Of a DNA stretch of 64,000 nt, positions 1 through 64,000 are shown piece after piece. Numbering within the stretch: the first letter of the stretch is position 1; each line of letters begins with the position of its first letter. Both the position numbers and the translations under genes were made by a program. Source of the DNA: Xanthobacteraceae bacterium (lineage in GTDB: Bacteria > Pseudomonadota > Alphaproteobacteria > Rhizobiales > Xanthobacteraceae); assembly GCA_019635635.1 (NCBI GenBank), contig JAHBZB010000001.1, forward strand, positions 1,178,001 to 1,242,000, read 5' to 3'. A model generated the notes under the pieces. That model made no database searches. It saw only the letters and a list, made by a program, of their open reading frames with translations, and was not told where the DNA came from.

Positions 1-724
1 TTGCGCCGACGGTAGAAAGCGCACCAGTTCGGTGCAGGAAGTTGTGTACCAGAGAGTCCACGACGATGAGCTGTCTGCCGGCACGAAGCCAGTTGGATTT
101 CTTTGGAGGCGCACTCATCAACAAGGTCGTAAGCGCCATTGCGATGACCTTGTCCGATATGCCGTAGACCGATCGCCATGGTGCGACTAACGCCTTATGA
201 ATCGATCGCGAAGAGGGCGCGTCTGCGACTTCAGAAACCGCTTTGTCCAGGTATTGAACTAGATCACCGCCGGCTACATCGCGGATGAAGAAATAAAGGC
301 TGAATGCCAGTTGATTTAGGCGACCATTTCGCAGCGGTAAGTCTGGGAGAGGGCACCTGTGGATTTCAGGTTGGCAGGAGCAATACCGGGTTAGTTTTTG
401 GTAGCCGCACCCATTAAAGCTCCAGAATCCTCTCAACTTGTCGCACGAGGCTTGGCTCAGTGAACGACCAACTTCCTCGAACGTTGCATTCCCGTGTTGT
501 GAGATATATCCGTTGACTGAACGATCCGACAGACCTTGATAACTAAACGTTTTCATAAACCAGTCGTAGAGAACAGCATTGTCGTGGGTTTGAATTGCTT
601 TCTTGACCAGATTGGTTTTTGACCGAGCTTGAAGACCCACGAGCTCCGATGTGCCGTGAGCAATGTCGCAGAGGGTATTTATTAGCGTAGAGAGACGAGG
701 CTGATATTTTACCGCTTCAATCAT
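1..724 (-). CDS. HhH-GPD-like (endonuclease III-like) protein, partial
   Basis: An open frame of 241 codons starts at ATG 724-722 and runs off the left edge, so the C-terminus is missing. Its ATG shares one base with the stop of the upstream integrase (TGATG), which implies translational coupling. A helix-hairpin-helix-like stretch (VYGISDKVIAMALTTLL, about residues 187-203) is followed by VVDSLVHNFLHR (about 222-232). These resemble the HhH and catalytic-Asp regions of endonuclease III-type glycosylases, Asp223 being the candidate. A Cys/His cluster near residues 115-124 (YCSCQPEIHRC) may bind metal. The glycosylase fold is my inference from these two motifs; the first half is unrecognised. 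A DNA-repair-like partner fits a mobile-element integration module. Confidence 0.6.
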   Translation of the reverse strand, partial: MIEAVKYQPRLSTLINTLCDIAHGTSELVGLQARSKTNLVKKAIQTHDNAVLYDWFMKTFSYQGLSDRSVNGYISQHGNATFEEVGRSLSQASCDKLRGFWSFNGCGYQKLTRYCSCQPEIHRCPLPDLPLRNGRLNQLAFSLYFFIRDVAGGDLVQYLDKAVSEVADAPSSRSIHKALVAPWRSVYGISDKVIAMALTTLLMSAPPKKSNWLRAGRQLIVVDSLVHNFLHRTGALSTVGA

Positions 725-1302
725 CAAATCAGTGATACCAGCCGCCGCTGTGCATCGCTGTCACCGTCAATGTAACGCTGTGTGGTCTGTATTGATCGAT
801 GGCCCGCGAGCAGCTGTACGTCTCTGAGCGAGCCGCCGGCTTTATGAACTAACCTGGCCGCACGAGTGACAAACGTGCGCCTTCCAGAGTGCGATGAGCA
901 GCCGTCTAATCCCAGTTCACGATATTTGATCGCAAACCAATTAACGATGCTCATAGCCGACATATGACCGCCCCGCTCAGACCTGACGATTGGGCCGCTG
1001 AGGTGCTCGGCAGTTTTCGCTAATTTACGAAGTGCGAACTTTAGATCTGTATGAATGGGAATAGTTCTACCGTGTCGCTTTTTAGCGGCATTATCATTCA
1101 GTTCAATAATGTCGCTCACATCGCCTGCGGGCGTTAACACCATCGCCCAAGTGAGCTTTGAAATCTCGCTCGCTCGCAAGCCTGCTTTTACAGAGAGCAG
1201 AACGATGACTTTGTCGCGTTCTGGGTAGCGTGAGGAGCGGGTAGATCTGACGAGAGCGGATATATTTGTTTCTTGAAGTATTTTGGCTTGTTTGCCGGCC
1301 AT
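724..1302 (-). CDS. Short tyrosine recombinase/integrase
   Basis: This 192-residue protein is essentially only the catalytic domain of a phage-type integrase. The active-site signature is visible in order: GLRASEI (first Arg, about residue 43), HSGRRTF (His-x-x-Arg, about 138), GHRS (about 167) and QRYIDGD with the nucleophilic Tyr (about 176). A lysine-rich AKKRHGR segment sits in the beta-hairpin position. The usual N-terminal arm-binding domain (around 100-200 residues) is absent, so it is either a minimal recombinase family or a shortened integrase. It is the first gene of a two-gene unit with the HhH-GPD-like gene. A palindromic repeat lies immediately upstream. Confidence 0.9.
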   Translation of the reverse strand: MAGKQAKILQETNISALVRSTRSSRYPERDKVIVLLSVKAGLRASEISKLTWAMVLTPAGDVSDIIELNDNAAKKRHGRTIPIHTDLKFALRKLAKTAEHLSGPIVRSERGGHMSAMSIVNWFAIKYRELGLDGCSSHSGRRTFVTRAARLVHKAGGSLRDVQLLAGHRSIQTTQRYIDGDSDAQRRLVSLI

Positions 1303-1370
1303 CTATCTCGTTCAGAATCGTTCGCAGTAGAAGACTATCGAATTTAGCTGAGGCAGGCAATTTCAGTGGC

Positions 1371-1402
1371 ACTTATTAGGAAAGTGCGGAAAGCTAATAA
1401 GT
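1371..1402. repeat. Interspersed palindrome, copy 1
   Basis: ACTTATTAG (1371-1379) and CTAATAAGT (1394-1402) are perfect 9-base inverted arms around a loop containing GGAAAG and GGAAAG-like bases. A degenerate second unit (ACTAGTTAGG, 1411-1420) follows. This belongs to the family seen about ten times in this window. It lies between the divergent integrase and the exported-protein gene. Confidence 0.75.
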
Positions 1403-1487
1403 CTCTGCCAACTAGTTAGGAAATGGCGAAAAAACAAACAAGTACGAAAATTCACGCAGAGAAAATGAGTGCTGAACACGCAGACTT

Positions 1488-2156
1488 GTGTTGACGCACT
1501 TCAAAATGAAATCGAGAATCCTGTCCATCACAAGGCAGAGTTCTTCTCACTCGATATTTGAGGCTCATTTGAACATCAATCGCAGAGCATTAATTGGTGG
1601 AGTGGGGGCTAGCGCAGTAGTTCCAAGTGGCGCGGCCGCTAGGCCGCGACGGGTATCTCAGGATGAATTAGATGAAGCACTTCTTTTGAATTGGCGTTGG
1701 TATTGGCATAAATCGGGAGGAAGGCGGCCGAATTTTACAGGTTGTGATCTATCGGGGCTGCACCTTCGTAGCGAGATTAAAGGTCAGCAGCTATTGATCG
1801 TGGGTTTGGATTTTACTGAAACGAACCTATCAGAAACTCATAGCGACGACTTGCTGTTTTCCGATTGTCTAATGCGTCGCGCTCGCTTTGATGGTTCAAG
1901 CTACCCACTGTCAGCGATTTTCACAAACTGCGACATGAGCGAAATATCAGCCAGCGGTGTGTTTTGGGGGGCGGGACGTCCCAACGGGAGTTCGATCACC
2001 ATCTTCGACCGGTCGCGTCTCGACCATGCCGACTTAAGTAATTCGCGAATCCGTGGTCACTTCGACAGGTGTAGCGTGAGGAAAATAAATCGCAGGGGTG
2101 CGAATCTATCTGAGTCGATTTATCGAGGGGGAGGAAGAGATGGCGATGCTTTATAA
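1488..2156 (+). CDS. Tat-exported pentapeptide-repeat-like protein
   Basis: The frame opens with GTG at 1488; ATG 1506 is an equally good start. A twin-arginine signal (NRRALIGGVGASAVV) appears around residues 29-45 and ends near an Ala-rich site, so export by Tat is likely. The mature part has scattered A/S-x-L/F-x-x pentads (FTGCDLSGLHLRS, LDFTETNLSE, DHADLSNSRI, RGANLSES), typical of a loose pentapeptide-repeat right-handed helix. No catalytic motif is visible. Its last 17 bases overlap the GIY-YIG gene, suggesting one transcript. The function is unknown. Confidence 0.6.
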   Translation: MLTHFKMKSRILSITRQSSSHSIFEAHLNINRRALIGGVGASAVVPSGAAARPRRVSQDELDEALLLNWRWYWHKSGGRRPNFTGCDLSGLHLRSEIKGQQLLIVGLDFTETNLSETHSDDLLFSDCLMRRARFDGSSYPLSAIFTNCDMSEISASGVFWGAGRPNGSSITIFDRSRLDHADLSNSRIRGHFDRCSVRKINRRGANLSESIYRGGGRDGDAL

Positions 2157-2556
2157 TTTTGGCGATGAATGGGTATTCAAGTCACCAACACTGAAGGGAA
2201 TCTCAGAAGATGGTGTAGAGGCAAGTTTTCAATATCAGGCCGGCATATATGCTTTGTTCAATAGCAAGAAAGAGATTGTCTACGTTGGCTTAGCCGGCAT
2301 TGGAAATAAACAAGGAATTGGGAGGAGGTTGAATGAGCACCACAAGGTCAAGGGGAGAGCGTTTCAGTGGGAAAAGTTCTCGTGGGTTGGCTTCCGCGAT
2401 GTTGATAAGCACGGCAACCTGATGCCGTTACGTCAGAACATTAATTCAAAGGAGACAATAAAGGACGTCGAGACCCTTCTAATTTACTTGATTGGTCCGA
2501 AATACAATGCGGGCCAAAGCCGATACAAACACATCAAACAGTTTAGACAGCTTTGA
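2140..2556 (+). CDS. GIY-YIG nuclease domain protein
   Basis: I chose ATG 2140 because a strong ribosome binding site (GGGGGAGGAAGAG) lies directly before it; the longer GTG frame from 2098 lacks one. The 138-residue product carries the GIY-YIG signature AGIYALF...EIVYVGLAG, followed by GIGRRLNEHH, which supplies the Arg/His region of helix 1, then WEKFSWVGFRDV. A C-terminal Glu (DVETLLIYLIGPKYN) fits the catalytic metal-binding Glu and the final Asn region. The domain occurs in repair, restriction and homing nucleases. The gene overlaps the exported protein by 17 bases. The cellular target is unknown. Confidence 0.8.
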   Translation: MAMLYNFGDEWVFKSPTLKGISEDGVEASFQYQAGIYALFNSKKEIVYVGLAGIGNKQGIGRRLNEHHKVKGRAFQWEKFSWVGFRDVDKHGNLMPLRQNINSKETIKDVETLLIYLIGPKYNAGQSRYKHIKQFRQL

Positions 2557-2630
2557 TTGTTGTTCTGGAAAGACTAGTCGACGCGTTGACAACCGATTGC
2601 GAAACTACAGAGAGCTAACAAGTAATGCGT

Positions 2631-2662
2631 ACTCGATAGGAAATGGCAGAAAGTTATCGAGT
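2631..2662. repeat. Interspersed palindrome, copy 2
   Basis: ACTCGATA (2631-2638) and TATCGAGT (2655-2662) form perfect 8-base arms; the loop again holds GGAAATGGC. A lone CTAACAAGT half-site (2615-2623) sits just upstream. It follows the GIY-YIG gene and is the ACTCGATAG subtype of the family. Confidence 0.7.
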
Positions 2663-2814
2663 CTAATGTTCGGCCTTCGAACAGAAATCTAGGAAGACGA
2701 CGGAGCTAGCAGAATTCGGGTTCGTCATTCGCAGCAGTAAAGAGTTTAGCCTCCATCGACACCTGAGGACGCAAAGGGCGTAAGCAGGAATTTGCGCAAA
2801 GCCGCGAGAACATG

Positions 2815-2872
2815 CGTAAGGTAATAAATTACCGTACGGTTAAGGTGGGTTCGAGTTCCGCTCTCTCCACCA
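2815..2872 (+). other. tRNA-like 3' fragment (possible att scar)
   Basis: Bases 2845-2872 fold as a T arm (GTGGG / TTCGAGT / TCCGC) followed by TCTCTCC, discriminator A and CCA. This is exactly the 3' part of a tRNA or tmRNA. The matching 5' acceptor strand (GGAGAGA) and a D arm are absent upstream. Just before it, CGTAAGGTAAT-AA-ATTACCGTACG (2815-2838) is a near-perfect hairpin that could be a long variable arm or unrelated. tRNA 3' ends are common integration sites, and a recombinase lies 1.5 kb away, so a scar is the likely reading. The tRNA identity is not resolved. Confidence 0.5.
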
Positions 2873-3051
2873 CGTTTCTCACTAAGCATTTGAATCGCTA
2901 TATAATTTTCGGAGAGTGCCTTCGCTCTCCCAACATTCTCCCCAGCATTTGCAGAACAAAGATGGTTAATATCGTGACCGCCGTCGCAGCGGTATTCGCG
3001 TCCCGTTGCGCGCGTTGAGTATGTCGCCGATCATGCGCGAGGGGGAGAAGC

Positions 3052-3468
3052 ATGTCGCACTTTCGGTCATTTGCTCTCATTGCTTTGTGGCTCGCGGCGC
3101 CTGCATTCTCTTGCGGTGCCTTCGCTCAAAACTATCGCGCCAAGTGGCCGAGCGAAGCGAAGGTTGATGCCGCGCTCGAATACCTGAAAGACTCTTACGG
3201 TGACGTGCCGCTTCGCATCAATTGCAAAGCACCCAACGGCAAAGCCGAGATTATCATTTGCGCCGATCCCTATTTGGTGAAGCTCGCTTTGCTCACCGCA
3301 AGGGCTTCATTTTACGGGACTGAGAATGCCACTCGGCAACGCCTAAACCGGCGTAGCAAGGACGTGTGGTCCGTTCCGAAAGAATGCTCAACGGTTGAGT
3401 GCATTTATACGTCTTTCAAAAGGCAATTTGACGTTGCCGGAGCCGGGCCGTGGAATCCCTTCGAGTAG
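3052..3468 (+). CDS. Exported LprI-like (DUF1311-type) protein
   Basis: A strong ribosome site (GGGGGAGAAGC) precedes ATG 3052. The first 25 residues (MSHFRSFALIALWLAAPAFS, then AFAQ) are a Sec signal with cleavage after AFA or AFAQ. The mature part shows the spaced Cys pattern of the LprI/DUF1311 fold: INCK...IICADPYLVKLALLTARASFY...CSTVECIYTSFKRQFD. Known family members are periplasmic, and LprI itself inhibits lysozyme. Whether this one does is unproven. It overlaps the nuclease gene by 19 bases and is in an operon with it. Confidence 0.6.
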   Translation: MSHFRSFALIALWLAAPAFSCGAFAQNYRAKWPSEAKVDAALEYLKDSYGDVPLRINCKAPNGKAEIIICADPYLVKLALLTARASFYGTENATRQRLNRRSKDVWSVPKECSTVECIYTSFKRQFDVAGAGPWNPFE

Positions 3469-4193
3469 CCGCGCTTGCAGTTGCGATTGCTCTTTTAGGG
3501 TTTGTCGGGTCAGCCGTCGCCCAAACGCCGCTCGCGAAGATCAGTGGCAAGGCGCGCATAGTCGATGGTGACACCATCAACATCGGCGGAATCCAAATCC
3601 GGCTTGAAGGCATCGACGCGCCGGAGACGGAGCAAACTTGCTTCGGTGCGAAAGGCGACCGCTGGCAATGCGGAAAGACTGCCACGCAACGGCTCGCCGG
3701 TCTTATCAAGGGTGAGGAAGTCACTTGCGAGAAGTCAGGCGAAGATCGCTACCGGCGCACGCTTGCCTTCTGCCGCCTTGCGGACGGAACGGAATTGAAT
3801 GCGTGGCTTGTGCGCGAAGGTTTGGCGCTCGCTTTCGTTCGCTACTCAACTCGCTATGTGAAAGAGGAGAAAGAGGCCAAGGACGCGAGGCGCGGTCTTT
3901 GGGCCGGGACGTTCCAAGCGCCTTGGGAATGGCGAGCCAGCAACGGCGCGCAAGAGTACGCCGCGCCCATTGGGTTGATGCAGCGCGCCACACCGGTGAC
4001 TACTCAAGCAAAGTCTAATGCCGGGTGCTTGATTAAGGGCAACATCAATCGCCGTGGCGACCGCATCTATCATGTGCCGGGAAGCAAGTGGTACTCGCGG
4101 ACAGAAATCAATGAGGGCAACGGAGAGCGGTGGTTTTGCTCCGTCGCCGAAGCAGAAGCGGCCGGATGGCGCGCGCCACGAGGAAGAAACTAG
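3450..4193 (+). CDS. Secreted staphylococcal-nuclease-like protein
   Basis: Starts at GTG 3450 inside the previous gene, with GGAG upstream. A signal peptide (about residues 1-25, ending SAVAQ) is followed by an SNase/thermonuclease domain: IVDGDTINIGG, IRLEGIDAPE, a DRYRRTLAFC segment with the catalytic-Arg region, and LNAWLVREGLAL. These supply the Asp/Asp/Arg/Glu/Arg pattern of Ca-dependent nucleases. The C-terminal 60 residues (CLIKGNINRRGDRIYHVPG...WFCS) form a second module, seen in other secreted nuclease-like proteins of rhizobia, with two Cys that may pair. It probably degrades nucleic acid outside the cytoplasm. Confidence 0.8.
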   Translation: MESLRVAALAVAIALLGFVGSAVAQTPLAKISGKARIVDGDTINIGGIQIRLEGIDAPETEQTCFGAKGDRWQCGKTATQRLAGLIKGEEVTCEKSGEDRYRRTLAFCRLADGTELNAWLVREGLALAFVRYSTRYVKEEKEAKDARRGLWAGTFQAPWEWRASNGAQEYAAPIGLMQRATPVTTQAKSNAGCLIKGNINRRGDRIYHVPGSKWYSRTEINEGNGERWFCSVAEAEAAGWRAPRGRN

Positions 4194-4196
4194 ACA

Positions 4197-4553
4197 ATGA
4201 ACAAAAGAATACGCGCGATAATTTTTGCAGCTCTATTGGCGTGCATCATGACACCCAATCGATATCCGGCGTTCGCTCAAATGGCTGCAAATGAATTCCT
4301 AAGACCGTGCGCCAATTTTCTGGATGATTCCAAAATCCGTGACTTGAGCATGATGCAAGGATACTGCGCCGGTCTTTTACGAGGTATCTCGCTGGCAGAC
4401 CCTATGATTTGCACTCCACCGGCGGTTACGACGAGCCAATTGATTCGGGTAGTTATTCAATATGTTGGGCGATTCCCCGCGCGCCATCACGAACCCTTCG
4501 CGATACTGGCTAGGGAAGCGCTTACGCAAGCTTTTCCATGTTCAAAAAGATGA
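4197..4553 (+). CDS. Rap1a/Tai-like exported protein
   Basis: Four bases after the nuclease stop. A signal peptide (about residues 1-28, ending AFAQ) is followed by a domain with the Rap1a/Tai4 immunity-protein pattern: C-x-F near 38, MQGYCAGLLRGI, a Cys-Pro segment (ICTPP), QLIRVVIQYVGRFPA and ALTQAFPC. Family members are periplasmic and neutralise amidase effectors of type VI secretion. No effector or secretion gene is nearby, so an immunity role is only suggested. It overlaps the next gene by 16 bases. Confidence 0.6.
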   Translation: MNKRIRAIIFAALLACIMTPNRYPAFAQMAANEFLRPCANFLDDSKIRDLSMMQGYCAGLLRGISLADPMICTPPAVTTSQLIRVVIQYVGRFPARHHEPFAILAREALTQAFPCSKR

Positions 4554-4831
4554 TGCGCAAGATGCTTTGGCGGTTCCCGAAGAATCGCCAGAAGGTTCTC
4601 GCCGAGGTGGACGAATTCATGGAGTCCTTCGGCAATGACGCTTATCGCGAAGCGAAGAAAGCGGAGCGCGAGGCGTGGCAATGCGGCGACAAGAAACTAG
4701 GAGAGTTTCTCTATCGCGTCCGTATGGAGATTGCGAAACGCACTGACATTGAGCTGGGCCTAGATACAGCCACGCGCTATCTTGAGAAGTCGGTCCCGGT
4801 TGTGCGTCCAACGGACTCAACACTTCACTAA
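4538..4831 (+). CDS. Small protein, paralogue of the gene at 50.4-50.7 kb
   Basis: A 97-residue charged, helical protein with no signal peptide and no family I recognise. Residues about 16-35 (RQKVLAEVDEFMESFGNDAY) match a similar stretch (RRVLAEADEYLESFGNRAY) in the protein at 50434-50724; both share DTATxYLE and end in D-S/T-TLH at nearly the same length. It begins inside the Rap1a-like gene, with the stop and start regions interlocked, so it is probably co-translated. The two copies mark this as a recurrent accessory family. Confidence 0.65.
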   Translation: MFKKMMRKMLWRFPKNRQKVLAEVDEFMESFGNDAYREAKKAEREAWQCGDKKLGEFLYRVRMEIAKRTDIELGLDTATRYLEKSVPVVRPTDSTLH

Positions 4832-4841
4832 GGGATTAGGA

Positions 4842-5327
4842 ATGTTAGGAAGCTTGTTTGGGCGCAAGAAGAATGAAGAAAAAGAAATCGAAGATATGCT
4901 CGCCAAGGTGCTGAATGATACCTGTGCCGGATGGCGATATACATTTCGCAACTACGGAATCGAGTTCCTGCTGAATACGATCAAAAGAAATCCTACGGTT
5001 ATCGATTACCGAGAAGCCGATGAGGATAGAATGAGGATGATCTCTTTTCAGTTTGAATTATTGCCGGGCTTTTCATTCGCAATCTTTGAATCAAAGGATT
5101 TTCCAGAGTATGGCCCTGACTATTCGGCGACTATTCTCGGTGATGAAGGCGCTGATTACGAGGGAATCTCAATTCACAGCGATCTTAGCCGCGACAAGTG
5201 TACCGTGTTTATAACAACGGACACACGCGAAGAGTTTGAATCGATGCCAACTACTAAAGCAATCTCGCTGGCAAAAACATTCGCAGTTCTGTCAGGCGCA
5301 GAAAGAAGGGAGCGACGGTTCGATTAG
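4842..5327 (+). CDS. Hypothetical cytoplasmic protein
   Basis: ATG 4842 is preferred (GGGATTAGGA upstream); a longer frame from 4782 would overlap the previous gene. The product is about 161 residues and acidic, starting MLGSLFGRKKNEEKEIED. It has alternating charged helices and a beta-rich middle (SFQFELLPGFSFAIFESKDF). No signal, membrane segment or known motif is visible. It follows the secreted-protein operon by ten bases and is probably co-transcribed. Confidence 0.6.
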   Translation: MLGSLFGRKKNEEKEIEDMLAKVLNDTCAGWRYTFRNYGIEFLLNTIKRNPTVIDYREADEDRMRMISFQFELLPGFSFAIFESKDFPEYGPDYSATILGDEGADYEGISIHSDLSRDKCTVFITTDTREEFESMPTTKAISLAKTFAVLSGAERRERRFD

Positions 5328-5340
5328 TCTCGGTAGTGCC

Positions 5341-5850
5341 TCACCGACCAAGTGCAATGGCTCGCCGAACCTTTTTCAGCATTTGACGTTGCCACGCCTC
5401 ACGCCGCCACGCAGGAACGCCGGGAACAGCGTCTGCCGGTGGTGCAAGCTCTTTCCAGCTAGGTACGTCGATGCCGCGTTGAACATCGAAACAACCGATA
5501 ATTGACTCTGTCGGGATAACGCCAAGCACAATCCACCAATGTTGAGGGCTATCGACTCCAGCGGCAGAGTGTAAGGCGGTGATTGTTTCTGGAGTGACAT
5601 TGTTGGCCGACCAATCGGTCCAACGGTGAAGCGTAGGCAGCTCTTCATCTAACGCGACGGCAAGCCGAAAGCGCTTTTTATCAACGACCGCCCCTTCCAA
5701 TCCAAGGCTTTCCGGCGTCGGCTCTGCCGAGAACCATACGCCTATTCGTCCCCGCATCTTGCGAATGTCAGTAGGCACGTCGCCAACAGTGAGGCCGTGA
5801 CGTGCGATGCCCGCAAGGTGCTGTTCCGAAGTGAAGTGGTAGAGAATCAT
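5341..5850 (-). CDS. Hypothetical protein with ART-like N-terminus
   Basis: A 169-residue protein convergent with the previous gene. The opening MILYHFTSEQHLAGIARHGL resembles proteins that begin with a Tyr-His-Thr/Phe motif followed by an 'I..HGL' helix. This start recurs in ADP-ribosyltransferase-like and DUF4433-like folds. The remainder (VWFSAEPTPES, WWIVLGVIPTESIIGCFDV) fits a compact beta-rich domain. The resemblance is weak and I do not assign activity. Codon use matches the flanking accessory genes. Confidence 0.55.
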   Translation of the reverse strand: MILYHFTSEQHLAGIARHGLTVGDVPTDIRKMRGRIGVWFSAEPTPESLGLEGAVVDKKRFRLAVALDEELPTLHRWTDWSANNVTPETITALHSAAGVDSPQHWWIVLGVIPTESIIGCFDVQRGIDVPSWKELAPPADAVPGVPAWRREAWQRQMLKKVRRAIALGR

Positions 5851-5967
5851 GAGGTGAAGCAGTTCCGCTCGCCTTTAGCAGCCACCGATCTTGCACCGAG
5901 TCGGCGTTGCGTTCTAACTTCTCTTCCACGGGCATCACATCGCGGGGAAGAAAGACGCAACTTCCAC

Positions 5968-6297
5968 ATGGAAGGCGAACCCACGTTGTTGACCTATCCG
6001 TATGTCTTGGTGCGGATTCGATGCGATCAGTGCAAACGAAGCGGGAGCTACCGGCTTGCCCGGCTCGCGTCGAAGTACGGTGCGGACTTCCCGCTAAATG
6101 AGCTTCTAGCCAAGCTCGCGCACGGCTCTTATGAGCAAAGCGAGCGCCGCCGGAAGCGTGGCGATCCATGTCGCGCGTATTTCCGCGACCTTGAAGCGCC
6201 GCAGCCGCCACCGGACTTGCCCGGCCAAGAACGCTTCCGTGCCCTCGGTAAGCCAATACTCCGCATTGTTGGCAGCGCGTGGAGGGCCAAGCCATGA
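5968..6297 (+). CDS. Small CxxC protein
   Basis: ATG 5968 opens a 109-residue frame: VLVRIRCDQCKRSGSYRL gives a single CxxC pair, and a later RRKRGDPCRAYFRDLE adds one Cys. This may be a partial zinc ribbon. The basic middle and Pro-rich tail are typical of small nucleic-acid-associated accessory proteins in rhizobia. It is the first of three tightly packed genes ending with the SRAP gene; its stop overlaps the next start as ATGA. Confidence 0.55.
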   Translation: MEGEPTLLTYPYVLVRIRCDQCKRSGSYRLARLASKYGADFPLNELLAKLAHGSYEQSERRRKRGDPCRAYFRDLEAPQPPPDLPGQERFRALGKPILRIVGSAWRAKP

Positions 6298-6593
6298 GGC
6301 GCAAGGGAGAGTTGAGCCCGGCGCGCGTCGATAGCGGCTGGCCGCACCAAGTCGCCATGCGCGGCGACGATCTTCGCGCTCGCTTCGATGAAATTCAGGT
6401 CGCCAAGAGCGAGCTAGGCGCGTGCGCTCGCGGCCATACGGTGCGGCTCAAAGACGAAGATTGGATCGTGACGTGCTTCGCCACGCCGGAAGCGGCGGCG
6501 ACTTTCCGCGAGCGCTTTGGCGGCGTAGCTTTCAACCCGAAGGATCGCGGCAAAGGCAAACGCTGGCACGTCTGGAATCGGCCGCCGAATTGA
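6294..6593 (+). CDS. Small hypothetical protein upstream of SRAP gene
   Basis: Starts at ATG 6294 in an ATGA overlap with the previous gene and ends four bases before the SRAP gene, so the three are one operon. The product has 99 residues, with a central CARGHTVRLKDEDWIVTCF and an aromatic C-terminus (KRWHVWNRPPN). No signal or recognised domain is visible. Its tight coupling to a DNA-damage-response gene is the only hint to its role. Confidence 0.55.
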   Translation: MRRKGELSPARVDSGWPHQVAMRGDDLRARFDEIQVAKSELGACARGHTVRLKDEDWIVTCFATPEAAATFRERFGGVAFNPKDRGKGKRWHVWNRPPN

Positions 6594-6597
6594 GAGC

Positions 6598-7230
6598 ATG
6601 TGCAACCTGTATTCCATGACGAAGACCCAGCGGGCGCTTCTCGATCTAATCCGGGCGATGCGCGACCTTACCGGCAATCTTCCACCGCTCACCGCGATCT
6701 TCCCGGACACGATGGCTCCGGTAGTCACAAGCAACTTGGAAGGCCGCACGCTTCGCATAATGCGGTGGGGATTCCCTCCGCCGCCGAATATGGGCTCGCG
6801 GCCGGTGACGAATGTGCGAAACACGGCGAGTGGCTACTGGCGGCCGTGGCTCAAGCCGGAGCAACGGTGCTTGGTGCCTTTCACTTCATTCTGCGAATAC
6901 ACGGACTCGCAGCCGAAGGTGACGCATTGGTTTGCGCTCAACGAAGAGAGGCCGGTGCTTTTCTTCGCGGGAATCTGGCGGCCGTGGACCGGAACGCGAG
7001 GGACCAAGAAAGACCCGGCCGAAGGCGATCACATGCTCTATTCGTTTCTCACCACGGAGCCGAATGCGGAAGTGAAGCCGATCCACTCCAAAGCGATGCC
7101 GGTCATCTTGCGAGAAGAGGATTGCGAAACGTGGCTCAACGCGCCGATGGACGAAGCGTTAAAGTTGCAGCGCCCGTTCCCGGATGGCTTGCTAAAGATT
7201 GTTGCGAAGGGTCCGAAGAGCGACGGTTAG
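6598..7230 (+). CDS. SRAP (SOS response-associated peptidase) family protein
   Basis: A 210-residue SRAP/YedK/HMCES-type protein. After removal of Met1 the catalytic Cys2 is in place (MCNLYSM). The active-site Glu sits in SFCEYTD (about residue 100) and the His in PIHSKAMPVIL (about 162). The 'MRWGFPPPP' stretch is the conserved DNA-facing loop. Known members form a self-reversing thiazolidine cross-link with abasic sites in single-stranded DNA. Length and motifs are normal, so it should be active. It ends a three-gene operon. Confidence 0.92.
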   Translation: MCNLYSMTKTQRALLDLIRAMRDLTGNLPPLTAIFPDTMAPVVTSNLEGRTLRIMRWGFPPPPNMGSRPVTNVRNTASGYWRPWLKPEQRCLVPFTSFCEYTDSQPKVTHWFALNEERPVLFFAGIWRPWTGTRGTKKDPAEGDHMLYSFLTTEPNAEVKPIHSKAMPVILREEDCETWLNAPMDEALKLQRPFPDGLLKIVAKGPKSDG

Positions 7231-7293
7231 GCAAAATAAATATTGCTGGGCAGGGTGCCTTGTCATTCTAATCCCGGCTACTCAAAGTCAATT

Positions 7294-7328
7294 GACTCTA
7301 TAAGAAAGTACGAAAAGCTATCAAGCTA
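7294..7328. repeat. Interspersed palindrome, copy 3 (degenerate)
   Basis: GACTCTATAAG (7294-7304) faces AAGCTATCAAGC (about 7316-7327), with GAAAGTACGAAAAG between. The arms are imperfect but follow the ACTCGATAG/CTATCGAGT pattern. It separates the SRAP operon from the convergent membrane protein. Confidence 0.5.
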
Positions 7329-7380
7329 ATATTGTCAGTAGATGAAAAAACGCAAGCAGATGCTCTCTGCTGCTGCAGAC

Positions 7381-8013
7381 TTACAGCAGTCTTACAGGAT
7401 CGAAAGGCGGCGCCCCGAACTCCAAAATTTCTTCTACAAAAATGTCTGCTGCGCCGGCGACCGAAAGCTCATCAAAGCGTTCGTGCGTAACGTCTGCTCC
7501 GTTAACAAGGCGCCAACCTCTTTCTGGACTGAGAACGAACGCCTGGTTGTTCGATATAATTGCCAAGCGCGCTTCCCAGTTAAAAAAGCGCGCGGTGGTC
7601 GCGGTCGTCGATTCTATGAGTTTTCTGGCCTTCACCTTACGAATGGCTGCAATCTTCGCATCTTCAGAAGCAATGTTGTGGTCGAACGCATCAGGCTCTG
7701 CGACTTCAGCGTTAGGCTTTTGACCGGCGCGGATTCTCTCGAATGCCTGAACCGTCGCGCGGATGTTGGCTTCATTTTGAGATCGAAGGAGGAGGAACGG
7801 AGCGGCGAAACCGATTGCTATTGTAAGGAGGCCGGCGAGTCCAAAGACCTCTATGCCCGAAAGCATCGAAAACATCAAAAGCACGCCAGCGACGACTCCA
7901 GCGCCGCAAAAGCCTGCATTGACGGGATCGTATTTCGCGCGCGGTGACGACTTGGCAGCGTATTCATCCGCCAACCTCATCATTTCTGCCGCCGACTTCT
8001 TTAGTTCGTTCAT
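7381..8013 (-). CDS. Hypothetical membrane protein
   Basis: A 210-residue protein with two adjacent hydrophobic segments (about residues 32-52, AGVVAGVLLMFSMLSGIEVFG, and 55-75, GLAGLLTIAIGFAAPFLLL). A charged coiled helix follows, then a C-terminal domain of about 70 residues (FFNWEARLAIISNNQAFVLS). I prefer it over the antisense frame at 7342-7947, which is Arg/Cys-rich without membrane or domain structure. Function unknown. Confidence 0.6.
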   Translation of the reverse strand: MNELKKSAAEMMRLADEYAAKSSPRAKYDPVNAGFCGAGVVAGVLLMFSMLSGIEVFGLAGLLTIAIGFAAPFLLLRSQNEANIRATVQAFERIRAGQKPNAEVAEPDAFDHNIASEDAKIAAIRKVKARKLIESTTATTARFFNWEARLAIISNNQAFVLSPERGWRLVNGADVTHERFDELSVAGAADIFVEEILEFGAPPFDPVRLL

Positions 8014-8062
8014 TTGCTCTGAACTTCAGAGTATCATTCAGCAATACAGGTACAAGTCAGCC

Positions 8063-8096
8063 AACCTGATAGGTAATTATTGAAAGATAGCGAGTT
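8063..8096. repeat. Interspersed palindrome, copy 4 (degenerate)
   Basis: AACCTGATAGG (8063-8073) and ATAGCGAGTT (8087-8096) surround TAATTATTGAAAG. Spacing and loop are like the better copies, but the arms carry mismatches. It lies in the 271-base gap before the TrlF-like gene, where I see nothing else clear. Confidence 0.45.
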
Positions 8097-8284
8097 AGAA
8101 CTGGAGGCATTGCTTCGACGGGACTTTATCGAGCCGCTATACGATGCGCTGTGCCGAATTGCCCCCAATCTAACTGGTTAGAAGCGCGGTTTCCGTAGTC
8201 CGGTAATTGAATACCGACCACTGAAAATACCAACGTCAAGTAGGGTTACAGGATTCAGTAAGGCGATTTTTCGAGAGCTGAAGG

Positions 8285-11257
8285 ATGAGTCCAAAAAGAG
8301 AATCTGTGAAGCGTGGATCAGAATGGCACCGCTGGGAGCCGCACATCCACGCGCCTGGCACGTTATTGGCCGACAAGTTCAGTGGCCCTGATGTCTGGGA
8401 AAAATATATATCGGCGCTTGAAGCCGAGACGCCAGTGCTTAAAGCGATTGGGGTCACAGATTACTGCTCCTTAGAGACATATCGAAAAGTAAAGGCAGAA
8501 AAAGCCCGCGGCAGATTAAAAGACTGCGACGTGCTGTTTCCAAACATTGAACTGCGCTTTGACGTCGGAACGAAAAAGGGAAACCAAGTTAACGTCCATC
8601 TACTGATAAATCCGGACACTGAAAGTCACGAAGAAGAAGCAGAACGTTTTCTTAGTCGCCTAAAGTTTGAAGCACACGGCGATGAATTCAACTGCACGCC
8701 CACAGATCTTAAAAAATTGGGTCGGAAGCACAATCCCAAGATATCTAGCGACGATGAAGCTCTTAAAGTTGGCATCAACCAGTTCAAAGTGTCGAGAAGT
8801 GAGCTTTTTAAACAATACAACGCAATGGATTGGGCGAGAGAAAACATTATCCTTGTGGTTGCGGGCGGGGCTGACGGGACGTCAGGCGTACAAGAAGCGG
8901 CGGACGCTACTCTGCGTGAAGAAATCGAAAAAGGGGCTCACGCAATTTTCGCCAGCAGCGTCAAACAACGTGAATTTTGGCTGGGCCGTGGAAAACTGTC
9001 AGCAGATGCGATTCGAGAGCGTTACGACTCGCTCAAACCTTGCCTATGGGGCTGTGATGCGCACGAGTTAGCAAAAGTCGCAAAACCTGATGAAAACAGA
9101 TACTGCTGGATTAAAGGCGTTCCAAGCTTCGACTCTCTAAAACAGGCATGTATTGACCCCACGCGTGCATACGTTGGGGAGACGATTCCATCTTGGGCGG
9201 CGCCATCTCAGGTTATTGCCGAGGTCAATGTTATTGGAGCGCCTTGGCTGCAAACGCCCTCAATACTTTTGAATCAGGGTTTCGTAGCGATTATCGGCGC
9301 GCGAGGGTCTGGAAAGACGGCATTGGCCGACATTATTTCCGCAGGGTGCGAAGCCTATGAATCGGCCAACGAGAAACCTTCTTTCTTATTTCGCGCACAG
9401 GAAAAGCTCGCTGGATCTTCCGTAAGGTTAAAGTGGCTCGATGGTCGCGAGTCTGACGAGACCCATTTGGATAAGCCAGAAGTTGGAAGTGCTGAATCGT
9501 TTAAACGAGCACGTTACCTGTCACAGCAATTCGTAGAAAATATCTGCTCGATTGATGGAATGCCGGAACTTCTAGATGAGATACAACGCGTTATTTTTGA
9601 AGCACATACTGAAGCAGAGCGGGATGGAACGTTTGACTTCGAAGAGCTACTCGAATTGCGGACGAATGGCTTTCGGGAAGAGCGTCGAAGAGAGGAGTCC
9701 GCGTTAGCAGATATATCTGATCAAATCGGCGTTGAAATTGAGAAGGGCCGACTGATTGAAGGACTAAAGGCCCAAGTCACGCAGAAGAAACAATTGCTCA
9801 AGCAATTTGTCGCCGACAAAGCTGCGATCATGCCTAAGACGCCTAATAAGTACGCAGAGCGGCTTCAACAGGTCGAAGAGGCCGCAGTTAAAGTGGGTCA
9901 AAATCTCCGGTATTTCGTTAGTCAACAGCAAGCACTTCAAGTCGTTGGCGCAGAGATAAAAGACTTCCGGACAAATGAAGCGCCGGGAAATCTTCGACAG
10001 ATGAAATCGAGGAATGAAGCGTCGGGTTTAAGCGAAGAAGACTGGAAATTATTTCTGCAGACTTACACAGGTGATGTCTCATCTGTCATAGCGAAGGAGA
10101 CCAAGGATGCAGAGAAAAACGCGAATGCATGGCGTGGAAAAACTCCAACGATTGCGGTAACGCAAGACGGAGCGTTCGTGGCTGACGATGCGGACTTAAC
10201 CGAAGAGGATCTGGCAACGCTCGAAGCCGAGAAGGGTCGATTACAAAAGCTTGTTACCGCAGATACCGAGACGCGAAAAAAGCTGGCCGCCTTATCGCGT
10301 CGTATAGCCGAAGAGACAAATGCGTTAGAGGTCTTGGAAAAGGCCCTGAAAGACGCGGAAGGTGCGAAGGAACGGGCAAAAGCACTCGTTAAAAATCGCG
10401 AGGATGGTTACAAACGGATATTCGATGCAATTGCCAGCGAAGAAAAAGCGCTTAAAGACCTTTACGCGCCGATTATGAAGGAAATCGCTCAGGCAAGAGG
10501 TACCCTCGCAAAACTGTCTTTCACTGTAAAGCGCACAGCTGATTCCGATGCTTGGGCAAAAGTAGGAGAGAAGGAACTATTCGACCTACGAGGCGGTCCA
10601 TTCAAAGGGATCGGCAATCTAGTCGAAAAAGCGAGAGTCGAACTTAAGAGTGCCTGGGAAGCCGGAAATTCTGAAGCTGTATCTAGCGCGATGAGGGATT
10701 TTCGTGACAAGTACGAGAAAACTCTACTAAGCAATGCGCCTATATCGAGCGATGATAAGTCGAAATATAGAGCTTGGGCGCGTAGGTTCGCTCAATGGCT
10801 CTACAGCACCAATCACATCTCGATTGTGTACGGCATCGAATACGACAAGATCGACATTCAAAAGTTGTCGCCCGGTACGCGTGGGATAGTAGTGCTTATG
10901 CTGTATTTAGCGTTGGATAAGAACGATGTCAGTCCACTCATCATCGATCAGCCTGAGGAGAACTTGGACCCCCAATCAATCTTCGATGAGCTTGTGCCAA
11001 TGTTTGAAGACGCAAAACAAAGACGCCAAGTCATAATGGTTACTCACAATGCCAACTTAGTTGTGAACGCAAACGCTGACCAAATAATAATTGCTCGTGT
11101 CGGCAATCATACTGCTGACGGACTACCGCCTATCTCCTATCAAGGGGGCGGTCTTGAAGAAGAAGTAATCCGATTGCAGGTGTGTGATATTCTGGAAGGC
11201 GGCAAGGAAGCTTTCAAAGAGCGGGCGCGTCGCCTGAGAATTTCGTTCAACCGATAA
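8285..11257 (+). CDS. TrlF-type PHP/AAA ATPase (anti-phage defence candidate)
   Basis: A 990-residue protein. The N-terminus holds a PHP-like domain (WEPHIHAPGT about residues 18-27, AIGVTDYCSLE about 56). An SMC/ABC-type ATPase follows, with Walker A GARGSGKT (about 338), about 300 residues of coiled-coil, then LSPGTRG as signature-like loop, Walker B LIIDQPEENLDPQ (about 885) and H-loop MVTHNANLVVNANADQ (about 917). This architecture is the TrlF family, found repeatedly in defence islands. The PHP part could act on nucleic acid or nucleotides while the ATPase senses DNA. It sits tail to tail with the type IIG enzyme. Confidence 0.82.
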   Translation: MSPKRESVKRGSEWHRWEPHIHAPGTLLADKFSGPDVWEKYISALEAETPVLKAIGVTDYCSLETYRKVKAEKARGRLKDCDVLFPNIELRFDVGTKKGNQVNVHLLINPDTESHEEEAERFLSRLKFEAHGDEFNCTPTDLKKLGRKHNPKISSDDEALKVGINQFKVSRSELFKQYNAMDWARENIILVVAGGADGTSGVQEAADATLREEIEKGAHAIFASSVKQREFWLGRGKLSADAIRERYDSLKPCLWGCDAHELAKVAKPDENRYCWIKGVPSFDSLKQACIDPTRAYVGETIPSWAAPSQVIAEVNVIGAPWLQTPSILLNQGFVAIIGARGSGKTALADIISAGCEAYESANEKPSFLFRAQEKLAGSSVRLKWLDGRESDETHLDKPEVGSAESFKRARYLSQQFVENICSIDGMPELLDEIQRVIFEAHTEAERDGTFDFEELLELRTNGFREERRREESALADISDQIGVEIEKGRLIEGLKAQVTQKKQLLKQFVADKAAIMPKTPNKYAERLQQVEEAAVKVGQNLRYFVSQQQALQVVGAEIKDFRTNEAPGNLRQMKSRNEASGLSEEDWKLFLQTYTGDVSSVIAKETKDAEKNANAWRGKTPTIAVTQDGAFVADDADLTEEDLATLEAEKGRLQKLVTADTETRKKLAALSRRIAEETNALEVLEKALKDAEGAKERAKALVKNREDGYKRIFDAIASEEKALKDLYAPIMKEIAQARGTLAKLSFTVKRTADSDAWAKVGEKELFDLRGGPFKGIGNLVEKARVELKSAWEAGNSEAVSSAMRDFRDKYEKTLLSNAPISSDDKSKYRAWARRFAQWLYSTNHISIVYGIEYDKIDIQKLSPGTRGIVVLMLYLALDKNDVSPLIIDQPEENLDPQSIFDELVPMFEDAKQRRQVIMVTHNANLVVNANADQIIIARVGNHTADGLPPISYQGGGLEEEVIRLQVCDILEGGKEAFKERARRLRISFNR

Positions 11258-11468
11258 CTGTCGGCTATCGCGTTATCTTTAAAGGTTTCTAATGCTGATG
11301 AATTGCGGGAAGCTTTAGCGAAGCCGCCTGAATCGATAGTTTTTATTGAAAAGCTATCCAAACGCTTCCGAGAGGGCAGACAGAATTTCATGGTGTGCGG
11401 GGGTGCATCGCTTGGAGGTCTATCGCAAGAAGCTCCGCTACTTTCGGGAGCAGCTGAGGAGAGGGCCG

Positions 11469-14393
11469 CTAACTCTTGATGCAATCCTTGCTGATAAATT
11501 TCTTAGGATTTTTTATAAACGCGGGGAGGCCTGGCCCAGCGATTGGCTTATTGACGGCCTCGTATTGAACAACCTCAAAATTCAACTTTAGTAAGTAGGC
11601 TAGTACATCCTCATTTTTCTTAATTCCGTAGCATTGACGTACTGCGCTATCCAATTTTTCTTGAGCATCGCGCAATGGATTTTTACCGGGAATTTCCAGT
11701 GAACGATAAAGTTCACGTAAGGAAATCCCATGTTTCTCTCGAAGCTTTTTCCGAAGCTCTCGCAGTTCGATTGCCGAATCTGCGACCTCTTTTACGTCAA
11801 CTTCATTTGGATTTTGTGGCCATGCAAAACTGTCGAAAACAGTGTTAGATGTATATCTGAAATCGGCTTTGAGCGTGGAACACCTAGCGACGAACCAAGA
11901 CCAATGAATCGAAGACTGTAGGATACCGAATGTGTAGTCATCTTCGTATGCAAATACTTGAAGCGCATCATTCGGATTGATTTCTGACGAAATGAATTCG
12001 AAGATTGGTCGTCTAGTGACTCTACCACAAGCTATGTATCTGCTAAGACCTGAGATGGCGGTCATCATGTCATCTCTAGAATATGACATCCGCCACCATT
12101 GATTCAGAAAATTGGCGTGATGACGATTGACGCTAGCGTCTTCGTCTTCTGCTTTTGCCTTCTTATTGCGCTCTGCTTCCTTTTCTGCCGCTTTTTCCCG
12201 ATCTGGGAGTACTTGTGAACTGAGTTGCGAGAAAAGTTCTTTATACTTCTTCGCATCGAGTAAGCTAAGCCCAGAAAAATCGATGACGTATCGGTTTATT
12301 TTGTGCTCAACCTGCCCAATTAGCTCGTCTGCAATCAAATAGGGTTTCAAAACCGCCGCGTATGATTTATCTTTCTTCAAGAAATTTGCAGCGTCATCAG
12401 CGGCTACCAAAAAGCCCTCATGACCATGAGTTTGGCCTTGAAAGCATTTTCCTAGCTTTGCGTTTTTATGAATTGTTTTCGCTTCACTGACATCGATTTC
12501 ATAAGAAAGTGACGGACCAATTTTGCTTAGATCAGCATGACGCCAACCGCTACTAATGTCGTCGCCCTCTTGGATATAGAGCCTTTTATTCCCCTTCATG
12601 TCTCCTTTTATCCAGTTAACTATCGACACATGAACGACGGCCGCTCCGGGCCAAATCATTGTTGAAACGGCTTCCGTTATGGTGCCGCCGTTGGCAACTA
12701 TATAATCAAGACCAGCCTCTCTCGTGTAGTTCTGTCGTATCGTATTGGTTCCTACAAGGCCTGCGCGATCCCCCGGTTTAAGATTTTCATGCGCAATTTT
12801 AAACCAATAGGCGCAATAGTCCGCGCGACCGTCTACATCCGGATATCTATCGCGAAGACGATTTAAATATGCTCGCCCCATCTCTTGTTGAATCTTGTTT
12901 TTGCTTTGATAGGGCGGATTGCCAACAATCGCATCTACCGCTGGCCACTTGAGGAAGAGGGCATCTTCGCAAACAATATTTTGATCAAGATTATCCAGTG
13001 GAAGAGCTGAGTCGGAAGACAAAAATAGCTCATCGGTTCCTTTGCCATACTCCTTTTCGGATTCTGAGAATGCAGCGATGGCCTCGTCTAACGCGAGCTT
13101 CTTAGCAAACATCAGAGACACTTTTGCGAGCTCAGTTCCGAAAGAATCGTTGTCAATTCCGAAAAACTGCTTCGGCGAAATAGCAGAAATTAGTTTGGCT
13201 CTGTTCTCAAACTCCTTATGAGAGAAATTGAGCTGGAGTCGAGTCATTAGTCGAATGTCTAAACGAGCAAGTTCTCGAAAGGCTACGTAAAGAAAATTAC
13301 CGCTGCCGCATGATGGATCGAGCACCCGAAATGATGCTAGCTCTTGTCTTATTTCAACAAGTTCTTTGATTGTTGTTGCTTTGTCGATTTTTTCGCGAAA
13401 AGGACGAACAATGGTGGGACCCACAATCCGCTGAATATCGGCTTCAGATGTATAATGTCTTCCATGGCGGTGTTGAACGACGGCATCCATGCTTTGCTCG
13501 AATAGAGTACCGAAGATTGCTGGATTTACTTTAGACCAGTCTGTTGTAGACGCGCCGAAATCACCCCCGATTAACTCAAGTTCGTGTTCGGTTAGCTCAA
13601 TGGGTTTTATTTTCGAAAAGAGACCGCCATTAAAGTATCGTACGCCTACGAAACGGCCGGCGGGCGCCGGTTTTGGATTATTCATTTGTTGAAAGAGGCC
13701 GCCAAATAAATCGAAAGAGCTTTGCCCCTTGGAAAGGCAGTCCCGGGCAATTGACGTAACTGTGCCCGAAGGTAAAAGGTCAAGATCTTCGGCGAACATT
13801 GCGACAACTATTTGCAAGAGAAATCGCTGCGCATCTTCCCGCTCTACGGGGTTCTTCTTGCGTTTTACTAGCTCTCTAAAGAGCTCGCCAAGCTTAGCGG
13901 CGACAACTCGGGAGACCGCTTCGCGGTCATTATTGAAAATTGGGTCACGATTTCCAGCAAATAGAAAGTTAAGTGCAGTGTACCGTTTTGGAAGCTCTAG
14001 TGTACTTACTTTGTCTATGGGCTCACCAAGCTGCTTGTCAAAATCGTAAATCCAAAGCTCGTCGAAATTGCATAGCACCACATATCTTGGACGGTTAGGT
14101 ACGGAGTTAAGCCAGTATTCAAATGCCTGATCATAATGAAGCTGAAGTTTTTCTCCGCGCTTCTTCATTTCAATAAGTACGCGTGGCTTCCAAACAAGGT
14201 CTGCGAAGCTGGTGCCACCAGTTGACTGCTTTTTAATGCGATCTTCTAAGGTTGCTCCGGCTTCTTTGTAACCTTCATGGCCAAACGCCTTAAATAGGCG
14301 GTCACAGAATACCTGCGCTTCACCTTTTTCGTCGCCTTTAAGCAGCCGAAAGTGCTTTAGAAAGGCCTCAATATCTTCGATAATTTTAGACAC
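11469..14393 (-). CDS. Type IIG (MmeI-like) restriction-modification enzyme
   Basis: A 974-residue single-chain restriction-methylation protein. The N-terminal nuclease motif is TSFADLVWKPRVLIEMKK, with Asp65 and E-x-K at 75-77 (PD-ExK type). The methyltransferase core has motif I DPSCGSGNFLYVAF (about 357) and motif IV VGNPPYQS (about 490). The remaining about 350 residues form the target-recognition part (RRPIFEFISSE, FRYTSNTVFDSFAWP). Known relatives cut DNA at a distance and methylate adenine in one strand. All key residues are present. It is convergent with the TrlF-like gene and next to a SIR2-like gene. Confidence 0.88.
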   Translation of the reverse strand: MSKIIEDIEAFLKHFRLLKGDEKGEAQVFCDRLFKAFGHEGYKEAGATLEDRIKKQSTGGTSFADLVWKPRVLIEMKKRGEKLQLHYDQAFEYWLNSVPNRPRYVVLCNFDELWIYDFDKQLGEPIDKVSTLELPKRYTALNFLFAGNRDPIFNNDREAVSRVVAAKLGELFRELVKRKKNPVEREDAQRFLLQIVVAMFAEDLDLLPSGTVTSIARDCLSKGQSSFDLFGGLFQQMNNPKPAPAGRFVGVRYFNGGLFSKIKPIELTEHELELIGGDFGASTTDWSKVNPAIFGTLFEQSMDAVVQHRHGRHYTSEADIQRIVGPTIVRPFREKIDKATTIKELVEIRQELASFRVLDPSCGSGNFLYVAFRELARLDIRLMTRLQLNFSHKEFENRAKLISAISPKQFFGIDNDSFGTELAKVSLMFAKKLALDEAIAAFSESEKEYGKGTDELFLSSDSALPLDNLDQNIVCEDALFLKWPAVDAIVGNPPYQSKNKIQQEMGRAYLNRLRDRYPDVDGRADYCAYWFKIAHENLKPGDRAGLVGTNTIRQNYTREAGLDYIVANGGTITEAVSTMIWPGAAVVHVSIVNWIKGDMKGNKRLYIQEGDDISSGWRHADLSKIGPSLSYEIDVSEAKTIHKNAKLGKCFQGQTHGHEGFLVAADDAANFLKKDKSYAAVLKPYLIADELIGQVEHKINRYVIDFSGLSLLDAKKYKELFSQLSSQVLPDREKAAEKEAERNKKAKAEDEDASVNRHHANFLNQWWRMSYSRDDMMTAISGLSRYIACGRVTRRPIFEFISSEINPNDALQVFAYEDDYTFGILQSSIHWSWFVARCSTLKADFRYTSNTVFDSFAWPQNPNEVDVKEVADSAIELRELRKKLREKHGISLRELYRSLEIPGKNPLRDAQEKLDSAVRQCYGIKKNEDVLAYLLKLNFEVVQYEAVNKPIAGPGLPAFIKNPKKFISKDCIKS

Positions 14394-14811
14394 GTATTTG
14401 CCCCATGATATGCAGTAGGAATCATATCACGACTTGGGTAGGGGAGTACGCCAATCGGCCGCGGTCCGTGAACAAGCGGCCTTCCATGATCATAGCTCCC
14501 ATATAGCCCTCTGCATGCTGCCCTCGGCGCTTACACTTGGTCGCGCGCGTTTTAATATTCAATCTTCAGAGGCAGATGTCTGGCTCGATCTCAACTAGAG
14601 CCTCATGCGCAACGGTGGGTGCGCAAATCGAGCGGGATGAAGCACAGGCCGCGCGCTTTGACTCGTCGGCACTCTGTTGATGACTTGTTAGCTGATTGGA
14701 ATCCGGACAGGTCTCCAACTCGATAGCTTTCATGTAAAAGCTATTCAGTTTTTAGAATTTGCAGGTCGTCAATTGTCAGACTATTCCCTCCAGTAGTGAG
14801 GCTAGCCGACC
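14394..14811. other. Intergenic region between divergent defence genes
   Basis: A 418-base gap upstream of both the type IIG gene and the SIR2-like gene. It contains palindrome copy 5 and a lone half-site (GACTTGTTAGCTG, about 14685-14697). No credible small gene is visible. Promoters for both flanking genes must lie here, but I cannot place them with confidence. Confidence 0.5.
14718..14749. repeat. Interspersed palindrome, copy 5
   Basis: ACTCGATAGCTTT (14718-14730) and AAAGCTATTCAGT (14737-14749) pair with two mismatches across a six-base loop. A T-run follows (TTTTTAG), so on the + strand it might also serve as a weak terminator. A single ACTTGTTAGCT half-site lies about 30 bases upstream, giving the paired arrangement seen at 19.8 and 29.3 kb. 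Confidence 0.7.
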
Positions 14812-15756
14812 ATGATTGCTCTAATAGTTGGAGCGGGAGCAACTATTGAAGAAGCTAATCGCTCAGGTGTAAGCTCAGAACTACAATTCCCCGTGATTAG
14901 TAACTTTGCCAAGGTGATGTGGAAAGATTATTTGCCGCATCCATTTTTGATTCCATTTTTGAATTCTCAGGGTGTGATAACTGATCCTCAAGGCAGGACG
15001 GCATTCGAAGTTTTTTTGAGGTTGGAAGCCGACAAGAAGACGAATGTCGAAGTGTTCTTTGAGTACTGTTGGAAGAACAGAAATAAGTTCCCAGAGCATC
15101 CAACGGCGTGGGAGGACATGTTATATCATGGCTTTGCAAATCCTATCGTCGCGGCGATGGCGACTAGTCTATTTGAAAATGGAAAAGGCTGGAGAGAGCT
15201 AAAGGCGTCAAACCTCTTAAGCTCATACCTACGGCCGGGAGACGTCGTGGTAAATTTAAACTACGATACTGTGTTTGAGCTTTCGATGGAGATGTCGAAA
15301 AAGCCGTTTCATTATCTTCCGAACATAAGCAAGGACTCAATAGCTGTAGCAAAGCCGCACGGATCGATAAATTTACTCGTAAATCAAAAAGAGGGTACCT
15401 TTTTCTTTGGCCAACCAGACATTCCTGGCACCGTTGTCCCATCGAAGGACCTTAGCATGTCGGCTAGTTTGTTGCCCCCGCGCTTAAGTAAGGATTACGC
15501 TTCACATCCCATTGCTGACGCTATCATCAAGCCGCTCGTAGCCTTCGCCCCGAGCGATCTGCTTTTCTGGGGTGTTGGCTTTACAGAGAGCGACACAAAC
15601 GTAAACGAAATTTACAAGCACTTTGCGCGCACGGCTGGAAAAATTGAAGTCATCAATCCGGACATGTCGACGTGGAGTACGGTAGCAAAGATACTCGAGA
15701 AAGATGTCAAGGGGTATCGGACCCTAGACGATTGGCTCACTTCGAGAGAGGGTTAA
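14812..15756 (+). CDS. SIR2-like domain protein (defence candidate)
   Basis: A 314-residue stand-alone SIR2-like domain. Visible motifs are IVGAGAT near the N-terminus (residues 5-11, nucleotide loop), VNLNYDTVFE (about 147-156) carrying the Asn/Asp pair, KPHGSINLL (about 180-188) with the catalytic-type His, and FWGVGFTESDTNV (about 252). Bacterial SIR2-like proteins in defence loci usually deplete NAD+ after phage sensing rather than deacetylate. There is no second domain, so a partner sensor might be one of the neighbours. ATG 14812 follows GAGGCTAGCC; a ribosome site is weak. Confidence 0.8.
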   Translation: MIALIVGAGATIEEANRSGVSSELQFPVISNFAKVMWKDYLPHPFLIPFLNSQGVITDPQGRTAFEVFLRLEADKKTNVEVFFEYCWKNRNKFPEHPTAWEDMLYHGFANPIVAAMATSLFENGKGWRELKASNLLSSYLRPGDVVVNLNYDTVFELSMEMSKKPFHYLPNISKDSIAVAKPHGSINLLVNQKEGTFFFGQPDIPGTVVPSKDLSMSASLLPPRLSKDYASHPIADAIIKPLVAFAPSDLLFWGVGFTESDTNVNEIYKHFARTAGKIEVINPDMSTWSTVAKILEKDVKGYRTLDDWLTSREG

Positions 15757-16131
15757 TGCGTTACCCCCGATAGCACTTAGGAGAGAGTGTACATGGATGA
15801 CCATTCGTCTACTCTTCCGTGAAGTTCTCCACGAAAGACTGTGGGTTGCCAATAACACGAGCAAAAGTCGCTTGGTTGAGGAAGCACAATGGAGAAGATT
15901 GGTTTTAATAAAGCCGACTATGCTCTGATCTCTTCGACAGCTCGAAAGGTAAATGCGGATTGGCGGAACTATTGCAGCAGCAACCTAGCTGCATTGGTTG
16001 GGCCCAGCGCCGTTAAGTGCCTGTCTTAGTTAGACCGCTGAGCCCATTGATTCCCTGTATTTGCAGAATCAAACGTCGGGATCGAGCCTAACGAAATGCG
16101 GTGTCTACGTTGGAGTACTTAAGCCGAAAAC
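15757..16131. other. Intergenic, no gene seen
   Basis: 375 bases after the SIR2-like gene. No frame here has a start with a ribosome site and protein-like composition, and I see no strong hairpin or repeat. It may hold the eroded end of a former gene. Confidence 0.4.
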
Positions 16132-16335
16132 CTAAGGTTTGGGCTTACCAAAACCCATTCTCTGCAAAATCCACTTTGCCGGGTCCTTGTGAAAAGCTCG
16201 TTCGCTGGCCGCTTCCATTTTGGCTACTTCACGTGCGGCCTGGATCCGCGCTGGCGACGGCGGATTGTGCTTGCGCTTTCGCTTAGCGTAAGTCGCTTGC
16301 GTGAGTTGTGGCTCGCCTTGAGATTTGCGGCTCAT
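16132..16335 (-). CDS. Small basic protein
   Basis: A 67-residue, strongly basic frame (YAKRKRKHNPPSPARIQA, then a helix EVAKMEAASERAFHKDPAKW). It is plausible as a small DNA- or RNA-binding protein. No recognised domain, and the ribosome site before ATG 16335 is weak (GAGC). An overlapping frame on the other strand (16189-16476) looks less protein-like. It may not be a gene. Confidence 0.4.
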   Translation of the reverse strand: MSRKSQGEPQLTQATYAKRKRKHNPPSPARIQAAREVAKMEAASERAFHKDPAKWILQRMGFGKPKP

Positions 16336-16385
16336 TCTAGCTCACAGACAAGTGGTCGCCGCATGGCATCAGGCACACTCCTCAA

Positions 16386-16967
16386 TCACTGCTTCTTGCT
16401 AGAAGCCAGAGAGTCCTTGATTAAATCGGAATCGCTAAGCTTAGATTGTTTGCACGAATTCTCAGAAAACGACTGAAGCACAGTCAAGAAATCAACCTTT
16501 GGATACAACTCAGACCAAAGCCTCTGCACCAAAATGTTGCTGCTATTCTCAACATTGGTAACTGAGACAGATCCAAACCAGCGTGGCTTGGAAACGTTAT
16601 AAGAGAAGGACGTTTGGCCTATTACGTTCACAAAAACATACTTGAATGTCTCCCATTTTTTTATTGCTTCTGGGTCGGAAATCTTTCCCATTTCAAACAG
16701 CGATGCAGTGCGTTGGATTAGCGTAACAGTACATGGATTTAATTTTTGTGGCAGAAAATTGCATTTTATCTCATCTTGTATTTCAGCCACGACACTAAGT
16801 GAATTCTCATCTGGAGCGAACAGCTCATCTATTTTCAGGTACTTCAGCACTTTGTCTATTTGACAATCTTTTACGTCACTAGCTTTTGCATCGATTGCTG
16901 AACCAACTGGCGCTGCGGTGATTAAAATGAGCAGAGCTAGAATGACCGTGACACGAAGTGCTTTCAT
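16386..16967 (-). CDS. Exported hypothetical protein
   Basis: ATG 16967 is chosen because GGGGA lies seven bases upstream; the TTG at 16979 would overlap that site. The first 24 residues (MKALRVTVILALLILITAAP, then VGSA) are a Sec signal. The mature 170 residues have five Cys (CQID, CNFL, CTVTL, CKQS and others), no known domain, and mixed alpha/beta character. It is one of four neighbouring exported proteins between 16.4 and 18.9 kb. Confidence 0.6.
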   Translation of the reverse strand: MKALRVTVILALLILITAAPVGSAIDAKASDVKDCQIDKVLKYLKIDELFAPDENSLSVVAEIQDEIKCNFLPQKLNPCTVTLIQRTASLFEMGKISDPEAIKKWETFKYVFVNVIGQTSFSYNVSKPRWFGSVSVTNVENSSNILVQRLWSELYPKVDFLTVLQSFSENSCKQSKLSDSDLIKDSLASSKKQ

Positions 16968-17143
16968 AAAAGTCCCCAAAATCTAGTCCAAATCAACGCG
17001 AAATTCATCGGTTACTGAATAAGTTGATCTCGATGCGATTGCGCGTACCGGCTTTTACTTTCAAAATGCAGGCTGACTCAAAATAAAAACCGTCAATGCG
17101 CGGGTAATTTAGAACTCTAGAGTTCTAAGCCAAATTTCTCGGA

Positions 17144-17629
17144 TCAACCTTCGATATCGTATGGAGCTTGCTTGGGACATAGGGCTTTGAATATCTGCGC
17201 GAGAACTGGATAACCGCTAGCCGAGCTGCCATCAAGAATGTCTCCGTTAGCAAGGTCTTTAATGATGTATTTGGGCTGAAACTCCTTCCTATCTTTATTC
17301 TCACCTTGAAAGGAAAAGCGGGATCCTTGGAAGTTTGTGAATTCTCCTGCCGGGCAATTAGCTTCAATAGCGTCGTTAAGCGGTATAGCGAGCTGTTCTC
17401 GAATGCACAGCGGTGTAATCTTTCCAACATACTCCCGACAAAACGAGATCGCATCTTCATGTGTGTGCTTAGTTCGAATTATTGCGTTGGGCGTGCTCAG
17501 GCCGGACATATGGATTACGGTGACACTCATGCCTGCGCGAGATCCCCAAAATATCTTACCTGACGCAGATGCCGATGAACTCAGCCCCAAAGCCATAAGG
17601 AGCCAAAAGGGAAAAATGAGTGATCGCAT
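17144..17629 (-). CDS. Exported hypothetical protein
   Basis: Starting at ATG 17629 gives a clean signal peptide (MRSLIFPFWLLMALGLSSSA, SAS). The 45 bases upstream in frame are not signal-like. The mature part (about 140 residues) has Cys in ISFCREYVG, PLCIRE, ANCPAGE and ALCPKQ, consistent with two disulphides in the periplasm. No family recognised. It is divergent from the exported protein starting near 17722. Confidence 0.6.
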   Translation of the reverse strand: MRSLIFPFWLLMALGLSSSASASGKIFWGSRAGMSVTVIHMSGLSTPNAIIRTKHTHEDAISFCREYVGKITPLCIREQLAIPLNDAIEANCPAGEFTNFQGSRFSFQGENKDRKEFQPKYIIKDLANGDILDGSSASGYPVLAQIFKALCPKQAPYDIEG

Positions 17630-17721
17630 GTGAATCTCTGTTCGTCTCGACACTAATCTATAAAGTATTAGTCTACCGGGGAACTTTAGCAATCTCTAGG
17701 ACTGGGCAATCGACGCGACGG

Positions 17722-18111
17722 ATGCATTCTCTAATGTATGGCTCCTACGTATTTTCATCGCACCTACTAAAATTGGCTGTCTTGATCCTTGTAACTTCGT
17801 TTACAATCTCAGCCTCGCAGGGGCAGACGAAGCAGCCTTGGATGGGATCGTGGGCATTTCAACCGGACCAATGCGGCTCGGGGTCCATTCAACTGAATGC
17901 GAGAAAGTTTGATCTATCTCAGTTTGAAGCAGTCTGTGACGTGCAGCGTATAGATCGCCGAGACGACACATTCGCCTTCACGTTGCGGTGCAAGGGAGAG
18001 GGGGGAATCCAGAACGCTCTCCTTATCGCGCGAGTAAGCGGTAATAGGCTTGAATTTACGGAGCAGTTCGGCTTCTTGTTCGAGCCGAAGAATTTTATAC
18101 GTTGTAGATGA
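17722..18111 (+). CDS. Exported hypothetical protein
   Basis: Likely start is ATG 17722 or 17734, which places a hydrophobic signal (LLKLAVLILVTSFTISASQG) near the N-terminus; longer frames start inside the divergent gene. The mature part, MGSWAFQPDQCGSGSIQLN, reads like a small beta-barrel domain in which three Cys recur in repeated strands (FEAVCDVQRI, FTLRCKGEG, FIRCR). The composition suggests a lipocalin-like or C-type lysozyme-inhibitor-like fold, but that is only an impression. Confidence 0.55.
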   Translation: MHSLMYGSYVFSSHLLKLAVLILVTSFTISASQGQTKQPWMGSWAFQPDQCGSGSIQLNARKFDLSQFEAVCDVQRIDRRDDTFAFTLRCKGEGGIQNALLIARVSGNRLEFTEQFGFLFEPKNFIRCR

Positions 18112-18128
18112 AGCCTATGCTCGCTGTT

Positions 18129-18926
18129 CTACTCAATGATGTATAAGGCCTTAAGATTTCGGGGCCAAGATCCTAGCGTAATTTGATAATTGCTGACCTG
18201 GTCATGAGCAAGCCAGTCGTTAGGTAACCTGCCACCATGCAGAGCGACAAAGTACGGACGAGTAGGGCTAAAGTATCTCTTTCCGTTTCGCTGCACATAT
18301 ACCTGATCGTATGGCGTACCAGGCGAGCCGAACTTCAAATTCATACGACGAAAAAATATTTCACCTACTCTTTTGTAGCAAAGCTTAACTTCATTCCAAT
18401 CGGCTAGCCGTGATCGAGGGCCTGCGTAACGTTTAAGGATCTCTACGTAGCGGTCGTCTGGTGGAAGAGTAATTTCAGTGATTTTAATTCGTTCGCAATC
18501 GAAAGCGTTTCCATCTGAAATCTCTCCGCTATTTCGGAAAAATTCAGGTAAGCTGCTGCGTAAGCAGTACCTAAAATCCTTTGCCTGGATGTCGCCGGAC
18601 GCATCAAGATTTAGTACACTAAACTCCTCTTCGTTCAGAATTCTAATTATTTCATTCGTCCTGACGCTGTCGCCCCTTGCGTCGCATACTTGTCTAATAT
18701 GAAAAGAGTTTTGCGAGATCCTAGAAATGCTTCTTACGTTGCAGTTGGCGCCAAATGAGTTTCCAGTGAAATAGTTGATAGTAGCGTTAGAAGCGTTTTC
18801 GCATGAAATTGTTTTCTCGACGTATAGACCACGACGTAATGGAACTATATCTGCTCCTTCGACTGAAGAAGGCAACGAGGGGAGCGCGGTTAAAGCTATT
18901 GCTAGGATAGCGTGTAAACGTTTCAT
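18129..18926 (-). CDS. Exported hypothetical protein
   Basis: ATG 18926 gives a signal peptide (MKRLHAILAIALTALPSLPS, ending VEGA). The mature region of about 240 residues has Cys in SCENA, NCNV, VCDARG, RYCLRS, DCERIK and KLCYKR, so several disulphides are likely. No known domain recognised. It is convergent with the preceding exported protein, and palindrome half-site AAAGCTAATAAGAC (18985-18998) lies directly upstream of its promoter region. Confidence 0.6.
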   Translation of the reverse strand: MKRLHAILAIALTALPSLPSSVEGADIVPLRRGLYVEKTISCENASNATINYFTGNSFGANCNVRSISRISQNSFHIRQVCDARGDSVRTNEIIRILNEEEFSVLNLDASGDIQAKDFRYCLRSSLPEFFRNSGEISDGNAFDCERIKITEITLPPDDRYVEILKRYAGPRSRLADWNEVKLCYKRVGEIFFRRMNLKFGSPGTPYDQVYVQRNGKRYFSPTRPYFVALHGGRLPNDWLAHDQVSNYQITLGSWPRNLKALYIIE

Positions 18927-18984
18927 GCCGGTTCTCATGAGCAGAAGCTTGGAACTAATGGTCGTTACTAAATGCGTTTTATAC

Positions 18985-18998
18985 AAAAGCTAATAAGA
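18985..18998. repeat. Palindrome half-site, copy 6
   Basis: AAAGCTAATAAGAC matches one arm of the family; the opposite arm is missing. It lies between the exported protein (minus strand) and the truncated metallophosphatase copy. Confidence 0.5.
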
Positions 18999-19005
18999 CG
19001 GCGAT

Positions 19006-19547
19006 CTAATCCGTTGCTGCCGGCACCGATGCCAGGTTTTCAGCGCTCAGCTGTACCTCTCCGGACCAACGATAAGCCGTCAAATATCCAGCACGCGCCA
19101 CGCTAAAATCAAGACAAGCAGCACCGTGTGACGTCAGTTCTGGGGTGCCGCGCAGCCAGTAATGTCCGAATAAGACTGGTTTCGATGCGCTATAAAAGTA
19201 GTCTAATCCAATTGGCGTGTCAGGCAACTTACCACGATCAGCTCCGATAGCTGCGAGCCGAAACGTCGTTGCTTTATGATCCCACCACTTAATACGCGCT
19301 TCCGTCCGCTCGTGACCATCCTTGTCAAAGAAGGAATTCGGCGGCGGCAGGGGTATCTCTGGCCCTTTGAGAACAATGTCTGCTGCCGTCGCGATATCCG
19401 ATCCCTTCCTATTTGCTGACAAGAAACCGTCGCGCGTGAAGCGGTTCCGACTGTCGAGGTGAGGGCGAAGCAGGTCTAGTGACGGTTGGTGCCAGCAGGC
19501 GTGGACTATCCGAAGTCTTTCTAGGTCCAAGTAGACCGGCAGCGTTC
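19006..19547 (-). pseudogene. Truncated metallophosphatase copy
   Basis: This block aligns without gaps to 27079-27620, the C-terminal half of the intact metallophosphatase. Motifs RIVHACWHQ, FFDKDGHER, RIKWWD and FGHYWLRGTP are shared. The N-terminal half with the GDIHGH, GDFIDRG and GNHEF metal sites is gone, so it cannot be an active phosphatase. A short frame with a start at 19530 still reads through (174 residues). The break at 19547/19548 joins directly to the tail of the neighbouring HTH gene copy. Confidence 0.85.
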
Positions 19548-19721
19548 ATCCGAACCTACGCTACGGCAATTGTCTCACGCGCTGATCGAATTAGTGCATC
19601 GGCTGAGCAGGTTGCGCAATGGGCCGCTTGGGCTCCGCAAGAGGCTGACCGAATTGACCCGAGCCTAAATGGCACTGTGGTAGTCGAGATCGTGGAGCTA
19701 ACGAAGACAGCGGCTACTTAG
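19548..19721 (+). pseudogene. C-terminal remnant of HTH protein copy
   Basis: These 174 bases align without gaps to 29088-29261, the end of the intact HTH protein (RTYATAIVSRADRI, QVAQWAAWA, EADRIDPS). The 990 bases coding the N-terminal HTH and middle are deleted. The two remnants together show that a copy of the 27.1-29.3 kb gene pair once stood here and lost 1,467 bases spanning the shared promoter. Confidence 0.85.
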
Positions 19722-19750
19722 TTATAGATGCGGATTTGGCTTCAAAAAAG

Positions 19751-19856
19751 CTCGATAGCTTTCACACAAAAGCTATCCAGTTCAGCAGACTTGTTAGCTT
19801 TTGCCCCAAAGTTCACCTGTTCAAACTTGTTAGCTTTGATTGGAAAGCTAATAAGT
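19751..19856. repeat. Interspersed palindromes, tandem copies 7-9
   Basis: Three units follow one another. CTCGATAGCTTT / AAAGCTATCCAGT (19751-19781) is the first. ACTTGTTAGCTTT with a decayed partner (about 19789-19815) is the second. ACTTGTTAGCTTT / AAAGCTAATAAGT (19825-19837 / 19844-19856), whose 13-base arms pair except for one position, is the third. This is the best preserved ACTTGTTAG-subtype hairpin in the window. Confidence 0.8.
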
Positions 19857-20008
19857 CGCTGACAAAGTTGGCTTGAAGAGAAAACTTTCCAACCTCACCG
19901 CATTCATCCATTATTCAAAGAGAGCACGTCGGTATCGCAGCGAAGCTGTTGCGCGGCGGCAGCCGCAACCGTTAAATAAGTAACGCATTACCCCACAACC
20001 CCGCGCAA

Positions 20009-20038
20009 GGTTGCTGTGATTAAGGCCTCACAGTAACC
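20009..20038. promoter_or_regulatory. Inverted repeat before McrB-like gene
   Basis: GGTTGCTGTGA (20009-20019) and TCACAGTAACC (20028-20038) pair with one mismatch across eight bases, ending 24 bases before the start codon. The position suits an operator or an mRNA hairpin controlling the restriction-type operon. No T-run follows, so a terminator is less likely. Confidence 0.45.
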
Positions 20039-20062
20039 TCAAGCCAGCAGGGGAGAGGAAAC

Positions 20063-22372
20063 TTGAATAGAGAAATTCAGCAGTCGCCGCACGACTTGGC
20101 GCGCATTTACAACGAGCAGTTTCTTCCGGCTCGTAATGCCGAGTGGTTTTCTTCATATTGCAAAGCAGTGAAGCTAGCGCAAGAAGCATCAGAATCGACT
20201 TTCCGCTCTTCAGAATTCCAGCAAGGTTTATGGGAGGTCGACGGCGTTAGCGGAATTGGTCCAGGCTCTTCGGTTGTTGTAACCGGGGCTTACCAAGATC
20301 AAGAAATCATAGAAGCGCTGCTCGCGCTGCGAGATTGGAAAGCTCCCGCTGATGCCAGGGCAAGGGCCCAATATCTTGATGCTGAATTCCAGCGCATCAT
20401 TTCTCTCGTTACACCAAGACATAATAGCCGGCGGCCGAGAGCAAGGTTGGTTAGAATATTTGCTGTTCTAAGGCCTTACGATGTCTGCTGTTTGCTGGAT
20501 TCGTACCGCACTTCGCAAGTTCGGCAGTGGTTAGGTCTCTCAAGAATGGGCCTCGGCTTAATCGGCCAAAACGTAATCGCCTGTGCGGCTATCGCGGGTT
20601 CGTTGGGTCCCAAGACCAGCATCGAAGACGCTGTCAGCTACAACATGTTTTCTTGGTTCATTTGGCAACTCATCAGCGCCGAAGAGAATGAGTCGCTGTC
20701 GGCAAGTACTGAAGCTAGAGACCTAAGTGAACTAGCAACAGATGCTCCTAGCTTAGTACTTCTGCGTCCAGCAATGCAGCGAAAGGGAATGTTTTTCGTC
20801 GCAGGCAATCTCGATCTTTTACTTTCGATGGTAAGCGCGGCAGAAAATGGTTTGGAGAGAGAAGAGTTGTTGCGGCAGATCGGAGAAGAAGCTCCAAACC
20901 TAAACCGAGGTTCGCAGCAGAACGTTCTTGCGCAAGCAGTCTCATTGAACATTCTCACGATTGATGGAGCGGTATACAGACCTACCGATATCGGAAGAAG
21001 TTTATTAGAGGGCGAAAATCCCGCGGATGTATTGGTCCCCATTTTTGTGAGGACAATTCTCGGCTTTGGGTTGGTATTGAAAGAGTTGCGAGAACGCCCG
21101 AGAAGGCGAGGCGAGATCGCCAACATTGCAAGAGAGTACTATCCGCAATGGACCAGTGATTTCGCGCCTAACGCATTGGTGTCTTGGCTGCAGGCGTTAG
21201 AACTCGTGTCAGTACAAGGTAATGGCAGGTCAGCCACCGTCCAGCTAACGGAGGCGGGCGAGTACTGGGCGTCTGGTGTTCCCGCGCATATACCGAGGCC
21301 GCCCGCACAGCCAGCCGCTTTGCCAGTTGAAGAAGAAATTGAACCTACAAGCAGCCGTGCTGCCGTCAATGGCCTCAAGCCAGTGTCTGCTGATGAGATA
21401 CTTTCTCGTTTTAAAAGCGACACAACGCTCGCATCGCTCATCTTTGACGATGCCCAAATTCGATTACTACATGCCGCGCTTCATGGCGTCGGACACAAGC
21501 GGTTCATATTGCTTTCAGGCTTATCAGGCACGGGTAAAACTTCGATCGCGCGCGCATACGCCAAGGCATATTGCGACGCTAAAGGTCTGTCGCACGCGGA
21601 GCATTACGAGCAAGTATCGGTATGGCCAGACTGGTCAGACCCATCCGGCTTATTAGGCTTTGTAAATCCGCTTTCTAGCCCACCTACGTTTCAGCAAACA
21701 TCAACGTTGAAGCTTTTGATCGAGGCAGATCGAAACAGAGATAAGCCTTATTTTCTCTGCTTAGACGAAATGAATTTGGCGCGCGTCGAACATTATTTTG
21801 CACCGTTTCTGTCGGCGATGGAGGGAGCAAACGGAAAGCTTTCAATTCACGCCGGAAATGAAGACATAGACAACGTTCCACATTCTATTGCGTGGCCTTC
21901 AAATTTATTTGTAATGGGCACTGTTAATATGGACGAGACGACATTTTCGTTTTCAGACAAAGTGCTCGATCGTGCCTTTACATTCGAATTTTGGAACATT
22001 GATTTCGATGCTTGGCGAGAAAGAGTTGCTGCAAAGTATTCGTCAGTCACAGTTCAAGAAGTGAGTAACGTCTTAGAGCAACTATACAAAGCGCTTAGCC
22101 CCGCTAGAAGGCATTTTGGTTATCGCACGTGCGATGAAGTTTTAGGATTTTGCAGTATAGAGTCAGGGCTCAACATAAAAGACAGTCTAGACGCAGCTGT
22201 TTTAGCGAAAGTGCTACCAAAATTGCGTGGTGACTCCAGTGGTCAGCTCCCAACTGCCCTGCAGGAGGTGATTAGAGTTTGCGAGGCTGAGGGGCTCACG
22301 CAGTCTGCAGCGAAAGTTAAGCAAATGCAGGCGAGCTTGAACTCGCTCGGGATAGTCAAGTTTTGGTCCTAA
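20063..22372 (+). CDS. McrB-like AAA+ NTPase
   Basis: Starts at TTG 20063 behind GGGGAGAGG. The product has 769 residues. The C-terminal AAA+ domain has Walker A LSGLSGTGKTS (about 482-492), Walker B LCLDEMNLARVEHYF (about 563) and GTVNMDETT (about 618), the McrB-family signature region. The N-terminal about 400 residues include a winged-helix-like stretch (REELLRQIGEEAPNLN...VYRPTDIGRSLL) instead of the McrB methylcytosine-binding domain. With the downstream DUF2357/McrC-like nuclease it forms a McrBC-type restriction pair whose target may not be methylated DNA. The two frames overlap by ten bases. Confidence 0.85.
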   Translation: MNREIQQSPHDLARIYNEQFLPARNAEWFSSYCKAVKLAQEASESTFRSSEFQQGLWEVDGVSGIGPGSSVVVTGAYQDQEIIEALLALRDWKAPADARARAQYLDAEFQRIISLVTPRHNSRRPRARLVRIFAVLRPYDVCCLLDSYRTSQVRQWLGLSRMGLGLIGQNVIACAAIAGSLGPKTSIEDAVSYNMFSWFIWQLISAEENESLSASTEARDLSELATDAPSLVLLRPAMQRKGMFFVAGNLDLLLSMVSAAENGLEREELLRQIGEEAPNLNRGSQQNVLAQAVSLNILTIDGAVYRPTDIGRSLLEGENPADVLVPIFVRTILGFGLVLKELRERPRRRGEIANIAREYYPQWTSDFAPNALVSWLQALELVSVQGNGRSATVQLTEAGEYWASGVPAHIPRPPAQPAALPVEEEIEPTSSRAAVNGLKPVSADEILSRFKSDTTLASLIFDDAQIRLLHAALHGVGHKRFILLSGLSGTGKTSIARAYAKAYCDAKGLSHAEHYEQVSVWPDWSDPSGLLGFVNPLSSPPTFQQTSTLKLLIEADRNRDKPYFLCLDEMNLARVEHYFAPFLSAMEGANGKLSIHAGNEDIDNVPHSIAWPSNLFVMGTVNMDETTFSFSDKVLDRAFTFEFWNIDFDAWRERVAAKYSSVTVQEVSNVLEQLYKALSPARRHFGYRTCDEVLGFCSIESGLNIKDSLDAAVLAKVLPKLRGDSSGQLPTALQEVIRVCEAEGLTQSAAKVKQMQASLNSLGIVKFWS

Positions 22373-23997
22373 GTATCGCTGTGGTCACACCCTCACGCAC
22401 ATTTAATGGTTCTGACGTGCCATTAGCGATGGGTGCTGATGGTTGGGAGTGTTCAGAGGGTGAGACGATCGCATTGCAACTGCACACCCAAGAGTTGCCC
22501 GTCGTTATTATGGCCGGCCGCAATTTGCAGTCGGTGGCCCTGAAGAAAGTAGATGACGGCTTTATATCGCGGTTCGAGATATTAATCGACACTTGGGCAG
22601 GGCGTAGCAGCATACTAGTAAGAGACGCTCAGCAATCATCGACACTCACGCTCAACATCGCTCCGCACAAACACAAGGCATCAACAAACGAATTTGACAT
22701 GATGCTCACAGAGCTTTCTAGGCGTTCTCCAGGGCTTATTTGGGGACTGTCACCTGGAAGTGAGGCGGGCTCATCTGAAAACGACGCGCTGCTTGTCGTT
22801 CACCCAGCGATCTTATCAAGTCAGCTGCCGTTGTTTGAACGTTTACTTGTTTCGCACTTTGCCAATCCGCCCACTGCGCTGCGTCGTGTAAGAGAGTCGC
22901 GACCACTAGATCTTGCGAGGCGAGCAGACTTGAAGACATTGCGATGGATTGGCCGTAGACCATCTGTTGTTGCTTCAATCTCGAATAAGGCCACATTAGC
23001 ATTACGGTCCAACGAGCGGCCACTGATAGAGCAACCATCAACGATTCAAGCATTTGACCATCCTTTGACAAGATACATTCTGTACTTGCTTATTAGATTG
23101 AAGGCTCGATTTAAGAATTCAGCTGAATTACTGCGAGCCAAGTCTTTCCGCACGATGAGAGATGCAGACTTGGAATCTCATGCCAATCTTCTAGCGAGCG
23201 AGATGGATGCTGCGGCTAAACGAATGCACGACTTACAGGCACACCCTTTGTTTAGAGGGATCGCGCCTGAACCGCTAAGCGCCACGATTCTTCAGATGCT
23301 TGCCGATGAGCCGGCATACAATGCTATGCACCAATGTACCCAGCGATTATTGTCGCCTGGATTGGCCTATGGTCCAGATGGAAAAATAGAAGCGGCTTTG
23401 AAACATAGCTATGACATTTTTGAATTGTTTGTCTTGTGCCGACTGGTCGGCGAGCTTCCTCGTAAACTAGGCAACGACTGGAAACTGCTTCGCCACGATT
23501 TTGCAAAACGCAAAGCGAGCATTGAAGAGCGTTTAGATGGTGCTACTTGGGTATTTCGTGGGCCCGATGGTCTCGAGATCGATCTTTTGTATCAACGCCG
23601 CTTTGGACGAGTTGCAAGTGAGACTGAATATTCTGGCTTCAAAAGCATAAGCGGGGAGAACGTGCCAGATTATATCTTGCGGCTAAGAAAGAACGGTAAG
23701 TTAGTGTCTTGGTTGATACTTGACGCCAAATACCGATCCGGAAGGCAGCCTCTAGACCAAGGTTTGGGAGACGTTCATCGGTATCGTGACGCATTAAGAT
23801 GTGATGGCACTAAAGCTGCCGGGGCATTCGTAATTGCGCCACGACTCCAAAATAAGAGCGAGCTGTACGCAACGCGGTCTTATTATCATCGGCATAAGTT
23901 TGGTGTCGTATCGGTTTTTGATTCTGATTGGATCTCTACGATCCGCTCAGTGCTGTTTGAAGAGCAACTGTCCGAGATGAGCGTACTTAGCAGCTGA
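22363..23997 (+). CDS. McrC-like (DUF2357) nuclease subunit
   Basis: Start is TTG 22363, inside the McrB-like gene, or GTG 22381. The 544-residue product ends in a PD-(D/E)xK-type nuclease: GLEIDLLYQRRFG (about 402) supplies the first acidic residue, and SWLILDAKYRSGR (about 448) the D-x-K motif, followed by DVHRYRDAL. The N-terminal half (NGSDVPLAMGADGWEC) matches the DUF2357 style of McrC partners. It should provide cutting driven by the McrB-like motor. No truncation seen. Confidence 0.8.
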   Translation: MVLSIAVVTPSRTFNGSDVPLAMGADGWECSEGETIALQLHTQELPVVIMAGRNLQSVALKKVDDGFISRFEILIDTWAGRSSILVRDAQQSSTLTLNIAPHKHKASTNEFDMMLTELSRRSPGLIWGLSPGSEAGSSENDALLVVHPAILSSQLPLFERLLVSHFANPPTALRRVRESRPLDLARRADLKTLRWIGRRPSVVASISNKATLALRSNERPLIEQPSTIQAFDHPLTRYILYLLIRLKARFKNSAELLRAKSFRTMRDADLESHANLLASEMDAAAKRMHDLQAHPLFRGIAPEPLSATILQMLADEPAYNAMHQCTQRLLSPGLAYGPDGKIEAALKHSYDIFELFVLCRLVGELPRKLGNDWKLLRHDFAKRKASIEERLDGATWVFRGPDGLEIDLLYQRRFGRVASETEYSGFKSISGENVPDYILRLRKNGKLVSWLILDAKYRSGRQPLDQGLGDVHRYRDALRCDGTKAAGAFVIAPRLQNKSELYATRSYYHRHKFGVVSVFDSDWISTIRSVLFEEQLSEMSVLSS

Positions 23998-24018
23998 AGA
24001 GCGCTTGCGTCGCATTAA

Positions 24019-24435
24019 TTATCTTCGCATCGATGAGTTCGACGAACAGCGAACGACGCCAGTAATAAGAATAGCGGCTGCGATCCAGCCAAGAAACTTC
24101 ATCGAACCGTTACCACTCGTGACTACTTCGCGCCGTGTAAACTCACGGCTTGTATTACTGACGACATCTCTTTCGGGCTTATACGTGTTCTTGATTTGGC
24201 TCGATGGCGCCGCATCCGGCGTGTCGACGGTAGTATAATAAGGCTTGAAGTCTTCGCCCCCAGTCGTTGGCCGCTGGCTTTTCGGGGCCTTGAGTTTTGG
24301 ACGAGATTTCGTCGCAACGGCTGTTTTGCACTTATGCGGATCGTCGCCCTCAAAGGCGACCCACTGACCGTGCGGCATTTGACGAATATTCACGCGCCTA
24401 CCACAAGTCCGACAGGGCCTACTGTAGTTAACCAT
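24019..24435 (-). CDS. CxxC zinc-ribbon protein with C-terminal membrane anchor
   Basis: ATG 24435 is preferred because AAGGGGGAAGG lies directly upstream. The N-terminus MVNYSRPCRTCGRRVNIRQM plus DPHKCKTA gives a possible Cys/His metal site. A Lys/Pro-rich linker follows (SRPKLKAPKSQRP), and the last 25 residues contain one membrane segment (MKFLGWIAAAILITGVV). It is divergent from the helicase gene, 59 bases away. Role unknown. Confidence 0.6.
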   Translation of the reverse strand: MVNYSRPCRTCGRRVNIRQMPHGQWVAFEGDDPHKCKTAVATKSRPKLKAPKSQRPTTGGEDFKPYYTTVDTPDAAPSSQIKNTYKPERDVVSNTSREFTRREVVTSGNGSMKFLGWIAAAILITGVVRCSSNSSMRR

Positions 24436-24494
24436 CCTTCCCCCTTCGTAGCGCAGGAGCTTCCTCGAAAAACCGAAGACATGCAACTTGTGAT

Positions 24495-26231
24495 ATGATT
24501 GATCGCCGGGGGAGGAAGACGAAGTTGACGCGTCCATATTCAAGTAAGTCAATTGTTGAGCTCGAGACCGAGTTTGAAAGAGCCCAAGACGAGGCTGATC
24601 GAGTGGCTCTAAAAAACCTTCTTCAAGAGCTCGATCACCGGACCACGCCAAGAGCACGCGTTTTACGCGAGGCGTTATCTAAATTTCTTGGAGCGCCACA
24701 AGAGCGCAAAACTAAAAAATCCAGAGCAAGCGAAAGCGAACGTCAGTCGCCACCCCCACCTCCACGCCCTCGCGCCAAGCAGCCAGAGTTTTTACCTACC
24801 GACGAACAGCAAGAGGCAGTCGATCAATTCAGGAAGGGCGGCTCGCTCAAGATCAACGCGTTCGCTGGTTCTGGCAAGACTTCGACGCTGCAGCTTATCG
24901 CGCACGGCACGCCAAAGCGGGGCCAGTATATTGCTTTCAACAAAGCAATCGTTCGCGACGCGAACGAAAAGTTTCCCAATACAGTCAATTGTTCGACTCT
25001 TCATGCGTTGGCACTAAAAGCTACGCCGTCCAAATACAAGGCAGATCGAGACAAAGCATTTGGCAAGGTGAATGCGAAGAAGCTTGCAGAAATTCCCAAG
25101 CTAAAACGATGGTCGATCGATAGAAAGCATGCGCTCGAGCCTCGCTCTCAGGGTTACCTGATTCTCGATTCTCTGCGGCGCTTTATGCATAGCGCCGATC
25201 CTGAGCCGGCGGCTCATCACATTCCGCGCCACGGTTCACTGCTAGCCGCTCCTGATGCAGTCATAAAAGCAGTCAACGACTTTGCTCTGCATGGAGCGCG
25301 TCACGTTTGGAAAAGAATGATCGATGAAAAAGACCCGATGCCTTTAGGGCATGACGGTTACTTGAAGTTGTGGGCTCAGAATAATCCCACCATCGCTTCC
25401 GACTATATTCTTCTTGACGAGGCCCAAGATACTAACCCCGTCGTTCTCGATGTGCTTCGACGACAGCCAGCGCAGATGATCTACGTAGGTGATAAGTATC
25501 AGCAAATATATGAGTGGCGCGGCGCCGTAAATGCGATGGAAAAGATCGATACGGATGCATCGACTTTTCTCACTATGTCGTTTCGTTTTGGCTCTTCTAT
25601 CGCGCAGGCGGCCTCAAAAGTTCTTAGACATTTGGGCGAGCGACGGCCGATAAAGGGAAACCCCGCGGTCACAAGTCAGATCGGGCCGGTAACGCCAAGA
25701 ACCATATTAGCTCGGACGAATGCGTCAACCGTCACTGCGATCATTGAAACTTTGGACGCGCAAAAGCAGCCGCATTTGGTGGGCGGCACTGCTGAAATTA
25801 TGGAAATGCTTCGCGGCGTCCAAGATCTGAAAGAGGGCAGACAAAGCACTGTTCCCGATTTCTTTGGATTTGAAAACTGGCAAGAAGTTGTTGAATTTGC
25901 GAAGAGTGGAGAAGGCGATCATCTGCAGACTTTTGTAAACCTGGTGGAGACACGCGGAGAACGTCAGCTAATGTGGGCTCTAAACCGCACTGTCGACGAA
26001 GAGAAGTGCGACGTGGTGATTTCGACTGCTCACAAAGCGAAAGGGCGTGAGTGGTCTACTGTTAGATTGATGGATGATTTCTTACGGAGTGGATCGAACA
26101 AAGCAAAGAAAAGTCCTCAGGTGGAGAATGGGCATGACCCCGCTGAGCTCCGCCTGTTTTATGTGGCGCTAACGCGAGCACGTAATGCCATTGAGGTACC
26201 CGAGACAGTTTTACATCTGCTGCGCGGCTGA
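24495..26231 (+). CDS. UvrD/Rep-like superfamily 1 helicase
   Basis: A 578-residue SF1A helicase. Motif Ia/I is KINAFAGSGKTSTLQLIA (about 118-135), motif II YILLDEAQDTNP (about 303), then MIYVGDKYQQIYEWRGA as motif III, TAHKAKGREWSTV (about 517) and LFYVALTRARNAIEV (about 552). It lacks the long 1B/2B insertions of UvrD, so it is a short form as found in phage-defence systems such as Gabija or Zorya-like loci. ATG 24495 has a poor ribosome site; TTG 24525 follows GGGGGAGGAAG and may be the true start. A leading 100-residue charged segment is of unknown use. Confidence 0.85.
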   Translation: MIDRRGRKTKLTRPYSSKSIVELETEFERAQDEADRVALKNLLQELDHRTTPRARVLREALSKFLGAPQERKTKKSRASESERQSPPPPPRPRAKQPEFLPTDEQQEAVDQFRKGGSLKINAFAGSGKTSTLQLIAHGTPKRGQYIAFNKAIVRDANEKFPNTVNCSTLHALALKATPSKYKADRDKAFGKVNAKKLAEIPKLKRWSIDRKHALEPRSQGYLILDSLRRFMHSADPEPAAHHIPRHGSLLAAPDAVIKAVNDFALHGARHVWKRMIDEKDPMPLGHDGYLKLWAQNNPTIASDYILLDEAQDTNPVVLDVLRRQPAQMIYVGDKYQQIYEWRGAVNAMEKIDTDASTFLTMSFRFGSSIAQAASKVLRHLGERRPIKGNPAVTSQIGPVTPRTILARTNASTVTAIIETLDAQKQPHLVGGTAEIMEMLRGVQDLKEGRQSTVPDFFGFENWQEVVEFAKSGEGDHLQTFVNLVETRGERQLMWALNRTVDEEKCDVVISTAHKAKGREWSTVRLMDDFLRSGSNKAKKSPQVENGHDPAELRLFYVALTRARNAIEVPETVLHLLRG

Positions 26232-26280
26232 TATTCGTTGCCGATGATATCGATTGGATACAGCACACTGTTTCGCTAAT

Positions 26281-26308
26281 TTGTTAGGTATTGCCCCAAA
26301 GCTAACAA
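26281..26308. repeat. Interspersed palindrome, copy 10
   Basis: TTGTTAG (26281-26287) and CTAACAA (26302-26308) are perfect seven-base arms, extended by AT/GT flanks. The loop has GTATTGCCCCAAAG, close to the TTTTGCCCCAAAG seen at 19.8 kb. It follows the helicase gene. Confidence 0.65.
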
Positions 26309-26350
26309 GTCGCGATTAATTGCAACGGTGCTGAGAATTTGCGGCGTTAC

Positions 26351-26771
26351 CTATAGTGGCCGCAAATCACTCCAAGTTCCAACATTCTCTGCTGCAAACT
26401 CTCCAGTTGCTTCGTCAAAGAATGTAATTTTCATAAGAAGATCGAGACGGGCATTTGCTTCAGCAATTGTCCGGGGGATTTCGCTCACGTCATGCGCTCT
26501 GACGATGACAACACCTACACGGCTGTCCCATGCGCTCTGAGCGTACCTAATGTTTTCGAGGCGTTCAGCGTTTACCCGGATTGTCTTTCCAATTGTCAAC
26601 GCGTCGACCGACGTTGGAGTATGCAAAAGGGCGCCCGCTGAATTGGTCTTGCCAGAAAGTAATGACAATGCGTCCGTCGGGAGTTCTGGCTGACCAGCTC
26701 CAGCGAGAGTTCTTTCCTTTGGCACCAAATACTGCAAAGGCTGCCGACAGGCTCTGTTTTAGCATCGCCAC
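26351..26771 (-). pseudogene. Small conserved protein broken by a one-base frameshift
   Basis: Two frames together make one protein of about 140 residues. The first starts at 26771 (MAMLKQSLSAAFAVFGAKGK, SWSARTPDGRIVITFWQD) and stops after NPGKR; the second continues RLENIRYAQSAW...VIVRAHDVSEIP to 26351. Removing the A at 26567 (+ strand) joins them seamlessly as NPGKRERLENI. The whole resembles a family of small hypothetical proteins in rhizobia. Either a real recent mutation or a sequencing error explains it. It lies beside a zinc-ribbon gene in the same direction. Confidence 0.7.
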
Positions 26772-26776
26772 TAAGC

Positions 26777-27001
26777 TTATTCGGAATGTCTAAGAGAGCG
26801 GGTGACGATCTTTTCTGCTTTGCAGAACGAGCATCTAGCGTTTCCGCGATGGAAATCAGTTGTAAGCCCAAAAGCTGACGCGATGGGGTTTACTTGCTGT
26901 CTTGGCGTTACGTCAGCGTGTTTCGATATGCAGTCGTCGCAAATAGGGGCAGGCGTATTCGCTCGAAGAAACTTGAAAACGCGTTGCGGTGCAGTTGCCA
27001 T
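26777..27001 (-). CDS. Small zinc-ribbon-like protein
   Basis: A 74-residue protein: FLRANTPAPICDDCISKHAD gives CxxC, then NARCSFCKAEKIVTR gives a second CxxC. Four Cys about 38 residues apart fit a zinc ribbon, probably with a small helix between (VNPIASAFGL). Starts at ATG 27001 or 27007. It is upstream of the frameshifted gene, five bases apart, so the two were co-transcribed. Confidence 0.6.
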   Translation of the reverse strand: MATAPQRVFKFLRANTPAPICDDCISKHADVTPRQQVNPIASAFGLTTDFHRGNARCSFCKAEKIVTRSLRHSE

Positions 27002-27078
27002 TTCCACCCTCTATTTTCACAAAAAATCTTTTATGGAATCGTTCACCGAACGATATCAAACTGCTGAAACATGGCACT

Positions 27079-28074
27079 TCAACCTGGTGCTGCCGGCACC
27101 GCTACTAAGTTCTCGGCATTTAGGTTTATCTCCCCAGTCCACCGATAGGCAGTTAGATAGCCGGCACGTGCTACACTGAAATCGAGGCAAGCGGCGTCTG
27201 GAGACGTCAGTACCGGCGTGCCGCGTAGCCAATAATGTCCAAAGAAAACAGGTTTCGACGCGCCATATGCGTAGTCGGATCCAATTGGTGTGTCGGGTAG
27301 AACATCTGGATCAACTCCTATGGCTGCCAACCGAAACGTCGTCGCGGCGCCATCCCACCATTTTATGCGTGTTTCCCGCCGCTCATGACCGTCTTTGTCA
27401 AAGAAAGAAACGTTCGGCGGAAGTGCCACCTCGGGACCTTTCAGTACGATCTCCGCCGCGGTTGATGCAGCGGAACCACGCGCATTTGCCGCCAGGAACC
27501 CCGCTTTGGTGAAGCAATTTTGAGGGTCAAGATGTGGGCGAAGTAGATCAAGTGATTGCTGATGCCAGCATGCGTGGACGATCCTAAGTCCATTTAGGTC
27601 TAGGTAGACCGGTAGCGTTCGGAACCAATCTATCGCTGAACGATAGGCTGTAGAACCTTCCTTGAGCTGGTCAAGGAATGCACGATGTTGAGTCTGGTTC
27701 TTTGACGTGTGCGGTCGAAGAAAGCCACCATTGCCGTCGCTTGTGGCCCAACCGATCGCGTTGAATTCGTGATTACCGAGTACAGCCAACGCTGAACCCT
27801 TCGAGCACATGTTTCTGGCGATTGCTAATGCTTCAGACTGTTGCGGGCCTCTATCAATAAAATCACCGACAAAAATAATCTGGCGCGAAGGGTGCGAATA
27901 TCCATCACCGCTATCGGTGTAACCGAGCCGGGCAAGAAGGCGCTCTAACGCATCGGCATGGCCGTGAATGTCACCAACGATGTCGAAGCCGCTGCCCTTG
28001 GTTACCAATGTAGAATCCATTTGCTGTTGAATAAATTTGGCCGACAATAACGTCAGTTTTTCACCCGAGGTCAT
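27079..28074 (-). CDS. Calcineurin-like metallophosphatase
   Basis: A 331-residue phosphoesterase of the PPP/ApaH-like type. Metal-site motifs appear in order: DIVGDIHGH (about 31), VGDFIDRG (about 69), LGNHEFNAIG (about 98), RIVHACWH (about 163) and FGHYWLRG (about 276). Candidates for its substrate are phosphoproteins or dinucleoside polyphosphates. ATG 28074 leaves only 23 bases to the divergent HTH gene, so the internal ATG 28020 may be the real start. A truncated copy lies at 19006-19547. The fixed divergent pairing with the HTH gene in both copies suggests linked function. Confidence 0.85.
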   Translation of the reverse strand: MTSGEKLTLLSAKFIQQQMDSTLVTKGSGFDIVGDIHGHADALERLLARLGYTDSGDGYSHPSRQIIFVGDFIDRGPQQSEALAIARNMCSKGSALAVLGNHEFNAIGWATSDGNGGFLRPHTSKNQTQHRAFLDQLKEGSTAYRSAIDWFRTLPVYLDLNGLRIVHACWHQQSLDLLRPHLDPQNCFTKAGFLAANARGSAASTAAEIVLKGPEVALPPNVSFFDKDGHERRETRIKWWDGAATTFRLAAIGVDPDVLPDTPIGSDYAYGASKPVFFGHYWLRGTPVLTSPDAACLDFSVARAGYLTAYRWTGEINLNAENLVAVPAAPG

Positions 28075-28097
28075 TGCAGGTCGAAGAGGTTAGAGCC

Positions 28098-29261
28098 ATG
28101 GAAAGGGAATTCACGAGATTCGAACTATACGAACTTGTCTGGTCTCAGCCAATGACGGCACTTTCAGCTGAGGCCGGCATTTCCAACGTTGCGCTGGCCA
28201 AGCACTGCAAGAAACTTAACGTCCCTGTCCCTGGTCGCGGGTACTGGGCGCGAATGGCTGCAGGGCAACCAATCGATAAGCCGGTGTTGCCTCTAAGGTT
28301 TCCCGGTGCATCGGATCGCACCGGCGGTGACCCTTATCGCACCTATTCGTTCAACAGGGTCGAGGAGTATGCAGAAATAGCGATCCCTCCAGAACCGATC
28401 TTCGAAGAAGAAATATCTGCGTTACGGCAACGTGTTTCGAAACTGGTCGGAAGAGTTCGCCACGCGCGTGATTTCCAATCAGTGCATCCACTAGTCGCAA
28501 AACATCTAGAACACGATGAGGAGCGACGAGCGGATTACAAACGGTCACCAATAAGTCTGTATCAACCGAAGTACGATGGTGGCATCGAGCGAAGGCGGCT
28601 GTTGATTATCAACACGCTATTTCAGGCTGCCGCGCGTCTTGGGTGTCGGGCGTCGATGAGCACATCAAGGTACGTAGACTACTATGGAAGCGATAGGCAG
28701 TTAGGTTTGAAGATAGCCGAATCTTACGTGGGATTTACCATCGAGCCCCTGAAATCGAAGAATAAAGGTCGAGAATCCCTGTCATTGTCTTTTACTCGCT
28801 CGTCGACAGGTGACGAGAAATCGCAGTGGTCTGACGAAGATGGTCGGCTGGAGAGCAAGCTAACCGAAATCCTGATTGAGATGCTCGTCACCGCCGAAGT
28901 GTCGTATCGCCGAAGTCTCGTCGCGAAGCGGCAATGGCTGATCGACCGCAAGTCCGAAGCGCAAACTGAACTCGTTCGACGTCAGCTCCAGGCCGACCGG
29001 GAGGCGAGGGAGCGCGAGCAGAGGCTCGCGAGGGAGCGGGTCGGTCGCTTGCTGACACAGGCGAAAATGATTGAGAGGGCTGATCGAATCCGAACCTACG
29101 CTACGGCAATTGTCTCACGCGCTGATCGAATTGGGGCCTCGGCTGAGCAGGTTGCGCAATGGGCCGCTTGGGCTCGGCAAGAGGCCGACCGAATTGACCC
29201 GAGCCGGAATGGCACGTTGGAAGCCGAGATCGCGGAGTTACCGAAGGCGACTGCTACTTAG
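28098..29261 (+). CDS. HTH-domain protein paired with metallophosphatase
   Basis: ATG 28098 follows GAGGTTAGAG; the TTG frame at 28074 overlaps the divergent gene. The product has 387 residues. The N-terminus ELYELVWSQPMTALSAEAGI, then ISNVALAKHCKKLNVP and GRGYWARM, is a helix-turn-helix followed by a conserved 'P-x-RGYW' turn. A long charged helix (about residues 290-340, QADREAREREQRLARER) precedes the C-terminal QVAQWAAWARQEADRIDP. It is not a standard named regulator. Its tail survives as a remnant at 19548-19721. Binding to the shared promoter is a reasonable guess. Confidence 0.6.
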   Translation: MEREFTRFELYELVWSQPMTALSAEAGISNVALAKHCKKLNVPVPGRGYWARMAAGQPIDKPVLPLRFPGASDRTGGDPYRTYSFNRVEEYAEIAIPPEPIFEEEISALRQRVSKLVGRVRHARDFQSVHPLVAKHLEHDEERRADYKRSPISLYQPKYDGGIERRRLLIINTLFQAAARLGCRASMSTSRYVDYYGSDRQLGLKIAESYVGFTIEPLKSKNKGRESLSLSFTRSSTGDEKSQWSDEDGRLESKLTEILIEMLVTAEVSYRRSLVAKRQWLIDRKSEAQTELVRRQLQADREAREREQRLARERVGRLLTQAKMIERADRIRTYATAIVSRADRIGASAEQVAQWAAWARQEADRIDPSRNGTLEAEIAELPKATAT

Positions 29262-29293
29262 CTATCAACGCGGATTTGGCGGCAAGTTCGACA

Positions 29294-29364
29294 ACTCGAT
29301 AGCTTTCACACAAAACCTATCGAGTATCGCCGACTTGTTAGGAAATTCGGCAAAACTAATAAGT
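29294..29364. repeat. Interspersed palindromes, paired copies 11-12
   Basis: Unit one has perfect nine-base arms ACTCGATAG (29294-29302) and CTATCGAGT (29317-29325). Unit two has ACTTGTTAG (29333-29341) and CTAATAAGT (29356-29364), with one G-T type mismatch. The same order of subtypes follows the truncated copy at 19.75 kb, so the pair travelled with the duplicated genes. It marks the border between accessory DNA and the folD locus. Confidence 0.8.
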
Positions 29365-29415
29365 TCGACAAAAGAGCTGCAGCTTATTTAGTGGGCGCAT
29401 AGTTCGCTTTGAATC

Positions 29416-29430
29416 TGGACCAGATTTTGC
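29416..29430 (+). promoter_or_regulatory. Probable sigma-54 promoter of folD
   Basis: TGGACCAGATTTTGC has the GG (29417-29418) and GC (29429-29430) pairs exactly ten bases apart, as sigma-54 requires. The -24 block departs from TGGCAC. Transcription would begin near 29442, about 20 bases before the folD ATG, leaving room for the GGAGTGAGAG ribosome site. Fit is moderate; the second promoter at 30422 is better. Confidence 0.5.
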
Positions 29431-29461
29431 TTGCTCCGGGCCAAAAGGTATGGAGTGAGAG

Positions 29462-30322
29462 ATGGTTGCAAGAGTAATAGACGGCTTAGCTGCGGCAAAA
29501 GAAATCCGCCAGGAATGCAAAGCGCGTGTGAATAAGCTCGTGCAAAGCGGAATACGTCCAGGCCTTGCTGTTATTTTGGTGGGCAACGACCCGGCATCGG
29601 CAGTTTACGTAAAGAATAAAATCCGCGCCTGCGATGAGGTCGGCGTCCATTCACTTCAATTCAAGTTTCCCTCCGATATCGCAGAAGAAGCAGTTCTTAA
29701 GAAGATCGAGGAACTTAACAGAGACCCGCAGGTGCACGGGATTCTCGTGCAACTGCCGCTGCCACGCCATTTCGACCTATCTCGCATTTTGCTGACAATC
29801 TCGCCGGAAAAGGATGTCGACGGCTTCCATTTATACAATGTCGGCGGGCTGGTCGTAGGCAATACGGTATTTCCACCTTGCACGCCATTTGGTGTGCTGA
29901 AGCTTCTCCAGTCCAACAATATCAAGATTGAAGGCCAGAATGTCGTCGTGGTTGGGGCGAGTAACATCGTCGGCAAGCCCATGGCGCTGATGCTGATGCA
30001 GCAAGACGCGACAGTGTGTATTTGTCACGCGAAGACGCGGGATCTGGCTCAGTTTACTATCCTCGCGGACATCCTGGTGGTCGCAGCAGGCAGGCCAAAT
30101 CTGATTGTGCCGCAGATGGTGAAGACCGGAGCCGTCGTAATTGACGTCGGAATTAACCGGCTCTCGTCAGGCGAACTCGTAGGCGATGTAGACTTTGCCG
30201 GTGTTAGCGAGAAGGCTTCGTACATTACTCCGGTGCCCGGCGGGGTTGGTCCGATGACCGTCACGATGCTGATTTACAATACCGTTGCTTCGGCTGAGCG
30301 AGTCTTCGCCTCCGGCGAGTAA
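29462..30322 (+). CDS. folD: Bifunctional methylene-THF dehydrogenase/cyclohydrolase
   Basis: A 286-residue FolD of normal length that interconverts 5,10-methylene-, methenyl- and 10-formyl-tetrahydrofolate in the cytoplasm with NADP. Visible motifs are YVKNKIRACDEVG (YxxxK with the catalytic Lys, about residue 52), GILVQLPLPRH, EKDVDGFH, VGASNIVGKPMALML (Rossmann loop) and PVPGGVGPMTVTML. GTP-like additions are absent. It opens a locus with MTHFR-like and PanB-like genes, so it is likely a pathway-dedicated copy. Whether another folD exists cannot be told from this window. Confidence 0.95.
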   Translation: MVARVIDGLAAAKEIRQECKARVNKLVQSGIRPGLAVILVGNDPASAVYVKNKIRACDEVGVHSLQFKFPSDIAEEAVLKKIEELNRDPQVHGILVQLPLPRHFDLSRILLTISPEKDVDGFHLYNVGGLVVGNTVFPPCTPFGVLKLLQSNNIKIEGQNVVVVGASNIVGKPMALMLMQQDATVCICHAKTRDLAQFTILADILVVAAGRPNLIVPQMVKTGAVVIDVGINRLSSGELVGDVDFAGVSEKASYITPVPGGVGPMTVTMLIYNTVASAERVFASGE

Positions 30323-30324
30323 CT

Positions 30325-30359
30325 TCTCAAATTTGGAATAGTTGATTCCAAATTTGAGA
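30325..30359. promoter_or_regulatory. Perfect 15-bp inverted repeat (activator site or terminator)
   Basis: TCTCAAATTTGGAAT (30325-30339) and ATTCCAAATTTGAGA (30345-30359) are exact complements around a five-base spacer. It begins three bases after the folD stop and its centre lies about 90 bases upstream of the -12 element at 30436. That distance suits the enhancer site of a sigma-54 activator. No clear T-run follows, which argues against a rho-independent terminator, though folD mRNA stabilisation is possible. Confidence 0.65.
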
Positions 30360-30421
30360 TTTCGCTGCGCCGCACACCACAAAATTGCTGGGGAAATTCA
30401 CGCCGGCCTGCGCCTTTGGCT

Positions 30422-30436
30422 TGGCACGCTCATTGC
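30422..30436 (+). promoter_or_regulatory. Sigma-54 promoter of the MTHFR-like operon
   Basis: TGGCACGCTCATTGC matches the -24/-12 consensus TGGCACG-N4-TTGC at every defined position, with GG and GC ten bases apart. Transcription should begin near 30448. This decides the MTHFR-like start: codons before about 30448 cannot be used, so ATG 30476 or 30509 is the real one. The gene for a sigma-54 activator ends the same operon. Confidence 0.8.
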
Positions 30437-30475
30437 CAAACAAGTCTGGAGTTGAAGGCAGGACAACGGGAATCA

Positions 30476-31375
30476 ATGCGAGGAAGTGCGAGAGGTTGGC
30501 GGTCAGCGATGCAGCGCCTGCTGATCGAGCCAAGTTTTGAAATTGCTCCGGGGCAGGAGCGGGACGTCGGCGCGCTTTCGACGAAGTTGCACCCGGATAC
30601 GAAATTATTCGTTGCGAGTATCGCAGGCAAACCGCTCAGTGCGATGACCGATACGCTGGAGCACCTCGGCCAGAGCGGTTACGAGTTGGTGCCGCATATC
30701 GCTGCGCGCAACTTCCCATCACGACAAAGCTTCTTCGATTTCTGCGGAGTGCTCGGCCGGCATAATGTTCAAAATGCGTTTGTCATCGGCGGCGATGCTT
30801 CGCAAGCCGCCGGAACGTATCATGACGCTGAGGAATTGTTGCGCGACATCGGACTCCTTGCGGACGCCGGCATCGAAAACATTGGCTTTGCTAGTTACCC
30901 TGAGGGGCATCCCAGCATTTCAGATGCTGAACTCGATGAAGCATTGGTCCGCAAAGTGCAGATCGCGCGGGAGAACGGCATGAAGCCTTTTGTCGTGACG
31001 CAGTTCTGTTTCGAAGCCGAGCCGATTATCGCTTGGGAGCGGAGATCTCGCGAACTGTTAGTCCGTCCCGTTCCCGTCGTAGTCGGCATGCCAGGTGTTA
31101 CATCGATCAAGCAGTTGCTGCGTTATGCGAAAGTGTGCGGCGTGCAGGCGTCGGCAGCGTTTCTCACGGGTCACGCAGCAACGATGATCAATCTGTTGCG
31201 GCCATGGTCGCCGCATAAGCTCGTCTCCGAGATTGGCGGGGCGGTAGCGGAAGATATGGATTCGCGAATTGAGCGATTTCATTTCTTTCCGTTCGGGGCT
31301 CTTGACCGGACAGTGACATGGACCTCGAATATGCTTCTATCGAGCGATGCTAAAAGTGGGAGCGAGAACGCGTGA
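30476..31375 (+). CDS. Methylenetetrahydrofolate reductase-like protein
   Basis: The start is ATG 30476 (or 30509), downstream of the sigma-54 promoter. About 300 residues with the MetF/MTHFR TIM-barrel pattern: YELVPHIAARNFPSR, FVIGGDASQAAGTYH (FAD/folate loop), IGFASYPEGHPSIS, FVVTQFCFEAEPIIAW and VVVGMPGVTSIKQLLRY. The usual N-terminal catalytic-Glu motif (F-P-P-K) is not obvious, so the protein is a divergent relative that may use another flavin chemistry or act on a modified C1-folate. The stop overlaps the PanB-like start (GTGA). Confidence 0.8.
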   Translation: MRGSARGWRSAMQRLLIEPSFEIAPGQERDVGALSTKLHPDTKLFVASIAGKPLSAMTDTLEHLGQSGYELVPHIAARNFPSRQSFFDFCGVLGRHNVQNAFVIGGDASQAAGTYHDAEELLRDIGLLADAGIENIGFASYPEGHPSISDAELDEALVRKVQIARENGMKPFVVTQFCFEAEPIIAWERRSRELLVRPVPVVVGMPGVTSIKQLLRYAKVCGVQASAAFLTGHAATMINLLRPWSPHKLVSEIGGAVAEDMDSRIERFHFFPFGALDRTVTWTSNMLLSSDAKSGSENA

Positions 31376-32238
31376 ATATCGGTGAAGAAAAAAGAAAAAA
31401 AGTCACTATCAGCCAGCTTCGGAAGATGAAGCATGAGAAACGACCGATTGTCGCAATTGGCGTCTATGAATCCGTTACGGCATCGATTGCCGATCAATTT
31501 CCCGTGCAGATTTTCATGACCGGACCGTCCGGTCCGATGTCGTTATTCGGACACACTAATCCGACGGCCATTACGATCGAAGAACAGTTGTGCACTCTTC
31601 GCGCTGTATCGCGTGTGACTAAGTACGCGCTGATCAACGCGCACATGCCGTTTCTGTCGTATCAAACTTCTCCGCGCGACGCCGTGCTCAATGCGGGCAG
31701 GCTCATTGCGGAAGGCGGCGCCGATACCGTGAAGTGCGACGCAACGCCGGCGCTGTCCCAAAATATCCGCGCGATTGTCGATTCTGGAATTCCGGTGATT
31801 GCGCACCTTGGCGTGCAGGCGCTACGCCGCGTCGAGCAAAGCGGCTACGGGCTCAAAGGGGCGACTGCAGAACAGGCAAAGCGTCTGATCGAAGATGCGC
31901 GCGCGCTGGCGGAGACCGGCGTGTTTGCGCTGTTGCTCGAACATGTCTGCGCCGAGGTCGTTGAAATTCTTGCAGGTGAACTGCCAATCCCGGTGATCAG
32001 TCTCGGCTCAGGCGGCAGAGGTGACGGCGTCTCAATCGTGGCAGGCGATTTGCTGAACTACAGCGCGTTCAAGCGTCCCGCGCACGCCGGACAGATGGTG
32101 GATCTGATGGCGGACATCGAGAAAAGCTTGTCGAGTTACGCAGCGGCAGTTCGCGACAATAGCTATCCGCAAGCGGAAGCCGCACCGCAAATGCAAGAAG
32201 AAGAATACAGAAAATTCATAGCGAGTCACGCCAACTAA
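31372..32238 (+). CDS. PanB-like protein A (divergent hydroxymethyltransferase)
   Basis: A 288-residue protein aligned by eye to ketopantoate hydroxymethyltransferase: GPSGPMSLFGHTNPTAITIE, INAHMPFLSYQTSP, GADTVKCDA, IPVIAHLGVQ, VFALLLEHVC and IPVISLGSG. PanB transfers a hydroxymethyl group from methylene-THF to 2-oxoisovalerate. Here the Mg ligands of E. coli PanB appear changed (Asp45 to Pro, Asp84 to His, Glu114 to Asp), while the Lys112 and Glu181 positions are kept. It is therefore unlikely to be the pantothenate enzyme. GTG start overlaps the MTHFR-like stop. A related protein B is at the far end of the importer genes. Confidence 0.8.
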   Translation: MNIGEEKRKKVTISQLRKMKHEKRPIVAIGVYESVTASIADQFPVQIFMTGPSGPMSLFGHTNPTAITIEEQLCTLRAVSRVTKYALINAHMPFLSYQTSPRDAVLNAGRLIAEGGADTVKCDATPALSQNIRAIVDSGIPVIAHLGVQALRRVEQSGYGLKGATAEQAKRLIEDARALAETGVFALLLEHVCAEVVEILAGELPIPVISLGSGGRGDGVSIVAGDLLNYSAFKRPAHAGQMVDLMADIEKSLSSYAAAVRDNSYPQAEAAPQMQEEEYRKFIASHAN

Positions 32239-32255
32239 ACGCGAAGGAGAGGGAA

Positions 32256-33560
32256 ATGAAAAAGCATAGAACGCATATTCAACGCCGCGAATTTTTGTTG
32301 TCGACCGCTTCAGTCGTTGCAGCAACGGGCATGCCGTTGTTGCAATCGATCAGCGCTCTTGCGCAGTCCGCGAACGCCACTGCCTGGGGATATCCACTTC
32401 CATATCGTCAGGTTAGCGAAAAATCGCTCACCTGGCTTAAGGAAAAAGGGTGGCTACCGCTCTCGGTTGGCTTCTTCGCCGACCTTCCGGGCTACGCGGG
32501 TGCCTACGGAGTGATCCGCGAGATGAATCTTCTCGGCAAGCGCGGTCTGCCGGCGAAGTTCACAAGTTTCCTCTCCGGTCCGCCGATTCTGGAGGCATTC
32601 ATCGGCGGGCAGACGCAGGCTACCGGCTATGGCGACCTTCCGTTTTGGACGACCGTTGCACGCAACAATCCTGCGGTTGCTTACGGTATGACTGCCGTCA
32701 ACTACGAGGCCGCGATGCTGGTGCGTCCGGATTCGCCGCTGAAATCGATCGAGGACATCAAGAAGCAGGATAAGCCGGTAGTGATCGGCACGCTGCTGGG
32801 TTCTTTCCTTGAATTCTATATCTCGGCCGCTGCGGCGTATTGGGGTCTGGAGGTAGGCAAGCATTATACGCTTGCGGGAATGACGCTGCGCGAGGCACAG
32901 TTCCTGCCGCGCGGAGTGGATGCGGTAGTCAGCTATGATCCCTTCGTAAGCGTGACGCTCGACAAGAAGATCGGCCGCAAGATCGACGATGCGTTCCCTT
33001 ACTACTTCAATAAGGGCTATGACTTTGTTCGCGCCGAAATCCATCAGAACGCACCAGATGTCGTGCAAGCGCTTGCCGACGCGATGTTGGAAGCAACCCT
33101 CTACACGCGACACGATCTCGACGGCGCAGTGAAGATATATCACAACGATCCGCGCGTCGCGACGGCTTACACGTTTGATCTGTTCAAGGATCAGACCAAG
33201 AAATACGTGACGCTTTACAAGCCTTCGTTCCGTTACGTGCACGCCGATTTCTGGGCGGCGCAGGACGTTGTCGTCGCGAAATCGCAATTCGAAAAGAAGC
33301 GAATGCCTCGCGAGCTTTCGATTGACGAAATGAAAGCTGCATTCGTTCCCCAATATATGGCGAACGCGCTTACTCATGCCGGGTTCAGCGTGCCGAAGAC
33401 GCCCGTGTTTCTACCGGAAGGCTGGGCCGGTACCGTCGGCAAACCGCCTTACCCGAAGTACCTGAATTTTGCGTCGATGTCGGGGCCGCAGCCGTTTCCT
33501 GAAAAGGGTGATCTCACGCGGCCGTGGACGTTTGGTGGAAAGACTTACAATCCGGGCTAG
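32256..33560 (+). CDS. ABC importer substrate-binding protein (NMT1/SsuA-like, Tat-exported)
   Basis: ATG 32256 follows AAGGAGAGGGAA. A Tat signal (QRREFLLSTASVVAATG) ends near ALAQS, about residue 37. The 434-residue protein is longer than typical SsuA/TauA proteins (about 320). The core pattern is PLSVGFFADLPGYAGAY, GGQTQATGYGDLPFWT, SIEDIKKQDKPVVIGT and RGVDAVVSYDPFVS. It delivers a small ligand to the two permeases that follow. The ligand cannot be read from the sequence; sulfonate, amine or pyrimidine-like compounds are known for the superfamily. Confidence 0.85.
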   Translation: MKKHRTHIQRREFLLSTASVVAATGMPLLQSISALAQSANATAWGYPLPYRQVSEKSLTWLKEKGWLPLSVGFFADLPGYAGAYGVIREMNLLGKRGLPAKFTSFLSGPPILEAFIGGQTQATGYGDLPFWTTVARNNPAVAYGMTAVNYEAAMLVRPDSPLKSIEDIKKQDKPVVIGTLLGSFLEFYISAAAAYWGLEVGKHYTLAGMTLREAQFLPRGVDAVVSYDPFVSVTLDKKIGRKIDDAFPYYFNKGYDFVRAEIHQNAPDVVQALADAMLEATLYTRHDLDGAVKIYHNDPRVATAYTFDLFKDQTKKYVTLYKPSFRYVHADFWAAQDVVVAKSQFEKKRMPRELSIDEMKAAFVPQYMANALTHAGFSVPKTPVFLPEGWAGTVGKPPYPKYLNFASMSGPQPFPEKGDLTRPWTFGGKTYNPG

Positions 33561-33562
33561 TA

Positions 33563-34333
33563 ATGGGTAGCAAGCTTCTCCGATTGATTTCGTCGTTCTC
33601 GTTGCTCGCCGCGATTCTCATTGGCTGGGAAATCGTAGCGGGCACGATCTACCCGAAATACAACGCAACTTCGGTGAATATCTTTCCGCCGCCTTCGGCG
33701 GTGCTCGGTATTTTCTGGGACCTCCTGAGGAGTGGCGAACTCGTCACGCATACGCTTGCGTCAATGGCGCGCGTGGCGGTCGGCTTCGGTATCGCGACAT
33801 TGATCGCCGTGCCGCTCGGGCTTTCGATGGGAGCGTGGCCAGCATGGGGCGAGCAGATGCGAGTCGTAATCGAGGTCTTGCGGCCAATCCCGCCGTTCGC
33901 CTGGATTCCATTCGGCCTGCTTTGGTTTGGTGTCGGTCCTGAGCAAACGGTGTTCGTGATCGTTATCTCCTCGATATTCCCTATTCTGATGAACACCGTG
34001 GCTGGCGTCGAACAGGTCGAGCCTGTGCTTAAGCGCTCCGCTCTATCGCTTGGCGCGAGCAAGTTGCGTCTTTTCATCAATGTCGTGCTGCCACGCGCAT
34101 TGCCGCAAATCATAGTAGGGCTTCGGATCGGGCTCGGCTTTGCATGGATGGTGCTCGTTGCATCTGAGCTAATCGGTTCGACCGCTGGTCTCGGCTATCT
34201 AATTCTAGATTCACGGAATCTTGGCCTGCCGAGTCTTGCATTCATGGGAATGTTCGTCATCGGCATCATCGGGTATCTGCTCGATGCCGGAATGCGTTGG
34301 CTAGAGCGTGTGTTGTTGCCATGGAACGCATAG
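33563..34333 (+). CDS. ABC importer permease 1
   Basis: ATG 33563 is two bases after the binding-protein stop. The 256-residue protein has about six membrane segments and the SsuC/TauC family loop EVLRPIPPFAWIPFGLLWFG, followed by the EAA-type coupling helix (LKRSALSLGASKLRLFINVVLPRALP). Its last 13 bases overlap permease 2. The pair would form a heterodimer in the cytoplasmic membrane. Confidence 0.9.
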   Translation: MGSKLLRLISSFSLLAAILIGWEIVAGTIYPKYNATSVNIFPPPSAVLGIFWDLLRSGELVTHTLASMARVAVGFGIATLIAVPLGLSMGAWPAWGEQMRVVIEVLRPIPPFAWIPFGLLWFGVGPEQTVFVIVISSIFPILMNTVAGVEQVEPVLKRSALSLGASKLRLFINVVLPRALPQIIVGLRIGLGFAWMVLVASELIGSTAGLGYLILDSRNLGLPSLAFMGMFVIGIIGYLLDAGMRWLERVLLPWNA

Positions 34334-35085
34334 ATCTCGTTGGCCGCGTGCGGCCATTTCTGCTGCTCGGGTTTTTGATCATTTTGTGGGAGCTGTTCTC
34401 ACGGTTTGTCGTGCCGCATTACGACCCATCTGGGCTGTCGCTGCCGCCGCCTTCCGCCGGTATCGCCGATGCAATAAATCTCATGAAGCAGGGGTATCTG
34501 CATCAACACGTGATCGCGAGTGCGCGGAGGGTCTATCTCGGGTTTGCGCTTGCCGCAGTCATCGGAATTCCGATCGGAATTTTGATGGGCATGTTCGATT
34601 TGGCGCGGCGCCAACTCAATCCGGTCGTCGGCATCTTACGGCCCATTCCGCCGGTCGCGTGGATTCCAATTACACTTCTGTGGTTCGGGGTCACCGACAA
34701 ACAACAGTATTTCATCATTTTCATCGGCACGATTTTTCCGCTGATCCTGCATGCCGTCGCGGGCGTGCGGACCGTGGATCCGGTGCTGATCCGCGCAGCT
34801 CGCAGTCTAGGCGCGGACTCGGGCGCTATGTTCCGTCTGCTTCTAACAGCATCGTTGCCGATGATCTTCCTCGGCATTCGAATTGCCCTTGGCTTGGGCT
34901 GGTTCATCATCGTGGCGTCCGAGATGGTTTCCGCATCAACCGGCCTCGGATTTTTGATTACAGAAGCCCGGACCGCGATGCTTACTGAGCGCATGTATGT
35001 CGGCATGTTTGCAATCGGTTTCATTGGCTACGCGCAAGATCGGCTGCTCGTCTGGCTTGAAAGAAAAATAATCCCATGGAAATGA
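34321..35085 (+). CDS. ABC importer permease 2
   Basis: ATG 34321 lies within the end of permease 1. The 254-residue protein again shows GILRPIPPVAWIPITLLWFG and the coupling loop AARSLGADSGAMFRLLLTASLP. Strong similarity to permease 1 suggests a duplicated subunit; a two-permease arrangement is less usual in this family, where homodimers are common. The stop overlaps the ATPase start. Confidence 0.9.
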   Translation: MERIDLVGRVRPFLLLGFLIILWELFSRFVVPHYDPSGLSLPPPSAGIADAINLMKQGYLHQHVIASARRVYLGFALAAVIGIPIGILMGMFDLARRQLNPVVGILRPIPPVAWIPITLLWFGVTDKQQYFIIFIGTIFPLILHAVAGVRTVDPVLIRAARSLGADSGAMFRLLLTASLPMIFLGIRIALGLGWFIIVASEMVSASTGLGFLITEARTAMLTERMYVGMFAIGFIGYAQDRLLVWLERKIIPWK

Positions 35086-35867
35086 CCGCAAAAGCAGCGC
35101 TCGTTGTCGACAACGTCACCAAAGAATATGAGATGGCGCGTTCTGGCACGCGTATTGCAGCACTTGAGGGCCTATCGTTCACCGTTCGCGAAGGAGAGTT
35201 TTTCGTCGTGCTCGGCCCGAGCGGTAGCGGAAAGACTACGCTACTGAATCTTATCGCCGGGTTTGAATTGCCGACCAAGGGTACGTTGACGGTGAACGGC
35301 GCGCCGATCGAACAACCGGGTTGGCAACGCGCGGTTGTCTTCCAGGAGCATGGCTTGTTTCCTTGGCTAACAGCTGCAGAGAATATTGAGTTCGGCCTCC
35401 GTATGAAAAAGCTGCCGAAAGGCGAGCGCAGAGATCTGGTTTCGAAATATATCGAAATTGTCGGTCTGAAGGGTTCGGAAGATAAATATCCGAAAGAACT
35501 TTCTGGAGGCATGAAGCAGCGTATTGGTATCGCGCGAGCACTCGTGGTCGATTCGGATATCGTCATCATGGACGAGCCACTGGGTTCGCTCGACGCGCAG
35601 ACGCGGACTGAAATGCAGGACGAGCTATTGCGCATTCTGCACAAGGAGAAAAAGAAAACCGTGCTTTTCGTTACGCACTCCATCGAGGAGGCACTGAAGC
35701 TTGCGGACTCGATTGTCGTAATGTCTGAGCGCCCGGGAAGGGTGAAAGAGTTGTTTCGTGTCGATAGCCCAAGACCGCGTGATGTGTTGACCGATCCAAG
35801 GATGATCGATCTGAACGTTAAGCTCCATGCGCTGCTCTACCGCTCGCAAACGCCGAAGGCCTCGTGA
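35076..35867 (+). CDS. ABC importer ATP-binding protein
   Basis: A 263-residue ATPase of the SsuB/TauB type: Walker A LGPSGSGKTTLLN (about 45), Q-loop AVVFQEHGLFPWLTAAENIE, signature KELSGGMKQRIGIARAL, Walker B IVIMDEPLGSLDAQTR and H-loop VLFVTHSIEEA. The start ATG 35076, or ATG 35082 in an ATGA overlap with permease 2, is tightly coupled. It energises the importer of the C1 locus. Confidence 0.95.
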   Translation: MEMTAKAALVVDNVTKEYEMARSGTRIAALEGLSFTVREGEFFVVLGPSGSGKTTLLNLIAGFELPTKGTLTVNGAPIEQPGWQRAVVFQEHGLFPWLTAAENIEFGLRMKKLPKGERRDLVSKYIEIVGLKGSEDKYPKELSGGMKQRIGIARALVVDSDIVIMDEPLGSLDAQTRTEMQDELLRILHKEKKKTVLFVTHSIEEALKLADSIVVMSERPGRVKELFRVDSPRPRDVLTDPRMIDLNVKLHALLYRSQTPKAS

Positions 35868-36721
35868 TGACCGAACGCAAGAAAGTTACGATCCAGCAGC
35901 TTCAGAAGATGAAGGCAGAAGGAACGCGCATCTGTGCGCTCGGAGTTTACGATACGCCGATGGCGGTTGCCGCCGACCGGATTGGGTTCGAGCTGTTCGT
36001 GATCGGAAATTCGGGGCCGATGTCGTTGCTAGGCTATACCGAGTCAACCGCAGTCCGGTCGGAAGACCTCTTGTTCATGTGCAAAGCGGTTAAGCGCGCT
36101 CAACCGAAAGCAATGATTGTCGCGACCCTGCCTTACATGAGTTACTTTGGCTCGAAGGATCGCGCGATCGATACTGCTGCGCAATTCGTTCGCGAAGGCG
36201 CTGATGCCGTGCAATGCCACGCCGACCGGAACACCAGCGAGAATATTGAAGTAATGACGCGTGCTGGCGTGCCGGTGCTCGCCCATATCGGACTACGCTC
36301 AGTCCGAAAGACGGAACAAAGCGGATTTCGTGTGCAGGGTCGGTCGGCAACGGCTGCAGACGAAATCTTCGAGGACGCGCTTGCGATGGAAAAAGCAGGC
36401 GCTTTCGCTGTGGTTGCCGAGCTCGTTCCGACACAGCTAATGGGCTTTCTTCGAAAGAGGCTAAGCCTTCCGGTGCTTAGCTTAGGCTCCGGTCCGGATG
36501 CTGACGGCATCTATCAAGTGAGCGCCGACGTCGTGGGCTTCAGCGTTTTTCCGCGCCCGAAAACGGCAGCGCAATTCGGTAATGTACGGCCTCTTATCGG
36601 AACTGCGATCGAAAAGTTCTGCAGCGCTGTTCAGGCACGGGAATTTCCTGCGAAAGCAGATGAGCGCTGCATGCCGGTTGCTGAGAAAGAAGCGCTCTTC
36701 CAAGAGCTGAAGCGAGCCTAG
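35867..36721 (+). CDS. PanB-like protein B (divergent hydroxymethyltransferase)
   Basis: ATG 35867 shares a TGATG junction with the ATPase stop. The 285-residue protein keeps the PanB fold pattern: FVIGNSGPMSLLGYTESTAV, VATLPYMSYFGSK, GADAVQCHAD, VPVLAHIGLRSVRKTEQSGF, FAVVAELVPTQ and LPVLSLGSG. By comparison with E. coli PanB the metal ligands read Asp45 to Asn, Asp84 to Thr, Glu114 to His, and Lys112 to Gln; Glu181 is kept. It differs from protein A at these positions, so A and B might combine in one complex or have distinct substrates. Confidence 0.8.
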   Translation: MTERKKVTIQQLQKMKAEGTRICALGVYDTPMAVAADRIGFELFVIGNSGPMSLLGYTESTAVRSEDLLFMCKAVKRAQPKAMIVATLPYMSYFGSKDRAIDTAAQFVREGADAVQCHADRNTSENIEVMTRAGVPVLAHIGLRSVRKTEQSGFRVQGRSATAADEIFEDALAMEKAGAFAVVAELVPTQLMGFLRKRLSLPVLSLGSGPDADGIYQVSADVVGFSVFPRPKTAAQFGNVRPLIGTAIEKFCSAVQAREFPAKADERCMPVAEKEALFQELKRA

Positions 36722-36756
36722 CGCGCACTTTTCTCCGGGTCGGAAGGTCACAGTAA

Positions 36757-37479
36757 ATGGAGCTCATTGCACTTGCGGCACTGGCAACGATGGCTGCTGG
36801 TGCGATCCGTACATCCGTCGGCGTTGGCGCAGGAATCGCGCTGACGGCAAGCCTTCTTCAAATTTTCGATTTGCAGACGACGCTGGCGGTCATGGCGCTT
36901 TTGCAGATCGCGTTCGGCATATCGGCAATCTCACACTATTGGCGAAAGTGGGACAGCACGTTGACCGCGCGTTTGCTTATTGCTGCGATTGCCGGAGTTG
37001 CAGTCGGAACGATGCTGATCTGGGTCTTGCCGGTTGGCTATGTGAAAAAAATTCTCGGCACGCTAATTGTTGCCTGCGGACTGATCGAGCTTCTGAAGTT
37101 GTGGCGTGGCTCAACCGAGGTTTCAGTCTGGGCGCGCAACGTCTGGTTTATTGGCTTTGGAAGCGGAGTTTCGGGAGGTCTTGTCAATGCGAGTGGGGCG
37201 GTGCTCGCGCTTTACTTAAAAGGCCTCCGCCTAACTCACGGCGTGTACCTCGGCACCTTATCTGCGGTCGTTCTGGGGCACGATCTCTTCCGATTGGTGC
37301 TCTATGCGGCACTCGATCTACTGCCACCCGCGGCTTTTAAGACCGCCGCAATCCTCACTCCATTTGCGATTGTAGGCGGTTGGCTCGGCACGTGGCTACA
37401 ATCCAGGATTTCCGAACGATACTTGAGTTTCATCGTGTTGAGTTTGGTAATTCTATTGGGCATTATTCTATTCCTGTAG
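36757..37479 (+). CDS. TauE/SafE family permease
   Basis: A 240-residue, very hydrophobic protein with about eight membrane segments and the duplicated TauE/SafE pattern: GAIRTSVGVGAGIALTASLL near the N-terminus and FGSGVSGGLVNASGAVLALY near the middle. Family members move sulfite, sulfoacetate or related organic anions, mostly outwards. In this operon it may export a pathway by-product. A 35-base gap separates it from PanB-like B, and the regulator gene follows by 22 bases. Confidence 0.85.
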   Translation: MELIALAALATMAAGAIRTSVGVGAGIALTASLLQIFDLQTTLAVMALLQIAFGISAISHYWRKWDSTLTARLLIAAIAGVAVGTMLIWVLPVGYVKKILGTLIVACGLIELLKLWRGSTEVSVWARNVWFIGFGSGVSGGLVNASGAVLALYLKGLRLTHGVYLGTLSAVVLGHDLFRLVLYAALDLLPPAAFKTAAILTPFAIVGGWLGTWLQSRISERYLSFIVLSLVILLGIILFL

Positions 37480-37501
37480 AGTTTCTCACCGGAGTGTAGC
37501 T

Positions 37502-39436
37502 ATGAGCCGGTATCGCTTCGCGTTTGTTTCCAATTCGCGAGAAGTGAGTGAAGCCATTTTGGCGCACTCCGATCCCGCTAGTGAATCCATTACAGTCCGG
37601 CTCGCGTCGATGGAACGCGCCGTCCCGGTAGCGCGGCAGCTCCTCGACGAAGGCATCGAAGTCATTATTGGCGGCGGTGGCACTGGAAACGTGCTGGCCG
37701 AAAGTATCGGCCAGGCGGTCGTGAAGATTGATCGTAGCCCGGCCTATTTGATGCCGGCGCTCATGGAAGCGAGGGCGCACACCAAGAAGATCGCAGTTAC
37801 CGTTTTCTCTCAGCCGATCGAAGGTTTGGCAACCCTTGCGAAGTATCTGGATATCGAATTGCACCAGGTCGTGTTTTCTTCCACCGACGAACTGGAGACC
37901 GGCATTCGCAAGAGCATTGCTGAAGGTGCCGAGATCGTCGTTGGAGGCGGCATCTGCAAACAGATCGCCGATCGGTACGGCGCGCCGACTGTCGTAGTCA
38001 TCCCGGAACGAGAAAATGTCCTTCAGACGCTCTACGAGGCGCGCGCAGTTGCTGGGTCGCGCCGGGCAGAAAAACGCAAGCTCGAAGAGCTGAATACGAT
38101 TCTGCAAACGATCCGCGAAGGGATCATTGTAGTCGACAGCCTGCGACGCGTTACGGTGTTTAATCCAGCGGCAGCCGATATTTTAAGGTCCGTACTTTCA
38201 CGCAAGCAAGCCGAAGCTGCGGTCGGAAAAAAACTACCGGCGCCGCTTGATGTATTCGGTCTGTCGCGCGTGATCGAAACCGGGCTCGGTGAAAGCGACC
38301 GGATACACCGCCTCGGTGATCTCAATCTCGTCGTTACCAGCCAGCCAATCATGGTCGAGGACAGGCTCGTCGGTGTAATTTGCAGTATTCGCGAGGCATC
38401 CAGGATTCAGGATCTGGAACGCAAGGTCCGCGAAGACATGTATCGCCGCGGCTTCGTGGCAAAGCATACGTTCGAAGAGATGGTGGCGGCCAGCCCTTCA
38501 CTTGGCGCACTTGCCCGGGAAGGAGCGCGCTACGCTAAATCCGATGCCGCCGTTCTAATCCAAGGTGAGACCGGAACCGGCAAAGAATTGCTCGCGCAGT
38601 CGATTCATAATGCGAGCAAGCGTTCCAGCCAGCCGTTTCTCGCTATCAACTGCTCGGCGTTGCCCGAAACACTCCTTGAAAGCGAACTGTTCGGTTACGA
38701 AGAAGGCTCATTCACTGGTGCGCGCCGCGGCGGAAAAGTCGGACTGTTCGAAATGGCGCACAAGGGCACGCTGTTTCTGGACGAGATCGCCGATATCTCT
38801 CCGAGCTTACAGGTCCGGCTCCTTCGTGCGATCGAGCGAAATGAAGTCATGCGCGTGGGCGGCGACCGGATTGTTTCAGTTGACGTCCGCATTATCAGCT
38901 CGTCTCAGGTCGATTTGTACCGGGCAGGGCTCGCCGGAGAGTTCCGGCCGGACCTGTACTTTCGTTTGTCTACCTTGATGCTCAATTTGCCGGCATTGCG
39001 CGAACGCGTAAGCGATATCCCGGTTCTGCTGGAGAAATTATTCGCGAAAGCTGGAAGGTCAGATTTCGAGGAAAGCGCTGATCTGCAGACGGCCTTGAGC
39101 CAATACGACTGGCCCGGCAATGTCCGAGAACTCGAAGCAATTGTGCAGACTTATGCGGCACTTCACACCGACGAACCCTTTGATGCTTCCACCTTTAATG
39201 CTGTTTTCCAATCCCGAAGCCGACGTCAGTCGTCCGGCATTGAGGCGGGTAACCCTAGCGTGCCATCAATCGGTCTTGACGGATCACTCAAGAAACAGAT
39301 TTCCTTGCTCGAACAGGAAATAATCAGCCGCACGCTAAGCGAGTGCGCCAACAACCGTTCTGAAGCGGCGCGGCGTCTGGGAATCAGCATTAATTCGTTA
39401 TGGCGAAAATCTCGTCAGCAACATCTTGACTCTTAA
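37502..39436 (+). CDS. PrpR-type sigma-54-dependent activator
   Basis: A 644-residue enhancer-binding protein. Residues 1-180 are a PrpR_N-like sensor (EVIIGGGGTGNVLAE, AEIVVGGGICKQIAD). A PAS-like segment follows (about 200-300, EGIIVVDSLRRVTVFNPAA), then the AAA+ domain: Walker A QGETGTGKELLAQ (about 353), FGYEEGSFTGARRGGK (GAFTGA loop with Ser in place of Ala), LFLDEIADISPSLQ (about 424) and an arginine-finger region. A Fis-type HTH (SEAARRLGISINSLWRK) ends it. It should sense a pathway metabolite and fire the two sigma-54 promoters upstream. It is co-directional with the operon it probably controls. Confidence 0.92.
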   Translation: MSRYRFAFVSNSREVSEAILAHSDPASESITVRLASMERAVPVARQLLDEGIEVIIGGGGTGNVLAESIGQAVVKIDRSPAYLMPALMEARAHTKKIAVTVFSQPIEGLATLAKYLDIELHQVVFSSTDELETGIRKSIAEGAEIVVGGGICKQIADRYGAPTVVVIPERENVLQTLYEARAVAGSRRAEKRKLEELNTILQTIREGIIVVDSLRRVTVFNPAAADILRSVLSRKQAEAAVGKKLPAPLDVFGLSRVIETGLGESDRIHRLGDLNLVVTSQPIMVEDRLVGVICSIREASRIQDLERKVREDMYRRGFVAKHTFEEMVAASPSLGALAREGARYAKSDAAVLIQGETGTGKELLAQSIHNASKRSSQPFLAINCSALPETLLESELFGYEEGSFTGARRGGKVGLFEMAHKGTLFLDEIADISPSLQVRLLRAIERNEVMRVGGDRIVSVDVRIISSSQVDLYRAGLAGEFRPDLYFRLSTLMLNLPALRERVSDIPVLLEKLFAKAGRSDFEESADLQTALSQYDWPGNVRELEAIVQTYAALHTDEPFDASTFNAVFQSRSRRQSSGIEAGNPSVPSIGLDGSLKKQISLLEQEIISRTLSECANNRSEAARRLGISINSLWRKSRQQHLDS

Positions 39437-39566
39437 GTCGTCATTCTAGTTGCTCGGTCCACACTTAGATCAAGCCGAACAACATAGGCTGCTGAACCGT
39501 TCGCCTTTAAGCAAAATTTCTCCGGTTCGAACTAATTCGCTTTTTCGCAAACATCCTCAATTCGCA

Positions 39567-39580
39567 ACTCGTTAGCTTTT
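39567..39580. repeat. Palindrome half-site, copy 13
   Basis: ACTCGTTAGCTTTT matches one arm; the partner is not evident within 40 bases. It is the only trace of this repeat family between 29.4 and 51.2 kb. Confidence 0.45.
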
Positions 39581-39626
39581 ACGTCTTATAACATGTGCAT
39601 GCTGAGTGCTGATCCGTTGGCGTCTA

Positions 39627-39890
39627 TCATCTCACCGGAGTATTTAACGAAACTGGGCCTTGGCGCACTTTATGCTGGCTCGCGATCGTTATGATCTTGC
39701 CAGCCTCCTCGCAAATCGGCCCAATTCTTCCGTCTTCCGGACTCGAATTCCGCCGTGGCCCATGTCCAGCATTCCGAAGATCATCCAGAACTTTCAGTGA
39801 AGTGTTCACGGCTTGACGCGACACGCCCGCCAAATTTCCAGGCTCGCCATTCCGAAATGAAGCTACTTTGTCGGCAGCAATCTGATTGCC
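39627..39890 (-). pseudogene. Decayed Crp/Fnr-type HTH fragment
   Basis: The minus strand reads VASFRNGEPGNLAGVSRQAV, then NTSLKVLDDLRNAG and DGRIGPICEEAGKIIT. The 'LAGVSRQAVNTSLKVLDDL' stretch is the recognition-helix pattern of Crp/Fnr regulators ('LA..AGVSRQTVNR.L..L'). No sensory domain is present, and the surroundings are not open. Likely a remnant; the identification rests on a short motif. Confidence 0.35.
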
Positions 39891-40038
39891 AATTTTTGCA
39901 AAGGAAAGCGGGCGAGTTTAGGCCGAATCTCAACGACTTGTTCGTGTAGTGCAGCTTAAGCTCGGGATGTCAGTTCGATACCTAGCTCCCGTCGCGTGAT
40001 TGAAATATGGTTTGGTCTCTTTAATATTGGTTAGAAAA

Positions 40039-40545
40039 ATGGCCGAAGAAGGTGCGATCGATAAGAAGAATGCGCTGTGGCGCTTTTCCTTGAACTATTA
40101 TTCTACGCCCGATGTCCCCGACATATGCCTCTTTCTGCAAGACAATTACAATGTTGATGTGAATATTCTGCTTTTAATTTTGTGGCTTGCCGCGTCGGGT
40201 AAGTCTTTATCCGTTGATGAGATAGCCGAGATCGATCGGCATGTAAAACACTGGCGCGATACCGTTATCGTGCCACTTCGAATGATACGGCGAAGTATCC
40301 TCAAGCCGGAAGAAGCATCTTCTCGATTGGCGTTCCGTGCAAGTTTAAAGAAGCTAGAACTCGAGTCCGAACGCATTGAGCAAGATGATCTGTTCTCACA
40401 GTTCAGAACCCATACAGGAGTTGCCCCTGATCCGGTCGCAGCGAGGAAAGGCCTTGACGCCTATGCCAGTTATCTTGGCTCTTCGTTCCAGCACGATGCG
40501 GTTGCACGGCTGCTGTCCATCTATGAAGCGTTTCGTACGATCTGA
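40039..40545 (+). CDS. TIGR02444 family protein
   Basis: ATG 40039 opens a 168-residue protein matching the TIGR02444/DUF2390 pattern: ALWRFSLNYYSTPDVPDICL, LQDNYNVDVNILLLILWLAA and HWRDTVIVPLRMIRR. The family is common in alpha- and gammaproteobacteria; its function is unknown. The last 25 bases overlap the convergent UbiX gene. It is a typical chromosomal gene and suggests that core DNA begins here. Confidence 0.75.
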   Translation: MAEEGAIDKKNALWRFSLNYYSTPDVPDICLFLQDNYNVDVNILLLILWLAASGKSLSVDEIAEIDRHVKHWRDTVIVPLRMIRRSILKPEEASSRLAFRASLKKLELESERIEQDDLFSQFRTHTGVAPDPVAARKGLDAYASYLGSSFQHDAVARLLSIYEAFRTI

Positions 40546-41123
40546 ATACGCTGCGCTTCCTGTTCTTTCCAACGCTTAACAATACCCAGGTCGATGTCGA
40601 AATTGTCAAGCAGCCGGCCAACGGTGTGATTTATGATATCGTCCAACGTAGCCGGACGCGAATAGAATGCCGGAACGATCGGCGAAATGACGGCTCCAAG
40701 ATCCGAAAGCGTTGCCATCGTGCGTAGATGGCCTGAATGCAGGGGGGTTTCACGTACGGCGAGTACGAGCTTCCGCCGTTCCTTAAGAACAACGTCGGCC
40801 GCACGACTTACAAGCGAACTGGTAACGCCGGTCGCGATCTCGCTCATGGTTCGCATGGAGCAGGGGCAGATAAGCATGCCCATGGTTCGAAACGATCCGG
40901 AAGATATGGAAGCGCCGATGTCGCCAACCGCGTGATATTCGGTTGCCAGTTCGCGCAGCCTTTTAGGGTGCAGATCGGTTTCATAGGCGATAGTTAGCTC
41001 TCCGGCCTTGCTGACGACCAGATGAGTTTCGATGTCGGTTTCGCGCAGCATTTCCAATGCGCGAATTCCGTAAATTACGCCGGACGCACCGGTGACGGCG
41101 ATAACAAGACGTTTCGAAATCAT
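40521..41123 (-). CDS. ubiX: Flavin prenyltransferase (UbiX/Pad1 type)
   Basis: A 200-residue UbiX-type enzyme that makes prenylated FMN, the cofactor of UbiD decarboxylases. Visible: RLVIAVTGASGVIYGIRALE (FMN loop), THLVVSKAGELTIAYE, ISSGSFRTMGMLICPCSMRT and KLVLAVRETPLHSGHLRTMA. Length and motifs are normal. It is second in an operon with the MarR regulator (25 bases apart) and lies opposite the UbiD operon, so it probably serves that pathway rather than ubiquinone synthesis. Confidence 0.9.
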   Translation of the reverse strand: MISKRLVIAVTGASGVIYGIRALEMLRETDIETHLVVSKAGELTIAYETDLHPKRLRELATEYHAVGDIGASISSGSFRTMGMLICPCSMRTMSEIATGVTSSLVSRAADVVLKERRKLVLAVRETPLHSGHLRTMATLSDLGAVISPIVPAFYSRPATLDDIINHTVGRLLDNFDIDLGIVKRWKEQEAQRIQIVRNAS

Positions 41124-41148
41124 TGCGCTGTCTCCTGGAAAAGCTCCC

Positions 41149-41652
41149 CTATCTGCTGGGCTGCCATTTGTTCACTTTATCCACGGCGGTGCGAAGTTTT
41201 TTCATCATGTGCACAAGGGCGATTTTTTCTTCGGCAGTCAGCACAGATAATAGAAGCTGTTCGCGTTCCAGCGCGATCTCGATCATCTTGCCATGCCGGG
41301 ACATGCCCAGTCTGGAAAGGGCAAGCGGCCTGACCTTGCCGTTCGGCTTCGTATGCGTGAACTTCACGAGCTTCAGTTCTTCGAGGCGGCGAAGGCTCCG
41401 GCTTACCACCGCCTTGTCTATCCCGAGCAGCGCGCAAATCTGATGCGCGCCAACATTTGGTTGCGCTGCAAGAACGCTCATCACGCGCCACTCTGTGATT
41501 CCGATGCCGAACAGTTCGCGATAGATTTTCCCCGCGCCATAAGAAAGCTTGTTGGAAATATACGTAAAGAAATACGGAATATGCCGCTCTGAATCGAGCA
41601 CGATAGTGCCCGATACTTGCTTCGCGCCCGGCAATTCATCTGCTTGCGCCAT
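41149..41652 (-). CDS. MarR-family regulator
   Basis: A 167-residue winged-helix regulator. The HTH is GAHQICALLGIDKAVVSRSL (about residues 80-99), with wing LVKFTHTKPNGKVRPLALS and dimer helices at both ends. It heads the UbiX operon and is divergent from the importer-UbiD operon, with two matched TAGTTG/CAACTA palindromes in the 209-base gap. It most likely represses both directions until an aromatic or other pathway acid binds. Confidence 0.9.
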   Translation of the reverse strand: MAQADELPGAKQVSGTIVLDSERHIPYFFTYISNKLSYGAGKIYRELFGIGITEWRVMSVLAAQPNVGAHQICALLGIDKAVVSRSLRRLEELKLVKFTHTKPNGKVRPLALSRLGMSRHGKMIEIALEREQLLLSVLTAEEKIALVHMMKKLRTAVDKVNKWQPSR

Positions 41653-41716
41653 AAAGGCGAACTCCCAAAGTTTCTTTGTTACCGCGCATCATAATGCAAA
41701 AGATTCAGCCCGGCCA

Positions 41717-41766
41717 TAGTTGACAAAGCAACTAAGACCGGAAGATTATAGTTGCGAAGGCAACTA
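41717..41766. promoter_or_regulatory. Two MarR-type operators over the importer promoter
   Basis: Site 1 is TAGTTGACAAAGCAACTA (41717-41734) and site 2 TAGTTGCGAAGGCAACTA (41749-41766). Both are TAGTTG-N6-CAACTA, with centres 32 bases apart, about three helix turns. A TTGACA (41720-41725) and a GATTAT (41744-41749) spaced by 18 bases form a plausible promoter for the + strand operon, so site 1 covers the -35 and site 2 the start point. Binding by the adjacent MarR protein is inferred. Confidence 0.75.
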
Positions 41767-41805
41767 AAGCGGCCATGAAGAGCCGTGGTTGATGGAGGAG
41801 AGAAA

Positions 41806-41865
41806 ATGGGCACTGTAAGTGCCTCGAGCCGCAATTTTGCGGCAACCGAGGAAGTGCGGTCGTGA
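41806..41865 (+). CDS. Possible 19-codon leader peptide
   Basis: ATG 41806 follows the strong site GGAGGAGAGAAA and reads MGTVSASSRNFAATEEVRS before TGA 41863-41865. The stop overlaps the GTG start of the ATPase (GTGA). It may be a coupling leader. A one-base error could instead make it the true N-terminus of the ATPase, since the ATPase has only a modest ribosome site (GAGGAAG). Confidence 0.4.
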   Translation: MGTVSASSRNFAATEEVRS

Positions 41866-42653
41866 GGATCTCGGTCTCTAATGTAGACAAGAGATTCAGT
41901 GTTCGCGGTCGTGAAGTGAACGCCCTCAACAAGGCGAGTCTTGAGGTCCGGGACGCCGAGTTCCTGACGCTGCTTGGGCCGTCGGGCTGCGGGAAATCGA
42001 CCTTGCTGCAGATTATTGCAGGGCTTGAGCCGGCGACGGGCGGCAAGGTGAGCTTTGAAGGAAGACGTACTGCATCCGGGCCGGTGACCACAATGGTGTG
42101 GCAGCGCTATGCTTTGTTTCCGTGGCGGACGATCAAGCATAACGTCGCCTTCGGTTGCGAAATGCGTGGCATGCCTCGCGGCGAGCGGATGGCGCGCGCG
42201 CAGCACTTCATCGAAAATGTAGGACTGATCGGCTTCGAGGAAGCCTTTCCCCATGAACTGTCGGGCGGCATGCAGCAGCGCGTTGCGCTTGCGCGCGCGC
42301 TCTGCAACGACCCCGAAATTCTTCTGATGGACGAGCCGCTCGCCGCGCTAGATGCCCAAACGCGCACGGTGATGCAGGTTGAACTCCTGCGCATCTGGGA
42401 TCAGTACAAGAAGACAGTCGTTTATGTGACGCATTCGATCGACGAGGCGGTTCTGCTCGGCGATCGCATCGCCATCATGAGCGCGCGGCCCGGGCGTATC
42501 AAGGAAGTCATTCCGGTCACGCTACCCCGGCCACGCACGCTCGATATGCTTACCACCCCGGAGTTTCACAAACTCGCAGATCACGCCTGGAATTCGATCA
42601 AGGAAGAATTCGACGTCGCGTACGGCGCCTCTAAGGAGGGGCAATCGCAATGA
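41862..42653 (+). CDS. ABC importer ATP-binding protein (UbiD locus)
   Basis: A 263-residue SsuB/TauB-type ATPase from GTG 41862: Walker A LGPSGCGKSTLLQ (about 38), Q-loop MVWQRYALFPWRTI, signature HELSGGMQQRVALARAL, Walker B ILLMDEPLAALDAQTR, H-loop VVYVTHSIDEAV. First full gene of a six-gene operon. The stop overlaps the permease start (ATGA). Confidence 0.95.
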   Translation: MRISVSNVDKRFSVRGREVNALNKASLEVRDAEFLTLLGPSGCGKSTLLQIIAGLEPATGGKVSFEGRRTASGPVTTMVWQRYALFPWRTIKHNVAFGCEMRGMPRGERMARAQHFIENVGLIGFEEAFPHELSGGMQQRVALARALCNDPEILLMDEPLAALDAQTRTVMQVELLRIWDQYKKTVVYVTHSIDEAVLLGDRIAIMSARPGRIKEVIPVTLPRPRTLDMLTTPEFHKLADHAWNSIKEEFDVAYGASKEGQSQ

Positions 42654-43432
42654 CGATCTCCTCCGGTAAACTCAGGGCGTTCGCGTCGTCAGTACTCTAC
42701 AATGTCGGCCCCATCGTTGCGGTTCTGCTACTTTGGGAGCTATCGGTGCGAAGCGGGCTTATCCGGGCTTTCTTTCTGCCGCCTGTGTCCGACGTTCTTG
42801 TCCAGCTTTGGGAAAGCATCACCAGCGGTCAGTTGCCAGCTGCATTCCTCGTTACGACGAAGCGAATGCTGATCGGCTACATCATCGGAGCTGGAAGCGC
42901 CATTGTGTTCGGACTTTTGATCGGCATATTCCGTCCGCTGAGAAACTTTTTCTATCCGATCGTCGCGGCAGTCTATCCGTTGCCAAAGATCGCAATGTTG
43001 TCGATCTTCATTGTTGTCTTTGGGGTTGGCGATCCGCCGATCATTGCCAGCGTCGCAATCAGCTCTTTCTTTCCGGTGCTGCTGAATACGCTGACCGGCC
43101 TGCGCTCGATCGATCCGATATTGATCAAGGCGGCCGAGGATTTGGGCGCGAATCGTTTCCAAGTAACGACGAAGGTCGTGCTGCCGGGGTCCTTGCCGAT
43201 GATCTTTACGGGCTTGCGTCAGAGCTCCGCGGTCGCGCTCATCGTCGTCGTCGCCGTCGAAATGTATATCGGCCAGAGCGGCGTCGGCTATCTGCTCTCT
43301 TGGGCAACCGAATTTTTCAAGATCAATCTGCTTTACGCCAATCTCTTTGCGATCGGCATTTTCGGAATTCTCGTATTCCGGCTCGTCGATTTCATCGAGT
43401 ACATCGCTCTGCCCTGGGCGCGCGAGCGATGA
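42650..43432 (+). CDS. ABC importer permease (UbiD locus)
   Basis: A 260-residue membrane protein of the SsuC/TauC type with six segments: AVYPLPKIAMLSIFIVVFGV is the family loop, and AAEDLGANRFQVTTKVVLPG the coupling helix. It starts in an ATGA overlap with the ATPase. As the only permease here, it should act as a homodimer. Confidence 0.92.
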   Translation: MTISSGKLRAFASSVLYNVGPIVAVLLLWELSVRSGLIRAFFLPPVSDVLVQLWESITSGQLPAAFLVTTKRMLIGYIIGAGSAIVFGLLIGIFRPLRNFFYPIVAAVYPLPKIAMLSIFIVVFGVGDPPIIASVAISSFFPVLLNTLTGLRSIDPILIKAAEDLGANRFQVTTKVVLPGSLPMIFTGLRQSSAVALIVVVAVEMYIGQSGVGYLLSWATEFFKINLLYANLFAIGIFGILVFRLVDFIEYIALPWARER

Positions 43433-43470
43433 ATAATAAGCCAAAACGTTTCTAAAGGGAGGAAGTGACG

Positions 43471-44487
43471 ATGAAGAGAACGAGAATTCCGATAAATCTT
43501 GTGGCCCTTGCCGCTGCGGCGGGCGCAATCATGATGGCGATGACTGATGCCGGTTCTGCGCAGACAACCATTCGTGTCGGCGGCGCGACCGAGCCGATCA
43601 TCATCGCGCAGGGCAAGGGCTGGTTCAAGGAAGCCGGCCTCAACGTCGAAGTCACCGACGTAAAAAACTTCATGCAATATCCGAGCATGCTGGCTGCGAA
43701 GTCGATCGATATTCTCGACGGCTATATTCCGGCAAATCTCTGGAACATGATTCACGCCGGTGCGGACTTCCGTATAATTTCCGGATCGGCGCTCGCCGTT
43801 GCCGCGCATGACGGCAAACCAGCGCGCAACATCCGGGGCTATGTCGTCCGCAAGGATCTTTACGACAGCAAGGCCATCACCAAGATCGGAGACTTCGCCG
43901 GCAAGCGTCTTGCCGACTTTGCGCCGGTTCCGCCGAAAGGCCAGATCAGCCCGTTTCCGATCGGACACAAGGTATTTGGCGACGTGTTCACAAAGGTCGA
44001 CTGGGTCCGCATGTCGGAGTCGGACATTCTGACTGCGCTTGCGTCGAAGACGATCGACGGCGCGAGAATGCGCTCGCGCTGGGTAAAGCTGGCGGTGGAA
44101 AAGGGACTCGCAGTCGAACTGGTCCGGGAAACGGATTACGTTTCCAGAATTCAGGTACGCGCATTGGTCGGAAGAGACGAATTCCTCAAACAGAACAAGG
44201 AAGCCGTCGTAAAGTTCCTCAAAGTCTATCTGCGTGCGCTGGCTTACGCCGCCGAGGTGCAGAATGGAAAACATAAGGACGAGTATCTTTCTGCCGTGAA
44301 GAGTCACTCCGACCTTCCGGGGGAGATCGCCCTCGATCTCATACAGGAAGTTGAGTTCACGTCGGAGATCGCAACTGCCGATCTCCAGGCAACCCAGGAA
44401 CACTTCGTGATGGTAGGCGCGCAGAAGGCGGTCATTCCCCTGAGCAAGGCGATCGATCTCAGCTATCTCAACGCGGCAAAGAAGTGA
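43471..44487 (+). CDS. ABC importer substrate-binding protein (UbiD locus)
   Basis: ATG 43471 follows AGGGAGGAAGTGACG. A Sec signal of about 32 residues ends DAGSAQ. The mature NMT1-type protein shows GGATEPIIIAQGKGWFKEAG, a hinge region with SKAITKIGDFAGKRLADF and MRSRWVKLAVEKGLAVELV. Length (338) is normal. Ligand probably an organic acid that feeds the UbiD enzyme. A stable hairpin follows its stop, so its mRNA is likely more abundant than that of the enzymes. Confidence 0.9.
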   Translation: MKRTRIPINLVALAAAAGAIMMAMTDAGSAQTTIRVGGATEPIIIAQGKGWFKEAGLNVEVTDVKNFMQYPSMLAAKSIDILDGYIPANLWNMIHAGADFRIISGSALAVAAHDGKPARNIRGYVVRKDLYDSKAITKIGDFAGKRLADFAPVPPKGQISPFPIGHKVFGDVFTKVDWVRMSESDILTALASKTIDGARMRSRWVKLAVEKGLAVELVRETDYVSRIQVRALVGRDEFLKQNKEAVVKFLKVYLRALAYAAEVQNGKHKDEYLSAVKSHSDLPGEIALDLIQEVEFTSEIATADLQATQEHFVMVGAQKAVIPLSKAIDLSYLNAAKK

Positions 44488-44494
44488 ACGTTGC

Positions 44495-44520
44495 GCCGCA
44501 GCGGCTCTAGCCGCTGCGGC
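44495..44520 (+). terminator. Intra-operon hairpin, partial terminator
   Basis: GCCGCAGCGGCT (44495-44506) and AGCCGCTGCGGC (44509-44520) pair perfectly over a two-base loop and are followed by AATCTTTTTC. It sits eight bases after the binding-protein stop. Such hairpins often stabilise the binding-protein message and reduce read-through into the next gene. Confidence 0.8.
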
Positions 44521-44545
44521 AATCTTTTTCTCGAAGGAAGTAAAC

Positions 44546-45943
44546 ATGTCATTCCCCGACCTGCGGGCTTACATCAATTGGCTGGACGAGTGCGGCGAAG
44601 TCGTGCGCATTAAGGAAAGTGTTTCTACAAAATTCGACATAGCGCGCCACGAAGAAGAGCATGACGGCAAGAAGACCGTCTATTTCGAGAATGTCGCGGG
44701 CTTCGACATGCCGGTCGTCGGCAATATTTTCAACAACCGCCGTAACATCGCGAGCGTGCTGGGGGTCAAGCCGGACCAAGAATTGAGCCACCGTATCATT
44801 GAGGCTTCGAAGAACCCTATTCCGACCAAGCTCGTGAATGCTGCTCCGCTAAAGGATATTCGTATTCCGGAGTCCGACGTGGATTTGACAAAGCAGATTC
44901 CGAATCCAATGCACTTCGAAGGCGATGTCGGCCACTATATATCAAGCGGCGTCATCGTCGCGCGCGATCCACAATCCGGAAAGCGAAATCTCTCCTTCGC
45001 GCGCATGCTGATCAAGGACGGGAAGACCATCGTGCTGATGGTCAATCTGTACCGGCATCTCGCGGAGATTCACCGGCGCAATGAGAAGCTGGGTAAGGAC
45101 ACCGAAGTCGCGATCGTAATTGGCGTGGATCCCGTGACATGGCTCGAAGGCGCAATGCCGGACCGAATTGTACCGATCGATGTTGATGAACTGGAAGTTG
45201 CGGGCGCATTGCGCGGCGAAGCACTTGAAGTGGTGAAGTGCGACACAATCGACCTCGAAGTTCCCGCGAATGCAGAAATCGTGATCGAAGGCGTCATCCT
45301 CAATGGCGCGCGCGAGGAGGAGGGGCCGTATGGCGACTATTCCCGCGTCTATGACGGTCCGCCGCGTCTGAACCCTGTCATCAAGGTCAAGGGCATCACG
45401 CGAAGGAAGGACGCCATCTATCTGGACTGTCTGCCCGGCTCCTTCGACAACTGGCTGCTCGGCGGTGTTTGCCGCGAGGCGGATATTTTGCAGCACCTGC
45501 AAAAGACGATGCCCAACGTGAATGCGGTGTGCCTGCCGGAAGGCGGCTGCTGCCGCTTTCACGCGGTCGTGCAGATCAGCAAGAAATTCGAATCCGATTC
45601 CATGTCGGCGATCATCGGCGCCCTCGGTCCGACCGAAGCAAGCCGCGATGTGAAGTGGGTCATCGTTGTCGATGATGACATCGACCCGTTCGATCCCATC
45701 CGGGTACAATGGGCTGTTGCGACGCGCTCGCAGTGGGACCGCGATCTTATTCTCGTACCGCGCATGCCGATGGCGCTGGATCCTTCAGCAATCACCCGGA
45801 CACCTGAGCCAATCCGTAAGATGGGCGATGTACTTTCGACCAAGGCTGGTCTCGACGCGACTATTCCGTTCGATCAGCCAGACAAGATGCAGCACTTCAG
45901 GCGCGTGTCGGTTCCCCCAGCAGTAAAGGCGCAGGCGAAATAA
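44546..45943 (+). CDS. UbiD-family prenyl-FMN decarboxylase
   Basis: A 465-residue UbiD-type enzyme. The prFMN/metal and catalytic region reads SFARMLIKDGKTIVLMVNLY, then REEEGPYGDYSRVYDGP with the conserved Glu pair. VCLPEGGCCRFHAVVQISKK is the C-terminal beta signature. UbiD enzymes reversibly decarboxylate aromatic or alpha,beta-unsaturated acids. With a dedicated importer and UbiX, a catabolic role (for example on an aryl acid) is likely; the substrate is not readable. AAGGAAGTAAAC precedes the ATG. The SDR gene begins 17 bases downstream. Confidence 0.92.
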   Translation: MSFPDLRAYINWLDECGEVVRIKESVSTKFDIARHEEEHDGKKTVYFENVAGFDMPVVGNIFNNRRNIASVLGVKPDQELSHRIIEASKNPIPTKLVNAAPLKDIRIPESDVDLTKQIPNPMHFEGDVGHYISSGVIVARDPQSGKRNLSFARMLIKDGKTIVLMVNLYRHLAEIHRRNEKLGKDTEVAIVIGVDPVTWLEGAMPDRIVPIDVDELEVAGALRGEALEVVKCDTIDLEVPANAEIVIEGVILNGAREEEGPYGDYSRVYDGPPRLNPVIKVKGITRRKDAIYLDCLPGSFDNWLLGGVCREADILQHLQKTMPNVNAVCLPEGGCCRFHAVVQISKKFESDSMSAIIGALGPTEASRDVKWVIVVDDDIDPFDPIRVQWAVATRSQWDRDLILVPRMPMALDPSAITRTPEPIRKMGDVLSTKAGLDATIPFDQPDKMQHFRRVSVPPAVKAQAK

Positions 45944-45960
45944 TCTTGAGAGGCGCGGGG

Positions 45961-46716
45961 ATGAATTCTCTTGCGGGAAAAGTTGCGATCGTCACGGGGG
46001 CGCAACAGGGGATCGGGCGGCAATATGCCATGGCGCTTGCCCGCGCCGGCGCGGCGGTATGCGTGTCGGATATCGTCAACCCCGAAATTGCTGCGGCGGA
46101 AATCAGGGAGCTGGGCGGTGAGGCGATCGCGGCCGCCTGCGACGTAACCAGAAATGAATCGCTGCATCACATGGTTTCGGAGGTCGAGAAGAAATTCGGC
46201 CGGACGGACATTCTCGTGAACAATGCCGCTTTGTTCGGCGGGCTAAACATGGCGTCTTTTACGGATATTACGGAAGACGAATGGGATCGTGTCATGACCG
46301 TCAATATCCGCGGTACCTGGCAGGCTACGAAGGCGATTTTTCCGCTGATGGCGCAATCGGGCGGCGGCAAGATCATCAATATTTCTTCCGCCACGGTGTT
46401 CAAGGGAACGCCGAAGCTTCTTCACTACGTAGCATCGAAGGGCGCGATCGTCGCGCTGACGCGCTCGCTGGCAAGAGAAGTAGCTGAGCAGAATATCTGC
46501 GTAAATGCGATCGCTCCCGGACTCGTTGCCAGCGACAATGTGCGCAATCATCCCGATTGGAAGAATGTCGCTGATTCCGTAATCGCGACGCGGGCGCTCA
46601 AGAGGGAATCCGTTCCGGATGATCTGATCGGCGCTTTGCTGTTCTTCGCCAGTGACGCGAGTAATTTCATCACGGGACAAACGCTGGTCGTCGACGGTGG
46701 CGTCGTTATGCACTGA
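45961..46716 (+). CDS. Short-chain dehydrogenase/reductase
   Basis: ATG 45961 is preferred (GAGGCGCGGGG upstream). 251 residues of classical SDR: TGAQQGIGRQYAMALA (NAD(P) loop), CDVTRN, LVNNAALFGG, IINISSATVFKGTPKLLHYV with catalytic Ser and, further on, YVASKGAIVALTRSLA with Tyr-x-x-x-Lys, then NAIAPGLV and GQTLVVDGGV. It likely oxidises an alcohol to an aldehyde or ketone after decarboxylation, feeding the next gene's enzyme. Confidence 0.92.
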   Translation: MNSLAGKVAIVTGAQQGIGRQYAMALARAGAAVCVSDIVNPEIAAAEIRELGGEAIAAACDVTRNESLHHMVSEVEKKFGRTDILVNNAALFGGLNMASFTDITEDEWDRVMTVNIRGTWQATKAIFPLMAQSGGGKIINISSATVFKGTPKLLHYVASKGAIVALTRSLAREVAEQNICVNAIAPGLVASDNVRNHPDWKNVADSVIATRALKRESVPDDLIGALLFFASDASNFITGQTLVVDGGVVMH

Positions 46717-46752
46717 CGCCCGGCTTGTTTGGCGCCAAGTAAGAGTGAAGTA

Positions 46753-48186
46753 ATGAGCGACTATCCAGAGCTTTCGTTGCTGATTTCCGGTGAGTTCCTT
46801 TCGGCGAAAGGAAGGATAAGCAATCCGATCTACAATCCTTCCACCGAGCAAGTGCTGGGCGAACTTCCGCATGCGTCGAAAGGCGATCTCGATCGTGCGC
46901 TGGAGAGTTCTGAAAGCGCATTTCGGAGTTGGAGCCGCACATCTCCGCTGGAGCGCAGCAATATCATTCGCAAGGCGGCCGGGCTGCTGCGCGAACGCAG
47001 CGAATCCATTGCGACGCAGCTTACGCTTGAGGAAGGGAAAACGATCGCGGAATCGCGGATCGAAGTGCTCACTTGCGCGGAAATATTTGAATGGTCGGCC
47101 GAAGAGGGGCGTAGAACCTACGGCCGTATTGTTCCGTCGCGGACACCCGAGCATCGGCAGATGGTGTTCAAGGAGCCGGTGGGACCGGTTGCGGCTTTCG
47201 CGCCGTGGAATTTCCCGGGTCTGACACCTGCGAGAAAAGTCGCCGCGGCGCTTGCCGCTGGTTGTACCTGCATTCTGAAACCGGCCGAGGAAACGCCGGC
47301 AACAGCATTGGCGCTCGCACACGCGCTTACGCTTGCCGGGCTGCCGAAAGGCGTGCTCAACGTGGTTTTCGGTGTGCCAGCTGAAGTTTCGAACTATCTG
47401 TTGTCGTCTCCGGTTATTCGAAAGCTGTCATTCACCGGCTCGACGGCGGTCGGCAAGGAACTCGCGAAACTCGCCGCGAACGATCTGAAGCGCACGACGA
47501 TGGAACTGGGCGGACATGCTCCGGTCATTGTTTGCGCGGACGCCGATATGGAGAAGGTCGTTTCGCTCGCAGTCGCCTCGAAAGCACGCAACGCAGGCCA
47601 AGTGTGCATTTCTCCAACGCGTTTCTATGTTGCCGAGGAAGTTTCGGACCGGTTTATTGCAGCCTTCTCCGAAGCGATGCGCGCGTTGCGCGTGACGAAT
47701 GGTCTCGATGAAGTGAGTCAGATGGGTTCGCTTGCCAATAACCGGCGGGTTGCGGCGATGGAAACTTATCTGGAAGATGCTCGTAAACACGGTGCAAAAT
47801 TCCATACTGGTGGTACGCGGCTAGGAAATATCGGTTTCTTCTGGGAGCCGACCGTCGTTTCCGACGTGCCGAACGAAGCGCGCATTATGAACGAGGAGCC
47901 GTTTGGCGCGGTCGCGGTTGTGAATCGCTTCGACAAACTGGAATCCGCTATCGATCAGGCGAACAGATTGCCGTACGGTCTTTCCGCCTACGCTTTCACG
48001 AATGATCTTCGCGCGGCGAAGATGATCGAGCGGGAAGTCCGCAGCGGCATGATCGGTCTCAATACGTTTCAGGTCACGCTGCCGGAGACGCCTTTCGGCG
48101 GCGTGCGCCACTCCGGTTACGGCTCCGAAGGTGGGACTGAGGGAATCGACGGTTATCTGCATACGAAATTTGTGAGCCAACTTTAA
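46753..48186 (+). CDS. Aldehyde dehydrogenase
   Basis: A 477-residue NAD(P)-dependent aldehyde dehydrogenase from ATG 46753. Motifs: AFAPWNFPGLTPARKVAAAL, LSFTGSTAVGKELAKLA, TTMELGGHAPVIVC (catalytic Glu), KARNAGQVCISPTRF (catalytic Cys) and NEEPFGAVAVVNRF. All active-site residues are present. Closest in style to succinate-semialdehyde-type ALDHs. It ends the importer-UbiD-SDR operon, so it may make the final acid. Confidence 0.93.
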   Translation: MSDYPELSLLISGEFLSAKGRISNPIYNPSTEQVLGELPHASKGDLDRALESSESAFRSWSRTSPLERSNIIRKAAGLLRERSESIATQLTLEEGKTIAESRIEVLTCAEIFEWSAEEGRRTYGRIVPSRTPEHRQMVFKEPVGPVAAFAPWNFPGLTPARKVAAALAAGCTCILKPAEETPATALALAHALTLAGLPKGVLNVVFGVPAEVSNYLLSSPVIRKLSFTGSTAVGKELAKLAANDLKRTTMELGGHAPVIVCADADMEKVVSLAVASKARNAGQVCISPTRFYVAEEVSDRFIAAFSEAMRALRVTNGLDEVSQMGSLANNRRVAAMETYLEDARKHGAKFHTGGTRLGNIGFFWEPTVVSDVPNEARIMNEEPFGAVAVVNRFDKLESAIDQANRLPYGLSAYAFTNDLRAAKMIEREVRSGMIGLNTFQVTLPETPFGGVRHSGYGSEGGTEGIDGYLHTKFVSQL

Positions 48187-48201
48187 GGGCTAGCGGTCAC
48201 G

Positions 48202-48324
48202 TTGAAATCAGTTCCATTCGAATATTGCGGCTTCGATTCCGCTGCGCATGTCTGCGAACTGCTTTCGGCTAGCGACTTCGCGCGCATCATCCAAGAATTA
48301 TCGAGGCATCTTTCGCCTTATTGA
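48202..48324 (+). pseudogene. N-terminal scrap of a molybdenum-hydroxylase FAD subunit
   Basis: From TTG 48202 the frame reads KSVPFEYCGFDSAAHVCELL, SASDFARIIQ, then unrelated residues and a stop. The start resembles CoxM-type FAD subunits ('PF.Y.RP.S..EA..LL...DARI.AGG'), and the match ends just before the FAD loop. It follows the ALDH by 15 bases, so the operon once continued with a hydroxylase and was cut. The identification rests on about 35 residues. Confidence 0.45.
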
Positions 48325-48480
48325 GGCAGCTTCGCGCGGAATGCCTTGACCGCTTTCGCGAAGCCGTCCACATCTTCGATGGCGGAAATATGCGCGGCCT
48401 TCAGAATCACCCTATCGGCCTTCAGAATCACCCTATCGGCGTTCGGAATCGCGGCGGCCAGTTCTTCGCCGCGCTCTGTC
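48318..48480 (-). pseudogene. C-terminal scrap of an alpha/beta hydrolase
   Basis: The minus strand reads RGEELAAAIPNADRVILKAD, RVILKAAHISAIEDVDGFAK, AVKAFRAKL and stop. 'AAHIS.IE....F..AV..F' is the catalytic-His end of alpha/beta hydrolases such as enol-lactonases. The seven residues DRVILKA occur twice because of a 21-base tandem duplication. No upstream part of the gene remains. Confidence 0.55.
48396..48437. repeat. 21-base tandem duplication
   Basis: Two identical, adjacent 21-base units (48396-48416 and 48417-48437; GGCCTTCAGAATCACCCTAT plus C) lie inside the hydrolase scrap and keep its frame. This looks like replication slippage. Confidence 0.9.
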
Positions 48481-48947
48481 ATCTCACTACCATCGTCGTG
48501 GTGCTGACACTGCCAAGCCTGAACTTGCGCCTAAGGATCCCGGGTTGTTGGCCGCATCACTAGGGCTTTCGCGCATGTAAGCCGAAGTTACGCTGCCCAA
48601 AATAGTCCCCGAAGCAAAGAATAATGAGCAGCAGAAGAATCCCGCTCCCCAGACTACAGCTCCACCCAAGATGAAGCTTGCGAGCGACCATACTCTTAAT
48701 CAGCGGGTCCCCGATTCGAGCCCTGGTGCGCCCAACAGTATCTCAAAGACTTAGCAAGGATATTCTGGGGCGCCGTTGTAGTTTACAGAACCGCTCACCT
48801 GTTCCTTCCTGCTATTTAGATTGCTGCGACGATCTTTATATCCTCCTTATATTTCCGCGCTCTCTTTCCAATCGAATCCTTGCGCTTGAAGGCGTTGATT
48901 AAGTCTCGAATATAAGTGGACTTGAACCATGCTCGACGCGATTTTTC
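48481..48947. other. Intergenic, no intact gene
   Basis: About 470 bases with no frame I can support. Short frames on both strands lack ribosome sites and domain character. It is a transition from core to accessory DNA. Confidence 0.4.
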
Positions 48948-49286
48948 TTGGCCTCGGTCTTGGCGGCTTCGTGCGCGGCCGAGAAGGCACGACTTGCTAA
49001 GGAAAAAGCTGAACAACGAGCAAAGGAGGAGGCGCGAAGGCACCGGATCGAACAACGGCAGAAATTTCTGCGTGGAGAAGCTAGAAAATTTTCTGCACAT
49101 CAAAGACTTCTACAGCTCAACACCCGGTTCGCAGAACTCGCTAACAAGAATGGATCAGAACCCGTAGACCAGATTTTTCGGGTTCTGAATGAGATGGTTC
49201 GAGAAGGCGAAGAACGGTACGGCCGCGATGTCATGAATGCGGAAATCGCGCGTCTCGGTCTGATCTCGATCGACGACTCTCTGTAG
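48948..49286 (+). CDS. Small coiled-coil protein
   Basis: A 112-residue frame from TTG 48948. EKARLAKEKAEQRAKEEARR is a long charged helix, followed by LLQLNTRFAELANK and VNEMVREGEERYG-like helices. An out-of-frame ATG at 48929 (MLDAIFLGLGLGGFVRG) may be the original start before a frameshift. No family recognised. Confidence 0.45.
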   Translation: MASVLAASCAAEKARLAKEKAEQRAKEEARRHRIEQRQKFLRGEARKFSAHQRLLQLNTRFAELANKNGSEPVDQIFRVLNEMVREGEERYGRDVMNAEIARLGLISIDDSL

Positions 49287-49309
49287 GATTTCGATCCTAA
49301 TTTAGCCTG

Positions 49310-49368
49310 TATAATACGGCTTTTCCGTATACGGGAATCCCGTTGACGTTCATACGGGAATTCCGTAT
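49310..49368 (+). promoter_or_regulatory. Toxin-antitoxin promoter with three operator repeats
   Basis: A consensus -10 (TATAAT, 49310-49315) is followed by ATACGG-N5-CCGTAT (49314-49330), ATACGG-N5-CCGTTG (49329-49345) and ATACGG-N5-CCGTAT (49352-49368). The last abuts the toxin ATG. This arrangement fits autorepression by the antitoxin or the toxin-antitoxin complex. Confidence 0.75.
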
Positions 49369-49746
49369 ATGATCATGCATACAGTCATCGAAACCCCGGC
49401 ATTCCTGGCGTCGGCCCGAGAAGAGGGGCTTGATGAACAAATGCGTGCCGATATCGTCGCTTTTCTGGCGCTTAATCCCACTGCTGGCGAGATGATGGTC
49501 GGCACGGGTGGTGCCCGAAAAGTACGTTTCGCGGGTCGAGGCAAAGGCAAGAGTGGTGGCTATCGCGTGATTACGTTCTATGGCGGTGAAGACATGCCGA
49601 TCTTTCTACTGGATGTCTTTGGCAAGGGATCCAAAGCAAACCTGACTGCGGCAGAAAAGAGCGAATTGAAGAAGCTGTTGACCAGCCTGCCTGAACTGTT
49701 TCGCGCTCAAACAAGACGCCAAGTTGCAAAGATTAGGCGGCGCTGA
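49369..49746 (+). CDS. RelE/HigB-like toxin
   Basis: A 125-residue RelE/ParE-superfamily protein: FLASAREEGLDEQMRADIVA, then MVGTGGARKVRFAGRGKGKS, GGYRVITFYGGEDMPIFLLD and KANLTAAEKSELKKLL. Basic residues in the KVRFAGRGKGKSGGYR loop are those expected for mRNA contact. Starts at ATG 49369 or 49375; neither has a ribosome site, so initiation may be leaderless or weak. The antitoxin follows by 34 bases. Confidence 0.85.
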   Translation: MIMHTVIETPAFLASAREEGLDEQMRADIVAFLALNPTAGEMMVGTGGARKVRFAGRGKGKSGGYRVITFYGGEDMPIFLLDVFGKGSKANLTAAEKSELKKLLTSLPELFRAQTRRQVAKIRRR

Positions 49747-49780
49747 TGATCACTATCAATTTCAGTAGAGAGGAAATGAT

Positions 49781-50077
49781 ATGAAAAAGTCGAGCAATCG
49801 AATTCTTCAGGGTGCCCGTGATGCGGTAGCGTTTGCCTCTGGAAAGGCAAACAAGGCTGAGTTTCGCGTCCATGTACCTTCGGATGTAGATGTCGCGAAG
49901 CTTCGAAAGAAACTTGGTCTGTCACAACCAGAATTCTCGCAACGATATGGTTTTAACCCAGCGAGCGTTAAAGATTGGGAGCAGGGTAGATCTCGCCCCG
50001 CTGGACCAGTTCGTGCTTATCTTAAAGTAATTGAGAAGGAACCAAAGGCAGTGGAGCGAGCTCTTTCAGCGGCGTGA
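49781..50077 (+). CDS. HigA-like antitoxin
   Basis: A 98-residue protein with a C-terminal Xre-type HTH (LRKKLGLSQPEFSQRYGFNP, ASVKDWEQGRSRPAG) and a flexible N-terminus. AGAGAGGAAATGAT precedes the ATG, a better site than the toxin's. It should bind the toxin and the three upstream palindromes. Confidence 0.88.
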   Translation: MKKSSNRILQGARDAVAFASGKANKAEFRVHVPSDVDVAKLRKKLGLSQPEFSQRYGFNPASVKDWEQGRSRPAGPVRAYLKVIEKEPKAVERALSAA

Positions 50078-50112
50078 CTACCTAGTAGGGGGAAGCGCTT
50101 TCGAATACTAGA

Positions 50113-50379
50113 ATGACAATGAAGCCGAAGAGCGTTGATCAGGGAAGCGGAGTGGGCGGCATGATCATTAAGACTACTAAATGGGACGCCGCGGACTATC
50201 TCGACAACCCAAAAGCGATCGTAGAATACCTCAATGCTGCTTTTGAGGATGGGAATTCGGCGTTAATCATTGGAGCTCTTGACGACGTAGCGAGAGCGAA
50301 AAGAATGAGCAAACTTGCGAAGAGCGCAGGGATCACGCGAGAAGCGCTCTCTAGATCGCTTGGTGAGGACGGAGATTAG
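50113..50379 (+). CDS. Orphan addiction-module antidote-like protein
   Basis: Residues TTKWDAADYLDNPKAIVEYL, NAAFEDGNSALIIGALDDVA, RAKRMSKLAKSAGITREALS match the TIGR02684-type antidote family. No partner toxin of that family (a RelE/HigB gene directly upstream) is present; the nearest toxin belongs to the preceding pair. ATG 50113 or ATG 50161 may be used. Possibly an orphan that can cross-talk or neutralise invading toxins. Confidence 0.75.
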   Translation: MTMKPKSVDQGSGVGGMIIKTTKWDAADYLDNPKAIVEYLNAAFEDGNSALIIGALDDVARAKRMSKLAKSAGITREALSRSLGEDGD

Positions 50380-50433
50380 AAGCTATCCACGGCGCTCGGA
50401 ACGATGGAAGCCATTTCCTTTATGCGGACTGTC

Positions 50434-50724
50434 TCAGTGCAGGGTAGTGTCTTTCGATCGTTGCACAACAATGCCAGGGCCGTGGTCGTAAGGCTCTTGC
50501 TCCAAATAGCCGGTCGCCGTGTCCAGATAGCGGTCCCGGCCTAATTTCTTCGCGAGTACGCCCCGTACGCTACTGAGAAACGCCCACCGATTGTAGTCGC
50601 GTTTTTCCATGGCCTCGATGCAGTCCGTTCGGCACTGCGAATAGGCGCGATTGCCGAAAGACTCCAAATATTCATCGGCTTCAGCCAGCACGCGGCGACG
50701 GTAGGGCGGCCAGAGCATCCACAT
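50434..50724 (-). CDS. Small protein, paralogue of the gene at 4.5 kb
   Basis: ATG 50724 gives 96 residues, nearly the length of the copy at 4538-4831; a longer upstream frame shows no family likeness. Shared features are RRVLAEADEYLESFGNRAYS, LDTATGYLE and the ending KDTTLH. No domain recognised. Presence in two accessory stretches 46 kb apart implies spread by mobile elements. Confidence 0.65.
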   Translation of the reverse strand: MWMLWPPYRRRVLAEADEYLESFGNRAYSQCRTDCIEAMEKRDYNRWAFLSSVRGVLAKKLGRDRYLDTATGYLEQEPYDHGPGIVVQRSKDTTLH

Positions 50725-50844
50725 TTTGTGTCTCGTCGAGGTCAGAGGCGGACATCCACAAGTCAGCTTTGCATAGCCAGCCGAACCACTCCAGTTTGCG
50801 TCGCGGCAGGTATCACCCAGCGGGGAAGCTAGGGATGCTAAAGC

Positions 50845-51102
50845 GTGCCTCTCCACCTCGTTTCTGTCGGCGAATTTAACGGCGACCCACAGTACCAAGT
50901 CTACGCAGGCACTATTCGTGTCGGCGCTATCCGGCGCGTCACAAGCCCAAGTCAGACGTATTGGTCATGGACTTTTTCGCTGAGTGCATATCCTCCTGAA
51001 TTCAAGACGACCGGCAGTACGTTTGAGCTCGAGCACGCGATGAGCGCGTTCAAGCGCGCTTGGATCATTTGGCTGCAATCGCTCCGGCAAAAGCGAAAGT
51101 GA
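50845..51102 (+). CDS. Small hypothetical protein
   Basis: An 85-residue frame from GTG 50845: YAGTIRVGAIRRVTSPSQTY, WSWTFSLSAYPPEFKTTG, STFELEHAMSAFKRAWIIWL. The 'G.I.R......W.WS......G...T...A...F...W' pattern recurs in small rhizobial proteins. No function known. It is divergent from the paralogue gene. Confidence 0.55.
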   Translation: MPLHLVSVGEFNGDPQYQVYAGTIRVGAIRRVTSPSQTYWSWTFSLSAYPPEFKTTGSTFELEHAMSAFKRAWIIWLQSLRQKRK

Positions 51103-51261
51103 TTGGCCGCTTATTCAATAAAGCTCGGAAGGAGCAGAAAAGTGTATGAGTTAAGGCGTAGCGCTTTTGCAGATTATCGCTGCAGAACCTAGGGCCGAGC
51201 TCTCGGCTCATGGCCCTGCAGCTGACTTGTTGTATTTTACGTCAAACATCCTAAGTCGCCG

Positions 51262-51293
51262 ACTTATTAGCTTTGAGCAAAAACCTAATAGGT
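51262..51293. repeat. Interspersed palindrome, copy 14
   Basis: ACTTATTAG (51262-51270) and CTAATAGGT (51285-51293) pair with one mismatch; the loop is CTTTGAGCAAAAAC. Upstream, GACTTGTTGTATTTTACGTC (about 51223-51242) matches a stretch before copy 15, so the two copies share a longer block. Confidence 0.7.
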
Positions 51294-51361
51294 TTGTGCA
51301 ATCGACTATTTTCAGCGTGCCGGGTGAATAAAGCGGGGCGCTCAGATATAGCACTTCTATA

Positions 51362-51601
51362 TTATTTACGCGGAAGTGGATATTCGCTTGCTCGATACAG
51401 ATTGATAATTTCCGGATGTCGATAGCGGATTTCATCGACCTCGATAACGGCGCTGCCAGCATTTGATATCGGTAATTCTTCGCTTACGTGACGCACAGCG
51501 TCCGCCGCCCGATCAAAACGTTTACAGGTCATTGAGCGCTGTCTTCGGCCGCCGTTATTAACAAACAGCTCGGCTGGTGCGTTACAATCAAAAGATGGCA
51601 T
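51362..51601 (-). CDS. Small hypothetical protein
   Basis: A 79-residue protein: MPSFDCNAPAELFVNNGGRR, FDRAADAVRHVSEELP, VIEVDEIRYRHPEIINLYRA, SEYPLPRK. The opening and 'RR..SM..KRF..AA.AVR' recall a small conserved rhizobial family without known function. Lies between repeat copy 14 and a gene-poor gap. Confidence 0.6.
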   Translation of the reverse strand: MPSFDCNAPAELFVNNGGRRQRSMTCKRFDRAADAVRHVSEELPISNAGSAVIEVDEIRYRHPEIINLYRASEYPLPRK

Positions 51602-52211
51602 GGGTTGTCTCCAAAAAATCTATCGATAAATCTACTGGTTCACTGATAGATATGGGGATGAGGTCGCATTGATGTAAGTGGTTAGACATTGCTGGAGCGC
51701 TAGCGCGTGTCAGCAAACTCGCGCATCACCGCAACGATATCATCAAGCGACGGTAATCCCGCTTCATTACCGAGATGTTGAATCTTGTGGGTTGATGCAG
51801 CTCGCGCAAACCGATGACTTGGGTCTCCTTAAGCGTGCAGAAGATTCGCTGTTGAGCAGTCCGTAGGCAGCGTGCCGCTGAAGATCCCGCAGTAGTCGTT
51901 CTCCCACGGACTTCTTGGCTCGACGTTGGCAGTCTTCGCGCTTAACGGCGGCGATCCATTGACGCAGGGCAACAGCAAAAAATCGAGGCCTTCATCCGAC
52001 CAAATGTGATATGCCCCCGCGAGACAAGCCGAATCGCATAGCGGTTCGATCAAAGCGGTTCGATCAAATCGGTCGCTTAGAGCTTTCGCGCCGCTTCGTT
52101 GACGTCATTTGATCGCGGGGTCTCCGACAACAGAACCCTTAGGGTACTCCCTTGGCAAGGGCCGAGGGACGCGTATATTGATGAATCGGCTTAACGCAAG
52201 GAGCTACGCCC
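51602..52211. other. Gene-poor gap with remnants
   Basis: 610 bases. A 25-codon open tail on the minus strand (NEAGLPSLDDIVAVMREFAD, stop at about 51700) looks like the end of a lost gene. GCGGTTCGATCAAA is repeated in tandem at 52041-52054 and 52055-52068. A frame at 51829-52053 is too weak to call. Confidence 0.45.
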
Positions 52212-52529
52212 TTGCCAAAAGTCTTTCATGCCGAAAGGTGTGCCATGCAATCGGAACCGCGCGTGAGTTACCCTGACCTTGTGGATTTCAAAGTGTTGGG
52301 GAATTTAAGTCGCAAACTCGCGAACCTCAGCCCCAAGGAGAAAGAGCGTATCGAAGGTATGCTCGCAACCCTGAGAGTTCGCTGGAACTCGATCGAGATA
52401 AATGAGTCGTTTCCGCATCACCCGAAGCTGCGTGGCGCTTACTATGGTCTGCAAGAGCTTTGGATCGTGACGCGCCATCTATCTGAGGAGATGACGACTG
52501 AAGCGCCTGAAATCAAGGTAGCACGATAG
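52212..52529 (+). CDS. Small hypothetical protein
   Basis: TTG 52212 follows AAGGAGCTACGCCC, a good ribosome site; ATG 52245 is an alternative. 105 residues: LSPKEKERIEGMLATLRVRW, HHPKLRGAYYGLQELWIVTR. Helical and basic; no recognised domain, though the fold could be DNA-associated. Separated from the metal ATPase by 150 bases on the other strand. Confidence 0.55.
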   Translation: MPKVFHAERCAMQSEPRVSYPDLVDFKVLGNLSRKLANLSPKEKERIEGMLATLRVRWNSIEINESFPHHPKLRGAYYGLQELWIVTRHLSEEMTTEAPEIKVAR

Positions 52530-52682
52530 ATGCTGATCGTTTGCTAATGTAGAGCGCGATTAGTTGTCGGCGTGCAACGCCCAGTTAGAGAATGGCTCTA
52601 CAGCTTGGCTCAGGCTCGCGATGAGCTTGGCTTCTTCGTCGGCGAGGTTGTCGCTACCGGCGTCCTCATTTTTCTGATCCGA

Positions 52683-54584
52683 CTATCGCAAAGCCCGTAG
52701 AGCATTTGCAATCACCGCAACGTCGATTGCTTCTTGCAACAGAGCTCCCTGTACAGGTGGCAGGTAACCAAGGGCAGCGACTAACATTGCTGCGATTGAG
52801 AAGCCCAAGCCTATGAACACGCTTTGAAGAGCGATTGCGCGCGTTCGCCGCGCAATATTCAGCGCCCTGGCAAGGGGATAGAGTTCATCGACCAGAAGCA
52901 CGACGCCCGCCGCTTCGGAGGACGCAGCAGCGCCCCGAGCGCCCATGGCCACGCCTACTTCCGCGGCCGCAAGCGCGGGGGCGTCGTTCACGCCATCACC
53001 CACCATCATAACGGGTCGCATCGCCGCTTCCCGACCGACCGCGACTACTTTGCCTTCCGGTGTCAGATTGCCAAGGATTTCGTCAACGCCAAGGGAACGG
53101 CCGACCGTTTGAGCGATGCGGTCCATATCCCCCGACGCCAGCACGATCCGCTCAATTCCCGCCGCGCGAAGCGCATCAAGCGTGGCGCGCGCATCCTCGC
53201 GCAACTGATCCTGAAGCAGGATGACACCCGCGACCACGCCATCGACGGCTACCGCCACGGACTGCACGCCGTCATGATCGTCCAGCGCTTGCAGGAGCGC
53301 GTGGCCGTCGCTGCTAAGATTGCGCACATAGTTGTCACCACCAATCGCGACACGCCGGCTGTCCACCGTTCCCACGATGCCCTTGCCGGGAAGTTCGGCG
53401 ATGTTCGACGGCGGCAGGAGCGTGAGGCCGGCGTCGGTCGCCGCCTGAATGAGCGAAGCCGCCATGACGTGCGCCGACGCCTGATCGAGGCTCGCGGCGA
53501 GTCTCAGCACCTCATGCTCGGTGAACCCTTCGCCCGCTCTGATGGCGGTGATCGTGGGACGCCCCTGTGTCACCGTTCCAGTCTTGTCCAGGATCGCCGT
53601 TCGCACATGCGCCAGCGCTTCAAGAGCCGCGCCATCCTTCACCAGTGCTCCCGATTTTGCCGTTCGTGAAATACCGGAAATGATGGCGACAGGGACGGCC
53701 AGTATCAGCGGACATGGCGTCGCGACGACGAGCACGGCCAAAGCGCGGATCGGATCGCCGCTGAGGAGTGAGGCGGCACCGGCGAGCGACACCGTGAGCG
53801 CCAAGAACCACATCGCGTAGCGATCGGCGAGCCGCGCCATCGGCGACTTGCTGGCCTGTGCCGCCTCGACGAGGCGAACGATCCCCGCATACGTGCTTTC
53901 AGCGGCGGGCCGGCTTGCAATTAGGTCAAAGGCGGCGCCAATAAGCGTGGAGCCGCTCATCACTTCGCCGCCGCGAGAAAGGCTCTTTGGAATCGACTCG
54001 CCGGTGAGCGCCGAAAGATCGAGCACCGCGACGCCATTGGCGACGTGGCCGTCCACCGGAACGACATCGCCCTGCCGAACCAGCAGCCGGTCGCCCTGTC
54101 GGATGGTCGCGATCGGCACTTCTTCCAGCGTATGGTCGCGATAGCGCATGGCGGTGAAGGCGACGCGGCCAAGCAGCGCCGTCATCTCGCGGCGCGCGCG
54201 CCCTTCTGCGAAGGATTCGAGTAACTGGCCACCCGCGTACATCAGCGCCACGACGTTGCCGGCGAGGCTTTCGCCGAAGACGAGGGCCGCCGACATCGAC
54301 AGCGCGGCGACGACATCGAGCCCGACATCGCCGCGGCGCAACGATGCGATGATCTGGCCGAACAGGGCGAGCAGAACCGGCAGCGTCCCCAGCATCCAGG
54401 CGATATGCGATGGTGCCGTATCCTCGTGCCACCAGAACCAACTGCCCACGGTGAGGCCCGCCAGTGCGATAGCGACGAGCAGGAGCGGCGCGAAGCGCCG
54501 GTACACTTCGCCAACTTTTAAATAACGTTGAATCGCGCCTTTTGATCTGGCCAAAGCTTGCTTCACTCTCAATTCAACATCCAA
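52683..54584 (-). CDS. P1B-type heavy-metal ATPase
   Basis: A 633-residue metal-translocating P-type ATPase. Visible: ALTGESIPKSLSRGGEVMSG (actuator), VVATPCPLILAVPVAIISG (membrane metal site, about 287-305; CPL rather than CPC), ILDKTGTVTQGRP (phosphorylated Asp, about 330) and MMVGDGVNDAPALAAAEVG (about 525). There is no N-terminal HMA domain. It exports a transition metal; Zn, Cd or others cannot be told apart from the CPL core alone. Its G+C is clearly higher than that of its neighbours, which suggests separate acquisition. Confidence 0.93.
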   Translation of the reverse strand: MDVELRVKQALARSKGAIQRYLKVGEVYRRFAPLLLVAIALAGLTVGSWFWWHEDTAPSHIAWMLGTLPVLLALFGQIIASLRRGDVGLDVVAALSMSAALVFGESLAGNVVALMYAGGQLLESFAEGRARREMTALLGRVAFTAMRYRDHTLEEVPIATIRQGDRLLVRQGDVVPVDGHVANGVAVLDLSALTGESIPKSLSRGGEVMSGSTLIGAAFDLIASRPAAESTYAGIVRLVEAAQASKSPMARLADRYAMWFLALTVSLAGAASLLSGDPIRALAVLVVATPCPLILAVPVAIISGISRTAKSGALVKDGAALEALAHVRTAILDKTGTVTQGRPTITAIRAGEGFTEHEVLRLAASLDQASAHVMAASLIQAATDAGLTLLPPSNIAELPGKGIVGTVDSRRVAIGGDNYVRNLSSDGHALLQALDDHDGVQSVAVAVDGVVAGVILLQDQLREDARATLDALRAAGIERIVLASGDMDRIAQTVGRSLGVDEILGNLTPEGKVVAVGREAAMRPVMMVGDGVNDAPALAAAEVGVAMGARGAAASSEAAGVVLLVDELYPLARALNIARRTRAIALQSVFIGLGFSIAAMLVAALGYLPPVQGALLQEAIDVAVIANALRALR

Positions 54585-54818
54585 ACCAGCATCTGGACGG
54601 TACGCGAGTCCCTAACATAGGGCACGCAAAACCATGGGTCCACGCGCAGCCAGCGCTACGCGTTCGAGGCTTCGGAAGAAGAGTGGCTCACGCTTGTCGG
54701 TCTGCTATCGCGCGCCGCCGATTCGGGCGGAAGTCTGCTTGCGCCGCGCGCTTGAATACGCTGTAGCAGGTACACTCAAATGAACAATCCCGCGAGTGAT
54801 TAAAATACAAAAAAATGT

Positions 54819-54838
54819 CCCGCCTTTGCAGAAGCGGG
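54819..54838 (-). terminator. Rho-independent terminator (minus strand)
   Basis: CCCGC (54819-54823) and GCGGG (54834-54838) form a stem; on the minus strand it is followed by ATTTTTTTGTATTTTA. It lies just beyond the stop of the dead anion transporter. Confidence 0.8.
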
Positions 54839-54868
54839 CTATTTGCGTCAGACGTAGCCGAGCCAGCG

Positions 54869-55060
54869 TCAGTGGGTAGCGCCAAGCAGCATAACAATAG
54901 CAAAGGTGATCACAGTGAGGACGAGGGCCGTGCGAACGAAGTCTCGAGCGGTGAAGGTCTACGTTCCACAGGCGACCATATTCTGCGGTGCATTGACGAC
55001 CAGGATCAATCCGAAGCTCGCGACGAATTTGCAGAAGTTGCATGGAGTGGCTCTGCATTG
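54869..55060 (-). pseudogene. C-terminal remnant of a DASS-type anion transporter
   Basis: The minus strand reads KFVASFGLILVVNAPQNMVA, CGT, an in-frame TAG, then TFTARDFVRTALVLTVITFA and IVMLLGATH. The 'VNAPQNMVAYGTG.F...DF...G..L......' pattern is the end of SLC13/DASS dicarboxylate or sulfate carriers. The premature stop and loss of all upstream segments make it non-functional. Its terminator is intact. Confidence 0.65.
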
Positions 55061-55080
55061 CTTCGGTTCAGGAGAAACCA

Positions 55081-55365
55081 ATGTCCATATTGCCGCGCGC
55101 CTTTCACCAAATTCGTCTCGAGCTCACCCGCGAACCGGGATACCCGCAAGGAAACTCCGGCGCCCGCGAGAATGACCGGGATGTAGGACATCTCCTGCAC
55201 GGCCCGGGAGCTGCATGGTCATTCCTCTACGGTGTCTCCGGCGACAACAAAGATGAAGCCGGCTTTCACCTTGAGAATGAGAAATTCGTCACCGGCGAAT
55301 ACGTCTCTATCCGCGAGGGTAAAAGGCTCCACACGTACCGCGTTGTGTCCGTGGAGCATCTCTAG
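55081..55365 (+). CDS. Small conserved protein, internally shortened
   Basis: A 94-residue frame: MSILPRAFHQIRLELTREPG, YPQGNSG, then HGPGAAWSFLYGVSGDNKDE, FVTGEYVSIREGKRLHTYRV. The start ('RAFH.IRLELAREPGHP.G') and end ('DEAGF......F..GEYVSI....HTFRVVSV') match a small rhizobial family of about 120-130 residues. Here about 30 middle residues are missing. It overlaps the remnant of the anion transporter region. It may still be made but is probably a deletion product. Confidence 0.5.
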   Translation: MSILPRAFHQIRLELTREPGYPQGNSGARENDRDVGHLLHGPGAAWSFLYGVSGDNKDEAGFHLENEKFVTGEYVSIREGKRLHTYRVVSVEHL

Positions 55366-55426
55366 GCTGTGACGCTTGCTGTGTTTGATCCGCCAATGTT
55401 TTGCCAATGATATGCGTGCAAGAACG

Positions 55427-56060
55427 TCAAAAATCGCGATCAAACGAACCAAATTCGCCTGGATTTTCAACGTCGCTCGAATTATCGTCTGCGCTCATAA
55501 CGGTCTGGTTCCTGGTTCGAGTCCAGGCAGGCCCACCAATCTTTTCAATGCTTTGCGATGAGTCTGACGGCGCGTGCTTTCGCGCCGTCAATGATTCCGC
55601 CAATGATTGGCGCGGCTGAAGGCCAATCGCAGCCGCAGCTTCACGAAGATGCTCGGGATGATGATGACCGTAAACGCTTTCGAGCGTTGCTTGCGTCATT
55701 CCCAGAAAGCCGCTTGCCTGCCACATCGGAACGCCAGCCTGCATCAGCCACGTAGCCGCCGTATGGCGCAGTGTTTGCGGCGTTACCTTGCCAGTTAGGC
55801 CGGCCCGACGCACTGCGCTTCTAAAGCCGGTTGTGACCGAAAGAACGGGCTTGTCGTTCCATTCCACGAAATGCTGTTTCGCGATCTTTTTGTAGACCCA
55901 ACGGCGCATGTGCGCGAGCAGGCGAGGCGGAAGCGGCACAGGCGGCTGGCGTTTCTTCGCAACAGCTGATCTGGGGCGGCTCCAACTTGTGTCTGAACCG
56001 GCACGGGTTTGTCGGAGGTTGGCCGCTTGAAAACAAGAGTGGCGGAACCCGGCATCACCA
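55427..56060 (-). pseudogene. Integrase remnant lacking its N-terminus
   Basis: An open minus-strand stretch encodes the catalytic half of a tyrosine integrase: QPPVPLPPRLLAHMRRWV, VTPQTLRHTAATWLMQAGVP (His-x-x-Arg), GFLGMTQATLESVYGHHHPE (Tyr). Upstream, AANLRQTRAGSD still reads in frame but no start or first Arg motif region remains. The tail IEKIGGPAWTRTRNQ is the reverse of the adjacent tRNA-Met fragment, a typical integrase-tRNA junction. It marks a former integration event. Confidence 0.8.
55486..55538 (+). other. tRNA-Met 3' fragment (attachment scar)
   Basis: CTCATAA (55494-55500) is a CAU anticodon loop, followed by a T arm CCTGG/TTCGAGT/CCAGG, the acceptor strand CAGGCCC, A and CCA (55536-55538). 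The 5' half with GGGCCTG and the D arm is absent. This is the 3' part of an elongator tRNA-Met, as left at one end of an integrated element. CCCACCAATCTTTTC at its end recurs at 63431. Confidence 0.75.
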
Positions 56061-56321
56061 CCCTCTCGTTGTTATCTTATTGAGAGCGGCACCATTACGA
56101 CGGCTGGTCCGAAGTCCTGTGCTGTTTTTCCGCTTCGTTGCGATTATATATGCTGGCCAATGCGTCCAACTGCGGTCACCGGAAACTGTTACAGCCGATA
56201 GATCGAGCCACCCTTGATTTAGATCAACGGCGCTACTTATTCCGATAAACTGAAATTTCGTCTTATTAGACAATGCCGCTGGAACGGCAGTTCTGTCGGA
56301 ATGTCTGTTGAAATCGTTGAG

Positions 56322-56353
56322 TTTTCTAACAACTTCTAAGCTGTTGGTCGCAG
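56322..56353 (+). repeat. 32-base direct repeat, left copy
   Basis: Identical to 63398-63429, 7,076 bases away. It starts TTTTCTAACAAC and ends GGTCGCAG, covering the anticodon arm of a tRNA-Arg. About 80 bases upstream of each copy are also alike, with scattered differences (AATTTCG, ACAATGCCGC, GTCGGAATG shared). The repeats bracket the LysR-importer-Rut block. Confidence 0.9.
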
Positions 56354-56377
56354 GTTCGATTCCTGCCGGGGTTGCCA
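56333..56377 (+). other. tRNA-Arg(UCU) 3' fragment (attachment scar)
   Basis: CTTCTAAG carries anticodon TCT, then GCTGTTGGTC, a T arm GCAGG/TTCGATT/CCTGC, the acceptor strand CGGGGTT, G and CCA (56375-56377). The 5' half is missing. It matches the 3' part of a rhizobial tRNA-Arg(UCU), a frequent integration target. Confidence 0.75.
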
Positions 56378-56442
56378 ATACACATTGCCTCGATCTTAAG
56401 CGCGCGACTTTTTGTATTTCATGTCTTTTGAACCGAGTTGGC

Positions 56443-56456
56443 GACTTGTTAGCTTT
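56443..56456. repeat. Palindrome half-site, copy 15
   Basis: ACTTGTTAGCTTTT matches one arm. The 40 bases before it (GCGACTTTTTGTATTTCATG, GTC) resemble those before copy 14, so the unit is longer than the hairpin itself. Confidence 0.6.
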
Positions 56457-56584
56457 TCCTGCATTCTTAAAAAGTCCACGCTGATAGGCGTATAGCAGCC
56501 AAATTGAATGCGGCCGACAAACTTGCTGAGGTCCGGTCGCAGACGGTTTACGATCCCGCTTCGAAACTTGTCCGGGTATCTCGT

Positions 56585-57511
56585 ATGCGCTTTCTTACCC
56601 TTCGCTATTTCCACGAAGTTGCTCGGCTCGGGTCGATCCGGAGAGCGGCTGATCGCCTGCATGTCGCGGCGTCTGCGGTCAGCCGTCAGATCGCGCAGTT
56701 AGAGCAGGAACTGGACACCGAATTGTTTGAACGCTCGAAGATGGGCGTGAAACTGACTTCGGCAGGCGAAATTCTGATGCGCCAAACCACTCGAATGTTT
56801 CGCGATCTCGACCGGGCGCGCGGCGAGATCGACGATCTGCGCGGATTGCGGCGCGGCGAAGTGCATCTCTGGGCCATGGAAGGCGTATTGTCTGGGGTAC
56901 TGCCGGCGGTGCTATCGCTCTTTCACAGACAATTTCCGGACGTTGCGTTTCATGTCGTTACATCATCGACCGACCGCATGATTGAAGCCTTGCTCGACGA
57001 CGTCACGGACGTTGCGATCACCTTTAATGCAACGCCGCGGACGGAAATCGAGGTTGTCGCCGAATATGTCGAGCCGATTTCATGTCTCGTCTCTCCCAGA
57101 CATCGGTTTGCCAATCGTAAGAAGCTGACGCTCACCGAAATATGTGAGGAGGCGTTGGCATTACCGGATCACAGCTTCGGATTGCGTCAAGTATTCGAGC
57201 GCGCAGCGCGAAAGGCGAAGCTACATCCGCGAGCCGTGGTAACGACGAACTCGCTGGAATTCACCAAAACTCTCGCGGCGACCGGAGAGATGCTGGCCTT
57301 CATGCCAGCGCTGACGGTGTTGCGCGAAACCGAGGCAGGGGTTTTGCGGGTAATTCCGGTGAGCGACGAAGACTTCACAATGGCGCGTTCCAGCATCAGC
57401 GTTCATCGCGATCGGCCGCTGCCGCACGCCGCGCGCGCGTTTCTCAAGATGCTTGCGGCTGAAATCGAAGGGCTTTCCAAGGGCCGTTCCCAGCGAAAGG
57501 CCAGGAAGTAG
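56585..57511 (+). CDS. LysR-family regulator
   Basis: ATG 56585 gives the usual LysR start (MRFLTLRYFHEVARLGSIRR). 308 residues: winged HTH AADRLHVAASAVSRQIAQLE, long linker helix, then the effector domain (GEVHLWAMEGVLSGVLPAVL, VAEYVEPISCLVSPRHRF). It is co-directional with the importer-Rut genes, 102 bases upstream, and probably activates them when a pyrimidine-like or pathway ligand binds. Confidence 0.92.
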   Translation: MRFLTLRYFHEVARLGSIRRAADRLHVAASAVSRQIAQLEQELDTELFERSKMGVKLTSAGEILMRQTTRMFRDLDRARGEIDDLRGLRRGEVHLWAMEGVLSGVLPAVLSLFHRQFPDVAFHVVTSSTDRMIEALLDDVTDVAITFNATPRTEIEVVAEYVEPISCLVSPRHRFANRKKLTLTEICEEALALPDHSFGLRQVFERAARKAKLHPRAVVTTNSLEFTKTLAATGEMLAFMPALTVLRETEAGVLRVIPVSDEDFTMARSSISVHRDRPLPHAARAFLKMLAAEIEGLSKGRSQRKARK

Positions 57512-57613
57512 CCGTGCGCGAGGTGTTGCCTTTTTGGTAGTACAGGCTAACAATTTCTACGCTTTTAAGAACGCTACTTGCTGACTAGCCTTTTGCTTTC
57601 CGTGGAGGGTGTC

Positions 57614-58669
57614 ATGAGCAAGAAGTCGAACGGCATATCAAAACCTGCATTGGCGCTTACACGCCGCTCGGTGGTCCTGGGAGCGAGCGCCGCGGGCGCT
57701 TCGCTCACCCTCGGCAAGCTCGGCGGTGCCGCCTGGGCGCAGCAATTGAAGCCCGTACATATCAGCGAGGCCATCCACCTCGGTATGTATGTCTCTATCT
57801 ACGCGGCAAAGCACGGCGGTTTCTTCAAGAAGCATGGTCTGGACGCCTCGATTTCTTCTGCGGGCGGCATCGCGCTCGCGGTGCCGGTGGTGCTCTCCGG
57901 CAAGGCGCAATTTGCGGTTACTGGCGCCGGCATGGCGGTTAACGCCAACAACGAAGGCGCGAAGCTTATCAACGTCGCCAAGATCGTTGGCGGTGTTGCG
58001 ATGTGGGCCGTCGCGAAGCCCGGCACCAAGGTCGCTAATATCGGCGATTTCAAAGGCAAAACGATTGCGACGCTGCGCTTTCCGTCTTCGACGATTCAGA
58101 CTCCTACCTTCGCGATGAAGGAGCGCGGTGGTTTCGATCCGGAAAGCTCTGGTGTGAAGTTTCTACAGTTGCCGCCCGGCGCGCAGGCGCAGGCGGTGCT
58201 CGACGGCCGCGCCGATTTCGCGACAATGTTCGAGTGGGACGTCTCCATCGCCAAGGCGCAATTCAAGCTCGAACCGGTATTCGCCTTCGCCGATATCATC
58301 GGGCCCCTGTCCTGGACCACGGCCATGTGCACGAAGGGCACGATCGATAAGGATCCGCAGTTCGTGCAGGCGTTCTGCGACGCGCTCGCCGAAGCGCAAC
58401 AGGCGCTTTGGGCGGATCGAGAACTATTTGTGAAGGCGTCGATCGTGGAGTTTCCGAAGGTCGAGGAGCCTATCATCCGCGCCGCCGCCGAAAACTTCTT
58501 CGGCAAATCGACCGCGATTCCGCGCGATCCGACCATCTCCAAGCAGGAGTGGGACACCGACATGGCCTTCGAAATGGCGGGCGGTTCGATAAAATCGACG
58601 CGGCCCTACGAGGAAATGGTTGATAACAGCTTCGCGCAGAAGGCTGTTGCGAAGCTGAAGAAGGCCTGA
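57614..58669 (+). CDS. ABC importer substrate-binding protein (Rut locus)
   Basis: ATG 57614 follows GTGGAGGGTGTC. A Tat signal (TRRSVVLGASAAGASLTLG) ends near AAWAQQ. The 351-residue protein is NMT1/THI5-like: VHISEAIHLGMYVSIYAAKH, GGFFKKHGLDASISSAGG, GKAQFAVTGAGMAVNANNEG and GDFKGKTIATLRFPSSTIQT. The ligand pocket could suit a pyrimidine-like or ureido compound given its neighbours, but this cannot be read directly. First gene of a seven-gene operon. Confidence 0.88.
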   Translation: MSKKSNGISKPALALTRRSVVLGASAAGASLTLGKLGGAAWAQQLKPVHISEAIHLGMYVSIYAAKHGGFFKKHGLDASISSAGGIALAVPVVLSGKAQFAVTGAGMAVNANNEGAKLINVAKIVGGVAMWAVAKPGTKVANIGDFKGKTIATLRFPSSTIQTPTFAMKERGGFDPESSGVKFLQLPPGAQAQAVLDGRADFATMFEWDVSIAKAQFKLEPVFAFADIIGPLSWTTAMCTKGTIDKDPQFVQAFCDALAEAQQALWADRELFVKASIVEFPKVEEPIIRAAAENFFGKSTAIPRDPTISKQEWDTDMAFEMAGGSIKSTRPYEEMVDNSFAQKAVAKLKKA

Positions 58670-58689
58670 CCCAACGCGGGAACGCAGTA

Positions 58690-59376
58690 ATGAAGAATGA
58701 ACTCGCCGCACGGCCGGAACCGGTAGCTTTCGAGCCGAAGCAGTCCGCGGTGATCGTGGTGGACATGCAGAATGGCTACTGTTCGCCGGGCGGATATTTC
58801 TCGCATCTCGGTGTGGATCTTTCGCCGTTCGAGCGTGTGGTGAACGCGATCTCGCAACTCGTTACGAAGGCGCGCCAGGCGGGCATGCAGATCGTCTGGC
58901 TGCAAAACGGCTGGGACCCGCAGTTGAAAGAGGCGGGGGGACCGCACTCGGTCAACCAGCGCAAGGGCAATTCGCTGCGTCTCATGCGCGAACGTAGCGA
59001 CTTGCGGGGCAAACTCCTGACGAAAGGCGGTTGGGACTACGCGATCGTCGACGCGCTGAAGCCCGATGCCGCCGATATCATCGTGCCGAAGCCGCGCTAT
59101 AGCGGCTTCGCCGGCACCGCGCTCGACAGCATGCTGCGCAGCCGGAGGATCGAAACGCTACTGGTTTGCGGCGTCGCGACCAACGTCTGCGTCGAATCGA
59201 CGATCCGCGATGCGTTCTTCAAGGAATACTTCCCGGTTCTGATCCGTGACGCCTGCTATCAGGCCGGGCCGGAGTTCATCCAGGACGCGACGATCTACAA
59301 CGTAGAGAAATTCTTCGGCTGGACGGCTTCCGTCGAGGATGTCGCGCAAGCCTGTCAGCACGCCGAAGCCGCATAA
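58690..59376 (+). CDS. rutB: Ureidoacrylate amidohydrolase-like (RutB)
   Basis: A 228-residue cysteine hydrolase closely matching Rut[51 protein letters not shown] and [18 protein letters not shown]. The triad Asp (VVDMQ), Lys (VPKPRYSG) and Cys (ATNVCVES) is complete. RutB cleaves ureidoacrylate peracid or ureidoacrylate to carbamate and aminoacrylate. It lies between the binding protein and RutC. Confidence 0.92.
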
Positions 59377-59393
59377 AGCAGGGAGAAAACAAC

Positions 59394-59780
59394 ATGGCCA
59401 TGCAGCCCATCATTCCGGCAGGATCGCCGCCGCCGCTCGCGCCCTATAGCCCCGGCACGAAAGCCGGAGGGTTCATCTTCGTATCGGGAACGCTCGCGAT
59501 CGGGCCGGACGGTAAGACCGTCGGCGTCGGCGATGCCACCGCGCAGACGAAGTACGTGCTCGAGACGATCAAATCGGTGATCGAAGCCGGCGGCGGCACG
59601 ATGAAAGACGTCACTTTCAACCAAATCTTTCTGAAAGACTTCGCCGACTATGCCGCCATGAACGCGGTCTACAAGGAATATTTCCCCGACAGTCCGCCGG
59701 CACGCTATTGCATCCAGGCGCCGCTCGTCCGTCCGGAGTTTCTGGTCGAGATCGCAACCACTGCATATGTAGGCGCCTGA
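59394..59780 (+). CDS. rutC: Aminoacrylate deaminase-like RidA protein (RutC)
   Basis: A 128-residue YjgF/RidA-family protein close to Rut[81 protein letters not shown]. It should speed hydrolysis of aminoacrylate-type imines. The conserved Arg (PARYC) and Glu (VEIATTA) are present. Start overlaps none; AGGGAGAAAACAAC precedes it. Confidence 0.93.
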
Positions 59781-59782
59781 CG

Positions 59783-60604
59783 ATGTCGATTCCCGAAACC
59801 GGTGCGACCGCGGTCTCCGCGACTTCGACTCCGAAGGCGCGGCGGCGAGGCTTCAGCGTTTTCGGCGTGCGTGTTCTCGCCTACCAGATCATCCTGTTCG
59901 TGGGCTTTCTCGCGTTATGGGAATACGCGATCCGCGCGCAATGGCTGCCGGTTTATCTCTATGGACAGCCCAGCGGAATCTGGCGCGAACTCGTGAAGGG
60001 CGTGCAATCGGGCGCGCTCGTCCATGATACCTGGATCACCGCGCAGGAAACCATTATCGGTTTCATTATCGGCAGCGTGACCGGCTCGATTGCGGGCCTG
60101 GGGCTTTGGTTGTCGCCGACGACAGCCGCGATCTTGCGGCCGTTGATGGTCGCGTTGAACGGTCTGCCGAAGATCGCTTTGGCGCCGCTTATCGTCGTAT
60201 GGTTCGGCGTCGGCATGGAATCGAAGGTCGCGATTGCGGCGATCATTACCTTCATCGTCGCGATGCTGACGAGTTTCGCCGGCAGTCAGGAGGTCGATTC
60301 CGATTACATCCGGATGATGAAATCGCTCGGTGCGAGCCGCCTGCAGACTTTTCGCATGGTAGTGGTGCCGGGAACGGTGCCGTGGATTGCTTCCGCGTTC
60401 CGGCTCAACATCGGCTTCGCGATGATCGGCGCGGTGGTGGGCGAGTATATTTCCGCGGAGGCGGGTCTCGGTCATCACGTCTATTATTCGGGAACGCTTT
60501 ACAACCTGAACGCCGTCTGGGGCGGTATTTTTGCCCTGATGATCCTCGCGCTGATCCTCGACGCGATGGTTGGCTGGGTCGAACGCCGGATGAAATGGCG
60601 ATAG
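59783..60604 (+). CDS. ABC importer permease (Rut locus)
   Basis: ATG 59783 is two bases after the rutC stop; the longer frame from 59708 runs into rutC. 273 residues with six membrane segments, the family loop VALNGLPKIALAPLIVVWFG and coupling helix MKSLGASRLQTFRMVVVPGT. As the only permease, it acts as a homodimer with the ATPase gene two genes downstream. Confidence 0.92.
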   Translation: MSIPETGATAVSATSTPKARRRGFSVFGVRVLAYQIILFVGFLALWEYAIRAQWLPVYLYGQPSGIWRELVKGVQSGALVHDTWITAQETIIGFIIGSVTGSIAGLGLWLSPTTAAILRPLMVALNGLPKIALAPLIVVWFGVGMESKVAIAAIITFIVAMLTSFAGSQEVDSDYIRMMKSLGASRLQTFRMVVVPGTVPWIASAFRLNIGFAMIGAVVGEYISAEAGLGHHVYYSGTLYNLNAVWGGIFALMILALILDAMVGWVERRMKWR

Positions 60605-60612
60605 GTGCAATA

Positions 60613-61422
60613 ATGTTCGCAAAATCGGGTGACGCAGACATTCATTATGAAACCGTCGGGCAGGGTGAGCCGCTCCTGTTGGTGGCGGGGCTCGGCGGTG
60701 CAGCTTCTTACTGGAATCCCAATCTCGACGCCTTTGCAAAGCACTATTCCGTGCTTCTGCACGACCATCGCGGCACTGGGAAAAGTTCGCGCTCGGAAGT
60801 GGCGCAGACGGTCGAACTGATGACCGACGATCTTCTGCGCGTCATGGATGATGCGAAAGTGGCATGCGCACACTTCGTCGGTCACTCGACCGGTGGTGCG
60901 ATCGGGCAGGTGCTTGCGGCGCGCGCGCCGGAGCGGGTTGCGAGCCTCGTGCTCTATGCGACTTGGGCTGAACTCGACCCACAGATGGCGATGTGTCTGA
61001 AGCTTCGCAAGCGCGTTCTGCGCAGCATGGGCGAAGCGGAATATCACCGGACCACACCCGTTTTCCTTTATCCCCCTTATTATGTTCGCGCGAATTGGCC
61101 TGTGCTTGAACAGGAAATCGCGGCTGCGATCGAGAATACTTCGCCAGCGACGATCATGGACTCCCGCGTCACCGGCATCATGCAGTTCGACGGGATGCAG
61201 TATCTGAAAAAAATATCCTGCCCCACGATGGTGCTCGTCGCCGAGGACGACATCCTCACGCCGCCTTATCTCTCGGACCAGATCGTGGGGCGGCTGCGCT
61301 CTCCGACAATCGTGAAGCTGCCGCGCGGCGGCCATGCGGTATCGCGTACGGAGCCAGCCGCCTTCAATGAGGCCGTGCTGAATTTTCTTGGACAGCACCG
61401 GATGCAGGGAGTTGCGGCGTGA
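60613..61422 (+). CDS. Alpha/beta hydrolase with complete triad (RutD relative)
   Basis: ATG 60613 starts 269 residues; a longer frame from 60106 lies in the permease gene out of phase. Motifs: LLLVAGLGGAASYWNPNLDA (oxyanion loop), HDHRGTGKSSRS, AHFVGHSTGGAIGQVLAARA (nucleophilic Ser), VLVAEDDILTPPYLSDQI (Asp) and LPRGGHAVSRTEPAAF (His). Unlike RutD of the same operon it keeps the Ser. It may cleave an ester or amide of the imported compound. The stop overlaps the ATPase start. Confidence 0.9.
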   Translation: MFAKSGDADIHYETVGQGEPLLLVAGLGGAASYWNPNLDAFAKHYSVLLHDHRGTGKSSRSEVAQTVELMTDDLLRVMDDAKVACAHFVGHSTGGAIGQVLAARAPERVASLVLYATWAELDPQMAMCLKLRKRVLRSMGEAEYHRTTPVFLYPPYYVRANWPVLEQEIAAAIENTSPATIMDSRVTGIMQFDGMQYLKKISCPTMVLVAEDDILTPPYLSDQIVGRLRSPTIVKLPRGGHAVSRTEPAAFNEAVLNFLGQHRMQGVAA

Positions 61423-62210
61423 TGCAGAACAGCCAGGCTACGGTACTCGCTGCCGAAAACGTCAAGATGACGTTCAACACGGACACGTCGGAAGAAGTAA
61501 CCGCGATCTCGAACATCGGTTTCGAACTGAAACAGGGAGAAATTCTCGGCATCGTGGGGCCGTCGGGTTGCGGCAAGACCACGCTTTTCAATATCATTGC
61601 CGGCCTACAGGCTCCGACCGCGGGCACGATCCTCGTTAATGGCAATCGCGTGCAGGATGCGAGCGGTCACGTGGGCTACATGCTGCAAAAGGACCTCCTG
61701 CTGCCATGGCGCAGTGTGATCGACAACGTCATTCTGGGGCTTCAGGTACGCGGTATTGCGGCAAAAGAATCAAAGACGATCGCCCAGAATCTCATCAACG
61801 CTTATGGCCTCAAAGGCTTTGAGCAAGCCTATCCTTCGGCGCTATCGGGCGGCATGCGCCAGCGCGTCGCCTTCATGCGCACACTTGCCTTCAGCCCGGA
61901 CGTGATCCTGCTCGATGAGCCGTTCTCGGCGCTCGACAGCCAGACCCGGCTCTTGCTGCAAGCAGATGTCATGCGGATCATCCGCGAGCGTAATTGCAGC
62001 GTCGTGCTGGTCACGCATGACGTCGGTGAAGCTATTACGATGTGCGACCGCATCGTCGTCATTACCAGTAGGCCGGGCAGGGTGAAGTCGGTGCATACGA
62101 TCGGCATCGATCCGGCGCTCCGGCATCCTTTGAAGATTCGCAAGCAGGCCCGCTTCAACGAGCTTTACGAAATGATCTGGGACGAACTCGGCATTCAGTT
62201 CGCGGCTTAG
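61422..62210 (+). CDS. ABC importer ATP-binding protein (Rut locus)
   Basis: ATG 61422 in a TGATG junction with the hydrolase. 262 residues: Walker A VGPSGCGKTTLFNIIA, Q-loop YMLQKDLLLPWRSV, signature SALSGGMRQRVAFMRTLAF, Walker B VILLDEPFSALDSQTRLLL, H-loop VVLVTHDVGEAITMCDRI. Same family as the two other importers here but placed between enzyme genes, so importer and enzymes are interleaved. Confidence 0.95.
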   Translation: MQNSQATVLAAENVKMTFNTDTSEEVTAISNIGFELKQGEILGIVGPSGCGKTTLFNIIAGLQAPTAGTILVNGNRVQDASGHVGYMLQKDLLLPWRSVIDNVILGLQVRGIAAKESKTIAQNLINAYGLKGFEQAYPSALSGGMRQRVAFMRTLAFSPDVILLDEPFSALDSQTRLLLQADVMRIIRERNCSVVLVTHDVGEAITMCDRIVVITSRPGRVKSVHTIGIDPALRHPLKIRKQARFNELYEMIWDELGIQFAA

Positions 62211-62219
62211 CCAGGTTCA

Positions 62220-63011
62220 ATGGCGGAAATGAAATATCAGGTTTATGGCAGGGCCGGACGCGACGTGCCGACGGTCGTATTCTCGGCGGGCCTCGGCGGG
62301 TCGCATCACTTCTGGCGGCCGCAGATCGAGGCACTCGGCGAGAGATTCCGGATCATCGGCTACGATCATCGTGGTACCGGCGCGAATGCGGAGCCGCTTC
62401 CCGAGAATTATTCGATTGAACAGATGGCCGCCGACGTAGTCGAGTTGCTCGATGCGGACGGCAGCGAGGGCGTTCATTTTATCGGGCATGCTCTTGGCGC
62501 GATTATTGGATTTGCATTGGCTCGCAGCAATCCGACGCGCGTGAAGTCTCTCATTCCGGTCAATGGCTGGATGCAGGTGAGCAAACATACGCGGCGTTGT
62601 TTCGATGCCCGTTGCGATTTGCTGTTGTCATCGGGTGCCGAGGCCTACGTGAAGGCTCAGCCGATTTTTCTCTATCCTTCCGCGTGGCTCGAAGCGCATT
62701 CCGAAGAGGTTGCGCATGAAGAGGAGATCGGAATTAAGAATTTTCAGGGTGCCGATAATCTTCTGCGCAGGATCGGGGCACTGCTGAAGTTCGACGCCAG
62801 CCCATGGCTGCATGAGTTGAACTGTCCGATGCTCGTCGCGGCGACGCGCGACGACGTGCTGGTGCCTTGGACCTGTTCGCAGACGCTTGCCGAAAAAGCC
62901 GCGAAAGCCACGCTATGGGTGAGCGCCGAAGGCGGTCACGGCTTCACGGCGATAGCGCCTGAGGAATTCAATAAGAGAGCGGCGAGCTTCATAGAACACG
63001 CCGCAAGCTGA
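62220..63011 (+). CDS. rutD: RutD-like alpha/beta hydrolase lacking the Ser nucleophile
   Basis: A 263-residue protein close to RutD: VVFSAGLGGSHHFWRPQIEA, ENYSIEQMAADVVELLDADG, VNGWMQVSKHTRRCFDARCD, KNFQGADNLLRRIGALLKFD. The elbow reads VHFIGHALGAIIGFALA, with Ala where a hydrolase has Ser, as in E. coli RutD. RutD is credited with hydrolysing aminoacrylate. Asp and His near the C-terminus (ATRDDVLVP, GGHGFTAI) are kept. Last gene of the operon. Confidence 0.9.
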   Translation: MAEMKYQVYGRAGRDVPTVVFSAGLGGSHHFWRPQIEALGERFRIIGYDHRGTGANAEPLPENYSIEQMAADVVELLDADGSEGVHFIGHALGAIIGFALARSNPTRVKSLIPVNGWMQVSKHTRRCFDARCDLLLSSGAEAYVKAQPIFLYPSAWLEAHSEEVAHEEEIGIKNFQGADNLLRRIGALLKFDASPWLHELNCPMLVAATRDDVLVPWTCSQTLAEKAAKATLWVSAEGGHGFTAIAPEEFNKRAASFIEHAAS

Positions 63012-63315
63012 CCACTCGTGCTGAGTGATAGTCTCGCTAAGACCATACCATATCCGCCTTTTGCCCCGCGATAATCAGCGATCTAGTGTATAGGTGGATA
63101 ATGACTGAACTGGGCATGGGCTATCGCTTAGTAAGTGCCAGTGACTGAGCGTACAGTTTCGGATTGGATTGCGACAGGTCCCGTTTCCTCCAAGCCGCTT
63201 TGAAATTGACCGCATAAGTATCTTGGTTCGCTTGCGGCGAATAATTTGATGAATGCTCCGACGGGAGGAGAGCCCCAGCAGATTGTGAAGATAGATCCGA
63301 AGGCGGGGTAATTCC

Positions 63316-63378
63316 ATTCCGACAAACACGAATTTCGACTTATTGGACAATGCCGCGGCAAGGGCAGTTTGTCGGAAT
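63316..63378. repeat. Inverted-repeat element at right border
   Basis: ATTCCGACAAAC (63316-63327) and GTTTGTCGGAAT (63367-63378) are perfect 12-base arms around 39 bases. A degenerate version lies at about 56243-56305, the same distance before the left 32-base repeat. It may be part of an attachment region recognised by a lost recombinase. Confidence 0.65.
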
Positions 63379-63397
63379 GAGCGTTGAAATTATTGGC

Positions 63398-63445
63398 TTT
63401 TCTAACAACTTCTAAGCTGTTGGTCGCAGACCCACCAATCTTTTC
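63398..63445 (+). repeat. 32-base direct repeat, right copy, fused to tRNA-Met scar
   Basis: 63398-63429 equals 56322-56353. Instead of continuing into the tRNA-Arg 3' end, it switches after one base to CCCACCAATCTTTTC (63431-63445), which equals the tRNA-Met scar end at 55532-55546. The junction thus combines two different attachment sites. Confidence 0.85.
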
Positions 63446-63626
63446 CAGTAGCTTCGCAAGTATCTGACCGATCGCCACGCGCTGCGCTTGGCATCGCCAT
63501 CTCGTCCTCATGAAGCTACGCGGCTTCGCGTGCCGTCGTGCGAGCCTCTTTACGGGAGTGCGCGTTTGCGGACCCCGTCTTGACGAATGTTCCAACTGTC
63601 GTAACGTATCAAGAAAATGAAATGCC

Positions 63627-63643
63627 GTTTCACTATGTGAAAC
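63627..63643. promoter_or_regulatory. IclR-type operator palindrome
   Basis: GTTTCAC-TAT-GTGAAAC is a perfect seven-base inverted repeat centred 27 bases before the IclR start codon. It is near the GTTTCAT-N-ATGAAAC style of IclR-family sites. Autoregulation is inferred. Confidence 0.7.
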
Positions 63644-63661
63644 AACGGATGAATTGTCGAG

Positions 63662-64000
63662 ATGACCGTCAAAACTCTCGTGAAAGGGCTTTATGTCCTT
63701 GAGGCGCTGGCGAGCCGATCGGGCCCTGTCGGCGTTGCAGCGCTCGCCCGCGAATTGGGCATGCCCAAAAGCAATGTGTTCCGGCTTCTGAATGCTCTCG
63801 TCGCCCAACGTTATGTGATGAAGCGTTCGGAAGACGATCAGTATCAAATTACGCTCAAGCTCTGGGAGCTTGGAACGCATGTCATGTCGCAGGTCGATTT
63901 AATCAATGCAGCATCGTCGTCGCTGGAAGAACTTGCATCTCGATCGGGTGAGACGAGCCAGCTTGCAATGCTCGACGCGTATGAGAGCGTCTATGTCGAT
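63662..64000 (+). CDS. IclR-family regulator, partial
   Basis: ATG 63662 opens 113 codons that run off the right edge. MTVKTLVKGLYVLEALASRS and VAALARELGMPKSNVFRLLN form the IclR winged HTH; YQITLKLWELGTHVMSQVDL starts the effector domain. It is co-directional with the Rut-like operon and 650 bases downstream, so it may control the following genes outside the window rather than the operon. Confidence 0.9.
   Translation, partial: MTVKTLVKGLYVLEALASRSGPVGVAALARELGMPKSNVFRLLNALVAQRYVMKRSEDDQYQITLKLWELGTHVMSQVDLINAASSSLEELASRSGETSQLAMLDAYESVYVD

Follow-up and report, generated by a model that had tools for sequence, protein, structure and literature searches.

On the evidence of their sequences, the two PanB-like proteins encoded in the window (the whole 64,000-nt stretch of DNA analysed, to which all coordinates refer), here called A and B, are members of a small, separate PanB-derived family in which the metal ligands of PanB are not kept. 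As this family travels with folate (one-carbon, C1) genes, A and B probably strip a C1 unit from an imported compound rather than make vitamin B5. We propose, tentatively and with slightly less than even confidence, that the PanB fold has been repurposed in A and B as tetrahydrofolate (THF)-dependent C1 (probably methyl) transferases for catabolism, which would work without PanB's Mg2+ site.

Both proteins were found to be full length, as the initial annotation had stated, with intact open reading frames (Table 1) and end-to-end matches to PF02548 (223 and 233 bits for A and B in a profile search). Their scores against the PanB equivalog NCBIfam TIGR00222 (182.4 and 191.7 bits) missed its cut-off of 207.55, and their identity to E. 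coli PanB was about 28-30%. The PanB TIM-barrel fold is present at full length in A and B (PF02548; Foldseek/VIA to 1oy0, 1m3u, and 3vav), with TM-scores on M. tuberculosis PanB 1oy0 of 0.91 and 0.94 for the two proteins, and the predicted model of B fits 1oy0 to 1.5 Å over 247 residues. In the plasmid collection, no match to A or B reached 60% identity, the top matches (about 34%) being annotated panB. As databases label proteins of this type 'PanB', a separate C1 enzyme family may lie hidden inside the vitamin B5 annotation.

At the positions corresponding to E. coli PanB D45/S46/D84/K112/E114/H136/E181, used as reference numbering throughout, the alignment gave P/S/H/K/D/H/E for A (P52, H91, K121, D123, H145, and E190 in its own numbering) and N/S/T/Q/H/H/E for B (N49, T88, Q117, H119, H141, and E186). 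This bears out the initial annotation, which had read Asp45/Asp84/Glu114 as Pro/His/Asp in A and as Asn/Thr/His in B, with Glu181 kept in both proteins and Lys112 in A only. The ligand set D/D/E at positions 45/84/114 was present in 40 of 40 true-PanB rows and in neither A nor B, and His136 is retained, like the catalytic Glu181, in both. It was also possible that the ligands persisted in shifted positions, and a check run on the alignments and on the B model found none. HMMER alignments of A and B to solved PanBs were free of gaps around positions 45, 84, 112/114, and 181, so the ligands have not moved elsewhere; the stretches of about 4 residues to each side of positions 45 and 84 contain neither Asp nor Glu; and the close superposition of the B model on 1oy0 shows that no register shift is concealed. 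Shifted ligands were therefore ruled out by the gapless alignments at the sites and the tight structural match.

A tree against true PanBs groups A and B with 13 relatives in a single clade (support 100/99) that has an EQSG loop motif and occurs in Xanthobacteraceae and Betaproteobacteria. The sister of this clade (support 100/100) consists of PanB-like proteins with intact ligands, those of msm clusters with D-T/D/K/E; A and B lie outside it, the topology holds with the ligand columns removed, and a Cys at position 113 is common to both clades. Within the A/B clade, every sub-line shows a fixed combination of ligand substitutions of its own, and the signatures of A and B are preserved in orthologues of another genus (77-79% identical), comparison with which indicated strong purifying selection on both (dN 0.146 and 0.154 for A and B; dS saturated for A and 2.4 for B). 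Signatures kept across genera, a single well-supported clade, and purifying selection together show that the loss of ligands is more than chance, in support of the earlier view that the two proteins represent a new family and not random decay. Pseudogene decay was ruled out by the intact reading frames and the purifying selection.

Elsewhere in its genome the host encodes a true PanB, whose ligands are intact, and also a canonical MetF, so the operon is a dedicated set; given the true PanB, host pantothenate synthesis was rejected as the main role of A and B. The gene order is folD, metF, A, a sulfonate-type ABC importer, B, tauE, and a sigma-54 regulator (Table 1). The PrpR_N activator (37502..39436) is probably the regulator of the operon, and the inverted repeat (30326..30358) is a possible activator-binding site or folD terminator; matches as good as the sigma-54-like promoter also arise by chance within the window. 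No GcvT-like match was found in window positions 21001-47000, and no sulfite oxidation or formate-THF ligase genes were found in the operon.

Table 1. Features of the operon, in window coordinates.
Feature	Position	Strand	Remarks
FolD, bifunctional methylene-THF dehydrogenase/cyclohydrolase	29462..30322	+	NCBIfam PRK14189 439.7 bits, cut-off 421
Perfect 14-bp inverted repeat CTCAAATTTGGAAT-5-ATTCCAAATTTGAG	30326..30358	.	Single copy in window; 0/100 shuffles
Sigma-54-like promoter TGGCACGCTCATTGCC	30422..30437	+	1 mismatch to consensus; 71 nt before metF-like start
MetF-like methylenetetrahydrofolate reductase (MTHFR), 7xg9 type, 288 aa	30509..31375	+	PF02219
PanB-like A	31372..32238	+	288 aa; 4-nt overlap with metF-like gene
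Periplasmic substrate-binding protein, aliphatic-sulfonate (SsuA) family	32256..33560	+	TIGR01728 2.6e-14, below its cut-off
ABC permease 1, taurine/sulfonate/nitrate type	33563..34333	+	PF00528; start from gene call, ORF opens 33524
ABC permease 2	34321..35085	+	ORF opens 34297; 84% identical to G1313 operon copy
ABC ATPase, taurine/sulfonate/nitrate type	35076..35867	+	PF00005
PanB-like B	35864..36721	+	284-285 aa, depending on start (GTG 35864 or ATG 35867); overlaps ABC ATPase gene
TauE/SafE-family exporter	36757..37479	+	PF01925 2.9e-22
PrpR_N sigma-54-dependent activator	37502..39436	+	PF06506 and PF00158

The MTHFR motifs SFE, PH, GGD, YPEGHP, and TQF were all found in the operon MetF, which, judged by sequence, resembles the methyl-THF-oxidising type. 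Its best solved match was PDB 7xg9 (E 3.8e-39; next match 8e-9), which we take to be the CH3-THF-oxidising MTHFR of Sphingobium SYK-6. A review (PMC13001107) covers an MTHFR subfamily, with Sphingobium SYK-6 as its example, that works alongside the demethylase LigM in oxidising CH3-THF. MTHFR homologues are neighbours at 8 of 10 A/B-clade loci, compared with 1 of 15 sister-clade loci (Fisher p = 3e-4, kinship among loci uncorrected), and the homologues at the A/B-clade loci belong to two different MTHFR subfamilies. Genes for MTHFR, PanB-like, PurU, and FolD proteins are consecutive in genome G1277. The A/B operon of G1313 has both PanB-like genes, but its metF beside A is a C-terminal remnant only, the folD/metF side being absent from the 8.3-kb contig, and in the 19 kb covered around the G1232 copy no MTHFR gene was found beside it. 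It is equally conceivable that MTHFR at these loci acts as a reductase or serves folate metabolism in general.

In the proposed pathway, the ABC importer would take up a small, probably anionic, C1-bearing compound, whose C1 unit would be moved by A and/or B onto THF, most likely as a methyl group. The operon MetF would oxidise the resulting 5-methyl-THF to methylene-THF, FolD would convert this to 10-formyl-THF, what is left of the anion would leave through the TauE-type protein, and the operon would be switched on by the PrpR-like sigma-54 activator. The Mg2+/α-keto-acid site would have been given up in the A/B clade and the new role would be folate-dependent C1 catabolism; A and B would use the kept Glu181/His136 pocket and carry out no enolisation, so that PanB's metal would not be needed. 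Also in favour of this pathway are the C1-related neighbours of the sister clade in its methanesulfonate clusters and the 'C1-moiety transfer' annotation given there to a PanB-like gene (PMC4433239). To our knowledge, no member of the PanB/PEP-mutase fold is known as a THF methyltransferase.

Five relatives of A and B, in five genomes, lie within a microcompartment cluster with BMC-H, BMC-P, ALDH, and FolB genes. While these relatives sit in aldehyde-dehydrogenase BMC loci, BMC shell genes are absent from the genome of the window (PF00936 gave no match in G000 or G023). A literature search for BMCs with PanB, FolB, or MTHFR cargo returned nothing relevant, and folate or methyltransferase cargo goes unmentioned in the text of the 2021 BMC catalogue. 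A bolder and rather improbable reading is that this PanB-fold family transfers methyl groups to THF without the metal site of PanB, as a folate-dependent demethylase unrelated to GcvT/LigM, and that part of the family is housed in an undescribed BMC type.

It was also possible, although unlikely, that A and/or B act at the methylene level, loading formaldehyde or a hydroxymethyl group onto THF to give methylene-THF from a donor such as hydroxymethanesulfonate (the formaldehyde-sulfite adduct), with TauE exporting sulfite. This would be the reverse of normal PanB C1 chemistry, would fit the sulfonate-type importer and TauE-type exporter, and would agree with the sister clade, which probably acts at this level: its loci are methanesulfonate clusters with GcvT-like, TauE, sulfite-oxidation, and FolD genes, and the PanB-like gene of the MSA-degrading Filomicrobium sp. 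Y is annotated 'C1-moiety transfer' in a methanesulfonate cluster (PMC4433239). The msm-cluster proteins share folate and TauE neighbours, as well as Cys113, with A and B; unlike A and B, however, they keep D/D/K/E and have GcvT-like neighbours, often msmA nearby, and rarely an MTHFR gene. At the methylene level, furthermore, a dedicated MTHFR would be superfluous, the operon has neither a sulfite oxidation nor a GcvT-like gene, and no MsmA was found in the eight searched genomes with the A/B clade and without the sister clade (G000, G023, G1232, G1289, G1313, G1341, G1277, and G582; cut-off 1e-40 for G000 and G023). A methanesulfonate monooxygenase pathway is therefore unsupported for A and B.

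The initial annotation had allowed for another metal or none. About as unlikely as the methylene-level reading is a rebuilt site in which two His and an acidic residue would hold Zn, Fe, Mn, or Co instead of Mg. Positions 84/112/114/136 do carry exactly two His and one Asp/Glu in A (H84/D114/H136) and in two groups of relatives (H84/E114/H136 and H112/E114/H136; nine N/H/E and two S/N/H/E proteins), but His136 is found in all PanBs too, and B (T84, Q112, H114, H136) has no such set. B, the more divergent at the active-site positions and also without Lys112, may be non-catalytic, which led us to consider, at similarly low probability, that one of the pair, likelier B, serves as a partner or folate sensor with no catalysis of its own, A being the enzyme, in a hetero-oligomer or regulatory pair. 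The hetero-oligomer with shared sites suggested in the initial annotation agrees with the conservation of A and B in two genera, where the pair flanks the same transporter; as a general rule it is unsupported, however, since the searched genomes G147, G583, G1277, and G1341 gave a single clade member each. That A and B are ordinary ketopantoate-making PanBs with tolerated substitutions is highly improbable, since, despite the shared fold and full-length PF02548 match, three of three ligand positions are altered, the equivalog cut-off is missed, and A and B form part of a separate clade in a host with a true PanB.

If the preferred reading, folate-dependent C1 transfer without the Mg2+ site, is true, evolution has made a C1 transferase, with an altered active site, out of a familiar Mg-dependent barrel. 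Bacteria of soil and groundwater would then be using a methylated or hydroxymethylated nutrient that is still unknown, and a new microcompartment pathway would be indicated as well. The clade offers a series of sites (D/D/E, N/H/E, P/H/D, N/T/H, and S/N/E) for studying the loss or exchange of the metal in a metalloenzyme. Compared with known systems, A and B share the TIM-barrel fold, Glu181, and His136 with PanB (E. coli 1m3u, M. tuberculosis 1oy0) but differ in the missing D45/D84/E114, in the EQSG loop and Cys113 of their clade, in the loss of Lys112 from B, and in an operon that has metF, folD, and an importer in place of pantothenate genes. The THF-dependent O-demethylation set LigM-MetF-LigH of Sphingobium SYK-6 likewise combines a methyl-THF-oxidising type of MetF with catabolic genes that supply the folate pool (PMC13001107, PMC12997858). 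The A/B operon differs from that set in having no formate-THF ligase gene. In both, a MetF-type MTHFR stands beside a putative or known C1-transferring enzyme, metF (30509-31375) here overlapping A; LigM, however, is a GcvT-family protein, whereas the A/B operon, with no GcvT-like gene, has PanB-fold proteins in the place of the demethylase.

The PanB-like proteins A and B are both encoded by full-length open reading frames in the expected operon order, and the Pfam family Pantoate_transf spans each from end to end; neither reaches the curated score threshold of the equivalog model for PanB. On realignment to E. coli PanB positions 45/46/84/112/114/136/181, A has P/S/H/K/D/H/E and B has N/S/T/Q/H/H/E, in exact agreement with the initial annotation, which covered 45, 84, 112, 114 and 181. 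The possibility that the metal ligands lie in shifted positions was rejected, as HMMER alignments of A and B against solved PanBs contained no gaps near the ligand sites and the AlphaFold models (pLDDT 88.8 and 89.6, respectively) matched M. tuberculosis PanB 1oy0 with TM-scores of 0.91 and 0.94, the B model superposing at 1.5 Å over 247 residues. The PanB metal ligands of both proteins are thus lost and not relocated. Neither protein is the housekeeping PanB of the host, whose 3.37 Mb genome (G000) carries, on a different contig, a third PF02548 gene (348 bits) that keeps the full D/S/D/K/E/H/E set. The same operon, with proteins 99.7-100% identical, was found in a second genome of the genus (G023; record L062, a Xanthobacteraceae MAG); six other sampled genomes of the genus lacked the A/B clade, so the operon is patchy within it.

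Relatives were sought in about 1,660 genomes, many of them fragmented MAGs, and in a single pattern scan across the GTDB species set. They were found in Xanthobacteraceae and Betaproteobacteria, and their genes were called by a codon-usage script. In a maximum-likelihood tree, A, B and 13 others formed one clade (support 100/99), with a clade of intact D/D/K/E proteins as its sister (100/100) and both separate from true PanB; the outcome was unchanged in a tree built without the ligand columns and position 113 and with several long branches removed. Each A/B sub-line has a distinct set at positions 45/84/114: N/H/E in nine proteins, P/H/D in A orthologues, N/T/H in B orthologues and S/N/E, with His112, in two. 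Glu181 and His136 are invariant throughout the clade, Gly148 is replaced by Ser in 15/15 rows, and position 113, aliphatic in true PanB, is Cys in 13/15 rows and in 17/17 sister-clade rows. Compared with the 79% and 77% identical orthologues of G1313, a genome from a different genus, A and B gave dN values of 0.146 and 0.154; dS was 2.4 for B, and synonymous sites were saturated in the case of A. Both are under purifying selection, which bears out the earlier view that the changes are not random decay. Seven residues kept in one ~78%-identical orthologue pair are weak evidence alone; the weight rests on the whole clade. Two more ligand-altered groups, D-A/S/E/E and D-S/C/K/Q, lie closer to true PanB, so the window is not the only place where proteins of this fold have altered ligands. 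The former was seen here only in microcompartment loci, and the latter mostly next to branched-chain-type ABC genes. Loci of the D/C/K/Q clade (45/84/112/114) were L023, L024, L027, L028, L032, L050, L051, L052 and L085; GntR-like genes mostly adjoin, with a branched-chain-type ABC transporter, and FolD in L125.

The operon comprises folD, a metF-like gene, A, a binding protein, two permeases, an ATPase, B, tauE and a PrpR_N sigma-54 activator, the genes from metF through B overlapping or having short gaps. Upstream of the metF-like start lie a sigma-54-like element, at 71 nt, and, about 65 nt beyond that element, a perfect 14-bp inverted repeat; both are no more than consensus-level hints of possible regulation. 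As the host has a second, canonical MetF elsewhere, the operon copy is dedicated. Its best solved match, far above other MTHFRs, was 7xg9 (4e-39), which we take to be the CH3-THF-oxidising MTHFR of Sphingobium SYK-6. An MTHFR subfamily favouring CH3-THF oxidation has been reviewed, exemplified by Sphingobium SYK-6, where it occurs together with the demethylase LigM (PMC13001107). An MTHFR homologue was present at 8/10 independent A/B-clade loci versus 1/15 sister-clade loci (Fisher p = 3e-4, on small counts and with relatedness ignored). Two subfamilies were represented, 7xg9-like (window operon, L124, L134) and DUF5981-fused (L060/L041, L061, L130, L131, L133), and in G1277 the gene row is MTHFR, PanB-like, PurU, FolD.

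Coordinates of the PanB-like genes and of other features in the window, the host genome and fetched loci (L numbers)
Sequence	Coordinates	Feature	Remarks
Window	18978-19797; 27079-29261	Phosphatase/HTH gene pair, partly duplicated, diverged	Left of operon; pieces 81-87% identical (DNA) to G023 copy of second site; duplicate region G+C below that of operon
Window	31372-32238 (+)	A	
Window	35864-36721 (+)	B	
Window	40521-48186	UbiX, MarR, NitT-type ABC importer, UbiD, SDR, ALDH	Apparently a distinct cluster for aromatic-acid decarboxylation, adjoining the PanB-like operon
Window	56504-63011	LysR, NitT-type importer, isochorismatase, Rid-like, alpha/beta-hydrolase	Resembles a pyrimidine- or amide-degradation set
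Host	G000:C3:213199-213666 (L175:9989-10873)	Third MTHFR-like gene	37% to operon MetF
G1313	L132:6360-6557	C-terminal MetF-like remnant, 30 residues	77% identical; all of the MetF-like gene that precedes A; A and B intact
L129, L130, L131, L133, L061	L130: 6381-13449	PF00936 and PF03319 shell genes, ALDH, FolB, two small unassigned proteins	Each locus with two or three PanB-like proteins; most copies with MTHFR-DUF5981, ThyA, sulfatase
L055, L056, L058	5735-6829; 5570-6661; 5560-6669	MsmA homologues	~71% identical to MsmA, catalytic part; Rieske C-x-H/C-xx-H motif absent; PanB-like and Fhs genes adjoin

In PanB, Mg2+ enolises an alpha-keto acid, which then accepts a C1 unit from methylene-THF. 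Given that the Mg2+ ligands are lost, that the Glu/His pocket is kept and that FolD, MTHFR and an importer adjoin, it was hypothesised, as the most likely reading, that the importer would feed A/B-clade proteins a C1-bearing compound from which they would move C1 units onto THF, the enolate step being dispensable; the recurrence of MTHFR suggests the methyl level. This reading is tentative, with slightly less than an even chance of being correct. Fold, ligand loss, clade and neighbours are directly observed; THF binding, direction, methyl level, substrate and acting subunit are inferred. Two alternatives can coexist with it, namely that a metal site may have been rebuilt from two His and one acid, or that A and B may be a catalytic/non-catalytic pair. 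A third alternative is methylene-level transfer from a formaldehyde adduct.

Five genomes (G1232, G1289, G1341, G1313 and G582, the last a Lacisediminimonas) carry loci in which PanB-like proteins of the N/H/E and D-A/S/E/E types flank a set made up of shell genes (BMC-H and BMC-P), an aldehyde dehydrogenase and FolB; MTHFR-DUF5981 and thymidylate synthase genes are usually present too, and in 4/5 a sulfatase gene. This is a folate-flavoured microcompartment locus of Xanthobacteraceae and Lacisediminimonas; the main text of the 2021 BMC catalogue, whose locus types are drawn in its supplement, mentions neither folate nor methyltransferases. The window's own genome has no BMC shell gene.

A GcvT-like gene adjoins sister-clade members in nearly all loci, and in two (L042 and L047) MsmA accompanies them, with the 26-residue Rieske spacer that is typical of methanesulfonate monooxygenase (PMC5068391). 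No MsmA was found in eight genomes carrying the A/B clade without the sister clade. In methanesulfonate-degrading Filomicrobium, a PanB-like/GcvT/TauE/SoxCD set beside the msm genes has been labelled C1-moiety transfer (PMC4433239), and it is the same set as that of the sister-clade loci.
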